NCBI GenBank assembly: GCA_029974925.1 | Contig: JARKQH010000398.1 | Span: 1-52,197 of the forward strand | Source of the DNA: Verrucomicrobiota bacterium | GTDB taxonomy: Bacteria > Verrucomicrobiota > Verrucomicrobiia > Limisphaerales > UBA8199 | Direction: 5' to 3' | Length of the DNA stretch: 52,197 nucleotides | In this document: piece after piece, positions 1-52,197 of the stretch | Position numbering within the stretch: position 1 is the stretch's first letter | How the letters are laid out: the number at the start of each line of letters is the position of its first letter | The notes under the pieces: model-generated | The model's database searches: none | What the model was told of the DNA's origin: nothing | The model's input: the letters and a program-made list of their open reading frames with translations, nothing else | Program-made: the position numbers and the translations under genes

Positions 1-551
1 CCGTGAGGTCCGGCCTGGCGTTTGGGGTTGACACTCGAGCCGGCATGCTGAATCACGCTGCCGGGGGGGCCAAGGCGTCCATCGGCTTGGATGGGCAGCG
101 CGGCGACACTGCCCCCGCCGTAGTTGGCAACCAGCACACAGCGGCCGGTTTTGTCCAACGCGACATGGCAAGGGCCGGCGCCGCCGGACGACTCCTGGTT
201 GAGCAGGGTCAATTTGCCGGTGGCCGAATCCATTTGAAAGGCGCTGACCGCTCCGGTGCGTTTGCCCTCGAAGTCGCTGATTTCCCCGACGGCGTACAGC
301 CACCGGCCATTGGGATGAGCGGCGAGGAAGGTCGGGTTCCTGGTCTCCGCCGCCAATTCAGGGGCGCTCAAGCGGCCGGTATTGGAATCGAAGCGGGCCA
401 GGTAGATGCCCTGACTGCCCGAGCCCGTGTAGGTGCCGATATAGACGCGCAGGTCCTTGCCCATGGCCGGGGCGGCCAGCGCCAACAAACCCGCCGCCAG
501 CCAGGTGGTGGAATGGCGCGCGCGCCGCTGTTCGAGTCGGAGTGATTTCAT
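1..551 (-). CDS. Secreted lactonase, 7-bladed beta-propeller (6-phosphogluconolactonase-like), 5' part
   Basis: Reading leftward from an ATG at 551, the frame stays open to the window edge, so only the first ~183 residues are present. The protein begins with a basic stretch and a hydrophobic Ala/Leu-rich segment ending AMG-K, a Sec-type signal peptide. It continues with VYIGTYTGSGSQGIYLARFD, the usual first blade of the lactonase family (PF10282), then NPTFLAAHPNGRWLYAVGE and GPCHVALDKTGRCVLVANYG, the repeating blade signature. Family members hydrolyse 6-phosphogluconolactone or related lactones; an exported copy probably acts on another lactone, so the substrate is unknown. It is divergent from grpE across a 141-base gap. 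Start choice is supported by the signal peptide directly after ATG. Confidence 0.85.
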   Translation of the reverse strand, partial: MKSLRLEQRRARHSTTWLAAGLLALAAPAMGKDLRVYIGTYTGSGSQGIYLARFDSNTGRLSAPELAAETRNPTFLAAHPNGRWLYAVGEISDFEGKRTGAVSAFQMDSATGKLTLLNQESSGGAGPCHVALDKTGRCVLVANYGGGSVAALPIQADGRLGPPGSVIQHAGSSVNPKRQAGPH

Positions 552-692
552 GGCTCCAGTAACCACGAACCGATGGCTGCATTCAAGCCCGAGTTTCAAA
601 TCCAGCCTCAAATCCAAATCCCGGTTGCCCGATGCGGGGGAATTGTCTATGTTAAAACTCTGTTTAAATTGGAGTCAGGTCGCAGGTTATCC
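552..692. promoter_or_regulatory. Divergent intergenic region lactonase / grpE with short direct repeats
   Basis: This gap must hold both promoters. It contains CAAATCC at 597-603 and again at 609-615, followed by AAATCC at 616-621. The repeats are 12 and 7 bases apart and could be protein-binding sites. The AT-rich stretch at 651-670, just upstream of grpE, is the best candidate for the grpE promoter. I cannot assign a clean -35/-10 pair. No perfect CIRCE heat-shock operator is present. Confidence 0.3.
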
Positions 693-1319
693 ATGAAGAA
701 GACAGACGCAGAAAATACGGCAAGAAAATCGCCCGGAACAGCCCCGGTGGACGGGGCGCCGCCGGCGTCCGCGCCTGTTGAAGCCGCACCGGAGGCGGAG
801 GCAGCGGAGCCGCTGGCGCCGATCGAGGTGGCGACGATCAGTCCCGAACAACTTGAGGAGTTGAAGCAGCGCGCGGCGAAAGCCGACGAGCATTGGGACC
901 GCCTGCTGCGCACGACGGCGGATTTTGACAACTTTCGCAAGCGGGCGGCGCGGGAAAAAGTGGAGGCGGTCCGATTTGCCAACGAGGGCCTCATCGCGAA
1001 GCTGTTGCCGGTGTTGGACAGCTTTGAGATGGCGTTGTCCGCCGCGCAGAACGCGGGCGATGAAGCCGGGAAGTCGCTGCAGGCCGGCGTAACGATGATT
1101 TACCAGCAGCTTCGGGCGGTTCTGCAGGAGGCGGGCGTCGAGGAAGTGGACGCCACCGGCAAGATGTTCGATCCCAATTTGCACGAGGCGATTTCGCAAC
1201 AGGAGAGCGCGGAGATTCCCGAGGGCCAGGTGATGCAGCAACTGCGCAAAGGTTACAAGCTGCGGGAGCGTTTGTTGCGTCCGGCCACGGTCATCGTCGC
1301 CAAAGCCCCCTCCGCTTGA
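693..1319 (+). CDS. grpE: GrpE, nucleotide exchange factor of DnaK
   Basis: 208 residues from the ATG at 693. GrpE dimers release ADP from DnaK in the cytoplasmic DnaK-DnaJ-GrpE folding cycle. The first ~60 residues are a low-complexity Ala/Pro/Glu tail. They are followed by a long helix, and then the family signature in the order [32 protein letters not shown], and a C-terminal beta domain with [20 protein letters not shown] and PATVIVAK. An in-frame extension back to 573 is possible but looks non-coding. DnaJ follows 10 bases downstream, so the two are an operon. DnaK itself is not in the window. Confidence 0.95.
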
Positions 1320-1329
1320 GGCTGTTCCC

Positions 1330-2457
1330 ATGGCCAAACGTGATTATTATGAAGTCTTGGGGGTCGCCCGCGGGGCGAGCGAGGAGGAAATCAAGAAGGC
1401 GTACCGGAAACTCGCGGTGAAGTACCACCCGGACAAAAACCCGGGCGACAAGGCCGCGGAGGAGAAGTTCAAGGAGCTGGGAGAGGCCTACGAGGTGCTT
1501 TCGGACCCCCAGAAGCGGGCCGCTTATGACGAGTACGGCCACGCCGCATTTGACCGCCGGGCGGGCGGCTTTGGCGGCGCGGGCGGGTTCCACGATCCCT
1601 TTGACGTGTTCCGCGAGGTGTTTGGCGGGGGAAGCATTTTTGACGACCTTTTTGGCACCGCGCGAAGTGACCCGAGCCAGCCGCAGCGCGGCGAGGATTT
1701 GCGCTATGATCTGGAGATCACCTTCGAGGAAGCGGCTCACGGTTGCGAAAAGGAGATCACGGTCACCAAACCCGAGCGTTGCAGCACGTGCCGGGGTTCC
1801 GGCGCGGAGGAAGGGTCGCGCATTCGGACGTGCGGCACCTGCGGCGGGCGGGGGCAGGTGATTACTTCCCGCGGCATTTTCAGCCTGGCGCAAACCTGTC
1901 CACATTGCCAGGGGGCGGGGCGGGTGATTGACCGGCCCTGCCGGAGTTGCCGCGGCACCGGCCGGCGCGAGCAAACCTCCAGGATCACGCTGCGCATTCC
2001 CGCCGGCGTGGATTCCGGCTCGCGCCTGCGGTCCTCGGGCAACGGGGAGGCGGGCTGGCGCGGGGGTCCGCCCGGCGATTTGTATGTGGTGCTCCATGTC
2101 AAGCCGCACGAGATTTTCCAGCGGGACGGCGACGACTTGCTTTGCGAGGTGCCGGTGAGCTTTGTCCAGGCCGCGTTGGGGGCGGAAATCCAGGTGCCCA
2201 CGCTCGACGGGAGCGCGTCGGTGCGCATTCCGCCGGGCACCCAGCCGGGGACGGTGTTTCGGCTGAAGGGGAAGGGGGTCAGGAACATTCAGGGCTATGG
2301 CCAGGGCGACCTCCACGTGCGCATCAATGTCGAGGTGCCCAGTCGTCTGACCGCGGCGCAGAAGGCGAAGCTCGAGGAGTTTGCCGAGTTGTGCAACGGC
2401 CACGAGAACCCGATCAGCCAGAGTTTCCTCGAGAAGGCGAAGAAACTGTTCCGTTGA
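1330..2457 (+). CDS. dnaJ: DnaJ, Hsp40 co-chaperone
   Basis: 375 residues, full length for type I DnaJ. The order is a J domain (1-70) with the HPD triad in KYHPDKNPG, a Gly/Phe-rich linker, a zinc-binding region with all four CxxCxGxG repeats ([32 protein letters not shown]), and the C-terminal substrate-binding and dimerization domains. It delivers unfolded clients to DnaK and stimulates its ATPase. GAGG lies eight bases before the ATG and overlaps the end of grpE, a usable ribosome site. Co-transcription with grpE upstream and rsmE downstream (26-base gap) is likely. Confidence 0.97.
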
Positions 2458-2483
2458 GGAGCGGTCAGGCGGGCCACGACAGC

Positions 2484-3236
2484 ATGCATCGGTTCCATTT
2501 ACCGCCCGCGGCCTGCGGCGGCTCCCGGCTCGAACTGGAGGGACCCGAAGCGCATCACGCCCTGCAGGTGCTCCGGATTCAAGCCGGGGAATGCGTTCAA
2601 GTGCTGGATGGCGCCGGCCATCGGCTGCGGTGCCGGGTTGAATCGGCTGGACGGCGGACGGTGTCGCTGGCCGTGCTTGAACGGGAGGAGGTTGCGGCGC
2701 CGCGGTTTGAAATCACGCTCATGCAGGCCTTGCCCAAAGGCAAAGCGGCCGAGACCATTGTGGAGAAGGCCACCGAGCTGGGGGTGAGTCGAATCGTTCC
2801 ATTGATTTCGGAGCGGGTGGTCGTAAGGCTGGATGCGGATGAGGCCGGGCTGAAGGCGGCCAAGTGGCGGCTGGTGGCCATCGGCGCCATGAAACAGTGC
2901 GGTTTGCCGTGGCTGCCGCAAATTGAAGCGCCGGTCAGGTTGCAGGAGTACCTCGCGCGACCGCAGCGCTTCGAGCTGTCGCTGGTCGCCTCCTTGCAGC
3001 CCGGGGCGCGGCACCCGCGGGAATATCTGGCGGCTTACCAGGCGGAACACGGACGCCGGCCGGCGTCAGTGGGCGTGTGGATTGGGCCGGAGGGGGACTT
3101 CACGCCGGAAGAAGTGCAGGCAATCGAAACCGCGGGCGCCCGCCCCATCACGCTCGGGCCCAATGTGCTGCGAGCGGACACCGCGGCCATTTATTGTCTT
3201 TCAATTCTGAACTACGAGCTCCTGTCGCCCGCGTAA
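2484..3236 (+). CDS. rsmE: 16S rRNA (uracil-1498-N3)-methyltransferase RsmE
   Basis: 250 residues from the ATG at 2484 (MHRFHLPPAACGG). An N-terminal PUA-like domain contains LEGPEAHHALQVLRIQAGE. The C-terminal SPOUT methyltransferase has the knot signatures TLMQALPKGKAAETIVEKA, ELGVSRIVPL, GVWIGPEGDFTPEEV and LGPNVLRADTAA. The enzyme methylates N3 of U1498 in 16S rRNA with S-adenosylmethionine. The same frame is open for another ~180 codons upstream, but that stretch is only an alternative frame of dnaJ. The dnaJ-rsmE order is common in bacteria. It converges with the next gene, leaving only six bases between the stops. Confidence 0.93.
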   Translation: MHRFHLPPAACGGSRLELEGPEAHHALQVLRIQAGECVQVLDGAGHRLRCRVESAGRRTVSLAVLEREEVAAPRFEITLMQALPKGKAAETIVEKATELGVSRIVPLISERVVVRLDADEAGLKAAKWRLVAIGAMKQCGLPWLPQIEAPVRLQEYLARPQRFELSLVASLQPGARHPREYLAAYQAEHGRRPASVGVWIGPEGDFTPEEVQAIETAGARPITLGPNVLRADTAAIYCLSILNYELLSPA

Positions 3237-3242
3237 CCCGGG

Positions 3243-4346
3243 TCAGGTTTCGCGCCGTTGCAGCAGAACCCGGAAGGCGCGTCCGAGGTGCTCCGGGTGG
3301 GTCAAGGTTTGAAATTGGCGCGTGTGCTCGGTCGTCCACGGTTCGAAAGCCAGTTGTCCCTCCCAGATGCGGCCGGCAATCCGGGTAAGAAAACCTTGCT
3401 GCGTTGAGAAGGTCTCAGTGGTCACCCCCGCCGCCAGGCCGGCGGCTTCAATCCGGCTGAAATTCACATCGGCGGTCAAATCCTGGCGGCCCGGGTTGCT
3501 AAGCAGATCGGGTTGCTGGCGGTGTCGGCGGAACGCGCGCAGGGTTCCAAAGGGGCGTTCGGGACGCCAGAAATCCTCCTCGCGGCCGCCGTAGTCGAAG
3601 GTGAGGAGCCGGCTGCCGGTCTGGAGCACGGTTGCGGCCCCACGCCACCACGCTTCCGCCGCCGGGCAACGCTCGAGAATGAACCCGTCCGGCAGGACAC
3701 CCAGCAATTCGGGGGGCGCCTCCGGCGCGGGGTCGAAGGAAGGCGCCATTCGTGCCCAGACCAGCCGGTCGTCCTGGAGGGTCACACCCCACTCGAACCA
3801 CACCCGCCGGGAGGCATCCCAGCCAAAACGGTGGACCGGCATTGCATCCAGCAGCTCGTTGGCAAACAACACCCCGCGCAAGCCGCCGTCGGCGGCTTGC
3901 CCGACGTGGCTGGCCCAGCGGACCCTGCCTTGAAAAGCCGCCAAAGCGCCCTCCTGCCACGTTCGTTTGCGCGCCGAGGGCTCGACAATCCAGTATTCCA
4001 AGCGGGAGAACAGCTTGGGCCGGTGGTGCTGGAGCCAGGACAGAATATCGCGCGCCAGGAGCGCGCGATGGGCGCCGGCCTCGACCAGGTGCAGGGGGGC
4101 CTCGGGCGGGCTGGCGGCGAGGGGGGGGGCTTCCAGCCACGCGGCAAATTGCGCGGCCAGCAACTGCCCAAATAATGGACCCACGCTGACGCTGGTGTAG
4201 AAATCGCCGTGGCGGCCGATGCTGTCCCCTTCCTTTTCATAATATCCACAAACAGGACAATCCAGCGCCAGGGCCATGAACTGGGCGAACGGGAGGGGCT
4301 TCCCGCCGGACGCGGCAGAGGCGATTTTCTCCGGGATTTCAGCCAT
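3243..4346 (-). CDS. SAM-dependent methyltransferase, MidA/NDUFAF7 family
   Basis: 367 residues. The family is recognised from the N-terminus PLPFAQFMALALDCPVCGYY, then GDFYTSVSVGPLFGQLLAAQ, FANELLDAMPVHRF and the late FDYGG and TADVNFSRIEAAG motifs. Mitochondrial NDUFAF7 methylates an arginine of complex I; the bacterial role is unsettled. The glycine-rich SAM loop, usually E-x-G-x-G-x-G, reads LVEAGAHRALLARDIL here. The second and third glycines are lost, so cofactor binding may be altered. It is divergent from pilT (53 bases) and convergent with rsmE. Confidence 0.8.
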   Translation of the reverse strand: MAEIPEKIASAASGGKPLPFAQFMALALDCPVCGYYEKEGDSIGRHGDFYTSVSVGPLFGQLLAAQFAAWLEAPPLAASPPEAPLHLVEAGAHRALLARDILSWLQHHRPKLFSRLEYWIVEPSARKRTWQEGALAAFQGRVRWASHVGQAADGGLRGVLFANELLDAMPVHRFGWDASRRVWFEWGVTLQDDRLVWARMAPSFDPAPEAPPELLGVLPDGFILERCPAAEAWWRGAATVLQTGSRLLTFDYGGREEDFWRPERPFGTLRAFRRHRQQPDLLSNPGRQDLTADVNFSRIEAAGLAAGVTTETFSTQQGFLTRIAGRIWEGQLAFEPWTTEHTRQFQTLTHPEHLGRAFRVLLQRRET

Positions 4347-4399
4347 GCGCGGCGGTTGGTGCGGATTTAGCTATCACGGGACCCGAGCGTACTGAATTT

Positions 4400-5494
4400 A
4401 TGGCGAAAATCGACGCATTCTTTAACCTGATGTTCGAGCAGAAGGCCTCCGATTTGCACCTTTCCTCGGGCAACAACCCCATGCTCCGCATCAACGGCGA
4501 GCTGCACCGGGTGGATCATCCCCCGCTGGACAACGACGAGCTCAAGAAGATGCTCTACGAGATCGCCCCGGAGTATAAAATCAAACATTTCGAGGAAACG
4601 GGGGACGTGGATTTTGGTTACGAGATCCCGAACATCTCGAGGTTTCGCGCCAACTTTTTCAACCAGAAGTACGGCATCGCGGCGGTGTTCCGCCAGATTC
4701 CGAGCCGCGTGCTGGCGTTTGAGGATTTCGAAAAGCTGGACGCCCCGCTGCCGGCGGTGTTGAAGAAATTCGCCATGTTGCACCGGGGGCTGGTGGTGGT
4801 GACGGGACCGACCGGTTCGGGCAAGTCCACCACCCTGGCGGCCATGGTGGATTACGCCAACAAGAACCGGCGGGACCATATCATCACGATCGAGGACCCG
4901 ATCGAGTTTGTGCACGAGAGCAAGAACTGCCTGGTCAACCATCGCGAAATCGGGGTGCACACGAAGTCGTTCGCATCCGCCCTGCGGGGCGCGCTGCGCG
5001 AGGACCCGGACATCATCCTGGTCGGCGAGTTGCGCGACCTGGAGACGATCGAGCTGGCGCTGGTGGCCGCCAGCACGGGCCACCTGGTCTTCGGCACGCT
5101 GCACACGCCGAGCGCGGCCAAGACGGTGGATCGCATCATTGACGTTTTCCCCGCCGAGCAGCAGAACAAGATTCGCGCAACGCTGTCCGAGGCGTTGAAG
5201 GGGGTGGTGGCGCAGAACCTGTTCAAGCGCATTGACCGCAAGGGGCGGGTGGCGGCGCTGGAGATTCTGGTGTTCACCACGGCGATCGCCAACCTGGTGC
5301 GCGAGGGCAAGACCCACCAGATTCCGGGCATGATCCAGGTGGGCAAGAAACTCGGCAACCAGCCCCTGGACGATGCGATCATGGAGCATCTGCGCATGAA
5401 GCGCATCTCGCCCGAGGAAGCCTATGACAAGGCCTTCGACAAGAAAAAATTCCGCGGGTTCCTGCCCAACCCCCCCGACGAGGAGGAAATGTAA
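4400..5494 (+). CDS. pilT: PilT, type IV pilus retraction ATPase
   Basis: 364 residues, typical PilT length. The N-terminal PAS-like domain begins FNLMFEQKASDLHLSSGNNP. The RecA core carries Walker A GPTGSGKS, an Asp box at TIEDPIEFVH, a Walker B region at DPDIILVGELRDLETI, and a His box with GHLVFGTLHT. The C-terminus has AIANLVREGKTHQI, matching the AIRNLIREGK motif needed for retraction. It would depolymerise type IV pili from the cytoplasmic face, powering twitching. The second ATPase starts three bases after the stop, indicating translational coupling. No pilus structural gene lies beside it. Confidence 0.94.
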   Translation: MAKIDAFFNLMFEQKASDLHLSSGNNPMLRINGELHRVDHPPLDNDELKKMLYEIAPEYKIKHFEETGDVDFGYEIPNISRFRANFFNQKYGIAAVFRQIPSRVLAFEDFEKLDAPLPAVLKKFAMLHRGLVVVTGPTGSGKSTTLAAMVDYANKNRRDHIITIEDPIEFVHESKNCLVNHREIGVHTKSFASALRGALREDPDIILVGELRDLETIELALVAASTGHLVFGTLHTPSAAKTVDRIIDVFPAEQQNKIRATLSEALKGVVAQNLFKRIDRKGRVAALEILVFTTAIANLVREGKTHQIPGMIQVGKKLGNQPLDDAIMEHLRMKRISPEEAYDKAFDKKKFRGFLPNPPDEEEM

Positions 5495-5497
5495 CTT

Positions 5498-6703
5498 ATG
5501 CGACGTCCCGAACTTGATTACGTCCTGACCACCATGCTGGAGTCCCAGCCGGAGGTGTCCGACCTCCTGTTTACGGTGGACAAGCCGCTGCAGGTGGAGT
5601 CTTTCGGCGAGCTGAAGCCGGTGACGCTGGACCCCCCGATCGAGAGGCTCACGCCGTTCCAGACCGAGACGGTGGCCCTGAACCTGATTGGGGACAATCT
5701 CTGGCATCTGACGGACCTGATTCGGCGCGGCTCGTGCGACACGGCCTACACGCTGACCGACAAGGCCCGTTTCCGGATCAACATCTTCTCGCAGCGCGGG
5801 AATTATTCGATTGTGCTGCGCCGGCTGAACACCGTGATTCCGACCCTGGAATGGCTCAAGTTTCCCGACATCATTCGCGAGATTCCGCGGGAGAAGACGG
5901 GACTGGTGCTGGTGACCGGCGCGACGGGGTCGGGCAAATCCACCACGCTGGCGGCGGTGCTCAACGAAATCAATCACACGCGCCCGGTGCACATCGTCAC
6001 GCTGGAGGATCCCGTCGAGTTTGTGCATACCCACGACCTGGCCACGTTCAATCAACGGGAGCTGGGCACCGATTTCGACACGTTTTCAAACGGCCTGCGC
6101 GCCGCCCTGCGCCAGGCGCCGAAGGTGATTCTGGTCGGGGAAATGCGCGACCGCGAAACGGTCAAGATCGCCCTGAGCGCGGCGGAGACGGGCCACCTGG
6201 TGTTGAGCACGCTGCATACGATTGACTCGGGCCAGACCATCAACCGCATCCTCGGCATGTTCGAGACCGACGAGCAGGAGCAGATTCGGGCGCGGCTGGC
6301 GGACACGCTCCGGTGGGTGATCAGCCAGCGGCTGGTGCCCAAGGTGGGGGGCGGACGCTACGCGCTGTTGGAAATCATGGGGTCCAATCTCCGCACTCAG
6401 GAGAGCATCCGGCTGGGGGAAAGCGAAGGCAAAAGCTTCTACGAAATCATCGAAGCCAGCCAGCCCTTCGGCTGGCGCACGTTCGACTTCTCGGCCCTCG
6501 AAGCCTACGAGCAGGGCAAGATCACCGAGGAAACCGCGCTGCTCTATTGCACCAAGCGCGGGCCGGTCACGCGCGGGATTGACAACATCAAGAAAGCGCG
6601 CGGCGAGTCCACCCTCGGCATCAGCTCGCTCCGCATGAAAAGCCCGCAGGACGGCGGCAAAGCCGCGCCCCCGCCCATTCCGATGGCGCTCAAACTCAAG
6701 TAA
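5498..6703 (+). CDS. PilT/PilU-type secondary retraction ATPase
   Basis: 401 residues, paralogous to the gene before it. Walker A is GATGSGKS, the Asp box is TLEDPVEFVHTHD, the Walker B region is APKVILVGEMRDRETVKI, and the His box is GHLVLSTLHTIDSGQTINRI. The N-terminus (DYVLTTMLESQPEVSDLLF) differs from PilT and lacks the ASDLHL start. The tail runs ~60 residues past the core and is basic then Pro-rich. In proteobacteria PilU helps PilT retract against load, and this gene's position right after pilT suggests the same. GAGGAGG at the end of pilT, 11 bases upstream, may serve as ribosome site. Confidence 0.85.
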   Translation: MRRPELDYVLTTMLESQPEVSDLLFTVDKPLQVESFGELKPVTLDPPIERLTPFQTETVALNLIGDNLWHLTDLIRRGSCDTAYTLTDKARFRINIFSQRGNYSIVLRRLNTVIPTLEWLKFPDIIREIPREKTGLVLVTGATGSGKSTTLAAVLNEINHTRPVHIVTLEDPVEFVHTHDLATFNQRELGTDFDTFSNGLRAALRQAPKVILVGEMRDRETVKIALSAAETGHLVLSTLHTIDSGQTINRILGMFETDEQEQIRARLADTLRWVISQRLVPKVGGGRYALLEIMGSNLRTQESIRLGESEGKSFYEIIEASQPFGWRTFDFSALEAYEQGKITEETALLYCTKRGPVTRGIDNIKKARGESTLGISSLRMKSPQDGGKAAPPPIPMALKLK

Positions 6704-6712
6704 CCCGCGCTT

Positions 6713-7186
6713 ATGTCCAATAAATTCGATTTCATCAGTGCCACTGACAAGCCGGCCCTGCTGGCCTTCTCGACGCCGGAATGGCTGGATGCGGCCAAAA
6801 CCGCCCTGACCGAGCTGGGCTACAAGGTGCATACGGCCGCCACCCACAGCGATTTCCTGATTCGCTTCAGCCAGATTCGCTACCAGGTGGTGATTGTTGA
6901 GGAACTCTTCGCGGCCAACGACCTCAGCGAGAACTCGACCCTGCTCACGCTCCAAACGATGCCAATGAGCCAGCGCCGCCATGCCACGATCATCCTGCTG
7001 GGCAACTCGTTCCAGACCTTTACCCCGATGCAGGCCTTCCAATACAGCGTCCACGCCGTCATCAACAGCTCGGAGCTGTTCCTGCTCAAGCAGCTCATCG
7101 AAAAAGCCGTCGCGGACAACACCCTCTTCCTTCACAGCTATCGCGAAGCCCAGACACGCGCCTTCGCCGCCACCCAGACGGAATAA
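6713..7186 (+). CDS. Small receiver-like protein of the pilT operon, phosphoacceptor not conserved
   Basis: 157 residues starting nine bases after the second PilT-type gene, so co-transcribed. The pattern of alternating beta strands and helices resembles a response-regulator receiver: LLAFSTPEWLDAAKTALTEL, then YQVVIVEELF, then ATIILLGNSF, then VHAVINSSELFLLKQLIEKA. In a true receiver the second strand ends with the phosphorylated Asp, but here the position reads V-I-V-E-E. The acidic pocket at the start of strand one is also missing. It may act as a phosphorylation-independent adaptor for pilus retraction. This is inferred from fold pattern and context; no specific family is recognised. Confidence 0.65.
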   Translation: MSNKFDFISATDKPALLAFSTPEWLDAAKTALTELGYKVHTAATHSDFLIRFSQIRYQVVIVEELFAANDLSENSTLLTLQTMPMSQRRHATIILLGNSFQTFTPMQAFQYSVHAVINSSELFLLKQLIEKAVADNTLFLHSYREAQTRAFAATQTE

Positions 7187-7214
7187 CCCGTACGGCGAGT
7201 GACTTCCCACCCGG

Positions 7215-7236
7215 TCCCCGCGCACCTCCGCGGGGA
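7215..7236. terminator. GC-rich hairpin between convergent genes
   Basis: TCCCCGCG (7215-7222) and CGCGGGGA (7229-7236) form a perfect 8-base stem with a 6-base loop. A second stem, CCGGCC/GGCCGG, lies at 7285-7304. They sit between the end of the pilT operon and the end of htpX. There is no T-tract, so intrinsic termination is likely but not certain. Confidence 0.5.
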
Positions 7237-7359
7237 GCGGTGCAGCGCGCACAGCCGCCGCTTTCACGGATCCAGAGTGGAGAACCGGCCGCTCCCCGGG
7301 CCGGCCGCCGCAGGCCACGCCGCCGTCCGGCCGGCGCGGGGCGTTTTCAAATCCGCGCG

Positions 7360-8262
7360 CTAAAAGTTTGCCTGCTCGAGGCGGGCAATGCGCTCCTCCA
7401 GCGGGGGATGGCTCGAGAACAGCCTGGCCAGACCTACGCGGGCGCCGGAAATTTTCAGGGATTGGAAGGCCTGGCTCTGCCGGGCATCGGCCGCGGCGAT
7501 TTCGGGGTTGTAGAGGCGGCGCAAGGCCTGCAGCGCCGCCAGCATGTTGTCCCGGCCCGCCAGCCGGGCGCCGCCCGCGTCGGCCCGGTACTCGCGAATC
7601 CGCGAGAACCAGAAGACGACGATCGAGCCGAGAATGGAGAAGAGGATGTAAAAGAGCTGGGCCAGGAGGAACTGAATCCAGCCCCCGCCGCGGTCATCCC
7701 GGGACCGGAGCGCCTGGCTGATGACGAACGCGAGAACCCGCGAAAGGAACAGCGCGAAAGCATTCACCACCCCCTGAATGAGGGTCATGGTAACCATGTC
7801 GCCGTTGGCGATATGGGCGACTTCATGGGCCAGGACGCCGGCGACCTCGTTTTGGCGCATCCGTCCCAACAGGCCGGTGGAAACGGCCACCAAGGCGCGC
7901 GAGCGGGTCGGGCCGGTGGCAAAAGCGTTCACGTCGGCGGAATCGTAGATGCCCACCTCGGGCATCCGGGGCAGGCCGGCCTGACGGGCGAGGTGATGCA
8001 CCATCTGCACCAGCTCCTGCAGCCGGGGATCACGCGTGTCGGCGGGGATGACCTGCACGCCCATCATCCATTTGGCCATCAGGCGCGAAAGCCCCAGGGA
8101 AATGAAGGCGCCTGCAAAACCCCAGATCAAACAAAACACCGCCAAACCGGCCAGGCCGCCTTGCGGGAAATAGTTCCCGACCCGCAACAAGCCCAGGATC
8201 ACGGTGATGGTGACCATGACCAGCAAGTTGACCGCCAGCAACAGAAAGATTCGTTTTGCCAT
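7360..8262 (-). CDS. htpX: HtpX-like M48 membrane zinc metalloprotease
   Basis: 300 residues. It begins MAKRIFLLLAVNLLVMVTIT, followed by a second membrane segment (GLAVFCLIWGFAGAFISLGL). The catalytic zinc motif is AHEVAHIANGDM (HExxH) and the third ligand is the Glu in REYRADAGGA. Two more hydrophobic segments lie after the active site. HtpX degrades misfolded inner-membrane proteins together with FtsH and is stress induced in Escherichia coli. Length and topology fit the family. It is preceded on the same strand by the PPC-domain gene with 61 bases between, so it may share transcripts or have its own promoter. Confidence 0.93.
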   Translation of the reverse strand: MAKRIFLLLAVNLLVMVTITVILGLLRVGNYFPQGGLAGLAVFCLIWGFAGAFISLGLSRLMAKWMMGVQVIPADTRDPRLQELVQMVHHLARQAGLPRMPEVGIYDSADVNAFATGPTRSRALVAVSTGLLGRMRQNEVAGVLAHEVAHIANGDMVTMTLIQGVVNAFALFLSRVLAFVISQALRSRDDRGGGWIQFLLAQLFYILFSILGSIVVFWFSRIREYRADAGGARLAGRDNMLAALQALRRLYNPEIAAADARQSQAFQSLKISGARVGLARLFSSHPPLEERIARLEQANF

Positions 8263-8323
8263 ACCTGCCTATACGATAACCGCAATTGAGTCCGATGCAA
8301 TCCCCGGCGGCGGCCTCAGCGGG

Positions 8324-10555
8324 TCAGCGCGCCGCTTCGCACTCGGCGACTTTTTCCGCATGGAATTCGTCGGTCAGCAGACCCTCTTCGTACAGCAGCT
8401 TGAGCTGACGGAGCCGGCCGGCAACCTGTTGTTTGCTGAACTTGGGTTTTTCGGCCGAGGCATTGGCGGCGACCAGGACGGGTTTGGGTTCCGCCGGGGC
8501 TGGCGGCGGCGGCGGAACGCGTTTGGGCGGGGGCTGATAATTGGGGTCGTACACCAAAACCTTGAAATCCGCCGCGGGCACCAGGTGCCGCCACAAAAAG
8601 GCCTGCATCCGGTCCTCCGCCGGAACGGCCTCCCGGGTGACCTCGCGGCCTTGAATGCGCGCCGTGCCTGTCACGGTGAGGTTCACCGGCTTTTCTGTCT
8701 CCGGCAGCGTGGTGCGCAGGTTCAGCCGCGCCACGGTTTGAGTGCCGGTCAGGGAGACGGGGCTGGCGGAGAAACCGTCCGGCGGATCCTTCAGCGCGAG
8801 TTGGATCGGGCCGGTGAAACCGTCCTTGCGGATGACGTGGACGTTGACCGTGACGTTGCCCTTGCTGCGCAGACTGACGCTCGAGGGCACCACGCGCAGC
8901 GCAAAGTCCGGCCGCGGCGGACTCAGCCGCAAACGGTAGCCGAACTCCTCGCCCCCGTTTCGCGCCGTGTCACCGAGATGAACATAATAAGTGCCGTCCG
9001 CGGGCAAACGGAGTGTCAGGCAGGAATCCGCGTGGTGCGTAATGACCCCGGCTTCGAGGTCTTCGCAGTCATCGTTGAAGGCCACGAGGTTGCCGGCCGC
9101 GTCGGTGACCTTGACCACCGAGTCCAGCGGCGACTCCAGCCGGCGCGCCAGAACTTCAGCAACCACGGTGTCATTGGATTTGCCGGAAAACTGAAAGACA
9201 TCCCAGTCGCCGGAACGACCGATCCGGCCATTGATGATGACCGGCAGCGACACACGCTGCGCCTGCCCGGTGGCGTTGTTCGGCTCCCGGTCGAAGGTTT
9301 CCGGCAGAATGTCGCGGTCGAACCAACGCGGATTGGAGATGAGCGAACCGGAGCTCGCGCAAAAGGAGTAACGCCCGGCCCCGCCCTCGAGGCCCGGCGC
9401 ATCACTCTCTGCGGCGCCCAGGTTCCAGCCCTGCAACGAAACTTTGGCCGGCGCGTTCGTGCACGCGCCCAAGGGGAAGTGACTCGTCACAAAGGGAATT
9501 TCGCCCGCCGTAATTCGATACACAAAATCTTCCCGGCCGCGATAAATGGCATCGTAAATCGCCAGGACATACTCGCCGTCCTGGGGCACTTCGAAGAAAA
9601 GGGTGGGGTCGGGCCGGAACTGGTAGTCGTCGTCGTAAGCGACTTCCCGTCCCCGGGCATCATAGAGCGCCAGCACCGGCTGAAACCAGCCGGGGACCGC
9701 GTCGGCGATGTACGGGATCAACTGCCGCGCCTGACAGGTCATCACGAGCCGCTGCCCTTTGCGGGCGGTGAACCGGTAACGGTTACGTTCGCCGGAGGCG
9801 ATCTGGCCGTTCAGGGTGCAAGGCAGGGTGATGCGCTCTTCCTCCTCCTCGGGCGGGCGTTTGCGCAAAGCCAGCTCCTCTTTGCCCAACACCTGCAAGG
9901 GGGCGGTCACCATCGGTTTGCGGCAGAGCTCGGGCAGTTGGCCGACATGGAACACCAGGGGGTTGGAAACACCCCGAGGGGTTCCCAGGCGCAGTTCCCG
10001 GGGACCGGCCGCCGCGTCGGGCGCGATGGTGATCTCCACCCAAACAATGTGGGCCAGAGCCGCACTGGCGGGGCGGTTGACATAACCTGCGAGCCGCCTT
10101 TCGATTTTGGCGATCAGTTGCTCCGCGGCCTGATCGGAACCTGCGGCCCCGTTTCCCCCCGAGCGGCCGGCGGCGGAAGACCTCATGGCATCCTCGGACA
10201 TCATCATCATCGTCGGCTCGGGACTGGCTTGCGCGGCGGCGCCCCGGGTCCCCTCAGCCGGTTTTTGCGCCCGCTTCAGCTCGCGCAGTTGCTCGTTTAG
10301 TAACGTGATCTCCTGCGGATTCAGGGCCCGCTGATATTCAACCACCCGCCCGCTGACACCCGAGCCGGTCACAAACACCGCGTTGACGTCGTCCAGTCCC
10401 TGGCCGCCGAGCTTGACCTGAAACACGGTGCCTTGGCGGCCCCCCGCGGGATAGGCGTAGCCGATGTAAGGCCGGGGTTGGCCCAAGGTGGCGGGAGCCA
10501 GCGCCAGGAACCCGAGCGCCGCAATCACAAAACCGTTCGCCGCTCGCATGGTCAC
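8324..10555 (-). CDS. Secreted PPC-domain protein with C-terminal SHOCT-like helix
   Basis: 743 residues. A signal peptide (MRAANGFVIAALGFLALAPA) is followed by an Ig/IPT-like domain (YIGYAYPAGGRQGTVFQVKL) and two beta-sandwich regions typical of bacterial pre-peptidase C-terminal domains (NRYRFTARKGQRLVMTCQAR and DWDVFQFSGKSNDTVVAEVL). A proline-rich linker leads to a C-terminal helix pair, LRQLKLLYEEGLLTDEFHAE, closely resembling SHOCT. The start is GTG at 10555 (overlapping the TGA of the upstream gene as GTGA) or ATG at 10549. The family usually accompanies DUF1501 and DUF1549 genes, as here. Its activity is unknown. Confidence 0.8.
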   Translation of the reverse strand: MTMRAANGFVIAALGFLALAPATLGQPRPYIGYAYPAGGRQGTVFQVKLGGQGLDDVNAVFVTGSGVSGRVVEYQRALNPQEITLLNEQLRELKRAQKPAEGTRGAAAQASPEPTMMMMSEDAMRSSAAGRSGGNGAAGSDQAAEQLIAKIERRLAGYVNRPASAALAHIVWVEITIAPDAAAGPRELRLGTPRGVSNPLVFHVGQLPELCRKPMVTAPLQVLGKEELALRKRPPEEEEERITLPCTLNGQIASGERNRYRFTARKGQRLVMTCQARQLIPYIADAVPGWFQPVLALYDARGREVAYDDDYQFRPDPTLFFEVPQDGEYVLAIYDAIYRGREDFVYRITAGEIPFVTSHFPLGACTNAPAKVSLQGWNLGAAESDAPGLEGGAGRYSFCASSGSLISNPRWFDRDILPETFDREPNNATGQAQRVSLPVIINGRIGRSGDWDVFQFSGKSNDTVVAEVLARRLESPLDSVVKVTDAAGNLVAFNDDCEDLEAGVITHHADSCLTLRLPADGTYYVHLGDTARNGGEEFGYRLRLSPPRPDFALRVVPSSVSLRSKGNVTVNVHVIRKDGFTGPIQLALKDPPDGFSASPVSLTGTQTVARLNLRTTLPETEKPVNLTVTGTARIQGREVTREAVPAEDRMQAFLWRHLVPAADFKVLVYDPNYQPPPKRVPPPPPAPAEPKPVLVAANASAEKPKFSKQQVAGRLRQLKLLYEEGLLTDEFHAEKVAECEAAR

Positions 10556-11958
10556 ATGATTTCCTTCAACAAGCCGGCGGACTTGACCCCCTCAGACGGG
10601 TCCGGCAGAACCCGGGCCTCGAGGCCCATCGGGTGCGGTAATTTGGCCGTGTAGTCTATCCCGGCCAGGGTGTAAATGCTCCCCAACAGGTCCACCGGGT
10701 AAACCGGCCGGTCCTTGACCTCCTCCGCTTTGGCGTCGGAGGCGCCAACCACCTGCCCGCCCTTGAACCCGCCGCCGGCGACCAGCGCGGTGAACACGTT
10801 GCCATAGTGGTTTCGCCCCCCGTTCCACGGCGGCTGCCAGTCCACCTTGGGTCCGCGTCCAAACTCGCCGCAGCACCAGACAATCGTGCTCTCGAGCAGC
10901 CCGCGCTCGTGCAGGTCCAGAAGCAGCGCGGCCAGGCCCTGGTCCAGTTGCGGACATTGCCGCGCCATGGTCTGAAAGTGGTCTTTATGCGTGTCCCAAC
11001 CGCCCGGGTAATTGATCACAATATAGGGGACCCCGGCCTCGACCATCCGCCGCGCCGCCAGGCAATCCTGACCGAAAGTGTGGCGGCCATAGCGGTCGCG
11101 GAGCTCCGGCTTTTCCCGGGACAAATCAAACACCTCTCTGCCTTCGCCCAGGATGAGCTCGTAGGCCTGCTTGCGCGTTTCCTCCGCCACCGCCAACTGC
11201 GGGCTTGCCTCCATCGCCCTGCCCAGGGTGTTGAGCCGCTCCAGCAGGTCCCGCCGCCGCTTCTGCCGCTCGTCGGTGATGCCCCGCGCGACCACCCCCT
11301 CGACTTCGAACCGGCTCGCGTTCGGGTCCCCGCCGGTCGCGAAGGGTTTCAATCGCGGCCCGAGGAACCCTTCCTCCGAGAACCGGCCCTGCGGACGGGT
11401 CAACACGACGTAGGGCGGAATCAAGCCTTTATATTCCGGGCCCTTGAAGAGGGCAAAAACCGCGCCAATGCTCGGGTACGCCAGGCGCTCGCCGGGCACA
11501 TGCGCCGTCTGCATCAGGTAGGCCGCGGTCTCGTGCCCGTTGTTGCGATGGGTCACGCTCCGGATCAGCGCGTATTTGTCCGCCTGCTTGGCCAGTTGCG
11601 GAAACCATTCGCTCAATTGAATCCCATCCACATTGGTGGGCAGAAACTTCTTCACCGGCCCGTTGTAGTCGTAGCCGGCATCGGGCTTGGGGTCCCATGT
11701 ATCGTTGTGCGACATTCCGCCCCAGAGGAAGATTTGAATGACCGACCGGGCCTTGACCTTCCCCGACGCCGGCGCGGGGGGGGCGGCGGGCGTGGCGGCC
11801 CTGGCGGCGTTCAACAGGGGATGGCTGGCCAGCAGCAGGCCGGCGGCGCTGAACAAGCCCACCCGCAGCGCTTCGCGCCGCGACAGGGACAGGCTGAGGG
11901 TCATGCCCAGCGATTCGATGCCGCCCGCACAGCGATAAGAACTGGATTCAGGGTTCAT
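10552..11958 (-). CDS. DUF1501 protein, Tat-exported, alkaline-phosphatase-like fold
   Basis: 468 residues. SRREALRVGLFSAAGLLLAS is a twin-arginine-type signal. The mature protein has the DUF1501 signatures IFLWGGMSHNDTWDPKPDAG, RSVTHRNNGHETAAYLMQTA, YIVINYPGGWDTHKDHFQ and GEFGRGPKVD with NGGRNHYGNVFT. DUF1501 proteins are distantly related to sulfatases and alkaline phosphatases and are abundant in Planctomycetes and Verrucomicrobia. Their substrate is not established. It lies 34 bases after the DUF1549 gene and overlaps the PPC gene by four bases, so the three form one operon. Confidence 0.9.
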   Translation of the reverse strand: MNPESSSYRCAGGIESLGMTLSLSLSRREALRVGLFSAAGLLLASHPLLNAARAATPAAPPAPASGKVKARSVIQIFLWGGMSHNDTWDPKPDAGYDYNGPVKKFLPTNVDGIQLSEWFPQLAKQADKYALIRSVTHRNNGHETAAYLMQTAHVPGERLAYPSIGAVFALFKGPEYKGLIPPYVVLTRPQGRFSEEGFLGPRLKPFATGGDPNASRFEVEGVVARGITDERQKRRRDLLERLNTLGRAMEASPQLAVAEETRKQAYELILGEGREVFDLSREKPELRDRYGRHTFGQDCLAARRMVEAGVPYIVINYPGGWDTHKDHFQTMARQCPQLDQGLAALLLDLHERGLLESTIVWCCGEFGRGPKVDWQPPWNGGRNHYGNVFTALVAGGGFKGGQVVGASDAKAEEVKDRPVYPVDLLGSIYTLAGIDYTAKLPHPMGLEARVLPDPSEGVKSAGLLKEIM

Positions 11959-11992
11959 AACGATGCTCTCTCAATGATGCGGATGATGGCGG

Positions 11993-13621
11993 TTAGTGGC
12001 GGTAAAGAAACTCGGTGCTGTTGATCAAGGCCCAGGCGATGTCCACACAGTCCTCGCGCGATTTGGTCCGCCCCGTTCTCCCCGGCCGGCCCAACTCCTC
12101 CAGCGCCTTGACTTCCTCCACGGTGGGGAAACGGGACAGGATGGTCAGATACAATTCCTGCACCATCTCCTCCGGCTTGCGCCCGGAATCCACAATCGCG
12201 CGGAGCTTGGGCCCCTGTTCGAGCTTCCGCTGGATGTGACTGGAATTCAACAGATGCAGCCATTGGGCGGGGACCATCCGGTTCACCCGTTCGTTTTCCA
12301 TGCCCGTGGCGCGGGCGGACCGGCCAAACAAGGCGAGGAACGGGCTGGTGATGCTGCCGTCGGCCAGGGCAATGGCGGGCATATCCGCGGGAATGTAGGT
12401 GAACGGCTCGGGGATCGCGCTGGTGTAAAGGTCGGAAGTGCCCGTCACCTTGTTGATGGCGTCAATCAGCACCTCCGCGTCCAGCCGCCGGAGCGCGTAG
12501 CTGCCGAAGTTGGCCTCCGCGGCCTCGACCGGCGGCCGGGGCACGGACGAAAACTGATAAGTCTGCGAGTTAAGGATCAGCCGCAATAGCCGCTTCACGT
12601 CATACCGGCCGGCAATCATCTCCTTCTCCAGGTAAGCCAGCAGCTCGGGATTGGTGGGCGGATTGTCCTCCCGGATATCGTCCGGCTCATGAATGATGCC
12701 GCGCCCCAGCAGCCAGGACCACAGGCGATTGACAATGCTGCGCGTGAACCAGGGGTTTTTCGGGCTGATCAGCCAGTCGGCGAACACTTCGCGCGGGTCG
12801 CGATCCGCCGGCAGCTCGATGCGGGTGCCGTCGGGGAAAACCCCCACCTGCGGCGGACGGCTCGCCGGCTGCTGCGGGGCCTCGCCCGCCGCCGGGCTGT
12901 TGGTGAGGGAAAGGCCGGCCAGCGGGTCCCAAAAGACGTTTTCCTCCTTCCACTCGCGCGTGGGCTTGTAGCCGACCTGGGAAAAGAAGACGGCCATGCC
13001 GGCCAGGCGGTTGGATGGCCAGGTGTCGGCGCGCGACCCCATAAACGCCAGCGCGACAGCCGCCGTGATGCCTTCCGGGGTTCGATTCTGAATCGCCCGA
13101 TAGAAGTTCACCGGCCCGACGCGGAAATTGCTGCCGCTGGAGGTGAGCAGTTCCCGGGCGAATTGGTCGTAGGGCTTGTTCTGCGCCAGGGACGCGCGGA
13201 CCCAACGGTGATAGGCTTGGGCGGCGTTGGGCCACAAGTTCACCGGAAACTCGGCCTTGATCCGCAAAACGTCGCCCCATTTCATGGACCAGTAGTCCGC
13301 AAACTCGTCCCGCTCCAGCAGCCGGTCAATCAATCGCCCGCGCTTGCCCTGGGTGTCCGGGTCTTCGATGAACTCGCGCGCTTCTTTGGCGGTGGGCAGC
13401 GTCCCGATGACATCCAGATAGGCTCGGCGGACAAACACCTCGTCGGAACACAGGGCGGGTTTAATCCCCAGCGGCGTCAGCCGCGCCAGAACCAACCGGT
13501 CAATCTCCCCCTGCGCCGTGACCGCCGCCGAACTTTCATACAACTCCGCCCCCGACTTCGGGGTCGCAGCTTGAGCCGCGGCCACCATGGCCAGGCTCAG
13601 GACTAACAATCGTCTCATCAT
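11993..13621 (-). CDS. DUF1549/DUF1553 secreted protein
   Basis: About 542 residues from the ATG at 13621 (MMRRLLVLSLAMVAAAQAA, signal peptide). DUF1549 comes first (DRLVLARLTPLGIKPALCSD, RRAYLDVIGTLPTAKEAREF), then DUF1553 (NRLWSWLLGRGIIHEPDDIR, YALRRLDAEVLIDAI, ending WALINSTEFLYRH). It lacks the cytochrome-c and LamG modules many relatives carry, so it is at the short end of the family. An in-frame ATG at 13651 would overlap the -10 box of a good promoter and is therefore unlikely. First gene of the operon with DUF1501 and the PPC protein. Function of the set is unknown. Confidence 0.88.
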   Translation of the reverse strand: MMRRLLVLSLAMVAAAQAATPKSGAELYESSAAVTAQGEIDRLVLARLTPLGIKPALCSDEVFVRRAYLDVIGTLPTAKEAREFIEDPDTQGKRGRLIDRLLERDEFADYWSMKWGDVLRIKAEFPVNLWPNAAQAYHRWVRASLAQNKPYDQFARELLTSSGSNFRVGPVNFYRAIQNRTPEGITAAVALAFMGSRADTWPSNRLAGMAVFFSQVGYKPTREWKEENVFWDPLAGLSLTNSPAAGEAPQQPASRPPQVGVFPDGTRIELPADRDPREVFADWLISPKNPWFTRSIVNRLWSWLLGRGIIHEPDDIREDNPPTNPELLAYLEKEMIAGRYDVKRLLRLILNSQTYQFSSVPRPPVEAAEANFGSYALRRLDAEVLIDAINKVTGTSDLYTSAIPEPFTYIPADMPAIALADGSITSPFLALFGRSARATGMENERVNRMVPAQWLHLLNSSHIQRKLEQGPKLRAIVDSGRKPEEMVQELYLTILSRFPTVEEVKALEELGRPGRTGRTKSREDCVDIAWALINSTEFLYRH

Positions 13622-13628
13622 GCGTGCG

Positions 13629-13644
13629 GTCCGCACTGGCGGAC
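13629..13644 (-). promoter_or_regulatory. Hairpin at the very 5' end of the DUF1549 transcript
   Basis: On the minus strand GTCCGC-CAGT-GCGGAC forms a perfect 6-base stem with a 4-base loop. It begins at about the transcription start predicted from the promoter just upstream and ends about seven bases before the ATG at 13621. It could protect the 5' end of the mRNA or restrain translation. Confidence 0.5.
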
Positions 13645-13650
13645 CTCTCA

Positions 13651-13679
13651 TTTATAGCGGTTCCGCAAGCGGCTCTCAA
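13651..13679 (-). promoter_or_regulatory. Sigma-70-type promoter of the DUF1549-DUF1501-PPC operon
   Basis: On the minus strand TTGAGA (13679-13674) and TATAAA (13656-13651) are separated by 17 bases, five of six matches each to the housekeeping consensus. Transcription would start near 13644, giving a leader of about 23 bases to the ATG at 13621. Confidence 0.6.
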
Positions 13680-13735
13680 TTCAATTCAAGTCAATTCCGG
13701 CCGCGGCCTCCGCCCGAATTCCTGGCCTACGGCAC

Positions 13736-13755
13736 AAAAAAGCCGGCTGCTTCTT
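13736..13755 (-). terminator. Possible terminator after the GHL10 gene
   Basis: On the minus strand AAGAAGC, a 5-base loop AGCCG, then GCTTTTTT. The seven-pair stem includes one G-T pair and runs into a T-tract. It lies about 30 bases after the stop at 13784 and before the promoter of the next operon. Confidence 0.45.
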
Positions 13756-13783
13756 GAAAAAGACGCCTCCACGCTGCTTTCGG

Positions 13784-16663
13784 TTACGGCTTCTGCTGCA
13801 GCCAGACGCGGGTGCGGAAGAAAGCGGGAGCGGCCCCGACGGGGGTGACGGTGCAGGTCACCAAGCCGGAACCGGAGGCAGGGGGGAGGTCTTCGAACCC
13901 CGGCACGGCCAGCCAAGCCGCTTGGGGTTCAAGCCCCGGCCGGGTCTCGAGGCGATAACGGCGCTCGGCATTTTGATAGCCGGGTCCTTCAACCGGCTGG
14001 GTGGGGAAGCAGATTTCGACGGCGCTGCCGGTCCAGCGCGCCTGCACGGTGAGGCGGGGATTGGGCTGCGTTGGATCAGTGCCGGCGACATACTCGTCAT
14101 AGTCGCGCATGCCATCGCCATCGCTGTCGCTGTGGGTTCCGGCCGCAGTCATGTTCCCAAACCAGCGCCCTTCCCAACTGTCCGGCAGCAGATCCTCGTC
14201 CGTGTCGGGCTCATCCGGCGCGGTGGCGCCGGCGTGCACGGGGGGCAACAGGCTTTTGACGGCGCCAGGGCTCAGCTCGAAGGCGATGAACCCGCCGGTG
14301 CGGGCGGTGCGGGTGGCCTGGAGCTGGGCGAGGAAGGCGTCCGGCTCGAGCACGTAGGCGCCGATGCCGGGATACAGGGGGATGCGTCCCGCCGCAAATC
14401 CCAGTTGCTGCGCCACCAGGTTGGTGAATTGGCTCAAGCTGGTCGTGTAATCCATTGGGCACACAAAATCCAGAATCCCGTCTGCAATCCACTGCCGCCA
14501 ATCCTGGCCCACCCCGTCGTAGGCGCTGGCCGCGTCCGGAAAAACCGCCGCGGATACCCGCACGCCGGGCTTGATCGCCTTGGTGCCGGCATAAACCGCC
14601 GCCACCAGCCGCGTGATTTGGGCGCGGCGCCAGTTCAGGAAGGCGGTGCGCAGAGGCCCGGCGGCCAGAACGTCCGCCGGCCAGTTGGCTGCCGTCTGGC
14701 CGGTCTGGCTTTGAAATCGCGCGCCGCAACCCGCGCAATAGCAGTAGTCTGAACCTGGATATCGGATGTAGTCGAAGTGAATGCCATCCACGGGGTAATT
14801 GCGCACCACCTCGAGCATCGAGTTGGTCTCCAGGGCCAGGTTGTCGGGATGCGAGGGGCAGAGCCAGTCGGTCGGCTGGCCGCTGCTTGATACCTGGGTC
14901 CGGCCTGCCGCCCGCAGCGCGTCAACGTAAGATTGCGGCGCGCCGCTCAACCGCCAGTTTACCTTCCAAACATGGACCTCGAGTCCGCGGGCGTGGGCGG
15001 CGTTGACGCACGCCTGAATCTGGTCGCCGTAATTCGTGTAATCCGCCGAGCGCGGCAGCACCGCGCTGTTGTAATGCGCCAGCCCGCCCCACAGCATGTT
15101 GGGAAAGACGGCCGTGAAGCCGTTGGTGGCCAGGGCGTCAATCGCCGCCGCCCAATTGCCGGGATAAGGTCCGGTGGCATGGTGCTCCCACATCGCCCGG
15201 AATTCCGGGGTCACCGGTTTCAACGACAGGTAATAGGCCTGCTTCAAGCGAGCCTGGGCCGAATGCGCCGCCTCGACCGCCTCCGCGTAGTTCGTCCGTG
15301 TCACCGCCAGCAAAGCGCGGCTCCGCTCCGCGGCGGCGGCCGCCAGTTCGGCCTCGACCCGCGCCGCGCGCAGCGTGGTTCGCGCGGCCTCGCGGATGCC
15401 GGCCTCGGCTTGGGCGTAACCCGGATACGGCCCCAGCCGCCCGATGGATTCAATCGCGCCGCTGGCGGCCGTGGGCCAGGCGTCCGGGAGGAACCAGCCC
15501 AACAAGCACAGCAACGCGTAGCTTTTGTTTTCCGCATCGTCGCCCAACAACACGTGCGACACGAAATACCCGTGGTCGCTCCGCACCCATGCCGCCCGGC
15601 CCGTGGACACGCCGCGGCTGTCCTCCCACGTGGCAATGACCCGCGAATTGAGCGTGCCGTTTGGAACCGCGAAGGTGATGTTCCAGGACGCCTGTTGCAC
15701 GCGGCTCGGCAGCGCGGGAATCGCCGGGTCTGAAAACACCCACGTCGCGTAATCGCCCTGCGCCCAACCGGTCCGGCGGACTCCAAGGAGCGGCTCCATC
15801 CGCGACGGGAGCAGGTAATAAACCAGCAGCTTGCCTCCGGCGGCCACGAAGTTCTCCAAGGCGGTCCACTCATTGCTCGAGATGTTTTCATTGTAAGGCA
15901 GCACCACCAGGCGAGCCCCCGCGAGCAGGCCGCCTTCCACCTCCGCGCGCGACACCACGCCGCATTCCAACCCGTAACGGCCCAGCCAGTCCCGGTGCCG
16001 GTCAAGGGTCTGCTGCACGATGTCTGGATTGCTGGTCAGGGCGTCCCGCAGCAGCAGCACCTCGGGGGTGTAGGCCCGCAATTCCCGCAAGGCGAGATAC
16101 GTGTTGCGGGATGCCCCTTTCCAGGGCGAAAGACGAATGCCATCCACCTTGTCCCAACCCGCCGGCGCGCCCTCCGGCGTGAATTCGCTCCGGGTGAACC
16201 GCAGCCGCTGCCAGCCGGCCTGGCTGAGGGAAACCGGCCGCCCGTACCAGCCGGCTCCGGAACGGAAATACAGGGTGAAATGCGAAATGGCGCCCGGGTC
16301 CGGCGCGAACAATTCGAGGGCGAAATCCGTACAAGCGGCCAGGTTCAAAGTCACCGACCGGTCCCAGTAGCAGCGTCCCTCGCGCGTGGCAAAATCGCAC
16401 GGCAACGTCATCACGGTTTCCTCGCCCCACTCCCCCGACATGGCCATGGTCACCGGCGGCGCGCTGATGGCACTCCACGCCCAGCGCGCGGTCGTCGTGC
16501 TCGGGTAGGCGAAATCGTCAATCACCAGCGGCGCGCCGAGACTCAGGAGCTGGCTGGCCATCAACAAGCCGGCCACCCAAGCCCGCCTCAACCGCCCACC
16601 CCCGCCGCGGCCGTGGAATGCTGATGCCGGCCTGTTCAAACCTGCACGGGGCCGCGGTTTCAT
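13784..16663 (-). CDS. Secreted glycosyl-hydrolase-like family 10 (GHL10/YngK-type) protein
   Basis: 959 residues from ATG 16663; a TTG at 16681 would add six. After a signal segment come a jelly-roll-like region (~60-190), an amidotransferase-like region with VVLPYNENISSNEWTALENF, a helical stretch, and the GHL10 barrel at ~490-810. The barrel has AIDALATNGFTAVFPNMLWG, GLEVHVWKVNW, VDGIHFDYIRYPGSDYCYC and GILDFVCPMDYTTSL. The barrel signature fits glycoside hydrolases acting on bacterial polysaccharide. The C-terminus carries a DSDGDGMRDYDEYVAGTDPT calcium-type repeat and a final beta domain. It follows the phosphoesterase gene by 42 bases on the same strand. The substrate is unknown. Confidence 0.83.
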   Translation of the reverse strand: MKPRPRAGLNRPASAFHGRGGGGRLRRAWVAGLLMASQLLSLGAPLVIDDFAYPSTTTARWAWSAISAPPVTMAMSGEWGEETVMTLPCDFATREGRCYWDRSVTLNLAACTDFALELFAPDPGAISHFTLYFRSGAGWYGRPVSLSQAGWQRLRFTRSEFTPEGAPAGWDKVDGIRLSPWKGASRNTYLALRELRAYTPEVLLLRDALTSNPDIVQQTLDRHRDWLGRYGLECGVVSRAEVEGGLLAGARLVVLPYNENISSNEWTALENFVAAGGKLLVYYLLPSRMEPLLGVRRTGWAQGDYATWVFSDPAIPALPSRVQQASWNITFAVPNGTLNSRVIATWEDSRGVSTGRAAWVRSDHGYFVSHVLLGDDAENKSYALLCLLGWFLPDAWPTAASGAIESIGRLGPYPGYAQAEAGIREAARTTLRAARVEAELAAAAAERSRALLAVTRTNYAEAVEAAHSAQARLKQAYYLSLKPVTPEFRAMWEHHATGPYPGNWAAAIDALATNGFTAVFPNMLWGGLAHYNSAVLPRSADYTNYGDQIQACVNAAHARGLEVHVWKVNWRLSGAPQSYVDALRAAGRTQVSSSGQPTDWLCPSHPDNLALETNSMLEVVRNYPVDGIHFDYIRYPGSDYCYCAGCGARFQSQTGQTAANWPADVLAAGPLRTAFLNWRRAQITRLVAAVYAGTKAIKPGVRVSAAVFPDAASAYDGVGQDWRQWIADGILDFVCPMDYTTSLSQFTNLVAQQLGFAAGRIPLYPGIGAYVLEPDAFLAQLQATRTARTGGFIAFELSPGAVKSLLPPVHAGATAPDEPDTDEDLLPDSWEGRWFGNMTAAGTHSDSDGDGMRDYDEYVAGTDPTQPNPRLTVQARWTGSAVEICFPTQPVEGPGYQNAERRYRLETRPGLEPQAAWLAVPGFEDLPPASGSGLVTCTVTPVGAAPAFFRTRVWLQQKP

Positions 16664-16705
16664 GGGCTCACTTCGGTTCAAAACATCCCAGCCTGGACCG
16701 CGGCC

Positions 16706-18565
16706 TCAGCGGGTTCGCTCAATCAATGCCACCCGGCCATCGAAATCGGTCGCCAGGACCCGGTCCGCGCCCAAGGGCACCAGCGTGTTGACAATCCCCA
16801 CCCCCAGTTTGTGCTGCCACCGAATCTCCCCGCTCCGGCTGTCGAGGGCATAAACGACGCCGTTCTTGGTCCCGTAGAAGACGGTGCCGTCCTTCTCGGC
16901 CAGCATGGCCGAGTTGATGTCGTATCCGAAGCCGGCATTGTTCCGCCAGACCAGAACCGGCGTTTCGGCGTCGGTCGCAAACGCGTAAAAGTAATCGTTC
17001 ATGGCGCGGACATGGACCCGGCGCCCGTCCTCGGACAATCCGATGCTTTCGCGAACCACATACTCACCCGTGCGCCAGACCTGCCGGCCGTTCCTGGCCT
17101 CGAGGGCGGTCATTTGACGGTCCGGTGCCACCACGAAAACTTTCCCCGCGGCGCCGACGGGCCAGCAAGCCGCCGGCGACAGCAAATCGCCAGCCTTGTC
17201 CCCTTTCCATCTCCACAGCAATTCGCCAGACCGGGCATCGAGCGCGTAAAGGTGTTGGTCCCACGCGCCGAAAATCACCTTGCCTTCGTAAACCAGCGGC
17301 CGGGTTTCGACAAAACCCCGCACCCCATCAAATTCCCACCGTGTCCGCCCTGACTGAAGGTCCAAGGCCCGGAATTTGCCCTCGCTGGACCCCAAATAGA
17401 CCACGCCGTTGGTGACGGCCGGGCACGCCACGATGGGCCGGCTGGTTTTCCGGCGCCAGGCGACTTTCCCGGAGGCGGCGCGCAAGGCATACACCGTGCC
17501 GTCCGTCGAGGGCACAATCACCAGCCCCTCCGCCACGGCGGGGGTGGAATAGACCGCCCCGCGGGTCCGGTACTTCCAGACGGGTTCGCCGTTATCCAGG
17601 TCCAGGGCGTAAAGCGTGCCGGAGGCGTCGCCGACCATCGCCAGGTTTTCCCACACCGCGGCGCTGCTGGCGATGGTGTAGCCCGTGTCAAAGCTCCAGC
17701 GCGGCCGGACTTCGGGATGGCGGGCATTTATCGAAAAATCGGGGCGCGGATATTGGTTTGTGTCGGAAGTGTAATCGCGCAGCCCCAGCGGCACCGAGTG
17801 CCAGGCCGGTTTGGTCTCCCGGCCGGGAATCCGCTCCGAAAACGTCATGGCGCCGCCGCCCACCTCGACCAGGTTGTAGCCGCCCACCTCGGCCCGTGCC
17901 CGCAGGTTCGAGCGGCCCATGACGCCCGGCACCCCTTCAAAGGAAAGTTTGCGGTTGGAATGGCCGTGACCGCACAGCACCACCTGCACGTTGTGACGCT
18001 TGAGCTGGTCCAGCACCACGAACCAGTTCGCGATGCCGTTGTCTATCGGATAATGGGTTACGAAAATGACCGGCTGGTTCGGCCGCTTCAACTGCTTCAG
18101 GGTGTGTTCCAGCCAGCGCACGTCCTGCGGCGCCCAATGCCCGTCGCCCATTTTCATCAACGGTCCCTGGTGCAGCCCGATGAACCGATAACCCCCATGG
18201 TCAAATACGAATCGGTCAGCCCCCCACAGCCGCGCCACGTCCGTTGCCCCCGACTCCGACCACTTGGTGTCATGGTTGCCAGGCAGCACATAACACGGCA
18301 CCTTCAGCTCCCTGAGAATCGCCTGGGTCAGGCGCAAGTGCTCCAGTGAGCCGTACTCGGTGAGGTCGCCGGAAACCACCACGAAACTCAGACCGGTCAG
18401 GCTGTTGATGTCGCGGACGGACGCGCGGAGGTCGTCGGCTGCGGTTTGCGAACCGACGTGGGTGTCGCTCAGCCACGCAAACCGAAACGAAGCGGGTGCC
18501 GCCCAAAGCCACCCCGGCAGGAACAGCAGCGCGAAAACCAGGCTCGAGAACAAGCGACGACGCAT
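16706..18565 (-). CDS. Secreted calcineurin-like phosphoesterase fused to a PQQ-type beta-propeller
   Basis: 619 residues. A signal peptide (MRRRLFSSLVFALLFLPGWL) precedes a complete metallophosphoesterase core: WLSDTHVG, VVSGDLTEYG, LPGNHDTKW, FVTHYPID and LCGHGHSNRK supply the two-metal ligands. From about residue 285, repeated blades of the form GTLYALDLDNGEPVWKYRTR and GTVYALRAASGKVAWRRKT make a 7-8-bladed PQQ/WD-like propeller. The propeller may bind substrate or wall components. I cannot tell whether the substrate is a nucleotide, phospholipid or phosphodiester. A weak promoter TTGCCA-17-GAAACT sits directly upstream, which would give an almost leaderless mRNA. Confidence 0.86.
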   Translation of the reverse strand: MRRRLFSSLVFALLFLPGWLWAAPASFRFAWLSDTHVGSQTAADDLRASVRDINSLTGLSFVVVSGDLTEYGSLEHLRLTQAILRELKVPCYVLPGNHDTKWSESGATDVARLWGADRFVFDHGGYRFIGLHQGPLMKMGDGHWAPQDVRWLEHTLKQLKRPNQPVIFVTHYPIDNGIANWFVVLDQLKRHNVQVVLCGHGHSNRKLSFEGVPGVMGRSNLRARAEVGGYNLVEVGGGAMTFSERIPGRETKPAWHSVPLGLRDYTSDTNQYPRPDFSINARHPEVRPRWSFDTGYTIASSAAVWENLAMVGDASGTLYALDLDNGEPVWKYRTRGAVYSTPAVAEGLVIVPSTDGTVYALRAASGKVAWRRKTSRPIVACPAVTNGVVYLGSSEGKFRALDLQSGRTRWEFDGVRGFVETRPLVYEGKVIFGAWDQHLYALDARSGELLWRWKGDKAGDLLSPAACWPVGAAGKVFVVAPDRQMTALEARNGRQVWRTGEYVVRESIGLSEDGRRVHVRAMNDYFYAFATDAETPVLVWRNNAGFGYDINSAMLAEKDGTVFYGTKNGVVYALDSRSGEIRWQHKLGVGIVNTLVPLGADRVLATDFDGRVALIERTR

Positions 18566-18637
18566 AACCCAGTTTCGGCGGGCACCGCCGCCTTGGCAAG
18601 TGAATCAATCCCCTTCTTGACCGGCCTGATGGCGGGT

Positions 18638-18660
18638 GGGGACGACTTTCACGTCGCCCC
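18638..18660 (-). terminator. Hairpin after nfnB
   Basis: On the minus strand GGGGCGAC, a 6-base loop GTGAAA, then GTCG-T-CCCC: an eight-pair stem with one bulged T. It lies about 25 bases downstream of the nfnB stop and upstream of the phosphoesterase gene. No T-tract follows. Confidence 0.4.
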
Positions 18661-18684
18661 TGGTCTCCGGCCCGGCGCGCCCGC

Positions 18685-20094
18685 TCAGGATTGGCGAAGA
18701 TACTCGTCAATCGCCGCCGCCGCCCGTTTGCCGTCGCCCATGGCCAGAATGACCGTGGCCGCGCCGCGGACGATGTCGCCGCCGGCGAAAACGCCCGGCA
18801 GGTTGGTCATGCCTTTTTCGTCCACGATAATGTTGCCCCATTTGTTGAGCTTGAGCTCGGGGCAGGTGGAGGTCAGCAGCGGATTGGCGCGGGTGCCGAT
18901 GGCTACAACGACGATGTCGCAGGGAATGACAAACTCGGAGCCCGGGATGGGGACGGGACGGGCGCGGCCGGAGGCGTCGGGCTCGCCCAGTTGCATGCGC
19001 ACGCACTTGAGGCCGGTGACCCAATGTTTGTCGTTGCCGATCACCTCGACCGGCGCCACCAGGAACTCAAACTGGATGCCCTCCTCCTCCGCGTGATGAA
19101 TTTCCTCGGCGCGCGCCGGCATCTCTTTGCGCGTCCGGCGGTAAATGATCATGGAAGTCTCGGCGCCGATGCGCTTGGCAGTGCGCGCCGCGTCCATGGC
19201 CACGTTGCCCCCGCCCACGGTGGCCACGCGTTTGCCGATGAGGACGGGGGTGTCCGCGCGGGGAAACTGGTAGGCCGCCATGAGGTTGACCCGGGTGAGG
19301 TATTCGTTGGCGGAATAAACGCCCTTGAGGTTCTCGCCGGGGATTTCCATGAACACCGGCAACCCGGCTCCGTTGGCGATGAACACGGCATCGAAGGCCT
19401 GGCGCAATTCCGGCAGGGTGTAGGTGCGGCCGATGACGGTGTTGCAGAGAATCTTGACGCCGGCCGCCTCGAGCCGCGCCACCTCGGCTTCGACAATTTT
19501 CTTGGGCAGACGAAATTCCGGGATGCCGTAAACCAGCACCCCGCCCGGTTTGTGCAACGCCTCGTAGATGGTGACATCGTGCCCGCGCTTGACCAGCTCG
19601 CCGGCGGCGGTCAACCCGCCGGGGCCGGCGCCGACGATGGCCACGCGTTTGCCGGTGCGCGGGGCCACGACCATCGGCACCTGGTCGGCATGGTCACGAG
19701 CCCAATCCCCCACGAACCGCTCGAGGTAACCAATCGCCACCGGCAGGCCTTTGTGCCCGCGGATGCACTCGACCTCACACTGCGTCTCCTGCGGGCAGAC
19801 CCGCCCGGTGATGGCCGGCAGCGCGTTGTCGTCCAGCAAGGACCGCGCCGCGCCGGCCAGGTCGCCCTCCGACAGCAGTTCGATAAAACGCGGAATGTTC
19901 ACCATGACCGGACACCCCGCGACGCACTTGGGGTCCCGGCATTGGAGGCATCGCTCGGCTTCGATCAGCGCCACCTTCTCGGGCAGACCGAGGTTCACCT
20001 CGTTGAAGTTGGTGTTCCGAATCAGCGGGTCCTGTTCCAGCATTTTTTGCCGGTCCAGTTGCAGTCGTTGCTTGGTCGTCAACTTGGAGCTCAC
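18685..20094 (-). CDS. nfnB: NfnB/GltD-like subunit of NADH-dependent ferredoxin:NADP+ oxidoreductase
   Basis: 469 residues, GTG start at 20094. The N-terminal Cys-rich region binds two [4Fe-4S] clusters (CLQCRDPKCVAGCPVMVNIP and GRVCPQETQCEVECIRGHKG). An FAD Rossmann fold follows (VGAGPGGLTAAGELVKRGHD), then an NADPH fold (VGGGNVAMDAARTAKRIGAE) and the closing GVFAGGDIVRGAATVILAMG. Alone this resembles the glutamate synthase small chain. The NfnA-type gene 45 bases upstream, and a separate true gltD at 37687, point to Nfn/SudB. Nfn bifurcates electrons between NADPH, NAD+ and ferredoxin in the cytoplasm; a sulfide dehydrogenase role (SudB) is the alternative. Confidence 0.87.
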   Translation of the reverse strand: MSSKLTTKQRLQLDRQKMLEQDPLIRNTNFNEVNLGLPEKVALIEAERCLQCRDPKCVAGCPVMVNIPRFIELLSEGDLAGAARSLLDDNALPAITGRVCPQETQCEVECIRGHKGLPVAIGYLERFVGDWARDHADQVPMVVAPRTGKRVAIVGAGPGGLTAAGELVKRGHDVTIYEALHKPGGVLVYGIPEFRLPKKIVEAEVARLEAAGVKILCNTVIGRTYTLPELRQAFDAVFIANGAGLPVFMEIPGENLKGVYSANEYLTRVNLMAAYQFPRADTPVLIGKRVATVGGGNVAMDAARTAKRIGAETSMIIYRRTRKEMPARAEEIHHAEEEGIQFEFLVAPVEVIGNDKHWVTGLKCVRMQLGEPDASGRARPVPIPGSEFVIPCDIVVVAIGTRANPLLTSTCPELKLNKWGNIIVDEKGMTNLPGVFAGGDIVRGAATVILAMGDGKRAAAAIDEYLRQS

Positions 20095-20139
20095 AATCGC
20101 AAGGGAAAGGGTTTTGGAACTCGGCCGCGCACGGTGCCC

Positions 20140-20979
20140 TCAGCGCAGGCCAATCCGGCAGGCGCCGTCCTCGCACGCGGCATTGGCCGCCTGTTCGAAT
20201 TCGCGGTAGGTGGTCAGGCGGTCCATGAGGAGGTCGAAATCCACCAGGTGCCCGTCAAACTCGGGGCCGTCCACGCACGCGAACAGCGTCTGGCCGCCCA
20301 CGGCGACGCGGCACCCGCCGCACATGCCCGTGCCGTCCACCATCACCGGATTGAGCGAGACAATCGTGCGCACGCCCGACGGCCGGGTCAGGTTCACCAC
20401 CGCCCGCATCATCGGCACCGGACCCACCGCATACACGATGTCAATCCCCCCGGCCGCCAACGCCTCCCGCGCGGCGTCGGTGACGAACCCCCGCCGGCCG
20501 TAACTGCCGTCGTCGGTGCAAACGATCACCTCGCCCAGCGCGCGCAGCTCTTTCTCGAAGATAACCCACTCCTTGCTACGGCCGCCGATGACGCTCAGCA
20601 CGCTGACGCCCCGCCGGTGCAATCCCTGCGCGATCGGATGCACAACCGCCGTTCCCACCCCGCCCCCGATGCACAGAGCGCGGCCCGAGGCAATCAGCTC
20701 GGTGGGTTTGCCCAGCGGACCGGCAATGTCCGCAATGGCCTCTCCCGGCTCGAGCGCCACCAGGTCCCGCGTGCTCTTGCCCACCGCCTGAATGACCAGG
20801 GCGATGGTCCCCGCCTCCGGATCGGCGTCGGCAATCGTCAACGGAATCCGCTCGGCCCCTTCGGCGCGGTGGACAATCACAAACTGGCCGGGCTGCCGAA
20901 TCCGGGCCAGGCGCGGCGCCTCAACATCCAGCCGGGTCACGTTGGGGCTGAGACGGGCTTTTGAAACTATTTTGTGCAT
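20140..20979 (-). CDS. nfnA: NfnA subunit (FAD/[2Fe-2S], dihydroorotate-dehydrogenase electron-transfer-like)
   Basis: 279 residues from ATG 20979 (MHKIVSKARLSPNVTRLDVE); an in-frame extension to 21051 looks non-coding. The FAD-binding barrel has PGQFVIVHRAEGAERIPLTI and the NAD(H) domain has CIGGGVGTAVVHPIAQGLHR. Near the C-terminus, DGTGMCGGCRVAVGGQTLFA plus CVDGPEFDGHLVDF supply the [2Fe-2S] ligands. It pairs with the downstream nfnB to make the NADH side of the Nfn transhydrogenase. The operon has its own promoter and a ~90-base leader with a strong hairpin. The short Cys-containing tail (CEDGACRIGLR) is typical of the family. Confidence 0.87.
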   Translation of the reverse strand: MHKIVSKARLSPNVTRLDVEAPRLARIRQPGQFVIVHRAEGAERIPLTIADADPEAGTIALVIQAVGKSTRDLVALEPGEAIADIAGPLGKPTELIASGRALCIGGGVGTAVVHPIAQGLHRRGVSVLSVIGGRSKEWVIFEKELRALGEVIVCTDDGSYGRRGFVTDAAREALAAGGIDIVYAVGPVPMMRAVVNLTRPSGVRTIVSLNPVMVDGTGMCGGCRVAVGGQTLFACVDGPEFDGHLVDFDLLMDRLTTYREFEQAANAACEDGACRIGLR

Positions 20980-21026
20980 ACTATAAACCGAACCGCGGCG
21001 GCGGGCGCGATGCCCCGGGCTGCCTG

Positions 21027-21045
21027 GCCCGGGCTCGACCCGGGC
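21027..21045 (-). promoter_or_regulatory. Leader hairpin of the nfnAB transcript
   Basis: GCCCGGG, a 5-base loop, then CCCGGGC: a perfect 7-base GC-only stem within the predicted untranslated leader, about 50 bases before the nfnA ATG. No T-tract follows, so it is more likely an mRNA-stability or translation element than a terminator. Confidence 0.4.
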
Positions 21046-21078
21046 GGACAATCCCGGCTGCCAGCCGCATAAGCCGGC

Positions 21079-21109
21079 AAGATACTGCCAATCAGCTTCT
21101 CCAAGTCAA
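21079..21109 (-). promoter_or_regulatory. Candidate promoter of nfnAB
   Basis: On the minus strand TTGACT (21109-21104) and TATCTT (21084-21079) are 19 bases apart. The -35 box is good, while the -10 box and spacing are weaker. The 295-base stretch 20980-21274 between nfnA and the GH125 stop holds this promoter and the hairpin, and no gene that I can support. Confidence 0.4.
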
Positions 21110-21274
21110 CTCTCTTGCGCCCCGCGCCCCCGGCCCCGGCCCGGGCCTGCCGGAGCGGGACTCCTTGAAGCGGAATGCGCGCTCGAAGGCCTGAACGCGC
21201 GGGAAAACCCCGCGGTCCTGCCGGCACGTTTGTTTGGCGTTCCGGTTTTGGCGCGGGCGGGGAGAGGTGTCCCC

Positions 21275-22690
21275 TTAATCGAGCAGGCGTGGGCGTTCCT
21301 GAAAGACCTTCAGAATCAGTTCGCCGAAGATGGTGTTGGCCCAGGCGAACCAGGCGCGGGTGAACCTCGTCGGGTCATCCTTGTGGAAGGCTTCATGCAT
21401 GAACCCGGTGCCGGCATGGGTTTTTTGGAGGGTCACCAGGCAGCGCCGGATCTCCCGGTCGTCGGTGCTGGTCAGCCCCTGCACGATCAAGCCCAGCGGC
21501 CAGATCATGTCCATGCCCACGTGGGGGCCGCCCGGGCCGTCGGCCGCCTTGCCCTGGCAGTAGTAGGGGTTGGCGTCGGACAGCACGAGCTGGCGGGTGT
21601 TGCGGTAAACCCGGTCCCCGGGTTTGACGGCCCCCAGATACGGCAATGACAGCAGACTGGGGACGTTGCCGTCATCAATACAGTAGTAGTTGCCAAACGC
21701 ATCCACCTCGTAGGCGTAAACCCGTCCGAACCGGGCGTGGTTCACGATGGCATGGCGCTGGAGCGCCTGCTCGACTTCGCCGGCCAGCGCGCGGCACTGG
21801 GCCGCGGTGTCTTTGTCCCGGTGGATGGTCTCGACCATTTCGGCCGCCTGGCGGAGGCTGACCACGGCGAAGAAATTGGCCGGCACCAGGAACGGAAAGA
21901 TGGTCGCATCGTCGCTGGGACGGAAGATGGAAAAGATCAGGCCGACCGGCTTGGCCGGATTGCCGTAGCCGCGACCGGCGACGGTGTCGGTTTGCGTCTC
22001 GGTGCGGCGCTGGAAGCGGTAGGGGCCCCGGCCGGTCTTGCGCTGCTGTTCCCGGAAGGTTTGCAGGGTCAGCCGCAGGGCGTCGCGCCAGGCGGCGTCG
22101 AACGGGGCGGTATCGCCCGTGTGCTTCCAATAGTGGTAGGCAAGCCGGATGGGATAACAGAGCGAGTCAATTTCCCATTTGCGTTCATGGACGCCGGGCT
22201 TCATTTCGGTGAGGTCGCTTTTCCAGTGGCTGACCTTGGATTCATCCTTGTAGAACGCGTTGGCGTAGGGGTCCTTGAGGATGCAGCGGGTCTGGCGGTT
22301 GATGACCCCGGCAATCAACTGCTGGAGGGCGGGGTCCTCTTTCATCAGCGGCAGATACGGCCAGACCTGCGCCGTGCTGTCCCGCAGCCACATGGCGTCA
22401 ATATCGCCGGTGATGACGTAAGTGTCGGGGCGGCCGTCGAGCACCTCAAACTCCACCGTCGTGTCCAGGGTGTTGGGGAAGCAGTTCTCAAACATCCAGC
22501 CCAATTCCTTGTTGCCGATGGAGGAGCGGACCCGCTGAATGGTCCGCTCGACGGCCGGGCTCTTGAACTTCCTTTTGGCCTCCGGAATGCGGACGACGGG
22601 GAAGCCGGCTTCGGCGGCGCGCGCGCTCGTGCCGAGGACCAGGGCCGAAGCGGCCAGGGACGTGGTGCGGATGAATTCGCGTCGGTTCAT
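21275..22690 (-). CDS. Glycoside hydrolase family 125, exo-alpha-1,6-mannosidase
   Basis: 471 residues from ATG 22690. MNRREFIRTTSLAASALVLG is a twin-arginine export signal. The catalytic (alpha/alpha)6 barrel shows the GH125 (DUF1237) signatures CFPNTLDTTVEFE, YVITGDIDAMWLRDSTAQVW, KWEIDSLCYPIRLAYHYWKH, TIFPFLVPANFFAVVSLRQA and FGNYYCIDDGNVPSLLSLPY. Family members remove terminal alpha-1,6-linked mannose with inversion. It is the last gene of a minus-strand set, 13 bases after the sugar kinase gene and downstream of the MFS transporter. GH92 reads divergently from that set. Together they form an alpha-mannan degradation locus. Confidence 0.92.
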   Translation of the reverse strand: MNRREFIRTTSLAASALVLGTSARAAEAGFPVVRIPEAKRKFKSPAVERTIQRVRSSIGNKELGWMFENCFPNTLDTTVEFEVLDGRPDTYVITGDIDAMWLRDSTAQVWPYLPLMKEDPALQQLIAGVINRQTRCILKDPYANAFYKDESKVSHWKSDLTEMKPGVHERKWEIDSLCYPIRLAYHYWKHTGDTAPFDAAWRDALRLTLQTFREQQRKTGRGPYRFQRRTETQTDTVAGRGYGNPAKPVGLIFSIFRPSDDATIFPFLVPANFFAVVSLRQAAEMVETIHRDKDTAAQCRALAGEVEQALQRHAIVNHARFGRVYAYEVDAFGNYYCIDDGNVPSLLSLPYLGAVKPGDRVYRNTRQLVLSDANPYYCQGKAADGPGGPHVGMDMIWPLGLIVQGLTSTDDREIRRCLVTLQKTHAGTGFMHEAFHKDDPTRFTRAWFAWANTIFGELILKVFQERPRLLD

Positions 22691-22703
22691 AAACGGGAGG
22701 TCT

Positions 22704-23810
22704 CTACTTGGAGTCGAGTTTTTGGAGCGCAAAGGCGCAGGCGCCAATCGCCACCGCCTCACTGGTGCCCAGCCGCGACATGCCCACGCCGATCCGCGCC
22801 AGGGGGTCGTAGCGCAGCTTGCGGTTGGTGCCGGGCACCGTGATCTCCCGCGTTTGACCGCGGACAAATTGCTCACGCTGCGCCGGGTCCTCCAGGTTGA
22901 AGGCCACCTGAACGAGGCGCCGGAACCGGGTTCCGTTGGGCGCGATGTAGGTGCCGTTCAGCTCATCCACCAGCGCCGGCAGGAACAGCGGCCACGAACC
23001 CGACACCCCCCCTCCAATCACCGCCAGTCCGTCTATCAGCGTCAGGGCTTGGGCCATGGCGTCTCCCACCACTTCACCCAGCCGCCGAAACGCCTCCCGG
23101 GCTGCTGCCTGGTTCCCGGGCGCCTTCCCCTGGGCAATGTCGAACAGCACTTTCGGCTCCGGCACCTGGTCGAAGGGCACCCCGGCCTGCTCGGCGTACG
23201 TGCGCCGGACCGCCCGGATGCTGGCGCCTTCCTCGGCATTGGTTTGCGGGGCGAGTTTGTTGCGGAGCAGCCAGATTTCCCCCGCCATCGAGTTGTCCCC
23301 AATGAACAGTTGGCCGTCGCGCACGATGCCGCCTCCAAACCCGGTCCCCAGTGTGACCCCAAAGAGATTCTTGAACCGCCGGGGACTTCCGGCCTTTTCG
23401 AGCAAGCCGTTCACATACGGCAGAAAGCCTGCAATCGCCTCCCCGTACACAAACAGGTCTCCGTCGTTGTTGATGAAGGTGGGGATGCCGAACTGGTGCT
23501 CGAGCATCGGACCCAGGGCGACTCCCCCGCGAAACCCCGGCAGATTGCCCAGGTCGCCAATGACCCCGTTGGGATAGTCGGCGGGCGCAGGAAAGGCGAA
23601 GCTGATCGCCACCGGGGGCGCGGGGCACTGTTTCTTGATGCGGGTAAAACCCTCGACGAGGTTCGCCAGGCAACGGTCAAGGTCGTCGCCGTTGGCAGGC
23701 AACGTGACGGTCTCGGTGACCGGCTGCAGGCCGCGCATGGCGGTGAAGCGGAAGTTTGTGCCACCGGCGTCGAGGGTCATGACGATGCGTTGATCAGGTG
23801 TCTTGCTCAT
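22704..23810 (-). CDS. ROK-superfamily sugar kinase, zinc motif absent
   Basis: 368 residues from ATG 23810. The phosphate loop is VMTLDAGGTNFRFTAM, the catalytic Asp lies in PTFINNDGDLFVYGEA, and GVTLGTGFGGGIVRDG is the second phosphate-binding strand. The CxCGxxGC zinc-binding cluster of classical ROK kinases and repressors is missing, and there is no N-terminal helix-turn-helix. This is therefore an enzyme, not a NagC-type regulator. Given GH125, GH92 and an MFS transporter around it, mannose is the most plausible substrate, but glucose or fructose cannot be excluded. The upstream gap of 84 bases holds no gene. Confidence 0.82.
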   Translation of the reverse strand: MSKTPDQRIVMTLDAGGTNFRFTAMRGLQPVTETVTLPANGDDLDRCLANLVEGFTRIKKQCPAPPVAISFAFPAPADYPNGVIGDLGNLPGFRGGVALGPMLEHQFGIPTFINNDGDLFVYGEAIAGFLPYVNGLLEKAGSPRRFKNLFGVTLGTGFGGGIVRDGQLFIGDNSMAGEIWLLRNKLAPQTNAEEGASIRAVRRTYAEQAGVPFDQVPEPKVLFDIAQGKAPGNQAAAREAFRRLGEVVGDAMAQALTLIDGLAVIGGGVSGSWPLFLPALVDELNGTYIAPNGTRFRRLVQVAFNLEDPAQREQFVRGQTREITVPGTNRKLRYDPLARIGVGMSRLGTSEAVAIGACAFALQKLDSK

Positions 23811-23894
23811 AAAAGGTGGAGTGTGCTGCCGAGTTAAAGTCGCGAACAATGAATCGGGACGGGACGCCGCCAGCCGGCATTCCCTCTCCCCTGG

Positions 23895-25067
23895 TTATGC
23901 GATGGCGGCGGGGGGTTCCGCAACGGGCCCGGCTGGCTTCCTCCCGCCTTTAAGGGAAAGCAGAAACAGGTAGGCGAAGCAGGCGGCGGGAACGACAAAC
24001 GCCAGGGACTTGAGCGGGCCGACAAACTTGCTCATGATCAGGGGAACAATCGCCCCGCCGGAGATGGCCATGCACATCAAGCCGCTCAGTTCGTTGGCGC
24101 ACTGGGGTTTTTCCTCGACCGTGATCGAAAAGAGCATGGGCCAAATGTTGGCAAATCCCAGCCCGGCCGCAAACACACCGGGAATGGCCAGCGTGGGCGA
24201 CCCGGTCATGATGGCTCCCGCCCCCACGAGCCCAAGCAGCGCGGAAAGCCGGAAACACGTGCGCGCGCTCATCACCGTCAGCAGCACGCCGCCCAGCAGC
24301 CGGCCGATGGTCAGCAGCAGAAAAAACATGGCGGGGCCAAACTTGCTGGCCGTTTCCTCGCTCACCCCCATCTCCTTCAGACCGGGAAAGAGAAACCGTC
24401 CCATCGAGGCTTCGGCGCCCACGTACAAAAAGATGCCCAGGACCGCCAGGAAGAAAACCGGTTGCTTCAGCAGGCCGAGGCTCGACCCGATGCTGGGCGG
24501 CACCTCCGCCTTGCTCTCCTGCACGCGCACCAGCAGCACCCCGACAAAGGCGACCGACATGAGAATGAAGAACAGCGGGAAGGTGCCCCGCCAGCCCATG
24601 CTGGCGAAAAACGCAATCGAGGTGACTGCGGTGACCAGGTAGGTCGAAGCGGTGCTGCCGATGCCTTTGATGCCCTGGGCAAAAGCCAGATTGCGGCTGT
24701 AGTGGCCGGCCGCGCTCACGTCCCGCATAATCGGATTGCCGGAAACCTGGAGAAACGTCGTGCCGATCCCCAGCAGAAAAATGCAGCCCAGCAGCACCGG
24801 GAAGGCCGGCGCCTGCAGCGACGGAATCAAACAGGCCACCGCGTTCAGCCCCAGCCCCAGCAGCAGGAGCTTCTTCTTGCCAATCCGCGCCGCCAGCAGT
24901 CCCCCCGGCACGCTGAAAATCGCAAACGCGATGAACACGAAAAAGGGCAGCAGCGTGGACATCACTTTGCTGACCTGGTAGTGCTTTTCCACGGCATCCG
25001 ACATCGGCCCCATCGCATCAGCCAGACCCATGAGGAAGAAAACGAGAAAAATCGGCAGCGTTCGCAT
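23895..25067 (-). CDS. MFS sugar transporter, FHS (FucP/GluP/NagP-like) group
   Basis: 390 residues with about 12 membrane spans. The first span (MRTLPIFLVFFLMGLADAMG) is followed by the loop motif GGLLAARIGKKKLLLLGLGL, and ISFA-like segments such as FLQVSGNPIMRDVSAAGHYS are typical of fucose/glucose:proton symporters. It starts with a clear AGGA eight bases ahead of the ATG. As first gene of the MFS-kinase-GH125 set it probably imports mannose or mannobiose across the inner membrane. No SusC/SusD pair accompanies the locus, so how oligosaccharides cross the outer membrane is not shown here. Confidence 0.85.
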   Translation of the reverse strand: MRTLPIFLVFFLMGLADAMGPMSDAVEKHYQVSKVMSTLLPFFVFIAFAIFSVPGGLLAARIGKKKLLLLGLGLNAVACLIPSLQAPAFPVLLGCIFLLGIGTTFLQVSGNPIMRDVSAAGHYSRNLAFAQGIKGIGSTASTYLVTAVTSIAFFASMGWRGTFPLFFILMSVAFVGVLLVRVQESKAEVPPSIGSSLGLLKQPVFFLAVLGIFLYVGAEASMGRFLFPGLKEMGVSEETASKFGPAMFFLLLTIGRLLGGVLLTVMSARTCFRLSALLGLVGAGAIMTGSPTLAIPGVFAAGLGFANIWPMLFSITVEEKPQCANELSGLMCMAISGGAIVPLIMSKFVGPLKSLAFVVPAACFAYLFLLSLKGGRKPAGPVAEPPAAIA

Positions 25068-25401
25068 GTGGCGGTTCCTGTTCAGTTAGTTGTTGGTTGT
25101 CGCTTGTTCAAGTGAAGCAATTCAGGGATCACACATTGAGCCATGGACGCGGGCTTGGCAATGCGATTTTGAACCCCGGCGGCGGGCAGGGTTGGGACCG
25201 CCGCCGGTGGCGGGCCGGAACCGCGTTGGCTTCGGGCAAAGACGGCCGGGTCCGACGGAGGGCAAAACGCGGATTGCGCCGGAGGGGGATTTCCGCTATG
25301 GCTGCGGGTAATGATTTGATCGCGGTTTGGCAACGTCCCTAATGGAGCTGGATTCCAGGGGAGGCGCCCCGCCCGCGATCCAGCAACCCATGGCTTGACT
25401 T
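25068..25401. promoter_or_regulatory. Divergent control region of the mannan locus
   Basis: 334 bases between two divergent transcription units (MFS leftward, GH92 rightward). I see no gene here. It must hold both promoters and probably the operator of the locus. TGAAGCAATTCA at 25115-25126 is a short inverted repeat (TGAA/TTCA) about 50 bases before the MFS start and is the only operator-like element I noticed. No regulator gene lies adjacent. Confidence 0.3.
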
Positions 25402-28188
25402 ATGAATATTCAGCGCATTCTGGCGGTGTTTGTTGGCGTGGTTTTGACGGCGGCGCCCGCCCCGGCCGGTTCGCTTCATCCGGTGCAACTGCCGCTGCCC
25501 CTGGTCGGGACGGCGGAGCACGGCCACGCCTACCCCGGCGCGACCGTGCCTTTTGGCATGGTGCAGCTCAGCCCGGACACCACCATTCAAGGCTGGGATG
25601 GCGCCTCGGGGTATCACTACAGCGACAGTGCCATCCGCGGCTTCAGTCACACGCACCTGTCCGGCACCGGCGTCGGTTGCCTCGGGGACGTGCTGCTGAT
25701 GCCCACCCTCGGGGACGTGCGGCTCGACGCGGGGTCGCCGGGCAACGGTTATACCTCGCGATTCTCTCATGCCGAGGAGGAGGCCACCCCCGGTTACTAC
25801 CGGGTCTTCCTTCAGGACCCCCAAGTCACGGCCGAGCTGACCGCCACGGCCCGCTGCGGCTTTCACCGTTACACGTTCCCGGCGGCCAATCCCGCCAACT
25901 TCGTGCTCGATCTGGTCCACGGCATCGCCAATCGCGCGGTCGAAGCCAGCCTCAACATCGAGGACGACACCACGCTCAGCGGCTCGCGCATTTCCGAGGG
26001 CTGGGGCGGGCGCCGCGCCGTTTATTTTGTGATGCGGTTCTCCAAACCGTTCGCCGCCTTCGGCATTGAACAGAACAAACAGCGGCTGGCGGAGGGCACC
26101 CGCAGCGGCCAGGGACGCGAGCTCAAGGGCTTTGTCCAGTTCCAGACCCGGGCGAAGGAGCAAATCCTCGTCAAAGTCGGCATCTCGGGAACCGGCATCG
26201 AAGGGGCGAGAAACAATCTGGCCGCGGAAATTCCGGGATGGAACTTCAACCAGGTGCGGGCGGCGGCCGTCCGGCAATGGCGGGACATGCTGGACCTGGT
26301 GCGCGTGGAGACATCGGATTCCAGGACCCGGAACACGTTCTATGCCAATCTGTACTTGAGCTGCCTGGCGCCGATTCTTTTCAACGATGTGGACGGCACT
26401 TACCGCGGGATGGACCGCCAGAACCACCCCAACCCCGGTTTCCAGAACTACACGATTTTTTCACTGTGGGACACCTACCGCGCGGAACATCCGCTCCTGA
26501 CCCTTCTCCAGCCGGGGCGGGTGGACGACATGATTCAATCCATGCTGGCGGAGTATCGCGAATCGGGGCTGCACACCACGCCGATCTGGCCGCTCTGGGG
26601 CAATGAAACCTGGTGCATGATTGGCTACCACTCCGTGCCCGTGATCGTGGATGCCTGGCTTAAAGGCTTCCGCGGGTTCGACGCCGAGGCTGCCTACCAG
26701 GCGATGCGGGACACTGCCATGCAGGACCGCAACGGCCTCAAGGATTACCGCGAGCTGGGCTATGTGGCCTCGAAACCCCGCGCTGAGGCCACCTCGCGCA
26801 CGATCGAATACACGGTGGACGACTGGTGCCTGGCCAAAATGGCCGAGGCGCTGGGGCACCAGGAAGACGCCCGCCTCTTCTACCGGCGTTCGGCCAATTA
26901 CCGGAACCTGTTCGATCGCAGTGTTGGGTTCTTCCGCGGCCGCAAAGCCGACGGTTCGTGGCGCTCTCCCTTCGTGCCCAACGCCCTGGTGGGCGACGAA
27001 TACACCGAGGCCGACGCCTGGCAGTACGCCTTCGGTGTCCAGCAGGATGTGCCCGGCATGATTTCGCTTTACGGCGGCGATGAGGGCTTTATCCGGAAGC
27101 TGGACGGCCTGTTCACCGCCGACTCCACCATCCAGACCGAAATCCCCGACATCACCGGCCTCATCGGCCAATACTCCCAAGGCAATGAGGCCTGCCACCA
27201 TGTTGCCTACCTCTACCCTTACGCCGGCGCCCCTTACAAGACCCAGCAGCGCGTCCGCCAGATCATGGCCGCCTTCTTCAATGACACCCCCGCCGGCCAG
27301 TGCGGCAACGTGGACTGCGGCCAGATGTCCGCATGGTATGTCTTCAGCGCGCTGGGCTTCTACCCCGTCAACCCCGCCGCGGGCATCTACATCCTCGGCA
27401 GTCCCGTCGTCAACAAAGCTGTGATCTCCCTCGACGCCCGGAAATACCGCGGCCGCAAGTTCACCGTCGTGGCCGAACATAACAGCCCGGAGAATGTTTA
27501 CATCCAGTCCGCCTGGCTCAACGGCAAGCCGCTGGAACAAGCCTGGATCACCCATGACCAGATTGTGGCCGGCGGCACGCTCCGCCTGGTCATGGGCCCG
27601 AAACCCAACCTCGACTGGGGCCGCGCCCCGTCCGCGCGCCCGCCCGCCACCATGCCGGCCGGATTCCAGTATCCCGAACTTCCCCCGCCGGCGGAGGACA
27701 AACCCATTGTGTTTAATCTCCCCATCCGCATTGTCTGCGGGTCCGACGAGCCGGTCGGGCCGTTCGTGCCCGACCCCACGATGTTCATGGGCCACGTCAA
27801 CCAGCGCACGGCGGCCATTGACACCAGCGCACCCGATGCCGCCCCGGCGGGGGTCTATCAGAGCGAGCGTTATGGACGCGATTTCTCGTATGTTTATCCG
27901 GTGCCGAAGGACGGCCGCTACCTCGTGAGACTGCATTTCGCGGAGATTTTCGACGACGGCCCCGGACGCCGTCTGGAGAACATCTACATCAACGGCCGGA
28001 TCGTTCTGAAGGATTTTGATATCTTCGCCGCCGCCGGGGGCTTGAACAAAGCCATCGTCAAGGAGTTCTCCGGCATCCAGCCCGACGACCGCGGCAACAT
28101 CGTGGTTCGGGTTGCCACCACTCCCGAAAGCCCGGATAAGAATGCCAAGCTCAGCGGCTTGGAGATTCTGCCGGCGCAAAAGCTGTAA
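25402..28188 (+). CDS. Glycoside hydrolase family 92 alpha-mannosidase with C-terminal malectin domain
   Basis: 928 residues. Signal peptide MNIQRILAVFVGVVLTAAPA. The GH92 N-terminal domain has GHAYPGATVPFGMVQLSPDT and FSHTHLSGTGVGCLGDVLLM. The catalytic domain has GNETWCMIGYHSVPV, QYSQGNEACHHVAYLYPYAG and CGNVDCGQMSAWYVFSALGF, with family acid and calcium-site residues. From ~775 a malectin-type carbohydrate-binding domain (VYQSERYGRDFSYVYP, LVRLHFAEIFDDG, IYINGRIVLKDFDIFA) completes it. GH92 enzymes are calcium-dependent exo-mannosidases, mostly alpha-1,2. The substrate would be alpha-mannan or N-glycan trimmings. No Shine-Dalgarno is visible before the ATG. Malectin fusion is a notable addition. 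Confidence 0.93.
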   Translation: MNIQRILAVFVGVVLTAAPAPAGSLHPVQLPLPLVGTAEHGHAYPGATVPFGMVQLSPDTTIQGWDGASGYHYSDSAIRGFSHTHLSGTGVGCLGDVLLMPTLGDVRLDAGSPGNGYTSRFSHAEEEATPGYYRVFLQDPQVTAELTATARCGFHRYTFPAANPANFVLDLVHGIANRAVEASLNIEDDTTLSGSRISEGWGGRRAVYFVMRFSKPFAAFGIEQNKQRLAEGTRSGQGRELKGFVQFQTRAKEQILVKVGISGTGIEGARNNLAAEIPGWNFNQVRAAAVRQWRDMLDLVRVETSDSRTRNTFYANLYLSCLAPILFNDVDGTYRGMDRQNHPNPGFQNYTIFSLWDTYRAEHPLLTLLQPGRVDDMIQSMLAEYRESGLHTTPIWPLWGNETWCMIGYHSVPVIVDAWLKGFRGFDAEAAYQAMRDTAMQDRNGLKDYRELGYVASKPRAEATSRTIEYTVDDWCLAKMAEALGHQEDARLFYRRSANYRNLFDRSVGFFRGRKADGSWRSPFVPNALVGDEYTEADAWQYAFGVQQDVPGMISLYGGDEGFIRKLDGLFTADSTIQTEIPDITGLIGQYSQGNEACHHVAYLYPYAGAPYKTQQRVRQIMAAFFNDTPAGQCGNVDCGQMSAWYVFSALGFYPVNPAAGIYILGSPVVNKAVISLDARKYRGRKFTVVAEHNSPENVYIQSAWLNGKPLEQAWITHDQIVAGGTLRLVMGPKPNLDWGRAPSARPPATMPAGFQYPELPPPAEDKPIVFNLPIRIVCGSDEPVGPFVPDPTMFMGHVNQRTAAIDTSAPDAAPAGVYQSERYGRDFSYVYPVPKDGRYLVRLHFAEIFDDGPGRRLENIYINGRIVLKDFDIFAAAGGLNKAIVKEFSGIQPDDRGNIVVRVATTPESPDKNAKLSGLEILPAQKL

Positions 28189-28305
28189 CCGCGCCGGCGG
28201 CGGGATACGCGATCAGACCCTCGGCGCGCACGGGCCGGGAGCGGCGGCCGCTGCTTGCACGGCCATTAACAGCCTGCGATTCATTCAAAGGATTCAAACG
28301 CCCGC

Positions 28306-28334
28306 TTGACCTCGTTCCGCGCCTCCGGTAGGTT
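28306..28334 (+). promoter_or_regulatory. Promoter of clpP-clpX
   Basis: TTGACC (28306-28311), 17 bases, TAGGTT (28329-28334). The -35 box matches five of six consensus bases. Transcription would start near 28341, leaving a leader of about 17 bases with no Shine-Dalgarno before the clpP ATG. The 169-base gap after GH92 holds nothing else I recognise. Confidence 0.55.
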
Positions 28335-28357
28335 GCGAAATCAGAGATCGTCGTTTT

Positions 28358-28999
28358 ATGGATAATTTCCTGGTACCAATGGTGGTCGAACAGACCGGTC
28401 GAGGCGAGCGCGGTTATGATATTTACTCGCGCCTGCTGGTGGACCGGATTGTCTTCCTCGGAACACCGGTGGATGACATGGTGGCGAACCTGATCATCGC
28501 CCAGCTTCTGTTTCTGCAGATGGCCGATCCCAAGAAAGACATTCACCTCTACATCAATTCCCCGGGGGGGAGCGTCACGGCGGGGCTGGCGGTGTACGAC
28601 ACCATGCAGTTCCTGACCTGCGATGTGAACACCTACTGCATCGGCCAGGCCGCCAGCATGGGCGCCGTGCTGCTCTGCGGCGGCACCAAAGGCAAACGCT
28701 ATGCGCTGCCCAACTCCAACATCATGATCCATCAGGTGATCGGCGGCGCGGAAGGCGCCGCCAGCGACGTCGAAATCCGCGTCCGGTACATGCTTCGCCT
28801 CAAGCAGCGCCTCAACAGCATCATCGCCCGCCACACCGGCCGCACTGTCGAGCAGGTTGAAAAGGATTGCGACCGCGACAATTTCATGACCCCCGAGGAA
28901 GCCAAAGCGTACGGCCTGGTGGACGAAGTGGTGCAATCCCGCAAGGAAATCTCCACCCTCGCCGAACGCGCCACCAGCCTCGCGGACAAGAAGGAATAA
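28358..28999 (+). CDS. clpP: ClpP, ATP-dependent Clp protease proteolytic subunit
   Basis: 213 residues. The catalytic triad is Ser100 ([11 protein letters not shown]), His125 ([10 protein letters not shown]) and Asp174 ([12 protein letters not shown]), with the usual spacing. [20 protein letters not shown] is the handle-side signature. The N-terminus [20 protein letters not shown] is the processed propeptide/axial loop region. Tetradecamers form a chamber that degrades proteins fed by ClpX or ClpA. clpX begins four bases after the stop. Trigger factor (tig), which often precedes clpP, is absent; a GH92 gene is there instead. Confidence 0.97.
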
Positions 29000-29003
29000 C
29001 CCC

Positions 29004-30293
29004 ATGGCCCGCCCCACGAGCCTGACGCTCTGCAGCTTCTGCGGGAAGTCCCACGCCGAGGTCAAAAAGCTCATCGCCGGCCCCGGCGTTTATATTTGCG
29101 ACAACTGTGTGCTGCTGTGCAAGCAGGTGCTCGAGAAGGAGTTCGCCACCCAGAACCGCAAGGCCGCGCCCCGCGTCCAGGTCCCCAAACCCGCCGAGAT
29201 CAAACGCCAGCTTGACGCCCGTTGCATCGGACAGGAGCACGCCAAGAAGACGCTGGCCGTCGCCGTCCATAATCACTACAAGCGCATCGCGCAGGAGGCC
29301 GCGCGCGCGGCGGAGGACGAGGCCGGGGCCGCCGCGGATCGCCACGCGGAGGTCGAGATCGAAAAGAGCAACATCCTCATGATTGGCCCGACCGGCTCGG
29401 GCAAAACCCTCTTGGCCCGCACGTTGGCTCAAATCCTGGACGTGCCCTTCGCCATTGCCGACGCCACCACCCTCACCGAAGCGGGATATGTCGGCGAGGA
29501 CGTCGAAAACATCGTCCTGCGCCTCCTCCAAAACGCCGATTACGACGTCAAACGCGCCCAGCGCGGCATCGTCTATATTGACGAAATCGACAAAATCGCC
29601 CGCAAAACCGAAAATGTTTCCATCACCCGCGATGTTTCGGGCGAAGGCGTGCAGCAGGCCCTGCTCAAGATTCTCGAAGGCACCGTCTGCAACGTTCCGC
29701 CCCAGGGCGGACGCAAACACCCGCAGCAGGAATACATCCGCGTGGATACCTCCGATATCCTCTTCATCTGCGGCGGGGCGTTTGTCGGCCTCGAGCGCAT
29801 CATCCAGCGGCGCCTCGGCAAACACGTGATGGGTTTCCGCGCCGTCGAAGACGGCCTCAAGGCCGCCGCCATCAACCGCCAGGAAATTCTCCAATATGTC
29901 GAGCCCGAGGACCTCCTGGCGTTCGGCTTCATCCCCGAGTTCATCGGGCGGCTGCCCATGGTGACCGTCCTGGCGGAATTGACCGAGGCCCAGTTGGTTT
30001 CCATCCTCACCGAAACCCGCAACGCCCTCACCAAACAATATGCCAAGCTCATGGCCATGGAAGGGGTGGAACTGGAGTTTTCGGAAGACGCCCTGCACGA
30101 GCTCGCCGCCCTGGCCATCAAAAAGGGCACCGGCGCCCGCGCCCTGCGCAGCCTCCTCGAACGCCTGATGCTGGACATCATGTACGACGTCCCCAGCAGC
30201 GACGACATCGTCCATGTCAACATCACCAAGGCCGTCGTCGCCGGCGAGTCCAAACCCCTCATCCGCCGCAAACCTGGCCGCGCCGCCGCCTGA
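29004..30293 (+). CDS. clpX: ClpX, AAA+ unfoldase of the ClpXP protease
   Basis: 429 residues. The N-terminal zinc domain has four Cys ([19 protein letters not shown]). The AAA+ core has Walker A GPTGSGKT, Walker [12 protein letters not shown], the [20 protein letters not shown] region and the sensor regions. The C-terminal small domain has [20 protein letters not shown]. It recognises tagged or damaged substrates, unfolds them and threads them into ClpP. Four bases separate it from clpP, with GGA in the end of clpP as a modest ribosome site. Confidence 0.97.
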
Positions 30294-30302
30294 TCTCGAG
30301 CC

Positions 30303-30324
30303 CCGGAAAGAGCTCAGCTTCCGG
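30303..30324. terminator. Short inverted repeat between convergent clpX and acetyltransferase genes
   Basis: CCGGAA and TTCCGG form a 6-base stem with a 10-base loop ten bases after the clpX stop; the right half lies inside the 3' end of the opposite gene. It is weak and lacks a T-tract. Confidence 0.25.
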
Positions 30325-31462
30325 TGGCGAGAATCTCTTTGCGATAAATGCGGTAGGTTTTGTATGGCCGGCCGCCGATGCCCTCCAGCACACGCCGCAT
30401 CATGACGTTGTCCTCCAGAATCCACGAAGCCTCCGACTCGCGGACTCCCGCCTTAAATCCCACCTTCAAACCCTCGATCAACAAAGCCGATTCCAACCCT
30501 CGTGAGCGGTATTTCTCCTTCACGCCCAGTGTGAGAACGCGGGTTCTTTGCGGCCGTTTCCACCCCAGCAGATAGGGAACGAAGCCGGCCAGCTTGGGAG
30601 TCAGCAACCGGCCTCGCAACGGCTTGAGCGCGACATTGAAATCAGGCAAAGCCAGGAGAAAACCCACCGGTTCGGGCCCCGCCTCGGCCAGCCACACCAG
30701 CCCTTCCATCAACAAGGGCTTCAGCCGCGCAGCCATGAAATTCACTTCCGAATCGGTCATGGGGACGAACCCCCAGTTGTCCTGCCAGGCTTCGTTATAG
30801 ACCTCTTTGACCTTGGCCAGGTCCTGGTCAAGGGTCCGGCGGAGGATCGGGCGGAACGTCAGGCCGCCATGCCGTTTCTTCACCTTGTCGGCAATTCGAA
30901 TGAGGCGCTCCAGCGGGATGTGGTTGAGGTCAAAATGGTAGGCCAGCAGGTCCTTGGCCTTGACAAACCCCTCGCGTTCGATGAGCGCCGGATAGTAGGG
31001 CGGGTTGTAGCTCATCATGAACACTGGATCGGAGTCGAAGCCGTGGATCAAGAGACCGCACTCGTCGTTGGTCGTGGGGTTCATCGGCCCCAACAAGCCG
31101 CCGCAGCCCTCCCCGGCCGCCCACTGCTCCACCGCGGCAAACAGCCGCCGGCTCGCCTCGGCATCGTTCACGCACTCGAAAAAGCCGAAGAACGCCTCGC
31201 GCCGGCCGGCCAGCTTGCAGTGGGACTCGTCCAAAATGCCCGCGATCCGTCCCACGTCCCGCCCATTCCGGGAGGCGATCCAAAGCCGCATCCGCGCATG
31301 CTCAAACAAGGGATTGGCATCGGTGAACACCTTCTTCAGGTCCATCAGCAGCGGCGCCACCCAATGCGGATCGCCGTCGTAAATGCCGTAACCGACATTC
31401 AAAAACCGGCTGACTTCCCGCGGGTGCCGCGACAACGGGATGATGCGTAGTTCGTCGTTCAC
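30314..31462 (-). CDS. YghO-like GNAT-family N-acetyltransferase
   Basis: About 382 residues from a GTG at 31462 that directly follows GGTGGAG; a TTG at 31510 would add 16 residues. Recognisable segments are IIPLSRHPREVSRFLNVGYG, DPHWVAPLLMDLKKVF, GLLGPMNPTTNDECGLLIHG, YNEAWQDNWGFVPMTDSEV and EKYRSRGLESALLIEGLKVG. The last is the acetyl-CoA-binding strand-helix of GNAT folds. This is a conserved family of two tandem GNAT-like halves, similar to Escherichia coli YghO, with no assigned substrate. It converges on clpX. Confidence 0.7.
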   Translation of the reverse strand: MNDELRIIPLSRHPREVSRFLNVGYGIYDGDPHWVAPLLMDLKKVFTDANPLFEHARMRLWIASRNGRDVGRIAGILDESHCKLAGRREAFFGFFECVNDAEASRRLFAAVEQWAAGEGCGGLLGPMNPTTNDECGLLIHGFDSDPVFMMSYNPPYYPALIEREGFVKAKDLLAYHFDLNHIPLERLIRIADKVKKRHGGLTFRPILRRTLDQDLAKVKEVYNEAWQDNWGFVPMTDSEVNFMAARLKPLLMEGLVWLAEAGPEPVGFLLALPDFNVALKPLRGRLLTPKLAGFVPYLLGWKRPQRTRVLTLGVKEKYRSRGLESALLIEGLKVGFKAGVRESEASWILEDNVMMRRVLEGIGGRPYKTYRIYRKEILATGS

Positions 31463-31751
31463 TGCTCCACCAAACTCCGGCGGGGCGTCAACCGCCGCCG
31501 CGCGCGCCAAGGGTGGCCGATGGAGGCCGCCGCGTCAATCCAAAGGGCCGCCTGAAAAGCCGGGGCAGCAGGGGGCCAACCCGGCGCCTGCCGGGGTGCC
31601 CTGGAGTCAGGCCCCCGACTGGACCAGCCCATGGCGAACGGGTTTTTTGGGTGAAAAAAGAGATTGCGAAACTGTGCGAAAAAGCGATTGTTCGACGTCG
31701 AGAATATGGAGCGGGTGGTGTCACGCGAAGTGACTCGCGCCAGCCGATATT

Positions 31752-32735
31752 ATGAAAAGTCCAAAGTCGAATTCTGCCGAACTTCTCCGATCCAGGCTTT
31801 CGTCCTTTTGCGCCCGCCGCTGGCTGGCCGTGGCCCTGTTGTTGGTTGCGGGCCCCACCCTTTGGGGCGCGGCCTTCCGTTTCCAGCCGGTGAACGAAAA
31901 ATCCCTCGGCTTGTGGGAGGGGGCGCAGCCGGTGCTGGTCTATAACCACGGTGTGCTCAGCAAGGCGGGCGTTCCCGCCGACCGCGCGCGGAGCACCTAC
32001 ATCCACCCGCTGTACGGGCTGGATGGCGAAGTGCTCACCGATGATTTTCCCAAGGACCATTACCATCACCGCGGTTTGTTTTGGGCCTGGCCGCATGTCA
32101 AAGTGGGGGGAAAGGAGTATGACCTGTGGATGCTGAAGGGTGTCGAACAGCGATTCGAACGCTGGCTGCGACAAGAGACCAACGGCCCGGCAGCCGTATT
32201 GGCGGTTGCGAACGGCTGGTATGTGGGCGAGCGCAAAATCATGGACGAGCGGGTCTGCGTCACCGTGCATCCAGCCCGGCAGGATTCCCGGGCGGTGGAT
32301 CTCGAGTTCATCTGGACCCCGCTGGGCGAGGCCATCACCCTGGCCGGCGCCGAGGGCAAAAGCTATGGCGGGTTGACGCTTCGGTTTGCGCCCCGCACCA
32401 ACACGGTCATCACCACTCCGCTGGGCAACGACAGCCAAGACCTGCCCATGACCCGCCTGCCTTGGGCCGACCTGACCGCTCAGTTCCCGGGCGTGCCCCA
32501 ACCGAGCGGCGCGGCCATTTTCGTGCCCGAGTCCCACCCGGATTTTCCCCCGATGTGGCTCACGCGGCATTATGGCGTGCTTTGCCTGGGCTGGCCGGGG
32601 GTCGAGGCGGCCACGTTCCCTCCCGACAAGCCGATCCGGTGCCAATACCGGGTCTGGATTCATCGCGGCAGTGTTTCCGGGGACCAGCTCCGCGCCGCCT
32701 ACCGGGATTACAACGGGGCAGACCCGCGGAAATAG
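31752..32735 (+). CDS. Secreted DUF6807 (PmoA-like) protein
   Basis: 327 residues. A basic N-terminus and a hydrophobic segment (RRWLAVALLLVAGPTLWGAA) form a signal peptide. The mature part shows the DUF6807 signatures VLVYNHGVLSKAGVP, STYIHPLYGLDGEVLTDDFP, KDHYHHRGLFWAWPHVKVGG and HYGVLCLGWPGVEAATFPPD. Older databases name the family 'methane oxygenase PmoA', but that name is not supported by catalytic evidence. Relatives cluster with sugar-degrading and oxidoreductase genes, so an exported carbohydrate-related role is more likely. The gene stands alone: 289 bases after the start of the opposite-strand acetyltransferase and 258 bases before gltB. Confidence 0.82.
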   Translation: MKSPKSNSAELLRSRLSSFCARRWLAVALLLVAGPTLWGAAFRFQPVNEKSLGLWEGAQPVLVYNHGVLSKAGVPADRARSTYIHPLYGLDGEVLTDDFPKDHYHHRGLFWAWPHVKVGGKEYDLWMLKGVEQRFERWLRQETNGPAAVLAVANGWYVGERKIMDERVCVTVHPARQDSRAVDLEFIWTPLGEAITLAGAEGKSYGGLTLRFAPRTNTVITTPLGNDSQDLPMTRLPWADLTAQFPGVPQPSGAAIFVPESHPDFPPMWLTRHYGVLCLGWPGVEAATFPPDKPIRCQYRVWIHRGSVSGDQLRAAYRDYNGADPRK

Positions 32736-32934
32736 CTTGTTGCGGGTTCGTGTGCCGATTCCATCCCGGAAGCTCTGGCACAGCGGGGAGGGGGAACCAA
32801 GGCCGCCGGCCGGAGGATGCCCGGGTGTGGGCGAATCCATCATGCTGCCGTTCAGTTGGTTGTGGCTCAAGCCGCCGGCCGGGGGTGCGTAAAGTAAAAA
32901 AGAACCCGCCCGCGTTTTTTTCCCAATTCCCGCA

Positions 32935-32964
32935 TTGATTCCGCCCCGTTTCCTGATAGATAAT
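32935..32964 (+). promoter_or_regulatory. Promoter of gltB-gltD
   Basis: TTGATT (32935-32940), 18 bases, GATAAT (32959-32964), within an AT-rich island that stands out from its GC-rich surroundings. Transcription would start near 32971, about 23 bases before the ATG. No Shine-Dalgarno is visible in that leader. The rest of the gap after 32736 holds no gene; a run of seven T at 32915-32921 may end the preceding transcript. Confidence 0.5.
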
Positions 32965-32993
32965 ATTTCAATTTAGTTAAAGCTATATTGCAG

Positions 32994-35900
32994 ATGACCA
33001 AACGCGCTGACAGTCAACGCCCGCAGGGCCGCCTCCCGCTCCCCGGGTTGCCGCCCAAACAAGGCCTTTACGACCCGCAGTACGAGCACGATTCCTGTGG
33101 AGTCGGCTTCGTGGTCAACGTCAAAGGCCGGAAGTCCCATGCGATCGTCCGCGATGCGCTGACGATCCTGATCAACCTCCGGCATCGCGGCGCCTGCGGT
33201 TGCGAAAACAATACGGGCGACGGGGCGGGCATTTTGGTTCAGATGCCCCACGAGTTTCTTCAGCAGGCGTGCGAGGAGGCCCGGATTCGGCTGCCTGGGC
33301 CCAAGCAATACGGCTGCGGGCTGGTGTTTCTCCCGCCGGACCGCGCCCAGCGGCAACGGTGCGAGGCGGAGTTTGAGCGCATCGTTCGCGAGGAAGGCCA
33401 GACGCTGCTGGGGTGGCGCAATCTGCCGACCAACAATGGCACCTTGGGCGAAACGGCCAAGGCCGGGGAACCGTTCATCCGGCAGGTGTTCATCGGCCGT
33501 GACCCGGCGATGACCGACGATCTGGCCTTCGAGCGGAAGCTGTACGTGATCCGCCGGCGCGCGGAGAATTCGATCCGATACGGGCACCTGGCGTATGGCC
33601 GCTGGTTTTACATTCCAAGCCTTTCGCACCGGACGCTGGTGTACAAAGGGATGCTGATGGCCGAGCAGTTGGGGCCGTATTTTCCGGAACTGGAAGACCC
33701 GCTGATGCAGAGCGCGCTGGCGCTGGTGCACTCCCGGTTCAGCACCAACACGTTCCCGAGCTGGGACCGCGCGCACCCCTACCGGTTTATCGCCCATAAC
33801 GGCGAAATCAACACCCTCCGCGGCAACATCAACTGGATTCACGCCCGTCAATCGCTTTTCAAGTCCAGTCTCTTTGACGACGACCTCCGCCGCGTGCTGC
33901 CGGTCATTTGTCCGGATGGCAGCGACTCGGCCATGTTCGACAACTGCCTCGAGATGCTGGTGCTCAGCGGCCGAAGCCTGCCGCACGCGGTGATGATGAT
34001 GATTCCCGAGCCGTGGCAGCACCACGAGTCCATGAGCGACGCCAAGAAGGCCTTTTACGAGTTTCACCGGTTCCTGATGGAGCCGTGGGACGGCCCGGCC
34101 TCGATTTCGTTCACGGACGGCATCCAAATTGGGGCCGTGTTGGACCGCAACGGGCTGCGTCCCTCGCGTTATTACGTCACCAAGGATGACACGCTGGTGC
34201 TGGCGTCCGAGGTTGGCGTGCTGGATATCCCGGCCGAAAATGTCCAGGCCAAGGGCCGGCTCCAGCCCGGGCGCATGCTGCTGGTGGATACCGAGCAGGG
34301 CCGGATCGTTTCGGACGAGGAGATCAAGCACCAGATTGCCTCGCAAAAACCCTACCGCCAGTGGTTGAACCAGCACGTGGTCCCCATCGAGGACCTGCCG
34401 GAGGCCGCCCCGGCTCCGGCGCCCGACCGCGAGGGTCTGATTCGTCAACAGCGCGCCTTCGGCTACACCTTCGAGGATCAGCGGTTCATCCTGATGCCGA
34501 TGGCGGTGGAGGGGGTCGAGCCGCTGGGGTCCATGGGTACGGATACGCCGCTGGCCGTGCTTTCGAACAAACCCCAGTTGTTGTTCAATTATTTCAAGCA
34601 GCTCTTCGCCCAGGTCACCAACCCGCCGATTGATTACCTCCGCGAGGCGATTGTCACCTCGACGGAAACGGCCTTGGGAAGCGAGGGCAACCTTTTGGAG
34701 CCCACGCCCGAAAGCTGCCGGTTCGTCAAATTCGAGACCCCGATTTTGACCAACGAAGAACTGGCCCAGATCCAGGCCATTCAACGTCCGGGGTTCAAGT
34801 CCGCCGTGCTGCCCATCCTCTTCCCGGTCGCGGCCGACGGCCCCGGGCTCGAGCAGGCCATGGAGGAGCTTTACCGGCAGGCGGATGTGGCAATCGCCGC
34901 GGGCGCCAACATTCTGATCATGTCCGACCGCGGCATGGACCGTGAGCGCGCGCCGATTCCCTCGTTGCTGGCGGTGGCCGGCCTGCACCACCATTTGATT
35001 CGGGCGGGCACGCGCACGCGGGCCAGCCTGGTGCTGGAATCCGGCGAGCCGCGGGAGGTGCACCATTTTGCGCTGCTGATTGGTTATGGCGTGAGCGCCA
35101 TCAATCCCTACCTGGCGTTCGACACGCTCGATGACCTGATCCGGGAAGGGCTGCTGGAAAATCTGCCTCGCGAAAAAGCCTTCAAGAACTACATCAAGGC
35201 CGCCGTGAAGGGCATCCTGAAGGTCGCTTCGAAAATGGGGATTTCCACCATTCAAAGTTACCGCGGCGCCCAGATTTTCGAAGCGATAGGCCTGAACTCG
35301 GCGTTGGTGGAAAAGTATTTTACGTGGACGGCGTCGCGCATCGAGGGCATCGGCATCCAGGAACTGGCCCGCGAGGTCATCCTCCGGCATCAGACCGCGT
35401 ATGCCGAGCGGCAGGACAACGGCCAGGTGCTGGACCCGGGCGGCCAGTATCAATGGCGGCACGACGGGGAATATCACCTGTTCAATCCGCAGACCATTCA
35501 CCTGTTGCAGGAGGCGGTGCGGACAGGCGACTACCAGCTCTTCAAGAAGTACTCGCAGGCCGTCAACGATCAGGCGCGCAACCTGTGCACCTTGCGCGGG
35601 CTGTTCGAGCTGCGGCTGGCGGCCAAGCCCATCCCCCTGGAGGAAGTCGAGCCGGTGGAAAGCATCATGCGGCGGTTCAAGTCCGGGGCGATGAGCTATG
35701 GCTCCATCAGCCGCGAAGCGCATGAAACGCTCGCCATCGCGATGAACCGCATCGGCGGCAAGAGCAACACCGGCGAGGGGGGCGAAGACCCCGAGCGGTT
35801 TGTGCCGCTGCCCAACGGCGACTCGCGCAACAGCGCCATCAAACAGGTGGCCTCCGGGCGGTTCGGCGTCACCAGCCATTACCTGGTCAACGCGCAGGAG

Positions 35901-37631
35901 CTGCAAATCAAAATGGCCCAGGGCGCCAAGCCGGGCGAGGGCGGCCAGTTGCCCGGACACAAGGTTTATCCGTGGATTGCCCGGACGCGTCACTCCACGC
36001 CGGGGGTGGGCCTGATTTCCCCGCCGCCCCATCACGATATTTACTCCATCGAAGACCTCGCCGAGCTGATTCACGATCTTAAGAACGCGAACCACGAGGC
36101 GCGGATCAGCGTCAAGCTGGTGGCCGAGGTCGGCGTGGGCACCATCGCCGCCGGGGTGGCCAAGGCGCATGCCGATGTGGTGCTGATCAGCGGGCATGAC
36201 GGGGGGACCGGGGCGTCGCCGCTGACGGCCATCAAGCACGCCGGCGTGCCGTGGGAGCTCGGCCTGGCCGAGACGCATCAAACCCTGCTGCTCAACAACC
36301 TTCGCGGCCGCATTGCCGTCGAGGCCGACGGCCAGTTGAAGACCGGGCGCGATGTCATCATTGCGGCCCTGCTGGGCGCCGAAGAGTTCGGCTTTGCCAC
36401 CGCGCCGCTGGTTTCGATGGGTTGCATCATGATGCGCGTTTGCCACAAGAACACCTGCCCGGTGGGGGTGGCCACGCAGGACCCCGAGCTGCGGAAGAAT
36501 TTCCGGGGCAAACCGGAGCATGTGGTGAACTTCATGCGGTTCATCGCGCAGGAAGTGCGGGAGCTCATGGCGCAATTGGGCGTGCGCACGCTCAACAACC
36601 TGATCGGGCGGAGCGACCGGCTCGAGATGAAACGCGCGATCGAGCATTGGAAGGCGCGGGGCCTGGATTTCTCCAGCGTCTTTTATCAGCCCGAGGTGTC
36701 GCCGTTTGTGAAGCGGTTCGCGCAGGACCTGCAGGATCACGAGCTGGACAAGACCCTGGACCGGCAGATGCTCTTGCGCCTGTGCGAGCCGGCCCTGGCG
36801 CGCCGCGAGCCGGTCCGCGCCACCATCCCGATCCGCAACTCGAACCGGGTGGTGGGGACCATGTTGGGCAGCGAAGTCAGCCGGCGTTACCATGCCGAGG
36901 GGCTGCCCGACGACACCATTCATCTGCATTTCAAGGGTTCGGCGGGCCAGAGTTTCGGCGCGTTCATGCCCCGCGGCATCACGTTCGAGCTGGAGGGCGA
37001 CGCCAACGACTATTTCGGCAAGGGGCTCTCCGGCGCGCGCCTGGTGGTTTACCCGCCGCGCGGCTCGACCTTTGCCGCCGAGGAGAACATCATCATTGGC
37101 AACGTCGCGCTCTATGGCGCCACCAGCGGGGAGGCGTTCATTCGCGGAGTGGCCGGCGAGCGCTTTGCGGTGCGCAATTCCGGCGCGCTGGCCGTCGTCG
37201 AGGGCATTGGCGACCACGGGTGTGAGTACATGACCGGCGGACGGGTCGCCATTCTCGGGCGGACCGGCCGCAATTTCGCCGCCGGCATGTCCGGCGGCAT
37301 CGCCTATGTCCTGGACCTGGAGGGGGACTTTGCCCAACGCTGCAACCTCGAGATGGTCACCCTGAACCCCGTGACGGACCCGGAGGAGGCGGCCGAGCTG
37401 CGGCAAATGATCCAGGCCCACCGGGAGCGGACCGGCAGTCTGCGGGCGGGCGCCATTCTGGATGCCTGGGAGGAGCACCTGCCCCGGTTCGTCAAAGTGC
37501 TGCCAAAGGATTATGCGCGGGTGCTGGCGGCCACCCGCAAGGTGCGCGAGTCCGGCCTGAGCGGCGAGGAAGCCGTCATGGCCGCCTTTGTCGAGAACAC
37601 CCGCGACGCCGCGCGGGTGGGAGGCGGCTAG
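32994..37631 (+). CDS. gltB: Glutamate synthase large subunit
   Basis: 1545 residues from ATG 32994. A 34-residue propeptide precedes the nucleophile Cys35 of the class-II amidotransferase domain ([20 protein letters not shown]), which releases ammonia from glutamine. A central domain follows, then the FMN-binding synthase barrel ([59 protein letters not shown]) and the [3Fe-4S] site [14 protein letters not shown]. The C-terminal GXGXG beta-helix domain includes [12 protein letters not shown]-like repeats. It makes two glutamates from glutamine and 2-oxoglutarate with GltD as NADPH-oxidising partner. GltD follows at 56 bases. Confidence 0.97.
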
Positions 37632-37686
37632 AGCGGTTGGAGCCATCACCCGATTTTTACAGCCCGTTCATCTCACTCATTCACCC

Positions 37687-39171
37687 ATGGGAAAACCGAC
37701 AGGATTCATCGAATTCAAACGCGAGTTGCCGCCGGAGCTGGCGCCGTTGGAGCGGATCCGCAACTGGGACGAATTTCATCTCCCGTTCGACGAGCCGAAA
37801 CTGCGCGCGCAGGGCGCCCGTTGCATGGATTGCGGCACCCCGTTCTGCCATACCGGTCATGTCATCGCCGGGGCGGCTTCCGGCTGCCCCATCAACAATC
37901 TCATTCCCGAGTGGAACGACCTGGTGTACCGCGGGAAATGGCAGGAAGCCCTCCAGCGGCTCCATAAAACCAATAATTTCCCCGAGTTCACCGGCCGGGT
38001 GTGCCCGGCGCCGTGTGAGGGGGCGTGCGTGCTCGGCATTATTCAACCGCCGGTCACCATCAAGAACATTGAGTGCGCCATCGCCGACCGCGGGTGGGAG
38101 GAGGGTTGGATTGTTCCTCATCCGCCCGCCCGCCGCACCGGCAAACGGGTGGCGATTGTCGGCTCCGGCCCGGCCGGCTTGTCTTGCGCCGCGCAATTGA
38201 ACCGTGTCGGGCACGAGGTGACGGTCTTCGAGCGGGCGGACCGCATCGGCGGGCTGCTCATGTACGGGATTCCCAACATGAAGCTCGACAAGCGGGTGGT
38301 GCAGCGCCGCGTCGAGCTGCTGGCCTCCGAGGGGGTGCGGTTCATTACCCGCTGCGAAGTGGGCAAGGATCTCCCCGCCGGCAAGCTGCTCGAAGACTAC
38401 GATGCGGCGGTGCTCTGCGGGGGGGCGACCAAGCCGCGTGATTTGCCGGTCGAGGGCCGCAACCTTAAAGGCATTCATTTCGCCATGGAGTTCCTGACCG
38501 CCAACACCCGGAGCTTGCTGGATTCCCAGCACCGCAACGGCGATTTCCTCAGCGCCGCGGGCAAGGACGTCATCGTCGTGGGCGGTGGTGACACGGGGAC
38601 GGATTGCGTCGGCACCTCCCTCCGCCACGGCTGCAACAGTGTGCTGCAGCTCGAAATCCTGCCCAAACCGCCGGACGCGCGTCCGCCGGACAATCCCTGG
38701 CCGCAGTGGCCGCGGGTGTTCCGCGTGGATTACGGCCAGGAAGAGGCGGCCGCCCGCTTCGGCGAGGACCCGCGCCGCTATCGCGTCACCGTGGTGCGCT
38801 TCATCGGAGACGAGCATGGCCACGTCAAGGGCGTTCGCACCGTGGTGGTGGATTGGAAGAAGGATGCCCAGGGCCGCCCCGTGCCCGTGCCGGTGCCCGG
38901 CACGGAGCAAACCCTCCCCGCGCAACTGGTTTTGCTGGCCATGGGTTTTCTGGGACCGGAGGACACGCTGCTGGACCAGCTCGAAATCGAACGGGACGCG
39001 CGCTCGAACGCCCGGGCCGAGTACGGCGCCTTTGCCACCAGCCGCCCCGGGATTTTCGCCGCCGGCGACATGCGCCGGGGGCAAAGCCTGGTGGTGTGGG
39101 CGATCAATGAGGGACGTGGCGCCGCCCGCGAGTGCGACCGCTACCTGATGGGCGAAACTTCCCTGCCCTGA
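37687..39171 (+). CDS. gltD: Glutamate synthase small subunit
   Basis: 494 residues from ATG 37687 ([20 protein letters not shown]). Cys pairs for two [4Fe-4S] clusters lie in [20 protein letters not shown] and [20 protein letters not shown]. The FAD fold is [20 protein letters not shown] and the NADPH fold [20 protein letters not shown]. It ends with [20 protein letters not shown]. It oxidises NADPH and passes electrons to GltB. Its stop codon lies inside the left arm of a perfect terminator-like hairpin. It is distinct in sequence from the GltD-like NfnB at 18685. Confidence 0.96.
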
Positions 39172-39191
39172 CCTCGTTTCGAGGTCAGGGC
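39165..39191. terminator. Bidirectional hairpin between gltD and gdhA, overlapping the gltD stop
   Basis: GCCCTGACCTCG (39165-39176) and CGAGGTCAGGGC (39180-39191) form a perfect 12-base stem with a TTT loop. The gltD TGA (39169-39171) is within the left arm. As gltD and gdhA converge, the same stem can serve both. Confidence 0.65.
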
Positions 39192-39227
39192 TCGACCTTC
39201 AAAGTCTGGCTTGAAAACCGGGGTCGC

Positions 39228-40880
<1,653 letters not shown>

Positions 40881-43517
40881 ATGAAATCCGAGAAACCACT
40901 CATGAGCAGCGGCATGCCCGGTCTGGACCGCGTGTTGCAGGGCTTGCTGCCCGGCGACAATGTTGTCTGGGAGGTCGAGGATGTCGCGGACTATGCGCCG
41001 GTGCTGCCGCCCTTCGCCGCCGAGGCCCGGCGGCTGGGGCGCCGGCTGGTTTACTTCCGGTTTGCGCGGCACGAGCCGTTGCTGGAGGCCGGTTGCGGCG
41101 CGGAGATTCACGTGCTGCACCCCCAGGAGGGGTTCGAGCGATTCCTGACGGGCATCCTGGACATCATCGAGAGCGTCGGGCCGGGCGCGTTCTATGTGTT
41201 TGATTGCCTGTCGGACCTGGCGGCGGATTGGTATAGCGACCGGATGCTGGGCAACTTCTTCATGATTGCCTGCCCCTATCTCTACGAGCTGGACACGCTG
41301 GCCTATTTCGCCCTGCTCAAATCCCAACACTCCTTCCAGGCCATTCATGCCATTGTGCAAACCGCGCAGGTGATCATCGAGGTTTACCGGACCGACAGCC
41401 GCCTCTACATTCACCCGCAAAAGGTTTGGCAACGCTATTCGCCCAGCATGTACAGCTTGCATCGCTGGGAAGGCGACCAGTTCCTTCCCGTCACCAGCAG
41501 CGCCACCATCACCGACATTCTCACCTCGGTTTCCCGCCCTTCGCTGGAATTCACGGTCTCCCGCCCGGGCATCTGGCTGCAAACCTTCCAGCAGGCGCGG
41601 GACCTGCTGGCGGAGCTCGAGGCGGGGCGCGCCTCGGCCGAGGACGCGCGGCGCCTGTTTGCGCGGGTGGTCAAGATGGTGTTGACGCGCGACGAGCGTT
41701 TCCTGGCGCTGGCGGAGGAGTATTTCCACCTGGCGGACCTGGTGGGGGTGATGCAGCGCATGGTGGGCACTGGCCTGGTGGGGGGAAAATCGCTGGGCAT
41801 GCTCCTGGCCCGGGCCATTCTGCGCAAGGCCGATCCGCGGTGGGAACAGCGGCTGGAAAGCCATGATTCCTTTTACGTCGGCTCGGACGTGTTCTACACG
41901 TATCTGGTGCAGAACGGCTGCTGGTGGCTGCGCCGCCGGCAGAAGGATTTCGCCACCTATCTCCGCCGTGCGGAAGAGGCCCGCCAGAAGATTCTCGCCG
42001 GGACTTTTCCCGAAGTGATTCAGAACCAGTTCATGGAGATGCTGGAGTACTTCGGCCAGTCCCCCCTGATTGTTCGTTCGAGCAGCCTCCTGGAAGACAA
42101 TTACGGCAACGCCTTTTCCGGCAAATACGAAAGTGTGTTTCTGGCCAACCAGGGTTCCCCCCAGGACCGGCTGACCGCCTTTCTGCAGGCGGTGCGCACC
42201 GTCTATGCCAGCACCATGAGCGAAGAAGGGTTGCGTTACCGGCTTCATCACGGCCTGTTGGACCGCGACGAGCAGATGGCGCTGCTGGTGCAGCGGGTTT
42301 CCGGCGAACTTTGCGGCAGCCTGTTCTTTCCCCACCTTGCCGGTGTGGGCCTCTCGTTCAACCCCTTTGTCTGGAGCCAGGAAATTGACCCCGAAGCGGG
42401 CATGCTGCGGCTGGTGTTTGGTCTCGGCACCCGCGCGGTGGACCGCAACGAGGACGACTACACGCGGCTGGTTGCGTTGAATGCTCCGCGGCGGCGTCCG
42501 GACAGCCGCGCCGAGGATGCGCGCGCTTTCACCCAGCGCCGGGTGGACGCCATTGACCTGGCCGCCAACCAGTTCGTCACCCGCAAGTTCGAGGAGGTTG
42601 CCCCGCTTTTGCCGCAACACCTTCTGGACCTGTTCACGGCCGGCGCGGAATCGCGGCCGGATTACGCCTCGGGAGGCGTCCCCGATCCGGGGTTCCTGAG
42701 CTTTGACCGGTTGCTGGCGCGGACGGACTTCGTGCCCATCATGCGCGAGCTGTGCGCGCTGCTGCAACAGGCTTACCGCCATCCCGTGGACATCGAATTC
42801 ACCGCCAATTTTCTCCCCGACGAGAGCTTCCGCATCAACCTGGTGCAATGCCGGCCGTTCCAGGTCAAAGTCATGGGGGAAGGCAGCCGCGCCCGATTGC
42901 CCGAGGTCCTGGACGAATCGCGGGTGCTTTTCCGAACCCGCGGGCCGATTATTGGCCACAGCCTGGCGACTCCCATAGACCGGCTGATCTACGTCGTTCC
43001 CGCGGCCTACAGCAAGCTCAACACCACTCAGCGGTATTCGGTCGCCCGCGCCGTCGGCCAGGTCGTGCACCTCGAATTGCCGTCCGACCACAAAACGATC
43101 CTGCTCGCGGGTCCCGGCCGCTGGGCCACCTCGATGCCCTGGCTGGGCGTGCCGGTCTCTTTCGCCGAGATCAACAAGGTGTCGGTCATCTGCGAACTGG
43201 CGGTGATGCACGAAGGGCTCATCCCGGATGTGTCGTTGGGCACCCACTTCTTCAATGACCTGGTTGAGCTGGACATGCTCTACCTGGCCATCATCCCCGG
43301 CCGGGAAGGGCACGGCCTCAACGAATCGCTGATCTGTTCGCGTCCCAATCTGCTGGCCCGGCTGGTGCCGGCCGCCGCCGAGTTTGAGCCCGTGCTCCGG
43401 GTAGTGGATTTCTTCCCGCCCGGATCGGCGGAGGAGGTCTTCCTTCACGTGGATTCCCGTCAGCAGACGGCCCTGTGTTATTGGTCGCAGCCCGCGAACG
43501 CCGGGCCGGGGGTGTAA
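40881..43517 (+). CDS. Fusion of a P-loop-less KaiC/RecA-like domain with a pyruvate/PEP-binding (PPDK-N) domain
   Basis: 878 residues from ATG 40881. Residues 10-250 follow KaiC-like RecA folds: SSGMPGLDRVLQGLLPGDNV matches the 'G-x-P-G-L-D' start, and GAFYVFDCLSDLAADW resembles Walker B. The Walker A loop (GxxxxGKT) is replaced by GDNVVWEVEDVADY. Residues ~300-700 match the nucleotide-binding domain of PEP synthase and pyruvate phosphate dikinase (GGKSLGMLLARAILRK, PLIVRSSSLLEDNYGNAFSG). The phosphohistidine swivelling domain and the PEP barrel are absent. A conserved region with LLAGPGRWATSMPWLGVPVS lies at ~744-760 instead. Whether it is an enzyme, sensor or storage regulator is unknown. 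Confidence 0.75.
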   Translation: MKSEKPLMSSGMPGLDRVLQGLLPGDNVVWEVEDVADYAPVLPPFAAEARRLGRRLVYFRFARHEPLLEAGCGAEIHVLHPQEGFERFLTGILDIIESVGPGAFYVFDCLSDLAADWYSDRMLGNFFMIACPYLYELDTLAYFALLKSQHSFQAIHAIVQTAQVIIEVYRTDSRLYIHPQKVWQRYSPSMYSLHRWEGDQFLPVTSSATITDILTSVSRPSLEFTVSRPGIWLQTFQQARDLLAELEAGRASAEDARRLFARVVKMVLTRDERFLALAEEYFHLADLVGVMQRMVGTGLVGGKSLGMLLARAILRKADPRWEQRLESHDSFYVGSDVFYTYLVQNGCWWLRRRQKDFATYLRRAEEARQKILAGTFPEVIQNQFMEMLEYFGQSPLIVRSSSLLEDNYGNAFSGKYESVFLANQGSPQDRLTAFLQAVRTVYASTMSEEGLRYRLHHGLLDRDEQMALLVQRVSGELCGSLFFPHLAGVGLSFNPFVWSQEIDPEAGMLRLVFGLGTRAVDRNEDDYTRLVALNAPRRRPDSRAEDARAFTQRRVDAIDLAANQFVTRKFEEVAPLLPQHLLDLFTAGAESRPDYASGGVPDPGFLSFDRLLARTDFVPIMRELCALLQQAYRHPVDIEFTANFLPDESFRINLVQCRPFQVKVMGEGSRARLPEVLDESRVLFRTRGPIIGHSLATPIDRLIYVVPAAYSKLNTTQRYSVARAVGQVVHLELPSDHKTILLAGPGRWATSMPWLGVPVSFAEINKVSVICELAVMHEGLIPDVSLGTHFFNDLVELDMLYLAIIPGREGHGLNESLICSRPNLLARLVPAAAEFEPVLRVVDFFPPGSAEEVFLHVDSRQQTALCYWSQPANAGPGV

Positions 43518-43551
43518 CCTTTTTTCCGCGGCAATCGTATCCCCTTGTAGA

Positions 43552-43575
43552 AACCGCGTGAAAGACCGCGCGGTT
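43552..43575. repeat. Inverted repeat upstream of the secreted-protein/ECF operon
   Basis: AACCGCG (43552-43558) and CGCGGTT (43569-43575) are perfect 7-base arms 10 bases apart, about 30 bases upstream of the ATG at 43604. It may be an operator, or a weak terminator of the preceding gene, whose stop is followed by a run of T at 43520-43525. Confidence 0.35.
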
Positions 43576-43603
43576 GAAGCTAAATTAACAAATAGAACTG
43601 ATT

Positions 43604-44569
43604 ATGAAGACAAACTGCCTTTGCATCCTGGCCGCCGCCGCTTGGGCCCTGGCCGGGACCCTCCCGGTCCAGGCCGGGCCGCTGGTTCGGTCGGATGTGC
43701 CCGCCGAACCCTCGTGGGTGTTGCATGTGGACTGTGACCAACTCCGCAACACGGCCATCGGCCAGTTCCTGTTGGCTGAGATGAACAAGCCGGAAGTGCA
43801 GGCCAAATTCGCGGCCTTCGAAACCATTTTCAGTTTCGACCCGCGAACGGCGCTGCGCGGCTTCACGCTGTACAGCACCGGCGCCGCGCCGGAGGATGGC
43901 GTTCTGCTGGTCTATGCCGACATTAACGCCTCGCGGCTTGAGACCCTGGTGAAGGCCGCGAAGGATTATCAAAGCACCCCGTACAAGCAGCACGTCATCC
44001 ACAACTGGATAGACGAGAAAAAGAAAAAAGGGCCGGACGGCTCACAGCCTCGAGTTTATGCCGCCATTCATGGCGGGCGCGTGGTCATTTTTGGTCAGCG
44101 CCAAGCCCGCGTCGCGGGTGCGCTGGACGTGCTCGACAAGGCCGCCCCCTCCCTTGGCGTCTCGGCGGCCTTTCCGCAATTGGGCGCCTCCGACAACGCC
44201 AGTTTCATCCAGGGCCTGGCTCGCAAGGTGGACCTGCCGCCTTCCGACCCAAACGCCGCCTTGTTCCGGCTGACGCGACAGACCTTGCTGCAGGTGAGCG
44301 AAGCCCAACGCCAGCTTAACGCGACGCTGACCCTCGATGCCCGTGACGAAGAAGTGGCCGCGCAGATGGTGACTGTGGCGCAAGGCTTGGTCGCCTTGAT
44401 GAAACTCCAAACGGACAAACCGGAGTCGGTCAAGCTGGCCGAGGCGACGACCATCAGGCAGGAAGGCGCCAGTGTGGTGGGCCGGCTGAACCTGTCGGTG
44501 GACGAGGTGGTGGCCATGCTGAAGGCCGGGGCGGCGCGTGCGGCGGCCCAAAAGGCGTCCGAACCCTGA
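43604..44569 (+). CDS. Secreted protein of unknown function, first gene of an ECF sigma operon
   Basis: 321 residues. MKTNCLCILAAAAWALAGTL plus PVQAG is a clear signal peptide. The mature protein is alpha/beta with WVLHVDCDQLRNTAIGQFLL, RGFTLYSTGAAPEDGVLLVY, then VYAAIHGGRVVIFGQRQARV and FIQGLARKVDLPPSDPNAAL. The C-terminal half is helical. Similar exported proteins occur widely in Verrucomicrobia, but no biochemical role is known to me. The sigma factor begins 19 bases downstream, so this is probably the target or signal protein of the sigma system rather than a coincidental neighbour. Confidence 0.7.
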   Translation: MKTNCLCILAAAAWALAGTLPVQAGPLVRSDVPAEPSWVLHVDCDQLRNTAIGQFLLAEMNKPEVQAKFAAFETIFSFDPRTALRGFTLYSTGAAPEDGVLLVYADINASRLETLVKAAKDYQSTPYKQHVIHNWIDEKKKKGPDGSQPRVYAAIHGGRVVIFGQRQARVAGALDVLDKAAPSLGVSAAFPQLGASDNASFIQGLARKVDLPPSDPNAALFRLTRQTLLQVSEAQRQLNATLTLDARDEEVAAQMVTVAQGLVALMKLQTDKPESVKLAEATTIRQEGASVVGRLNLSVDEVVAMLKAGAARAAAQKASEP

Positions 44570-44588
44570 GTGACCGCGGGGTCCTGGC

Positions 44589-45281
44589 GTGAACGCCGAA
44601 TGGCCATCGCTGACGGACGAGGAGCTGGCGCGGCAAAGCCAGGCCGGCTCCCTGTCCGCCTTTGAGGAATTGGTCCGTCGCTATGAAGCGCGTGTCTTTG
44701 CATTTGTCCGCCGCGGGTGTCGAAATGAGGCCGATGCCCGGGAAATCACGCAGGACACGTTCGTCCGCGCCTTTCAGGCCATTGGCCAGTACCACGTCCA
44801 CCATCCCTTCCGCGTCTGGCTCTTCGCCATCGCCCGCCGCAAATGCATAGACCGCCACCGCGCCACGCGCGAACCTTGCGAGGGCCCGCTGCCGGAGCTG
44901 GCGGATGACCCTGACCCGGCGGAGGTGCTGGCGCGGCGCGAAGCCCGCGCCGACCTCTGGCAGTTGGCGCGCCGCCACCTGCCGCTGGCTCAGTTTGAGG
45001 CCCTCTGGCTGTATTATGCCGAGGACATGGATGTCGCTGAGACTGCCCGGGTTCTGCGCAAGACCCAGACCCATGTGAAAGTGCTCTTGTTCCGCGCCCG
45101 GCGGACGCTGGCGCGCGAACTGCAAAAGCCCCGGCCGGTCGTTGAAATCGCGTCGAAAGCCGTGACCCAAACCTTTCCCGCGAGCGTGGCCTCTCCCCGG
45201 GGTGGCCGCGCCGCAACGGTCAATGCCCTGGCCCGCCCAAACCCCGCCGCGCCGGTTTCCCACGCCCCATTGAACCTATGA
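44589..45281 (+). CDS. ECF-type RNA polymerase sigma factor
   Basis: 230 residues, GTG start. Region 2 is FEELVRRYEARVFAFVRRGC followed by DAREITQDTFVRAFQAIGQY, and WLFAIARRKCIDRHRATRE gives the -10-binding helix. Region 4 is LPLAQFEALWLYYAEDMDVA with ETARVLRKTQTHVKVLLFRA as the helix-turn-helix. There is a ~45-residue C-terminal tail beyond region 4. The stop overlaps the start of the next gene by ATGA, so the partner is made in fixed ratio, as with an anti-sigma factor. Confidence 0.88.
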   Translation: MNAEWPSLTDEELARQSQAGSLSAFEELVRRYEARVFAFVRRGCRNEADAREITQDTFVRAFQAIGQYHVHHPFRVWLFAIARRKCIDRHRATREPCEGPLPELADDPDPAEVLARREARADLWQLARRHLPLAQFEALWLYYAEDMDVAETARVLRKTQTHVKVLLFRARRTLARELQKPRPVVEIASKAVTQTFPASVASPRGGRAATVNALARPNPAAPVSHAPLNL

Positions 45282-45784
45282 AGAACTTGTTGCGTCAGTT
45301 CCGAATTTCCTCCGCCTTGGATGCGGGGACCCCCTTGCCTCCATCAGTCCAGGCGGCGGTGAACCGTTGCAAAGAACTGCGGGAGTTTCAGGCCAGTTTG
45401 ACCACCCTGGACCGGGAGTTGCGTGAAACGCCGCCTCCGATCGCCCCTTTGCCCGCCTCGGCCCATCACGCCATCCTGCGCGCCATCAAGCATCAGGCCG
45501 GCTCGAGCCGGGCTCCGGCGGCGGCGGCTTGGCGCTGGAGGTGGGCGGTGGCGAGCGCGGTTGCCGTTCCCCTCGTGGTTTTGGCAGCGTGGTGGCTGGT
45601 CCGTGAGCTGGCGCCGCCGGCCCGGCCACCGGCCATGGCTTCCGCTGACCCGGCCTTGACAGTGCCCGCTCCGATGGCCGATCAAATGTCCGCCGCCTTG
45701 TTAGGTCCTTTGGCTCGGGAATGGCACGGGGTCCGTGCCGACGTGACTCAAACCGTCGAGTTCCTGCTGGCCAGTATCCCGTAA
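45278..45784 (+). CDS. Putative membrane-anchored anti-sigma factor
   Basis: 168 residues. The first ~85 residues are soluble and helical (AAVNRCKELREFQASLTTLD), followed by one membrane segment WRWAVASAVAVPLVVLAAWW and a Pro/Ala-rich outer part. It lacks the H-x3-C-x2-C zinc motif of the classical ZAS group. Overlap with the ECF gene, single span and cytoplasmic N-terminus support an anti-sigma role; sequence alone would not. Confidence 0.6.
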   Translation: MKNLLRQFRISSALDAGTPLPPSVQAAVNRCKELREFQASLTTLDRELRETPPPIAPLPASAHHAILRAIKHQAGSSRAPAAAAWRWRWAVASAVAVPLVVLAAWWLVRELAPPARPPAMASADPALTVPAPMADQMSAALLGPLAREWHGVRADVTQTVEFLLASIP

Positions 45785-45796
45785 TCCCCGCTCCAG

Positions 45797-46291
45797 CTAG
45801 AGCGGGTTTCCGGGCAAAAGCCGGCCTCGAGGGTCCGTCCGCCAGCCCCGGGACTCCGAGCGTGCGGGCAGGGCATGCCCCAATTCCTGCCGCCGGCATT
45901 CCGGGGGGGCGGCAACCGTGGTAATCAGGTAGCTTTCGTCGAAGGTCCTGCCCCCCGCGGGGCAAACCACCTGCCGCTTGAGGAATGGAGCGATGTCCTT
46001 GAATTCAACCGGGCTTTGGGGACTGCGTCGAGCTTCCAGCGCCCAAGTCTGAACGGCGTTGTCAATCTGGCGCAGGTTGCTGATGCACGTGTTGCGCTGG
46101 GAACTGACTCTCGCCCTGGCAAAGTGAGGAATGGCGATGGTGGTCAGCAGGCCGATAAGAGCCACCACGATTGAAATCTCGGTCAAAGTGAAGGCGGAAC
46201 GGCGGCCGGGAGAGGCTTGCGCGACTTCAGCGCTCCCCGGCCATATCGCCGGGCTGAGGTGTCCAAGGTCTCTGCGCATAAGCTGGCTCAT
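45797..46291 (-). CDS. Type II secretion / type IV pilin-like pseudopilin
   Basis: 164 residues. A basic leader of ~33 residues ends at RRSA, followed by FTLTEISIVVALIGLLTTIA with Glu at position 5, the class III signal cut and methylated by prepilin peptidase. The mature part has the Verrucomicrobial pattern CISNLRQIDNAVQTWALEAR, then KRQVVCPAGGRTFDESYLIT and PPECRRQELGHAL. Family members usually end about there, and this one has ~20 more Arg/Gly/Pro-rich residues. ATG at 46279 is an alternative start. It is isolated from other secretion genes, so assembly machinery must be elsewhere. A role in a type II-like pseudopilus is probable. Confidence 0.8.
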   Translation of the reverse strand: MSQLMRRDLGHLSPAIWPGSAEVAQASPGRRSAFTLTEISIVVALIGLLTTIAIPHFARARVSSQRNTCISNLRQIDNAVQTWALEARRSPQSPVEFKDIAPFLKRQVVCPAGGRTFDESYLITTVAAPPECRRQELGHALPARSESRGWRTDPRGRLLPGNPL

Positions 46292-46646
46292 CTGTGAGCA
46301 GCATGCACCCCCACCGGTGGACGCAACAATTCAGGACATTACCGAGGGCTGTCGGTATTAGTCCGGCATCTGAGATCGGGTCATCGGCGGACAGGAAACC
46401 GGCTTCAACATTTCCCCCTGTGAAACTTGGTGTGATTTGATGTTGACGCCCGCCCCGCCCCCGGACATTTTGGGCTCAACACATCATCCCAAACGAAGCG
46501 CTGGAAACTTGGGCAGCCTTTGACCCATGTCAATTTCGGTGTCGGTTCCATCGGCTTATGTTGAGCGCGTGCAAATGGCGGATGCTTGCAACAGGAATCC
46601 TCAAGGCGCCGGCGCGCCGCGCCGTGATGCGCTCGGTGGCTAGCTC
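46292..46646. promoter_or_regulatory. Divergent control region pseudopilin / cytochrome operon
   Basis: 355 bases with no supported gene or RNA. TACCGA (46340-46345) and TCGGTA (46352-46357) form a 6-base inverted repeat with a 6-base spacer, about 50 bases upstream of the pseudopilin start, and might be an operator. Promoters for both genes must lie here, but I cannot identify convincing -35/-10 boxes. Confidence 0.3.
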
Positions 46647-47354
46647 ATGAGCGTGGCGTCAAAAATGGTCGCGTCGGCCGCCTTGCTCGGCGGTCTGCTG
46701 GTGTGCCTGGCTCTCCTGGCCCGGGCGCAGGGCCAGGACCCGGCCGGCGCGGGGGCCCCTCCGGCCCCTGCCGCATTGGCCGCCACGGCCGGCGCCAGCC
46801 CGCAGCTTCCCCTCGTGGCGCGGCCTCCCGCCGAGCAGCCTCCCGTTGGACTGCCGGGGGATGCGCACCTGGACAAGACGCCGCCCCGCCGGACCAAGGG
46901 ACTGGATCTGGTTCGGATGGGATGGACCTACAACTGCATGGAGTGTCACAAACTCATTCCCGCGCGCTGGCATTACGACCGTCCGATGGCCGAGCACCAG
47001 GACATCCGGCTCGAACACGGCAACAACCGCTTCTGTCTCAATTGCCATCATCCCACCAACCGCAACGCCTTTGTGGACTACGACGGCTCTGAAATCGCCC
47101 AGCGGGATGTCGTCCTGCTCTGCGGCAAATGCCACGGCCCCACCTACCGCGACTGGGAGGCGGGGGTGCATGGCCGCGCCAACGGCTATTGGGACACGCA
47201 GAAGGGGCCCAAGACGAAACTGCGCTGTATTCAATGCCATGACCCGCATCAGCCCGCCTTCAAGCCCATGCCGCCGCTGCCGCCGCTGCGCTATCCGCCG
47301 CGGGCGGCGCATGGCCGCAGCCGTATCGAGCGGCCGGAGGACAATCACCCCTGA
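46647..47354 (+). CDS. Tetraheme c-type cytochrome
   Basis: 235 residues. A hydrophobic N-terminal segment (VASAALLGGLLVCLALLARA) serves as signal or anchor and is followed by a ~60-residue Ala/Pro linker. Four CxxCH heme sites lie at about 97-101 (CMECH), 130-134 (CLNCH), 159-163 (CGKCH) and 194-198 (CIQCH, in CHDPHQPAF). The long linker would let the heme domain reach away from the membrane. As first gene of a four-gene unit it probably carries electrons between the ferredoxin/NrfD module and the octaheme enzyme. The next gene starts seven bases after its stop. Confidence 0.87.
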   Translation: MSVASKMVASAALLGGLLVCLALLARAQGQDPAGAGAPPAPAALAATAGASPQLPLVARPPAEQPPVGLPGDAHLDKTPPRRTKGLDLVRMGWTYNCMECHKLIPARWHYDRPMAEHQDIRLEHGNNRFCLNCHHPTNRNAFVDYDGSEIAQRDVVLLCGKCHGPTYRDWEAGVHGRANGYWDTQKGPKTKLRCIQCHDPHQPAFKPMPPLPPLRYPPRAAHGRSRIERPEDNHP

Positions 47355-47360
47355 CCGGTC

Positions 47361-48335
47361 ATGAACGAGAACCCGCAGAATTCCGTCAGCCCGAAGACCA
47401 TCGAGCAGGTGTATCAACCGGTCACCCGCCGGACCTTTCTCAAAGGCACGGCAGCCGCCATGGCCGGCCTGGCCGGGTTGGTGGCGGCCCTTAAGCCGTT
47501 GCTCGCACTCGAACGCGGGGAGATGACCCTGGATGACCTCTTGCAGAAGCATTACCGCGAGCTTAAGCCCGAGGAGCTGCAACGCATTTTGCGCGAACTG
47601 GAAGCCCGGTGCGCCCGCGAGCATGGCGTCCAACCCGTCATTCGTGATCTCAAGCCGCTCCCGGGCGTCGAGTTTGGCTACGCCCTCAACCTGACGCGCT
47701 GCATCGGCTGCCGCAAATGCGCCCACGCCTGTCTGCAGGAGAACAACCAGTCCCGCTCCTCAGCCGACGACATCGAGATGTCCTACATCCGCGTCCTGGA
47801 GCTCAAAAAAGGCGCGATCAACCTCGAGGAATCGGACCTTTACTACAACCCGCAGACCGTGCCGCAGAAGGACAAATATTACATGCCGGTCCAGTGCCAC
47901 CAGTGCCGGGAGGCGCCCTGCACCAAAGTGTGCCCGGTGCAGGCCACCTGGCAGGAGGCCGACGGCATCGTCGTGGTGGACTACAACTGGTGCATTGGCT
48001 GCCGCTACTGCATGGCGGCCTGCCCCTACGACGCCCGCCGCTTCAATTACCGCAAGCCCAACCTCCAATCCGCCCGGATCAATCCCAACCAAAGCTATTT
48101 GAGCAACCGCATCCGGCCCAAGGGGGTCGTGGAAAAATGCACTTTCTGCCTGCACCGCACCCGCGATGGCAAGTACCCGGCCTGTCTGGAGGTCTGCCCG
48201 ACCGGGGCGCGGGTGTTCGGCAACCTTCTGGACCCCGACAGCGAAATCAGCTACATCCTCAAGAACAAGCGGGTCTATATCTTGAAGGAGGACGTCGGCA
48301 CCCTGCCGCGGTTCTACTATTTCTTTGACCAATGA
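47361..48335 (+). CDS. NrfC/DmsB-like ferredoxin with four [4Fe-4S] sites, Tat-exported
   Basis: 324 residues. TRRTFLKGTAAAMAGLAGLV is a twin-arginine signal (Arg23-Arg24), so it folds with its clusters before export. Four Cys groups follow: CIGCRKCAHAC from ~114, CHQCREAPCTKVCP, CIGCRYCMAACPYDARR, and CTFCLHRTRDGKYPACLEVC. This is the pattern of NrfC, DmsB and PsrB. It overlaps the NrfD-type gene by four bases and would bridge the membrane quinone site to the cytochromes. The ~50-residue helical insert between signal and first cluster is longer than in most relatives. Confidence 0.9.
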   Translation: MNENPQNSVSPKTIEQVYQPVTRRTFLKGTAAAMAGLAGLVAALKPLLALERGEMTLDDLLQKHYRELKPEELQRILRELEARCAREHGVQPVIRDLKPLPGVEFGYALNLTRCIGCRKCAHACLQENNQSRSSADDIEMSYIRVLELKKGAINLEESDLYYNPQTVPQKDKYYMPVQCHQCREAPCTKVCPVQATWQEADGIVVVDYNWCIGCRYCMAACPYDARRFNYRKPNLQSARINPNQSYLSNRIRPKGVVEKCTFCLHRTRDGKYPACLEVCPTGARVFGNLLDPDSEISYILKNKRVYILKEDVGTLPRFYYFFDQ

Positions 48336-49567
48336 GCGAGTATCTGACGTTCCTGTGGCGCGTGGTTCGCATCTCCTTCCAGGGGAGCTGGAAGTTCTAC
48401 GCCTGGATGACGCTGCTGAGCGTGGTCTCGCTGGTGGGCTTGCACGCCTATGCGCGGCAGGTGGTGGAAGGGCTCGAGACGACCGGCATGACCAACCAGG
48501 TCAGTTGGGGCGCCTACATCGCCAACTTTACGTTCCTGGTCGGCGTGGCCGCCGCGGCGGTCATGCTCGTCATCCCCGCCTACATCTACAAGAAGCAGTT
48601 CATGCACGAAGTCGTGCTGTTTGGGGAGCTGATGGCCATCGCGGTCATCATCATGTGCCTGCTTTTTGTGACCGTGGACCTTGGCCATCCCGAGCGGTTC
48701 CACCACATGATTCCCCCCTTCGGCATTTTCAATTTCCCGGGCTCGATTCTTTCGTGGGACGTCATCGTGCTCAACGGTTACCTCCTGCTGAACCTGCACA
48801 TTGCGGGGTATCTGCTCTACTGCCGCTACCGGCAGACCCAGCCGACCAAGAAGTTCTACATCCCGTTCGTCTTCATTTCGATTGCGTGGGCGGTCAGCAT
48901 CCATACCGTCACGGCGTTTCTCTACGTCGGCCTGGCCGGCCGCTCCTACTGGCATCATCCCCTGGTGCCGTCGCGCTTCCTGGCCTCGGCGTTCGTGGCG
49001 GGTCCGGCCCTGATGATCCTGGTCTTCCAGGTCATCCGGCGGTTTGTCCGGTACTGGATCGGCGATGAGCCGATCTTCACCCTGCGCATGATCATGACCG
49101 TTGCGATGATCATCAACATGTTTCTGCTGGGGTGCGAGCTGTTCACCGAATTCTATTCCCCGACCCAGCATGCCGCCGCCGCCCATTACCTTTATTTTGG
49201 GCTGCACGGGCACAACGGCCTGGTGGCCTGGATCTGGACGGCCATCGTGCTGGACCTCGTCGGCCTGGCGCTGCTGATCACGCCGATCAGCCGCAAGATC
49301 ACCGGCCTGAACCTTGCCTGCGTGGCCTGCGTCGTCGGCATTTGGATCGAAAAAGGCATGGGGCTGATCATCCCCGGTTTCGTCCCCTCGCCGCTGGGCC
49401 AGATTGTCGAATACCTGCCCACGTTCAACGAGACGTTGGTCTGTGTGGGCATTTGGGCTTTTGGCGCGCTTTTGTATTCCTGGATGCTCCACGTCGCCAT
49501 TCCCATCATGAATGGCAGCCTCCGGGCACGACCTGAAATCGCCAGTTCAACACAACCCTCCTCATGA
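48332..49567 (+). CDS. NrfD/PsrC-family quinone-interacting membrane protein
   Basis: 411 residues with about nine hydrophobic segments, including SWGAYIANFTFLVGVAAAAV, LMAIAVIIMCLLFVTVDLGH, FNFPGSILSWDVIVLNGYLL and WAVSIHTVTAFLYVGLAGRS. These include the charged and aromatic positions typical of the family. NrfD-type proteins exchange electrons between menaquinone and an attached ferredoxin. It starts within the ferredoxin gene and its stop overlaps the octaheme gene by four bases (ATGA), so all are tightly coupled. It replaces the NapC/NrfH-type or c554 partners seen with most HAO-like enzymes. Confidence 0.9.
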   Translation: MSEYLTFLWRVVRISFQGSWKFYAWMTLLSVVSLVGLHAYARQVVEGLETTGMTNQVSWGAYIANFTFLVGVAAAAVMLVIPAYIYKKQFMHEVVLFGELMAIAVIIMCLLFVTVDLGHPERFHHMIPPFGIFNFPGSILSWDVIVLNGYLLLNLHIAGYLLYCRYRQTQPTKKFYIPFVFISIAWAVSIHTVTAFLYVGLAGRSYWHHPLVPSRFLASAFVAGPALMILVFQVIRRFVRYWIGDEPIFTLRMIMTVAMIINMFLLGCELFTEFYSPTQHAAAAHYLYFGLHGHNGLVAWIWTAIVLDLVGLALLITPISRKITGLNLACVACVVGIWIEKGMGLIIPGFVPSPLGQIVEYLPTFNETLVCVGIWAFGALLYSWMLHVAIPIMNGSLRARPEIASSTQPSS

Positions 49568-51015
49568 TTATGAAAACCTGGTTCCGAACCCGTCTTCCCG
49601 CCGCCGCGCTGATGCTGGCCCTTCCGGGCCTGGCTCAGGCGGGATTCACCCTCAAGGAAATGTCCGCGCAGAGCAAGGCCTGTGTGGAGTGTCACAAAAA
49701 GGAAAGCCCGGCCCTGTACGAACAATGGGGGTCCAGCAAGCACTACCGCGCCAATGTCGGGTGCTTCGAGTGCCACATGGCGGTCGAAGGCGATGCGGAT
49801 GCCTACGAGCATTACGGGCAGAAGATTGCCACGATCGTTTCCCCCAAAGACTGCGGCCGGTGCCATGAACACGAGGTGGCCGAGTTCAACTCGTCCCACC
49901 ACGCCAAGGGCGCCCGGATTCTCGGCTCGCTGGACAATGTGCTGGCCGAGATTGTCGAGGGCAACCGCGGATTCAAGACCCCGGCGTTTCCGCAGGGCAT
50001 TTCCTCGGCGGCCGTCAACGGCTGCTGGCAATGCCACGGGACGGAGGTCAAGATCGGCCCGAACGGCAAACCGGATCCGGCGACCTGGCCCAACACCGGC
50101 ATCGGCCGCATCAACCCGGACGGCAGCGAAGGCTCCTGCGCCGCCTGCCATTCCCGCCACGAATTCTCGTCGGCGCAGGCCCGCACCCCCGACACCTGCG
50201 GCAAATGTCACATGGGGCCGGACCATCCCCAGATCGAAATCTACAACGAATCCAAGCACGGCATCGCCTACCGCGCCAACGTGGACAAGATGAACCTCGA
50301 CAACGAAAAATGGATTGTTGGCGAGGATTACAGCGCCGCGCCCACCTGCGCCACCTGCCACATGAGCGCGACCAAAAACCAGCGGGTCACGCACGACGTC
50401 GGCCTGCGCATCTCCTGGAACAACCGCCCCGAGCTGTCCATCCGTCCCGAGGTCGCCGACGCCAAGCTCGGTCTGCCCGGCAAGGATGTCCCCTGGCAGA
50501 CCCGCCGCACCAACATGGTGGACGTGTGTTTGAACTGCCACAACCAGCACTTTGTGGACTCCTTCTACACCCAATACGACAGCCTGATTGACCTGTACCA
50601 CGAAAAGTTTGCCAAGCCGGGCCTGGCGCTCTATGACGCGGCCAAACCGCTGCTGCGCCCCGCCCAGTTCAGCAACCCCCTCGACTTCACGTGGTATGAA
50701 ATCTGGCACCACGAAGGGCGCCGCGCCCGCCACGGCGTTTCTATGATGGGCCCCGATTATACCCACTGGCATGGCACTTACGAGGTCGCGAAACATTTCT
50801 ACGCCAAATACGTTCCCGAGCTCGAGGAACTGGTGAACCACCACAAGAACTCGACCGACCCCGCCAAAAAAGCGGCGGCGGAAAAGCTGGAAAAACTATT
50901 GGATGAGACGCTCAACCACGCGAATCACCAGTGGTTTTTGAACAAGATGGACCCGGCGGAAAAGGCGCTCCGCGAACAGCAACGCCTCGAATTCCAGAAA
51001 CGGTACTCGAAGTAG
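49564..51015 (+). CDS. Octaheme c-type cytochrome, hydroxylamine oxidoreductase family
   Basis: 483 residues with a Sec signal ending ALPGLAQA. Eight CxxCH sites lie at 40, 67, 97, 154, 192, 212, 262 and 322. RHEFSSAQARTPDTCGKCHM and IEIYNESKHGIAYR around the middle hemes are the family fingerprint. The C-terminal helical part has WYEIWHHEGRRARHGVSMMG then PDYTHWHGTYEV. Tyr399 in this stretch may align with the Tyr that cross-links to the P460 heme in oxidising HAO. Reductive members lack it. The enzyme would act in the periplasm on hydroxylamine, nitrite or a similar compound. It is shorter than Nitrosomonas HAO and has no C-terminal membrane anchor. Confidence 0.86.
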   Translation: MIMKTWFRTRLPAAALMLALPGLAQAGFTLKEMSAQSKACVECHKKESPALYEQWGSSKHYRANVGCFECHMAVEGDADAYEHYGQKIATIVSPKDCGRCHEHEVAEFNSSHHAKGARILGSLDNVLAEIVEGNRGFKTPAFPQGISSAAVNGCWQCHGTEVKIGPNGKPDPATWPNTGIGRINPDGSEGSCAACHSRHEFSSAQARTPDTCGKCHMGPDHPQIEIYNESKHGIAYRANVDKMNLDNEKWIVGEDYSAAPTCATCHMSATKNQRVTHDVGLRISWNNRPELSIRPEVADAKLGLPGKDVPWQTRRTNMVDVCLNCHNQHFVDSFYTQYDSLIDLYHEKFAKPGLALYDAAKPLLRPAQFSNPLDFTWYEIWHHEGRRARHGVSMMGPDYTHWHGTYEVAKHFYAKYVPELEELVNHHKNSTDPAKKAAAEKLEKLLDETLNHANHQWFLNKMDPAEKALREQQRLEFQKRYSK

Positions 51016-51020
51016 CCACG

Positions 51021-51043
51021 CCCCCCTGCGCCGGGACGGGGGG
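51021..51043 (+). terminator. Hairpin after the octaheme gene
   Basis: CCCCCC (51021-51026) pairs with GGGGGG (51038-51043) around an 11-base loop, starting six bases after the octaheme stop. No T-tract follows. It may end the cytochrome operon or reduce read-through into the next gene. Confidence 0.4.
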
Positions 51044-51076
51044 AGGAACGCCCTCGCCCCGGCGCGCCTGCTTCTC

Positions 51077-51568
51077 ATGCCTGCCGAGCCCGACCCCGCG
51101 CCGAACCTGCGGGGCGCTTCGCCCGCCGAGCTCATCCGGGCCGGCGAGAACAGCCTGCGCGAGCACCTGGCCGCGCAGGCCGTGTTGGCCCACCAGAAGT
51201 ACGGGCCCCTCACCTGCGAGAAGCTGGAAGCCTTTCTGAACGACCCGGTTTGTCTCCGTTACCCCACCCGGCTGGTGTTCGAAATCGGGGAAATGGCGCT
51301 GCACCAGTTCGCGCAGCCGGAACGGGACTTCCGCCACCCCGACCGCGACGCGCGCGTGCTTTACCTGCGCCCGCAGCTTGCGGGGCGTCCGGAGTTGATC
51401 ATTCCCGCCGTCGCCTATATGGTTCCGGTCATCAACTACGGCGACATCATCAACGACGACCACTGCCTGCTCTACGGCGCCACCCTGCTGGGACTCATGC
51501 AGGACGAGTTCTATCACCAGGTCTGTGCCGTGGCCGATTTTGTCGGCGCCGAGCCGCGGTTCCCATGA
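51077..51568 (+). CDS. Conserved protein of unknown function
   Basis: 163 residues without signal peptide, membrane segment or Cys motif. SPAELIRAGENSLREHLAAQ and KLEAFLNDPVCLRYPTRLVF are helical, and PAVAYMVPVINYGDIINDDH follows. It may be a small cytoplasmic or metal-binding protein. His and Asp residues in NYGDIINDDHC and DEFYHQVC are candidate ligands. I do not recognise the family. It lies 61 bases after the octaheme gene behind a hairpin and overlaps the GH116 start by ATGA, so it is translationally linked to the downstream gene rather than clearly to the cytochromes. Confidence 0.6.
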   Translation: MPAEPDPAPNLRGASPAELIRAGENSLREHLAAQAVLAHQKYGPLTCEKLEAFLNDPVCLRYPTRLVFEIGEMALHQFAQPERDFRHPDRDARVLYLRPQLAGRPELIIPAVAYMVPVINYGDIINDDHCLLYGATLLGLMQDEFYHQVCAVADFVGAEPRFP

Positions 51569-52197
51569 GCCGCGACGGCCACGCCAAGTGTGCGGGGGCG
51601 AAGTGCGGCTGTCCCTCGTCTGCCGCCAGCACGGGCTGGGGACGGCGGCAATTCCTTCAGTGGCTCGGACTGGGCGGAGGTTTGCTGGCGCTTCAACCCT
51701 GGGGCGCGATGGCCGGGCCGTTCTCGCGGACGGATTTCAGGAAGCTCGTGCCCGAGGACAAGAAGCTTTCGCCGGAGTGGCTCCGGTCGCTCACGGCGCG
51801 GGGGGAACGCGCGGTTTATCGCGGACCCGCGCTTGAAAAAATCGGCATGCCGGCCGGCGGGATTTGTGCCGGTCAGTTGTACCTCGGCGGCGACGGCAGA
51901 CTCTGGAACTGGGACATCTTCAACCAGCCCATCCGGACCGACGCGACCCATTATGCCCGGCCCATGGAGGTCCATTCCCCGGTGGACCAAGGCTTCGCGT
52001 TGCGAGTCGCATGCTCGGGCAGGACCACGGAACGGAGGTTGGACCGGACTCAATGGCGGGAGGTCGCCTTCATTGGCGAGTACCCGATTGGGCAGGTCGA
52101 GTTTCGCGATCCCGATTGGCCTGTCAGCGCGCGGTTGGAGGCGTTTTCGCCCTTCATTCCCCTGAATACGGATGACTCCTCGCTCCCGGCAACCCTC
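51565..52197 (+). CDS. Glycoside hydrolase family 116 (GBA2-like), N-terminal part
   Basis: 211 residues are present before the window ends. GWGRRQFLQWLGLGGGLLAL is a twin-arginine signal, preceded by a 25-residue segment with three Cys (positions 9, 14, 16). The mature start has the GH116 N-terminal domain signatures LEKIGMPAGGICAGQLYLGG, DGRLWNWDIFNQPIR and GEYPIGQVEFRDPDWPVSAR followed by PFIPLNTDDSSLP. Family members include bacterial beta-glucosidases and beta-xylosidases and mammalian GBA2 glucosylceramidase. The catalytic C-terminal domain is outside the window, so substrate cannot be judged. Confidence 0.85.
   Translation, partial: MSRDGHAKCAGAKCGCPSSAASTGWGRRQFLQWLGLGGGLLALQPWGAMAGPFSRTDFRKLVPEDKKLSPEWLRSLTARGERAVYRGPALEKIGMPAGGICAGQLYLGGDGRLWNWDIFNQPIRTDATHYARPMEVHSPVDQGFALRVACSGRTTERRLDRTQWREVAFIGEYPIGQVEFRDPDWPVSARLEAFSPFIPLNTDDSSLPATL

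Follow-up and report, generated by a model that had tools for sequence, protein, structure and literature searches.

Gene clusters closely resembling the one considered here have been described in Thermosulfurimonas dismutans (TDIS_0609-0606) and Dissulfuribacter thermophilus (DBT_2326-2329), where a multiheme cytochrome, an FeS protein, an NrfD-family protein and a HaoA-like cytochrome are encoded beside nap, and where the authors left the function of the locus open (PMC4911364, PMC5276818). Neither organism has NrfA, and both convert ~10 mM nitrate to ~10 mM ammonium (PMC5276818). The Nap-adjacent octaheme cytochrome of Caldithrix abyssi, termed eHao, has been proposed as a nitrite reductase (PMC5317091). 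Modules made of an FeS protein and an NrfD-type protein are also found in NrfABCD, where together with a small multiheme relay they supply the pentaheme nitrite reductase NrfA; in MccACD, where they accompany an octaheme sulfite reductase; and in DsrMKJOP, where DsrO and DsrP stand beside the triheme DsrJ.

The window analysed here is the whole stretch of 52,197 nucleotides of contig JARKQH010000398.1, and its assignment to a Verrucomicrobiota host, an uncultured bacterium, was supported. Four ORFs on the + strand, spanning 46647-51015, encode in 5' to 3' order a tetraheme cytochrome, a Tat-exported protein with four [4Fe-4S] clusters, an NrfD-family membrane protein and an octaheme cytochrome (Table 1). 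This is the composition and order published, without an assignment, for T. dismutans and Dissulfuribacter, so that the complex is not wholly undescribed, as the initial annotation had suggested it may be; the window nevertheless comes from a different phylum and its cluster, unlike theirs, does not adjoin nap, the likeness being drawn from the published gene description rather than from sequence. The ORFs, together with the counts of CXXCH and Cys motifs, bear out the four tightly coupled genes, 12 c-hemes (four in the first gene and eight in the fourth) and four [4Fe-4S] sites that had been read from the letters. The two four-base overlaps are likewise present and both flank the NrfD gene, while the first and second genes are separated by 6 bp.

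Table 1. Features of the cluster and of the octaheme cytochrome, in window coordinates.
Feature	Position	Strand	Description
Tetraheme c-type cytochrome, 235 aa	46647..47354	+	4 CXXCH; N-terminal signal or anchor helix; Cytochrome_C7 match
Tat-exported ferredoxin-like subunit, DsrO/NrfC-type	47361..48335	+	16 Cys in four [4Fe-4S] motifs
NrfD-family integral membrane subunit, DsrP-type	48332..49567	+	PF03916, 126.5 bits; ~10 hydrophobic segments (hydropathy)
Octaheme cytochrome c, HAO fold, 483 aa	49564..51015	+	8 CXXCH; signal peptide; Multi-haem_cyto PF13447, 98.9 bits
Heme-4 motif CWQCH, residues 154-158	50023..50037	+	Aligned with heme 4 of HAO/HOX/HDH/HAOr; conserved in 85/85
Heme 4-5 segment with WPNTGIGRINPDGS	50038..50136	+	Common to Ignicoccus OCC; absent from HAO, HOX, HDH and HAOr (alignments)
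Asp220-His221	50221..50226	+	Equivalent of HAO active-site Asp267-His268; conserved in 85/85
His401	50764..50766	+	Column of the P460 cross-link tyrosine; His in 85/85; Trp402 next
Fifth gene, 163 aa	51077..51568	+	No apparent signal peptide; 61 bp 3' of octaheme gene

The membrane module had been taken for an NrfC/NrfD pair, and this stands as far as an FeS protein joined to an NrfD-family (PF03916) protein is concerned; its type, as judged from profile scores, is DsrO/DsrP-like. The NCBIfam DsrP model NF045798 matched the NrfD-family subunit with 409.3 bits (cut-off 350) and the DsrO model NF045797 matched the FeS subunit with 187.9 bits, slightly under its cut-off of 200, whereas the NrfC equivalog TIGR03149 gave 115.7 bits against a cut-off of 377.6 and the membrane module matched none of the NrfD equivalog models. 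The four- or five-gene cluster of the window includes neither DsrM, DsrK nor DsrAB, and its first gene encodes four hemes where DsrJ has three. The FeS subunit also has a Fer4_11 match of 68.7 bits and an RRTFLK Tat motif, with TAT_signal slightly under cut-off. The NrfD-family subunit is presumed to oxidise quinol, and the tetraheme cytochrome, a homologue of which was found in 56 of the 80 related loci (the best 80 of at least 554 matches), is presumed to act as the electron relay that connects the FeS subunit with the octaheme enzyme; the quinone-linked path to the octaheme proposed earlier is supported, with quinol oxidation as its presumed first step. The cluster shares with NrfABCD an FeS and NrfD-family quinol module, a small multiheme relay and, presumably, a terminal nitrite reductase, but differs from it in having an HAO-fold octaheme in place of NrfA, a relay of four hemes and a DsrOP-type module.

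A DsrOP-type module could also serve the reduction of sulfite, tetrathionate or polysulfide, and Slobodkina et al. offered sulfur compounds as the other possibility at the T. dismutans locus; the MccA sulfite reductase is likewise an octaheme with NrfCD-type partners. We consider sulfur-compound reduction by this cluster very unlikely. MccA belongs to another catalytic family, and the octaheme of the window has an HAO fold rather than an ONR or OTR fold, with eight standard CXXCH motifs and hence without the CXXCK catalytic heme motif of ONR (TvNiR). The cluster's relatives, moreover, are linked to nap, and no sulfur-metabolism gene family recurred among the conserved neighbours in the best 80 of at least 554 loci. 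The four- or five-gene cluster of the window includes neither DsrM, DsrK nor DsrAB, and its first gene encodes four hemes where DsrJ has three.

Among solved structures, the octaheme is closest to the Ignicoccus hospitalis OCC 4qo5 (244 bits, versus 115 for HAO), which was also the top Foldseek match. The phylogeny called for by the initial annotation placed it with IhOCC on a separate branch (100/99) apart from HAO/HOX/HDH and also from HAOr, in trees whose long branches leave the deep order unsure. Both proteins carry the heme 4-5 insert; Ignicoccus OCC differs in being archaeal and in having Asp-Val for Asp-His and Thr at the cross-link column. To our knowledge, no NrfCD module accompanies it. 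The HAOr of Kuenenia (6h5l), another un-cross-linked and nitrite-reducing HAO fold with the Asp-His pair, differs from the window protein by a Trp at the cross-link column and by lacking the heme 4-5 insert.

The residues around heme 4, the position at which HAO-family enzymes have their catalytic heme, bear on the direction of the reaction. In the oxidative enzymes HAO, HOX and HDH, a tyrosine is cross-linked to the catalytic heme of an adjoining subunit; this tyrosine is absent here and His401 is found instead in 85/85 sequences, the exact equivalent, His401 or Trp402, depending on the alignment. Tyr399 in 'GPDYTHWHG' was considered as the P460 cross-link residue and rejected: in alignment with solved HAO, HOX, HDH and HAOr chains the tyrosine column falls two residues on, and position 399 varies (Y/I/F/W). 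Reductive enzymes have been described with a His at the cross-link site (PMC12758564), and a passage of PMC8940962 gives as the eHao criterion a Trp near the tyrosine position with a Met eight residues earlier. Trp402 and Met394 of the window octaheme have this spacing and, with His401, are invariant in 42 sequences. The protein thus has the features of the reductive HAO-fold grade (HAOr/eHao/IhOCC), namely the HAO fold, eight CXXCH, the Asp-His pair and no cross-link tyrosine, its likeness to the Campylobacterota eHao resting on published criteria rather than on direct sequence comparison. A genome titled 'Epsilonproteobacteria' (L093) was set aside as a source of a true eHao, its class being one that also holds Bdellovibrionales genomes. 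The eHao (haoCA) systems, which share with the window family the missing tyrosine and linkage to nap (in C. abyssi), differ in their partner, a NapC-type HaoC, as opposed to a tetraheme relay with an FeS and NrfD-type module; the NapC-paired relatives fall outside the clade of the window octaheme.

The direction had been left open, and reduction is now favoured because the oxidative cross-link tyrosine is absent, the reaction itself being deduced from sequence. The HAO fold and the conservation of the Asp-His pair would also suit an oxidative enzyme that dehydrogenates hydroxylamine or hydrazine and passes the electrons to the quinone pool, but given the His in place of the P460 tyrosine and a position outside the HAO/HOX/HDH clade we regard this role as extremely improbable, and hydroxylamine oxidation by the octaheme appears unlikely. 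The octaheme is presumed to be a nitrite reductase. It might instead reduce nitrite to NO rather than ammonium and so feed partial denitrification, as Ferousi et al. 2021, cited in a passage of PMC12758564, is said to report for the un-cross-linked HAOr of Kuenenia, and NO production has been weighed by the Phycisphaerae authors for related octahemes (PMC11266412). This seems rather improbable, as the family branches apart from HAOr and the nap-linked, NrfA-less T. dismutans yields ammonium stoichiometrically (PMC5276818). His401 could also ligate heme 4 and block catalysis, which the poor AF2 model of the octaheme (pLDDT 69, modelled without hemes) cannot decide.

The search for the exact four-gene order that the initial annotation had proposed recovered it in 47 of 80 loci, these being the nearest 80 of at least 554 matches, so that the figures describe the closest relatives rather than the whole family. 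The 47 comprise 45 'HFNO' rows together with L026 and L051, which only seem reordered where ORFs were extended upstream. Because the exact order recurs this often, the cluster is far beyond chance; with the four genes found side by side or nearby in 55 of the same 80 loci, across about ten phyla, it is widely shared and not peculiar to the Verrucomicrobiota genome of the window. In 20 of these 80 loci napA, for the periplasmic nitrate reductase, lies within ~8 kb, where a rough estimate would expect less than one by chance, and this supports the nitrogen-compound chemistry suggested earlier. One of the napA products was confirmed as NapA (926.7 bits, cut-off 904), and NapB, NapD, NapG and NapH are also encoded among the neighbours. 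Loci of Sedimenticola (L081) and Calditrichota (L099) retain the octaheme and nap with no adjacent NrfCD. That napA is nearby in only about a quarter of the loci counts, for its part, against the nitrite-ammonifying reading.

Such an octaheme could also act in the reductive detoxification of hydroxylamine, NO or nitrite from other pathways, with little energetic role. A NapC-paired relative on a Desulfosarcina ovata plasmid (42% identity) has norR and genes for a quinol NO reductase and a hemerythrin as its neighbours, and the host of the window carries COX1-family oxidase genes, so that nitrite respiration would not be indispensable to it. The dedicated quinol module and the nap linkage, however, point to respiration; we judge detoxification unlikely.

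A fifth gene downstream of the octaheme gene, absent from the earlier four-gene description, is a conserved member of the cluster, with homologues in 34 of the best 80 of at least 554 loci; most of them follow immediately 3' of the octaheme gene or of nap genes. Its product is modelled confidently (AF2 pLDDT 93.8), and Foldseek gave no PDB match at E <= 0.001. A later structural comparison returned zincin-like folds weakly (Z 8.5 or less, near the level that the tool regards as common); the HExxH motif is not present in the window's protein.

In the host genome, the search for NrfA returned marginal multiheme matches only, and that for NapA only an NxrA-type enzyme (1729.6 bits to 7b04) and a short PF00384 match whose contig carries Complex I-like genes. 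The lack of NrfA and the presence of an NxrA homologue in the host speak for the nitrite-ammonifying reading, but the host's nitrate-reducing candidate lies on another contig, away from the cluster, which counts against it. Among 50 genomes carrying the octaheme, NrfA was absent in 42, in favour of this reading. Its presence in the remaining 8 counts against it.

Taking gene order, active site and neighbourhood together, the cluster probably encodes a quinol:nitrite reductase that forms ammonium and is, like eHao, of the reductive-HAO kind, with an NrfD-type protein as electron donor. In such a periplasm-facing complex, the NrfD/DsrP-type subunit would oxidise (mena)quinol, and electrons would pass through the Tat-exported subunit with its four [4Fe-4S] clusters and then the tetraheme cytochrome to the octaheme enzyme, where heme 4, free of a tyrosine cross-link, would convert nitrite, as well as hydroxylamine or NO, into ammonium. 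The complex would fill the role of NrfABCD while relying on another catalytic subunit. Nitrite would come in many relatives from the Nap encoded next door, and in this host possibly from a periplasmic molybdoenzyme of the NXR type, whose gene lies elsewhere in the genome.

Octahemes matched by HAO models (PF13447) can be labelled hydroxylamine oxidoreductase, implying nitrification. If they are nitrite-ammonifying reductases, the genomes of many Planctomycetota and Verrucomicrobiota would belong to ammonifiers that retain nitrogen yet lack nrfA, which commonly serves as the marker gene. The pairing with either NapC-type or NrfD-type partners would represent a natural swap of electron-donor modules within the clade on one catalytic scaffold. 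We suggest, tentatively, that tetraheme cytochrome, DsrOP-type module and His-type octaheme form a distinct, NrfA-independent ammonification complex, widely transferred over some ten phyla and often accompanied by a fifth conserved protein that may have a degenerate zincin fold, and that this complex is counted as 'hao' in surveys, with the result that nitrite ammonification would be under-counted and hydroxylamine oxidation over-counted. The cluster may thus be a common, unnamed alternative to the textbook NrfA route.

The four coupled genes that the initial annotation placed at 46647-51015 were recovered at exactly these coordinates, all on the + strand, and the motif counts bear out its 12 c-hemes and four [4Fe-4S] sites. 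The first junction is a 6-bp spacer, while the two claimed four-base overlaps lie at the second and third. The proposed NrfC/NrfD module holds at superfamily level; however, since the membrane protein scores 409 against the NCBIfam DsrP model (cut-off 350), and the best model for the FeS protein, which falls far under the NrfC cut-off, is DsrO (187.9, below its cut-off of 200), it is of DsrOP type in detail. In the portion of Calisto and Pereira's account considered here, NrfD-like complexes include DsrMKJOP and the octaheme sulfite reductase MccACD, and an HAO-fold octaheme complex is not among them.

Features of the octaheme cluster, its surroundings and the host NxrA homologue
Feature	Coordinates	Strand	Remarks
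GH125 alpha-mannosidase and GH92 with malectin domain	21278-28188		mannan or N-glycan breakdown genes
Ammonium-assimilation genes	32988-40565		upstream of cluster
Glutamate synthase large subunit	32988-37631	+	
Probable glutamate synthase small subunit	37588-39171	+	
Glutamate dehydrogenase	39231-40565	-	
ECF-type sigma factor	44589-45281		between ammonium-assimilation genes and cluster
Tetraheme cytochrome	46647-47354	+	4 CXXCH; Pfam Cytochrome_C7
FeS protein	47361-48335	+	16 cysteines in four ferredoxin motifs, RRTFLK Tat motif ahead; Pfam Fer4_11
Membrane protein	48332-49567	+	~10 hydrophobic segments; Pfam NrfD
Octaheme cytochrome	49564-51015	+	8 CXXCH; Pfam Multi-haem_cyto
Fifth gene	51077-51568		163 aa; 61 bp after octaheme gene
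Host NxrA homologue	G000 contig C70, 11084-12919 region (L111 262-3744 -, L117 5846-10911)		

The closest solved chain to the octaheme is the Ignicoccus octaheme cytochrome OCC (4qo5, 244 bits; HAO, 115), to which Foldseek also leads from a weak model, and among the aligned solved structures only these two share a WPNTGIGRINPDGS-bearing segment between hemes 4 and 5. Two trees likewise join the family to OCC, away from HAO, HOX and HDH, with long deep branches of unsure order and, in the second tree, bootstrap not fully settled. In long alignments to HOX, HDH, HAO and HAOr, obtained by way of Scalindua paralogues, the column of the P460 tyrosine that is cross-linked to the catalytic heme in oxidative enzymes (HAO WTY, HOX QTY, HDH ATY) holds His401, a histidine in 85 of 85 family members, whereas HAOr has Trp there; the active-site Asp-His pair is equally invariant (85/85). 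An independent 2025 study reports reductive enzymes that have His at this site (PMC12758564). The eHao pattern of Trp plus Met eight residues earlier (as quoted in PMC8940962) also occurs in the octaheme, as Trp402 and Met394, which would instead equate Trp402 with the tyrosine site; no tyrosine occurs there under either alignment. One Scalindua genome carries two octahemes of this reductive branch (L122, L123) besides its anammox HAO paralogues, and its L082/L122 belongs to the window's clade, has the four-gene cluster and replaces Tyr399 with Trp (PDWTHWHG).

With each species represented by a single genome, a scan returned at least 554 octaheme relatives, the best 80 of which show 60-86% identity and span about a dozen phyla per record names. 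The window order recurs in 47 of these 80 loci; the octaheme gene comes first in seven, one locus is divergent, and the remainder are mostly contig ends or solitary octaheme genes. Homologues at 70% identity or above occur in seven genomes of the host's order (host counted), all keeping the neighbourhood as far as contigs reach, and 5 of 388 evenly drawn Verrucomicrobiota genomes, host included, match at 1e-100 or better. This scattered distribution, together with high identity between phyla, suggests spread by transfer. In the phylogeny, all octahemes paired with tetraheme-FeS-NrfD genes fall in a 29-row clade (100/99), outside which four more distant ones, two on annotated Thermodesulfobacteriota plasmids, pair with NapC/NirT-type cytochromes; the association of octaheme and NrfD-type module thus seems to date from the root of a single clade, with several later losses or separations of the module. 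Two gammaproteobacterial loci (L097, L101) lack this module: their lone octaheme gene is preceded by a Crp/Fnr-like gene and followed by one for a small TPR protein.

The fifth gene has homologues in 34 of the 80 loci (L025-L098), most of them immediately 3' of the octaheme gene, a few 3' of nap genes instead. Its product matched no family in a Pfam search and has invariant N120/Y121 in an INYGD motif; a confident AF2 model weakly resembles zincin-type peptidases, with HExxH absent. It is possibly a maturation factor.

Across the 80 loci, napA lies within ~8 kb in 20, several also with napB, napD, napG or napH, and in Sedimenticola (L081) it directly follows the octaheme gene. Among 50 octaheme-carrying genomes, 42 lack NrfA, 23 match the NapA model at 1e-50 or better (three of these weakly) and 11 have an NxrA-type enzyme. 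Neither NrfA nor NapA was found in the host genome, which encodes COX1-family genes and a Tat-exported, almost complete homologue of subunit A of the Kuenenia nitrite oxidoreductase (PDB 7b04; 1729.6 bits over 1140 residues). This homologue, which adjoins a diheme cytochrome c/EB_dh subunit and has close homologues (70-87%) in several further octaheme-bearing genomes, could work in either direction, reducing nitrate or oxidizing nitrite.

The literature links the cluster physiologically to nitrate ammonification. Thermosulfurimonas dismutans and Dissulfuribacter thermophilus have the same four gene kinds in the same locus-tag order beside nap (PMC4911364, PMC5276818) and, without NrfA, convert nitrate to ammonium quantitatively (PMC5276818), and Caldithrix abyssi, with a tyrosine-less octaheme adjoining Nap, ammonifies nitrate (PMC5317091). 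What the initial annotation saw as a possibly undescribed complex is thus known in its parts, and its composition had been noted in the two thermophiles, with no function assigned; this analysis adds how widely the cluster occurs, its fifth gene, the clade-wide His401 signature, the DsrOP-type nature of its membrane module, the recurring nap link and the division of the octahemes into clades paired with NapC or with NrfD. We conclude that the cluster, whose proteins would oxidize quinol and form a complex, probably encodes a quinol-driven nitrite reductase, the product of which is most likely ammonium.
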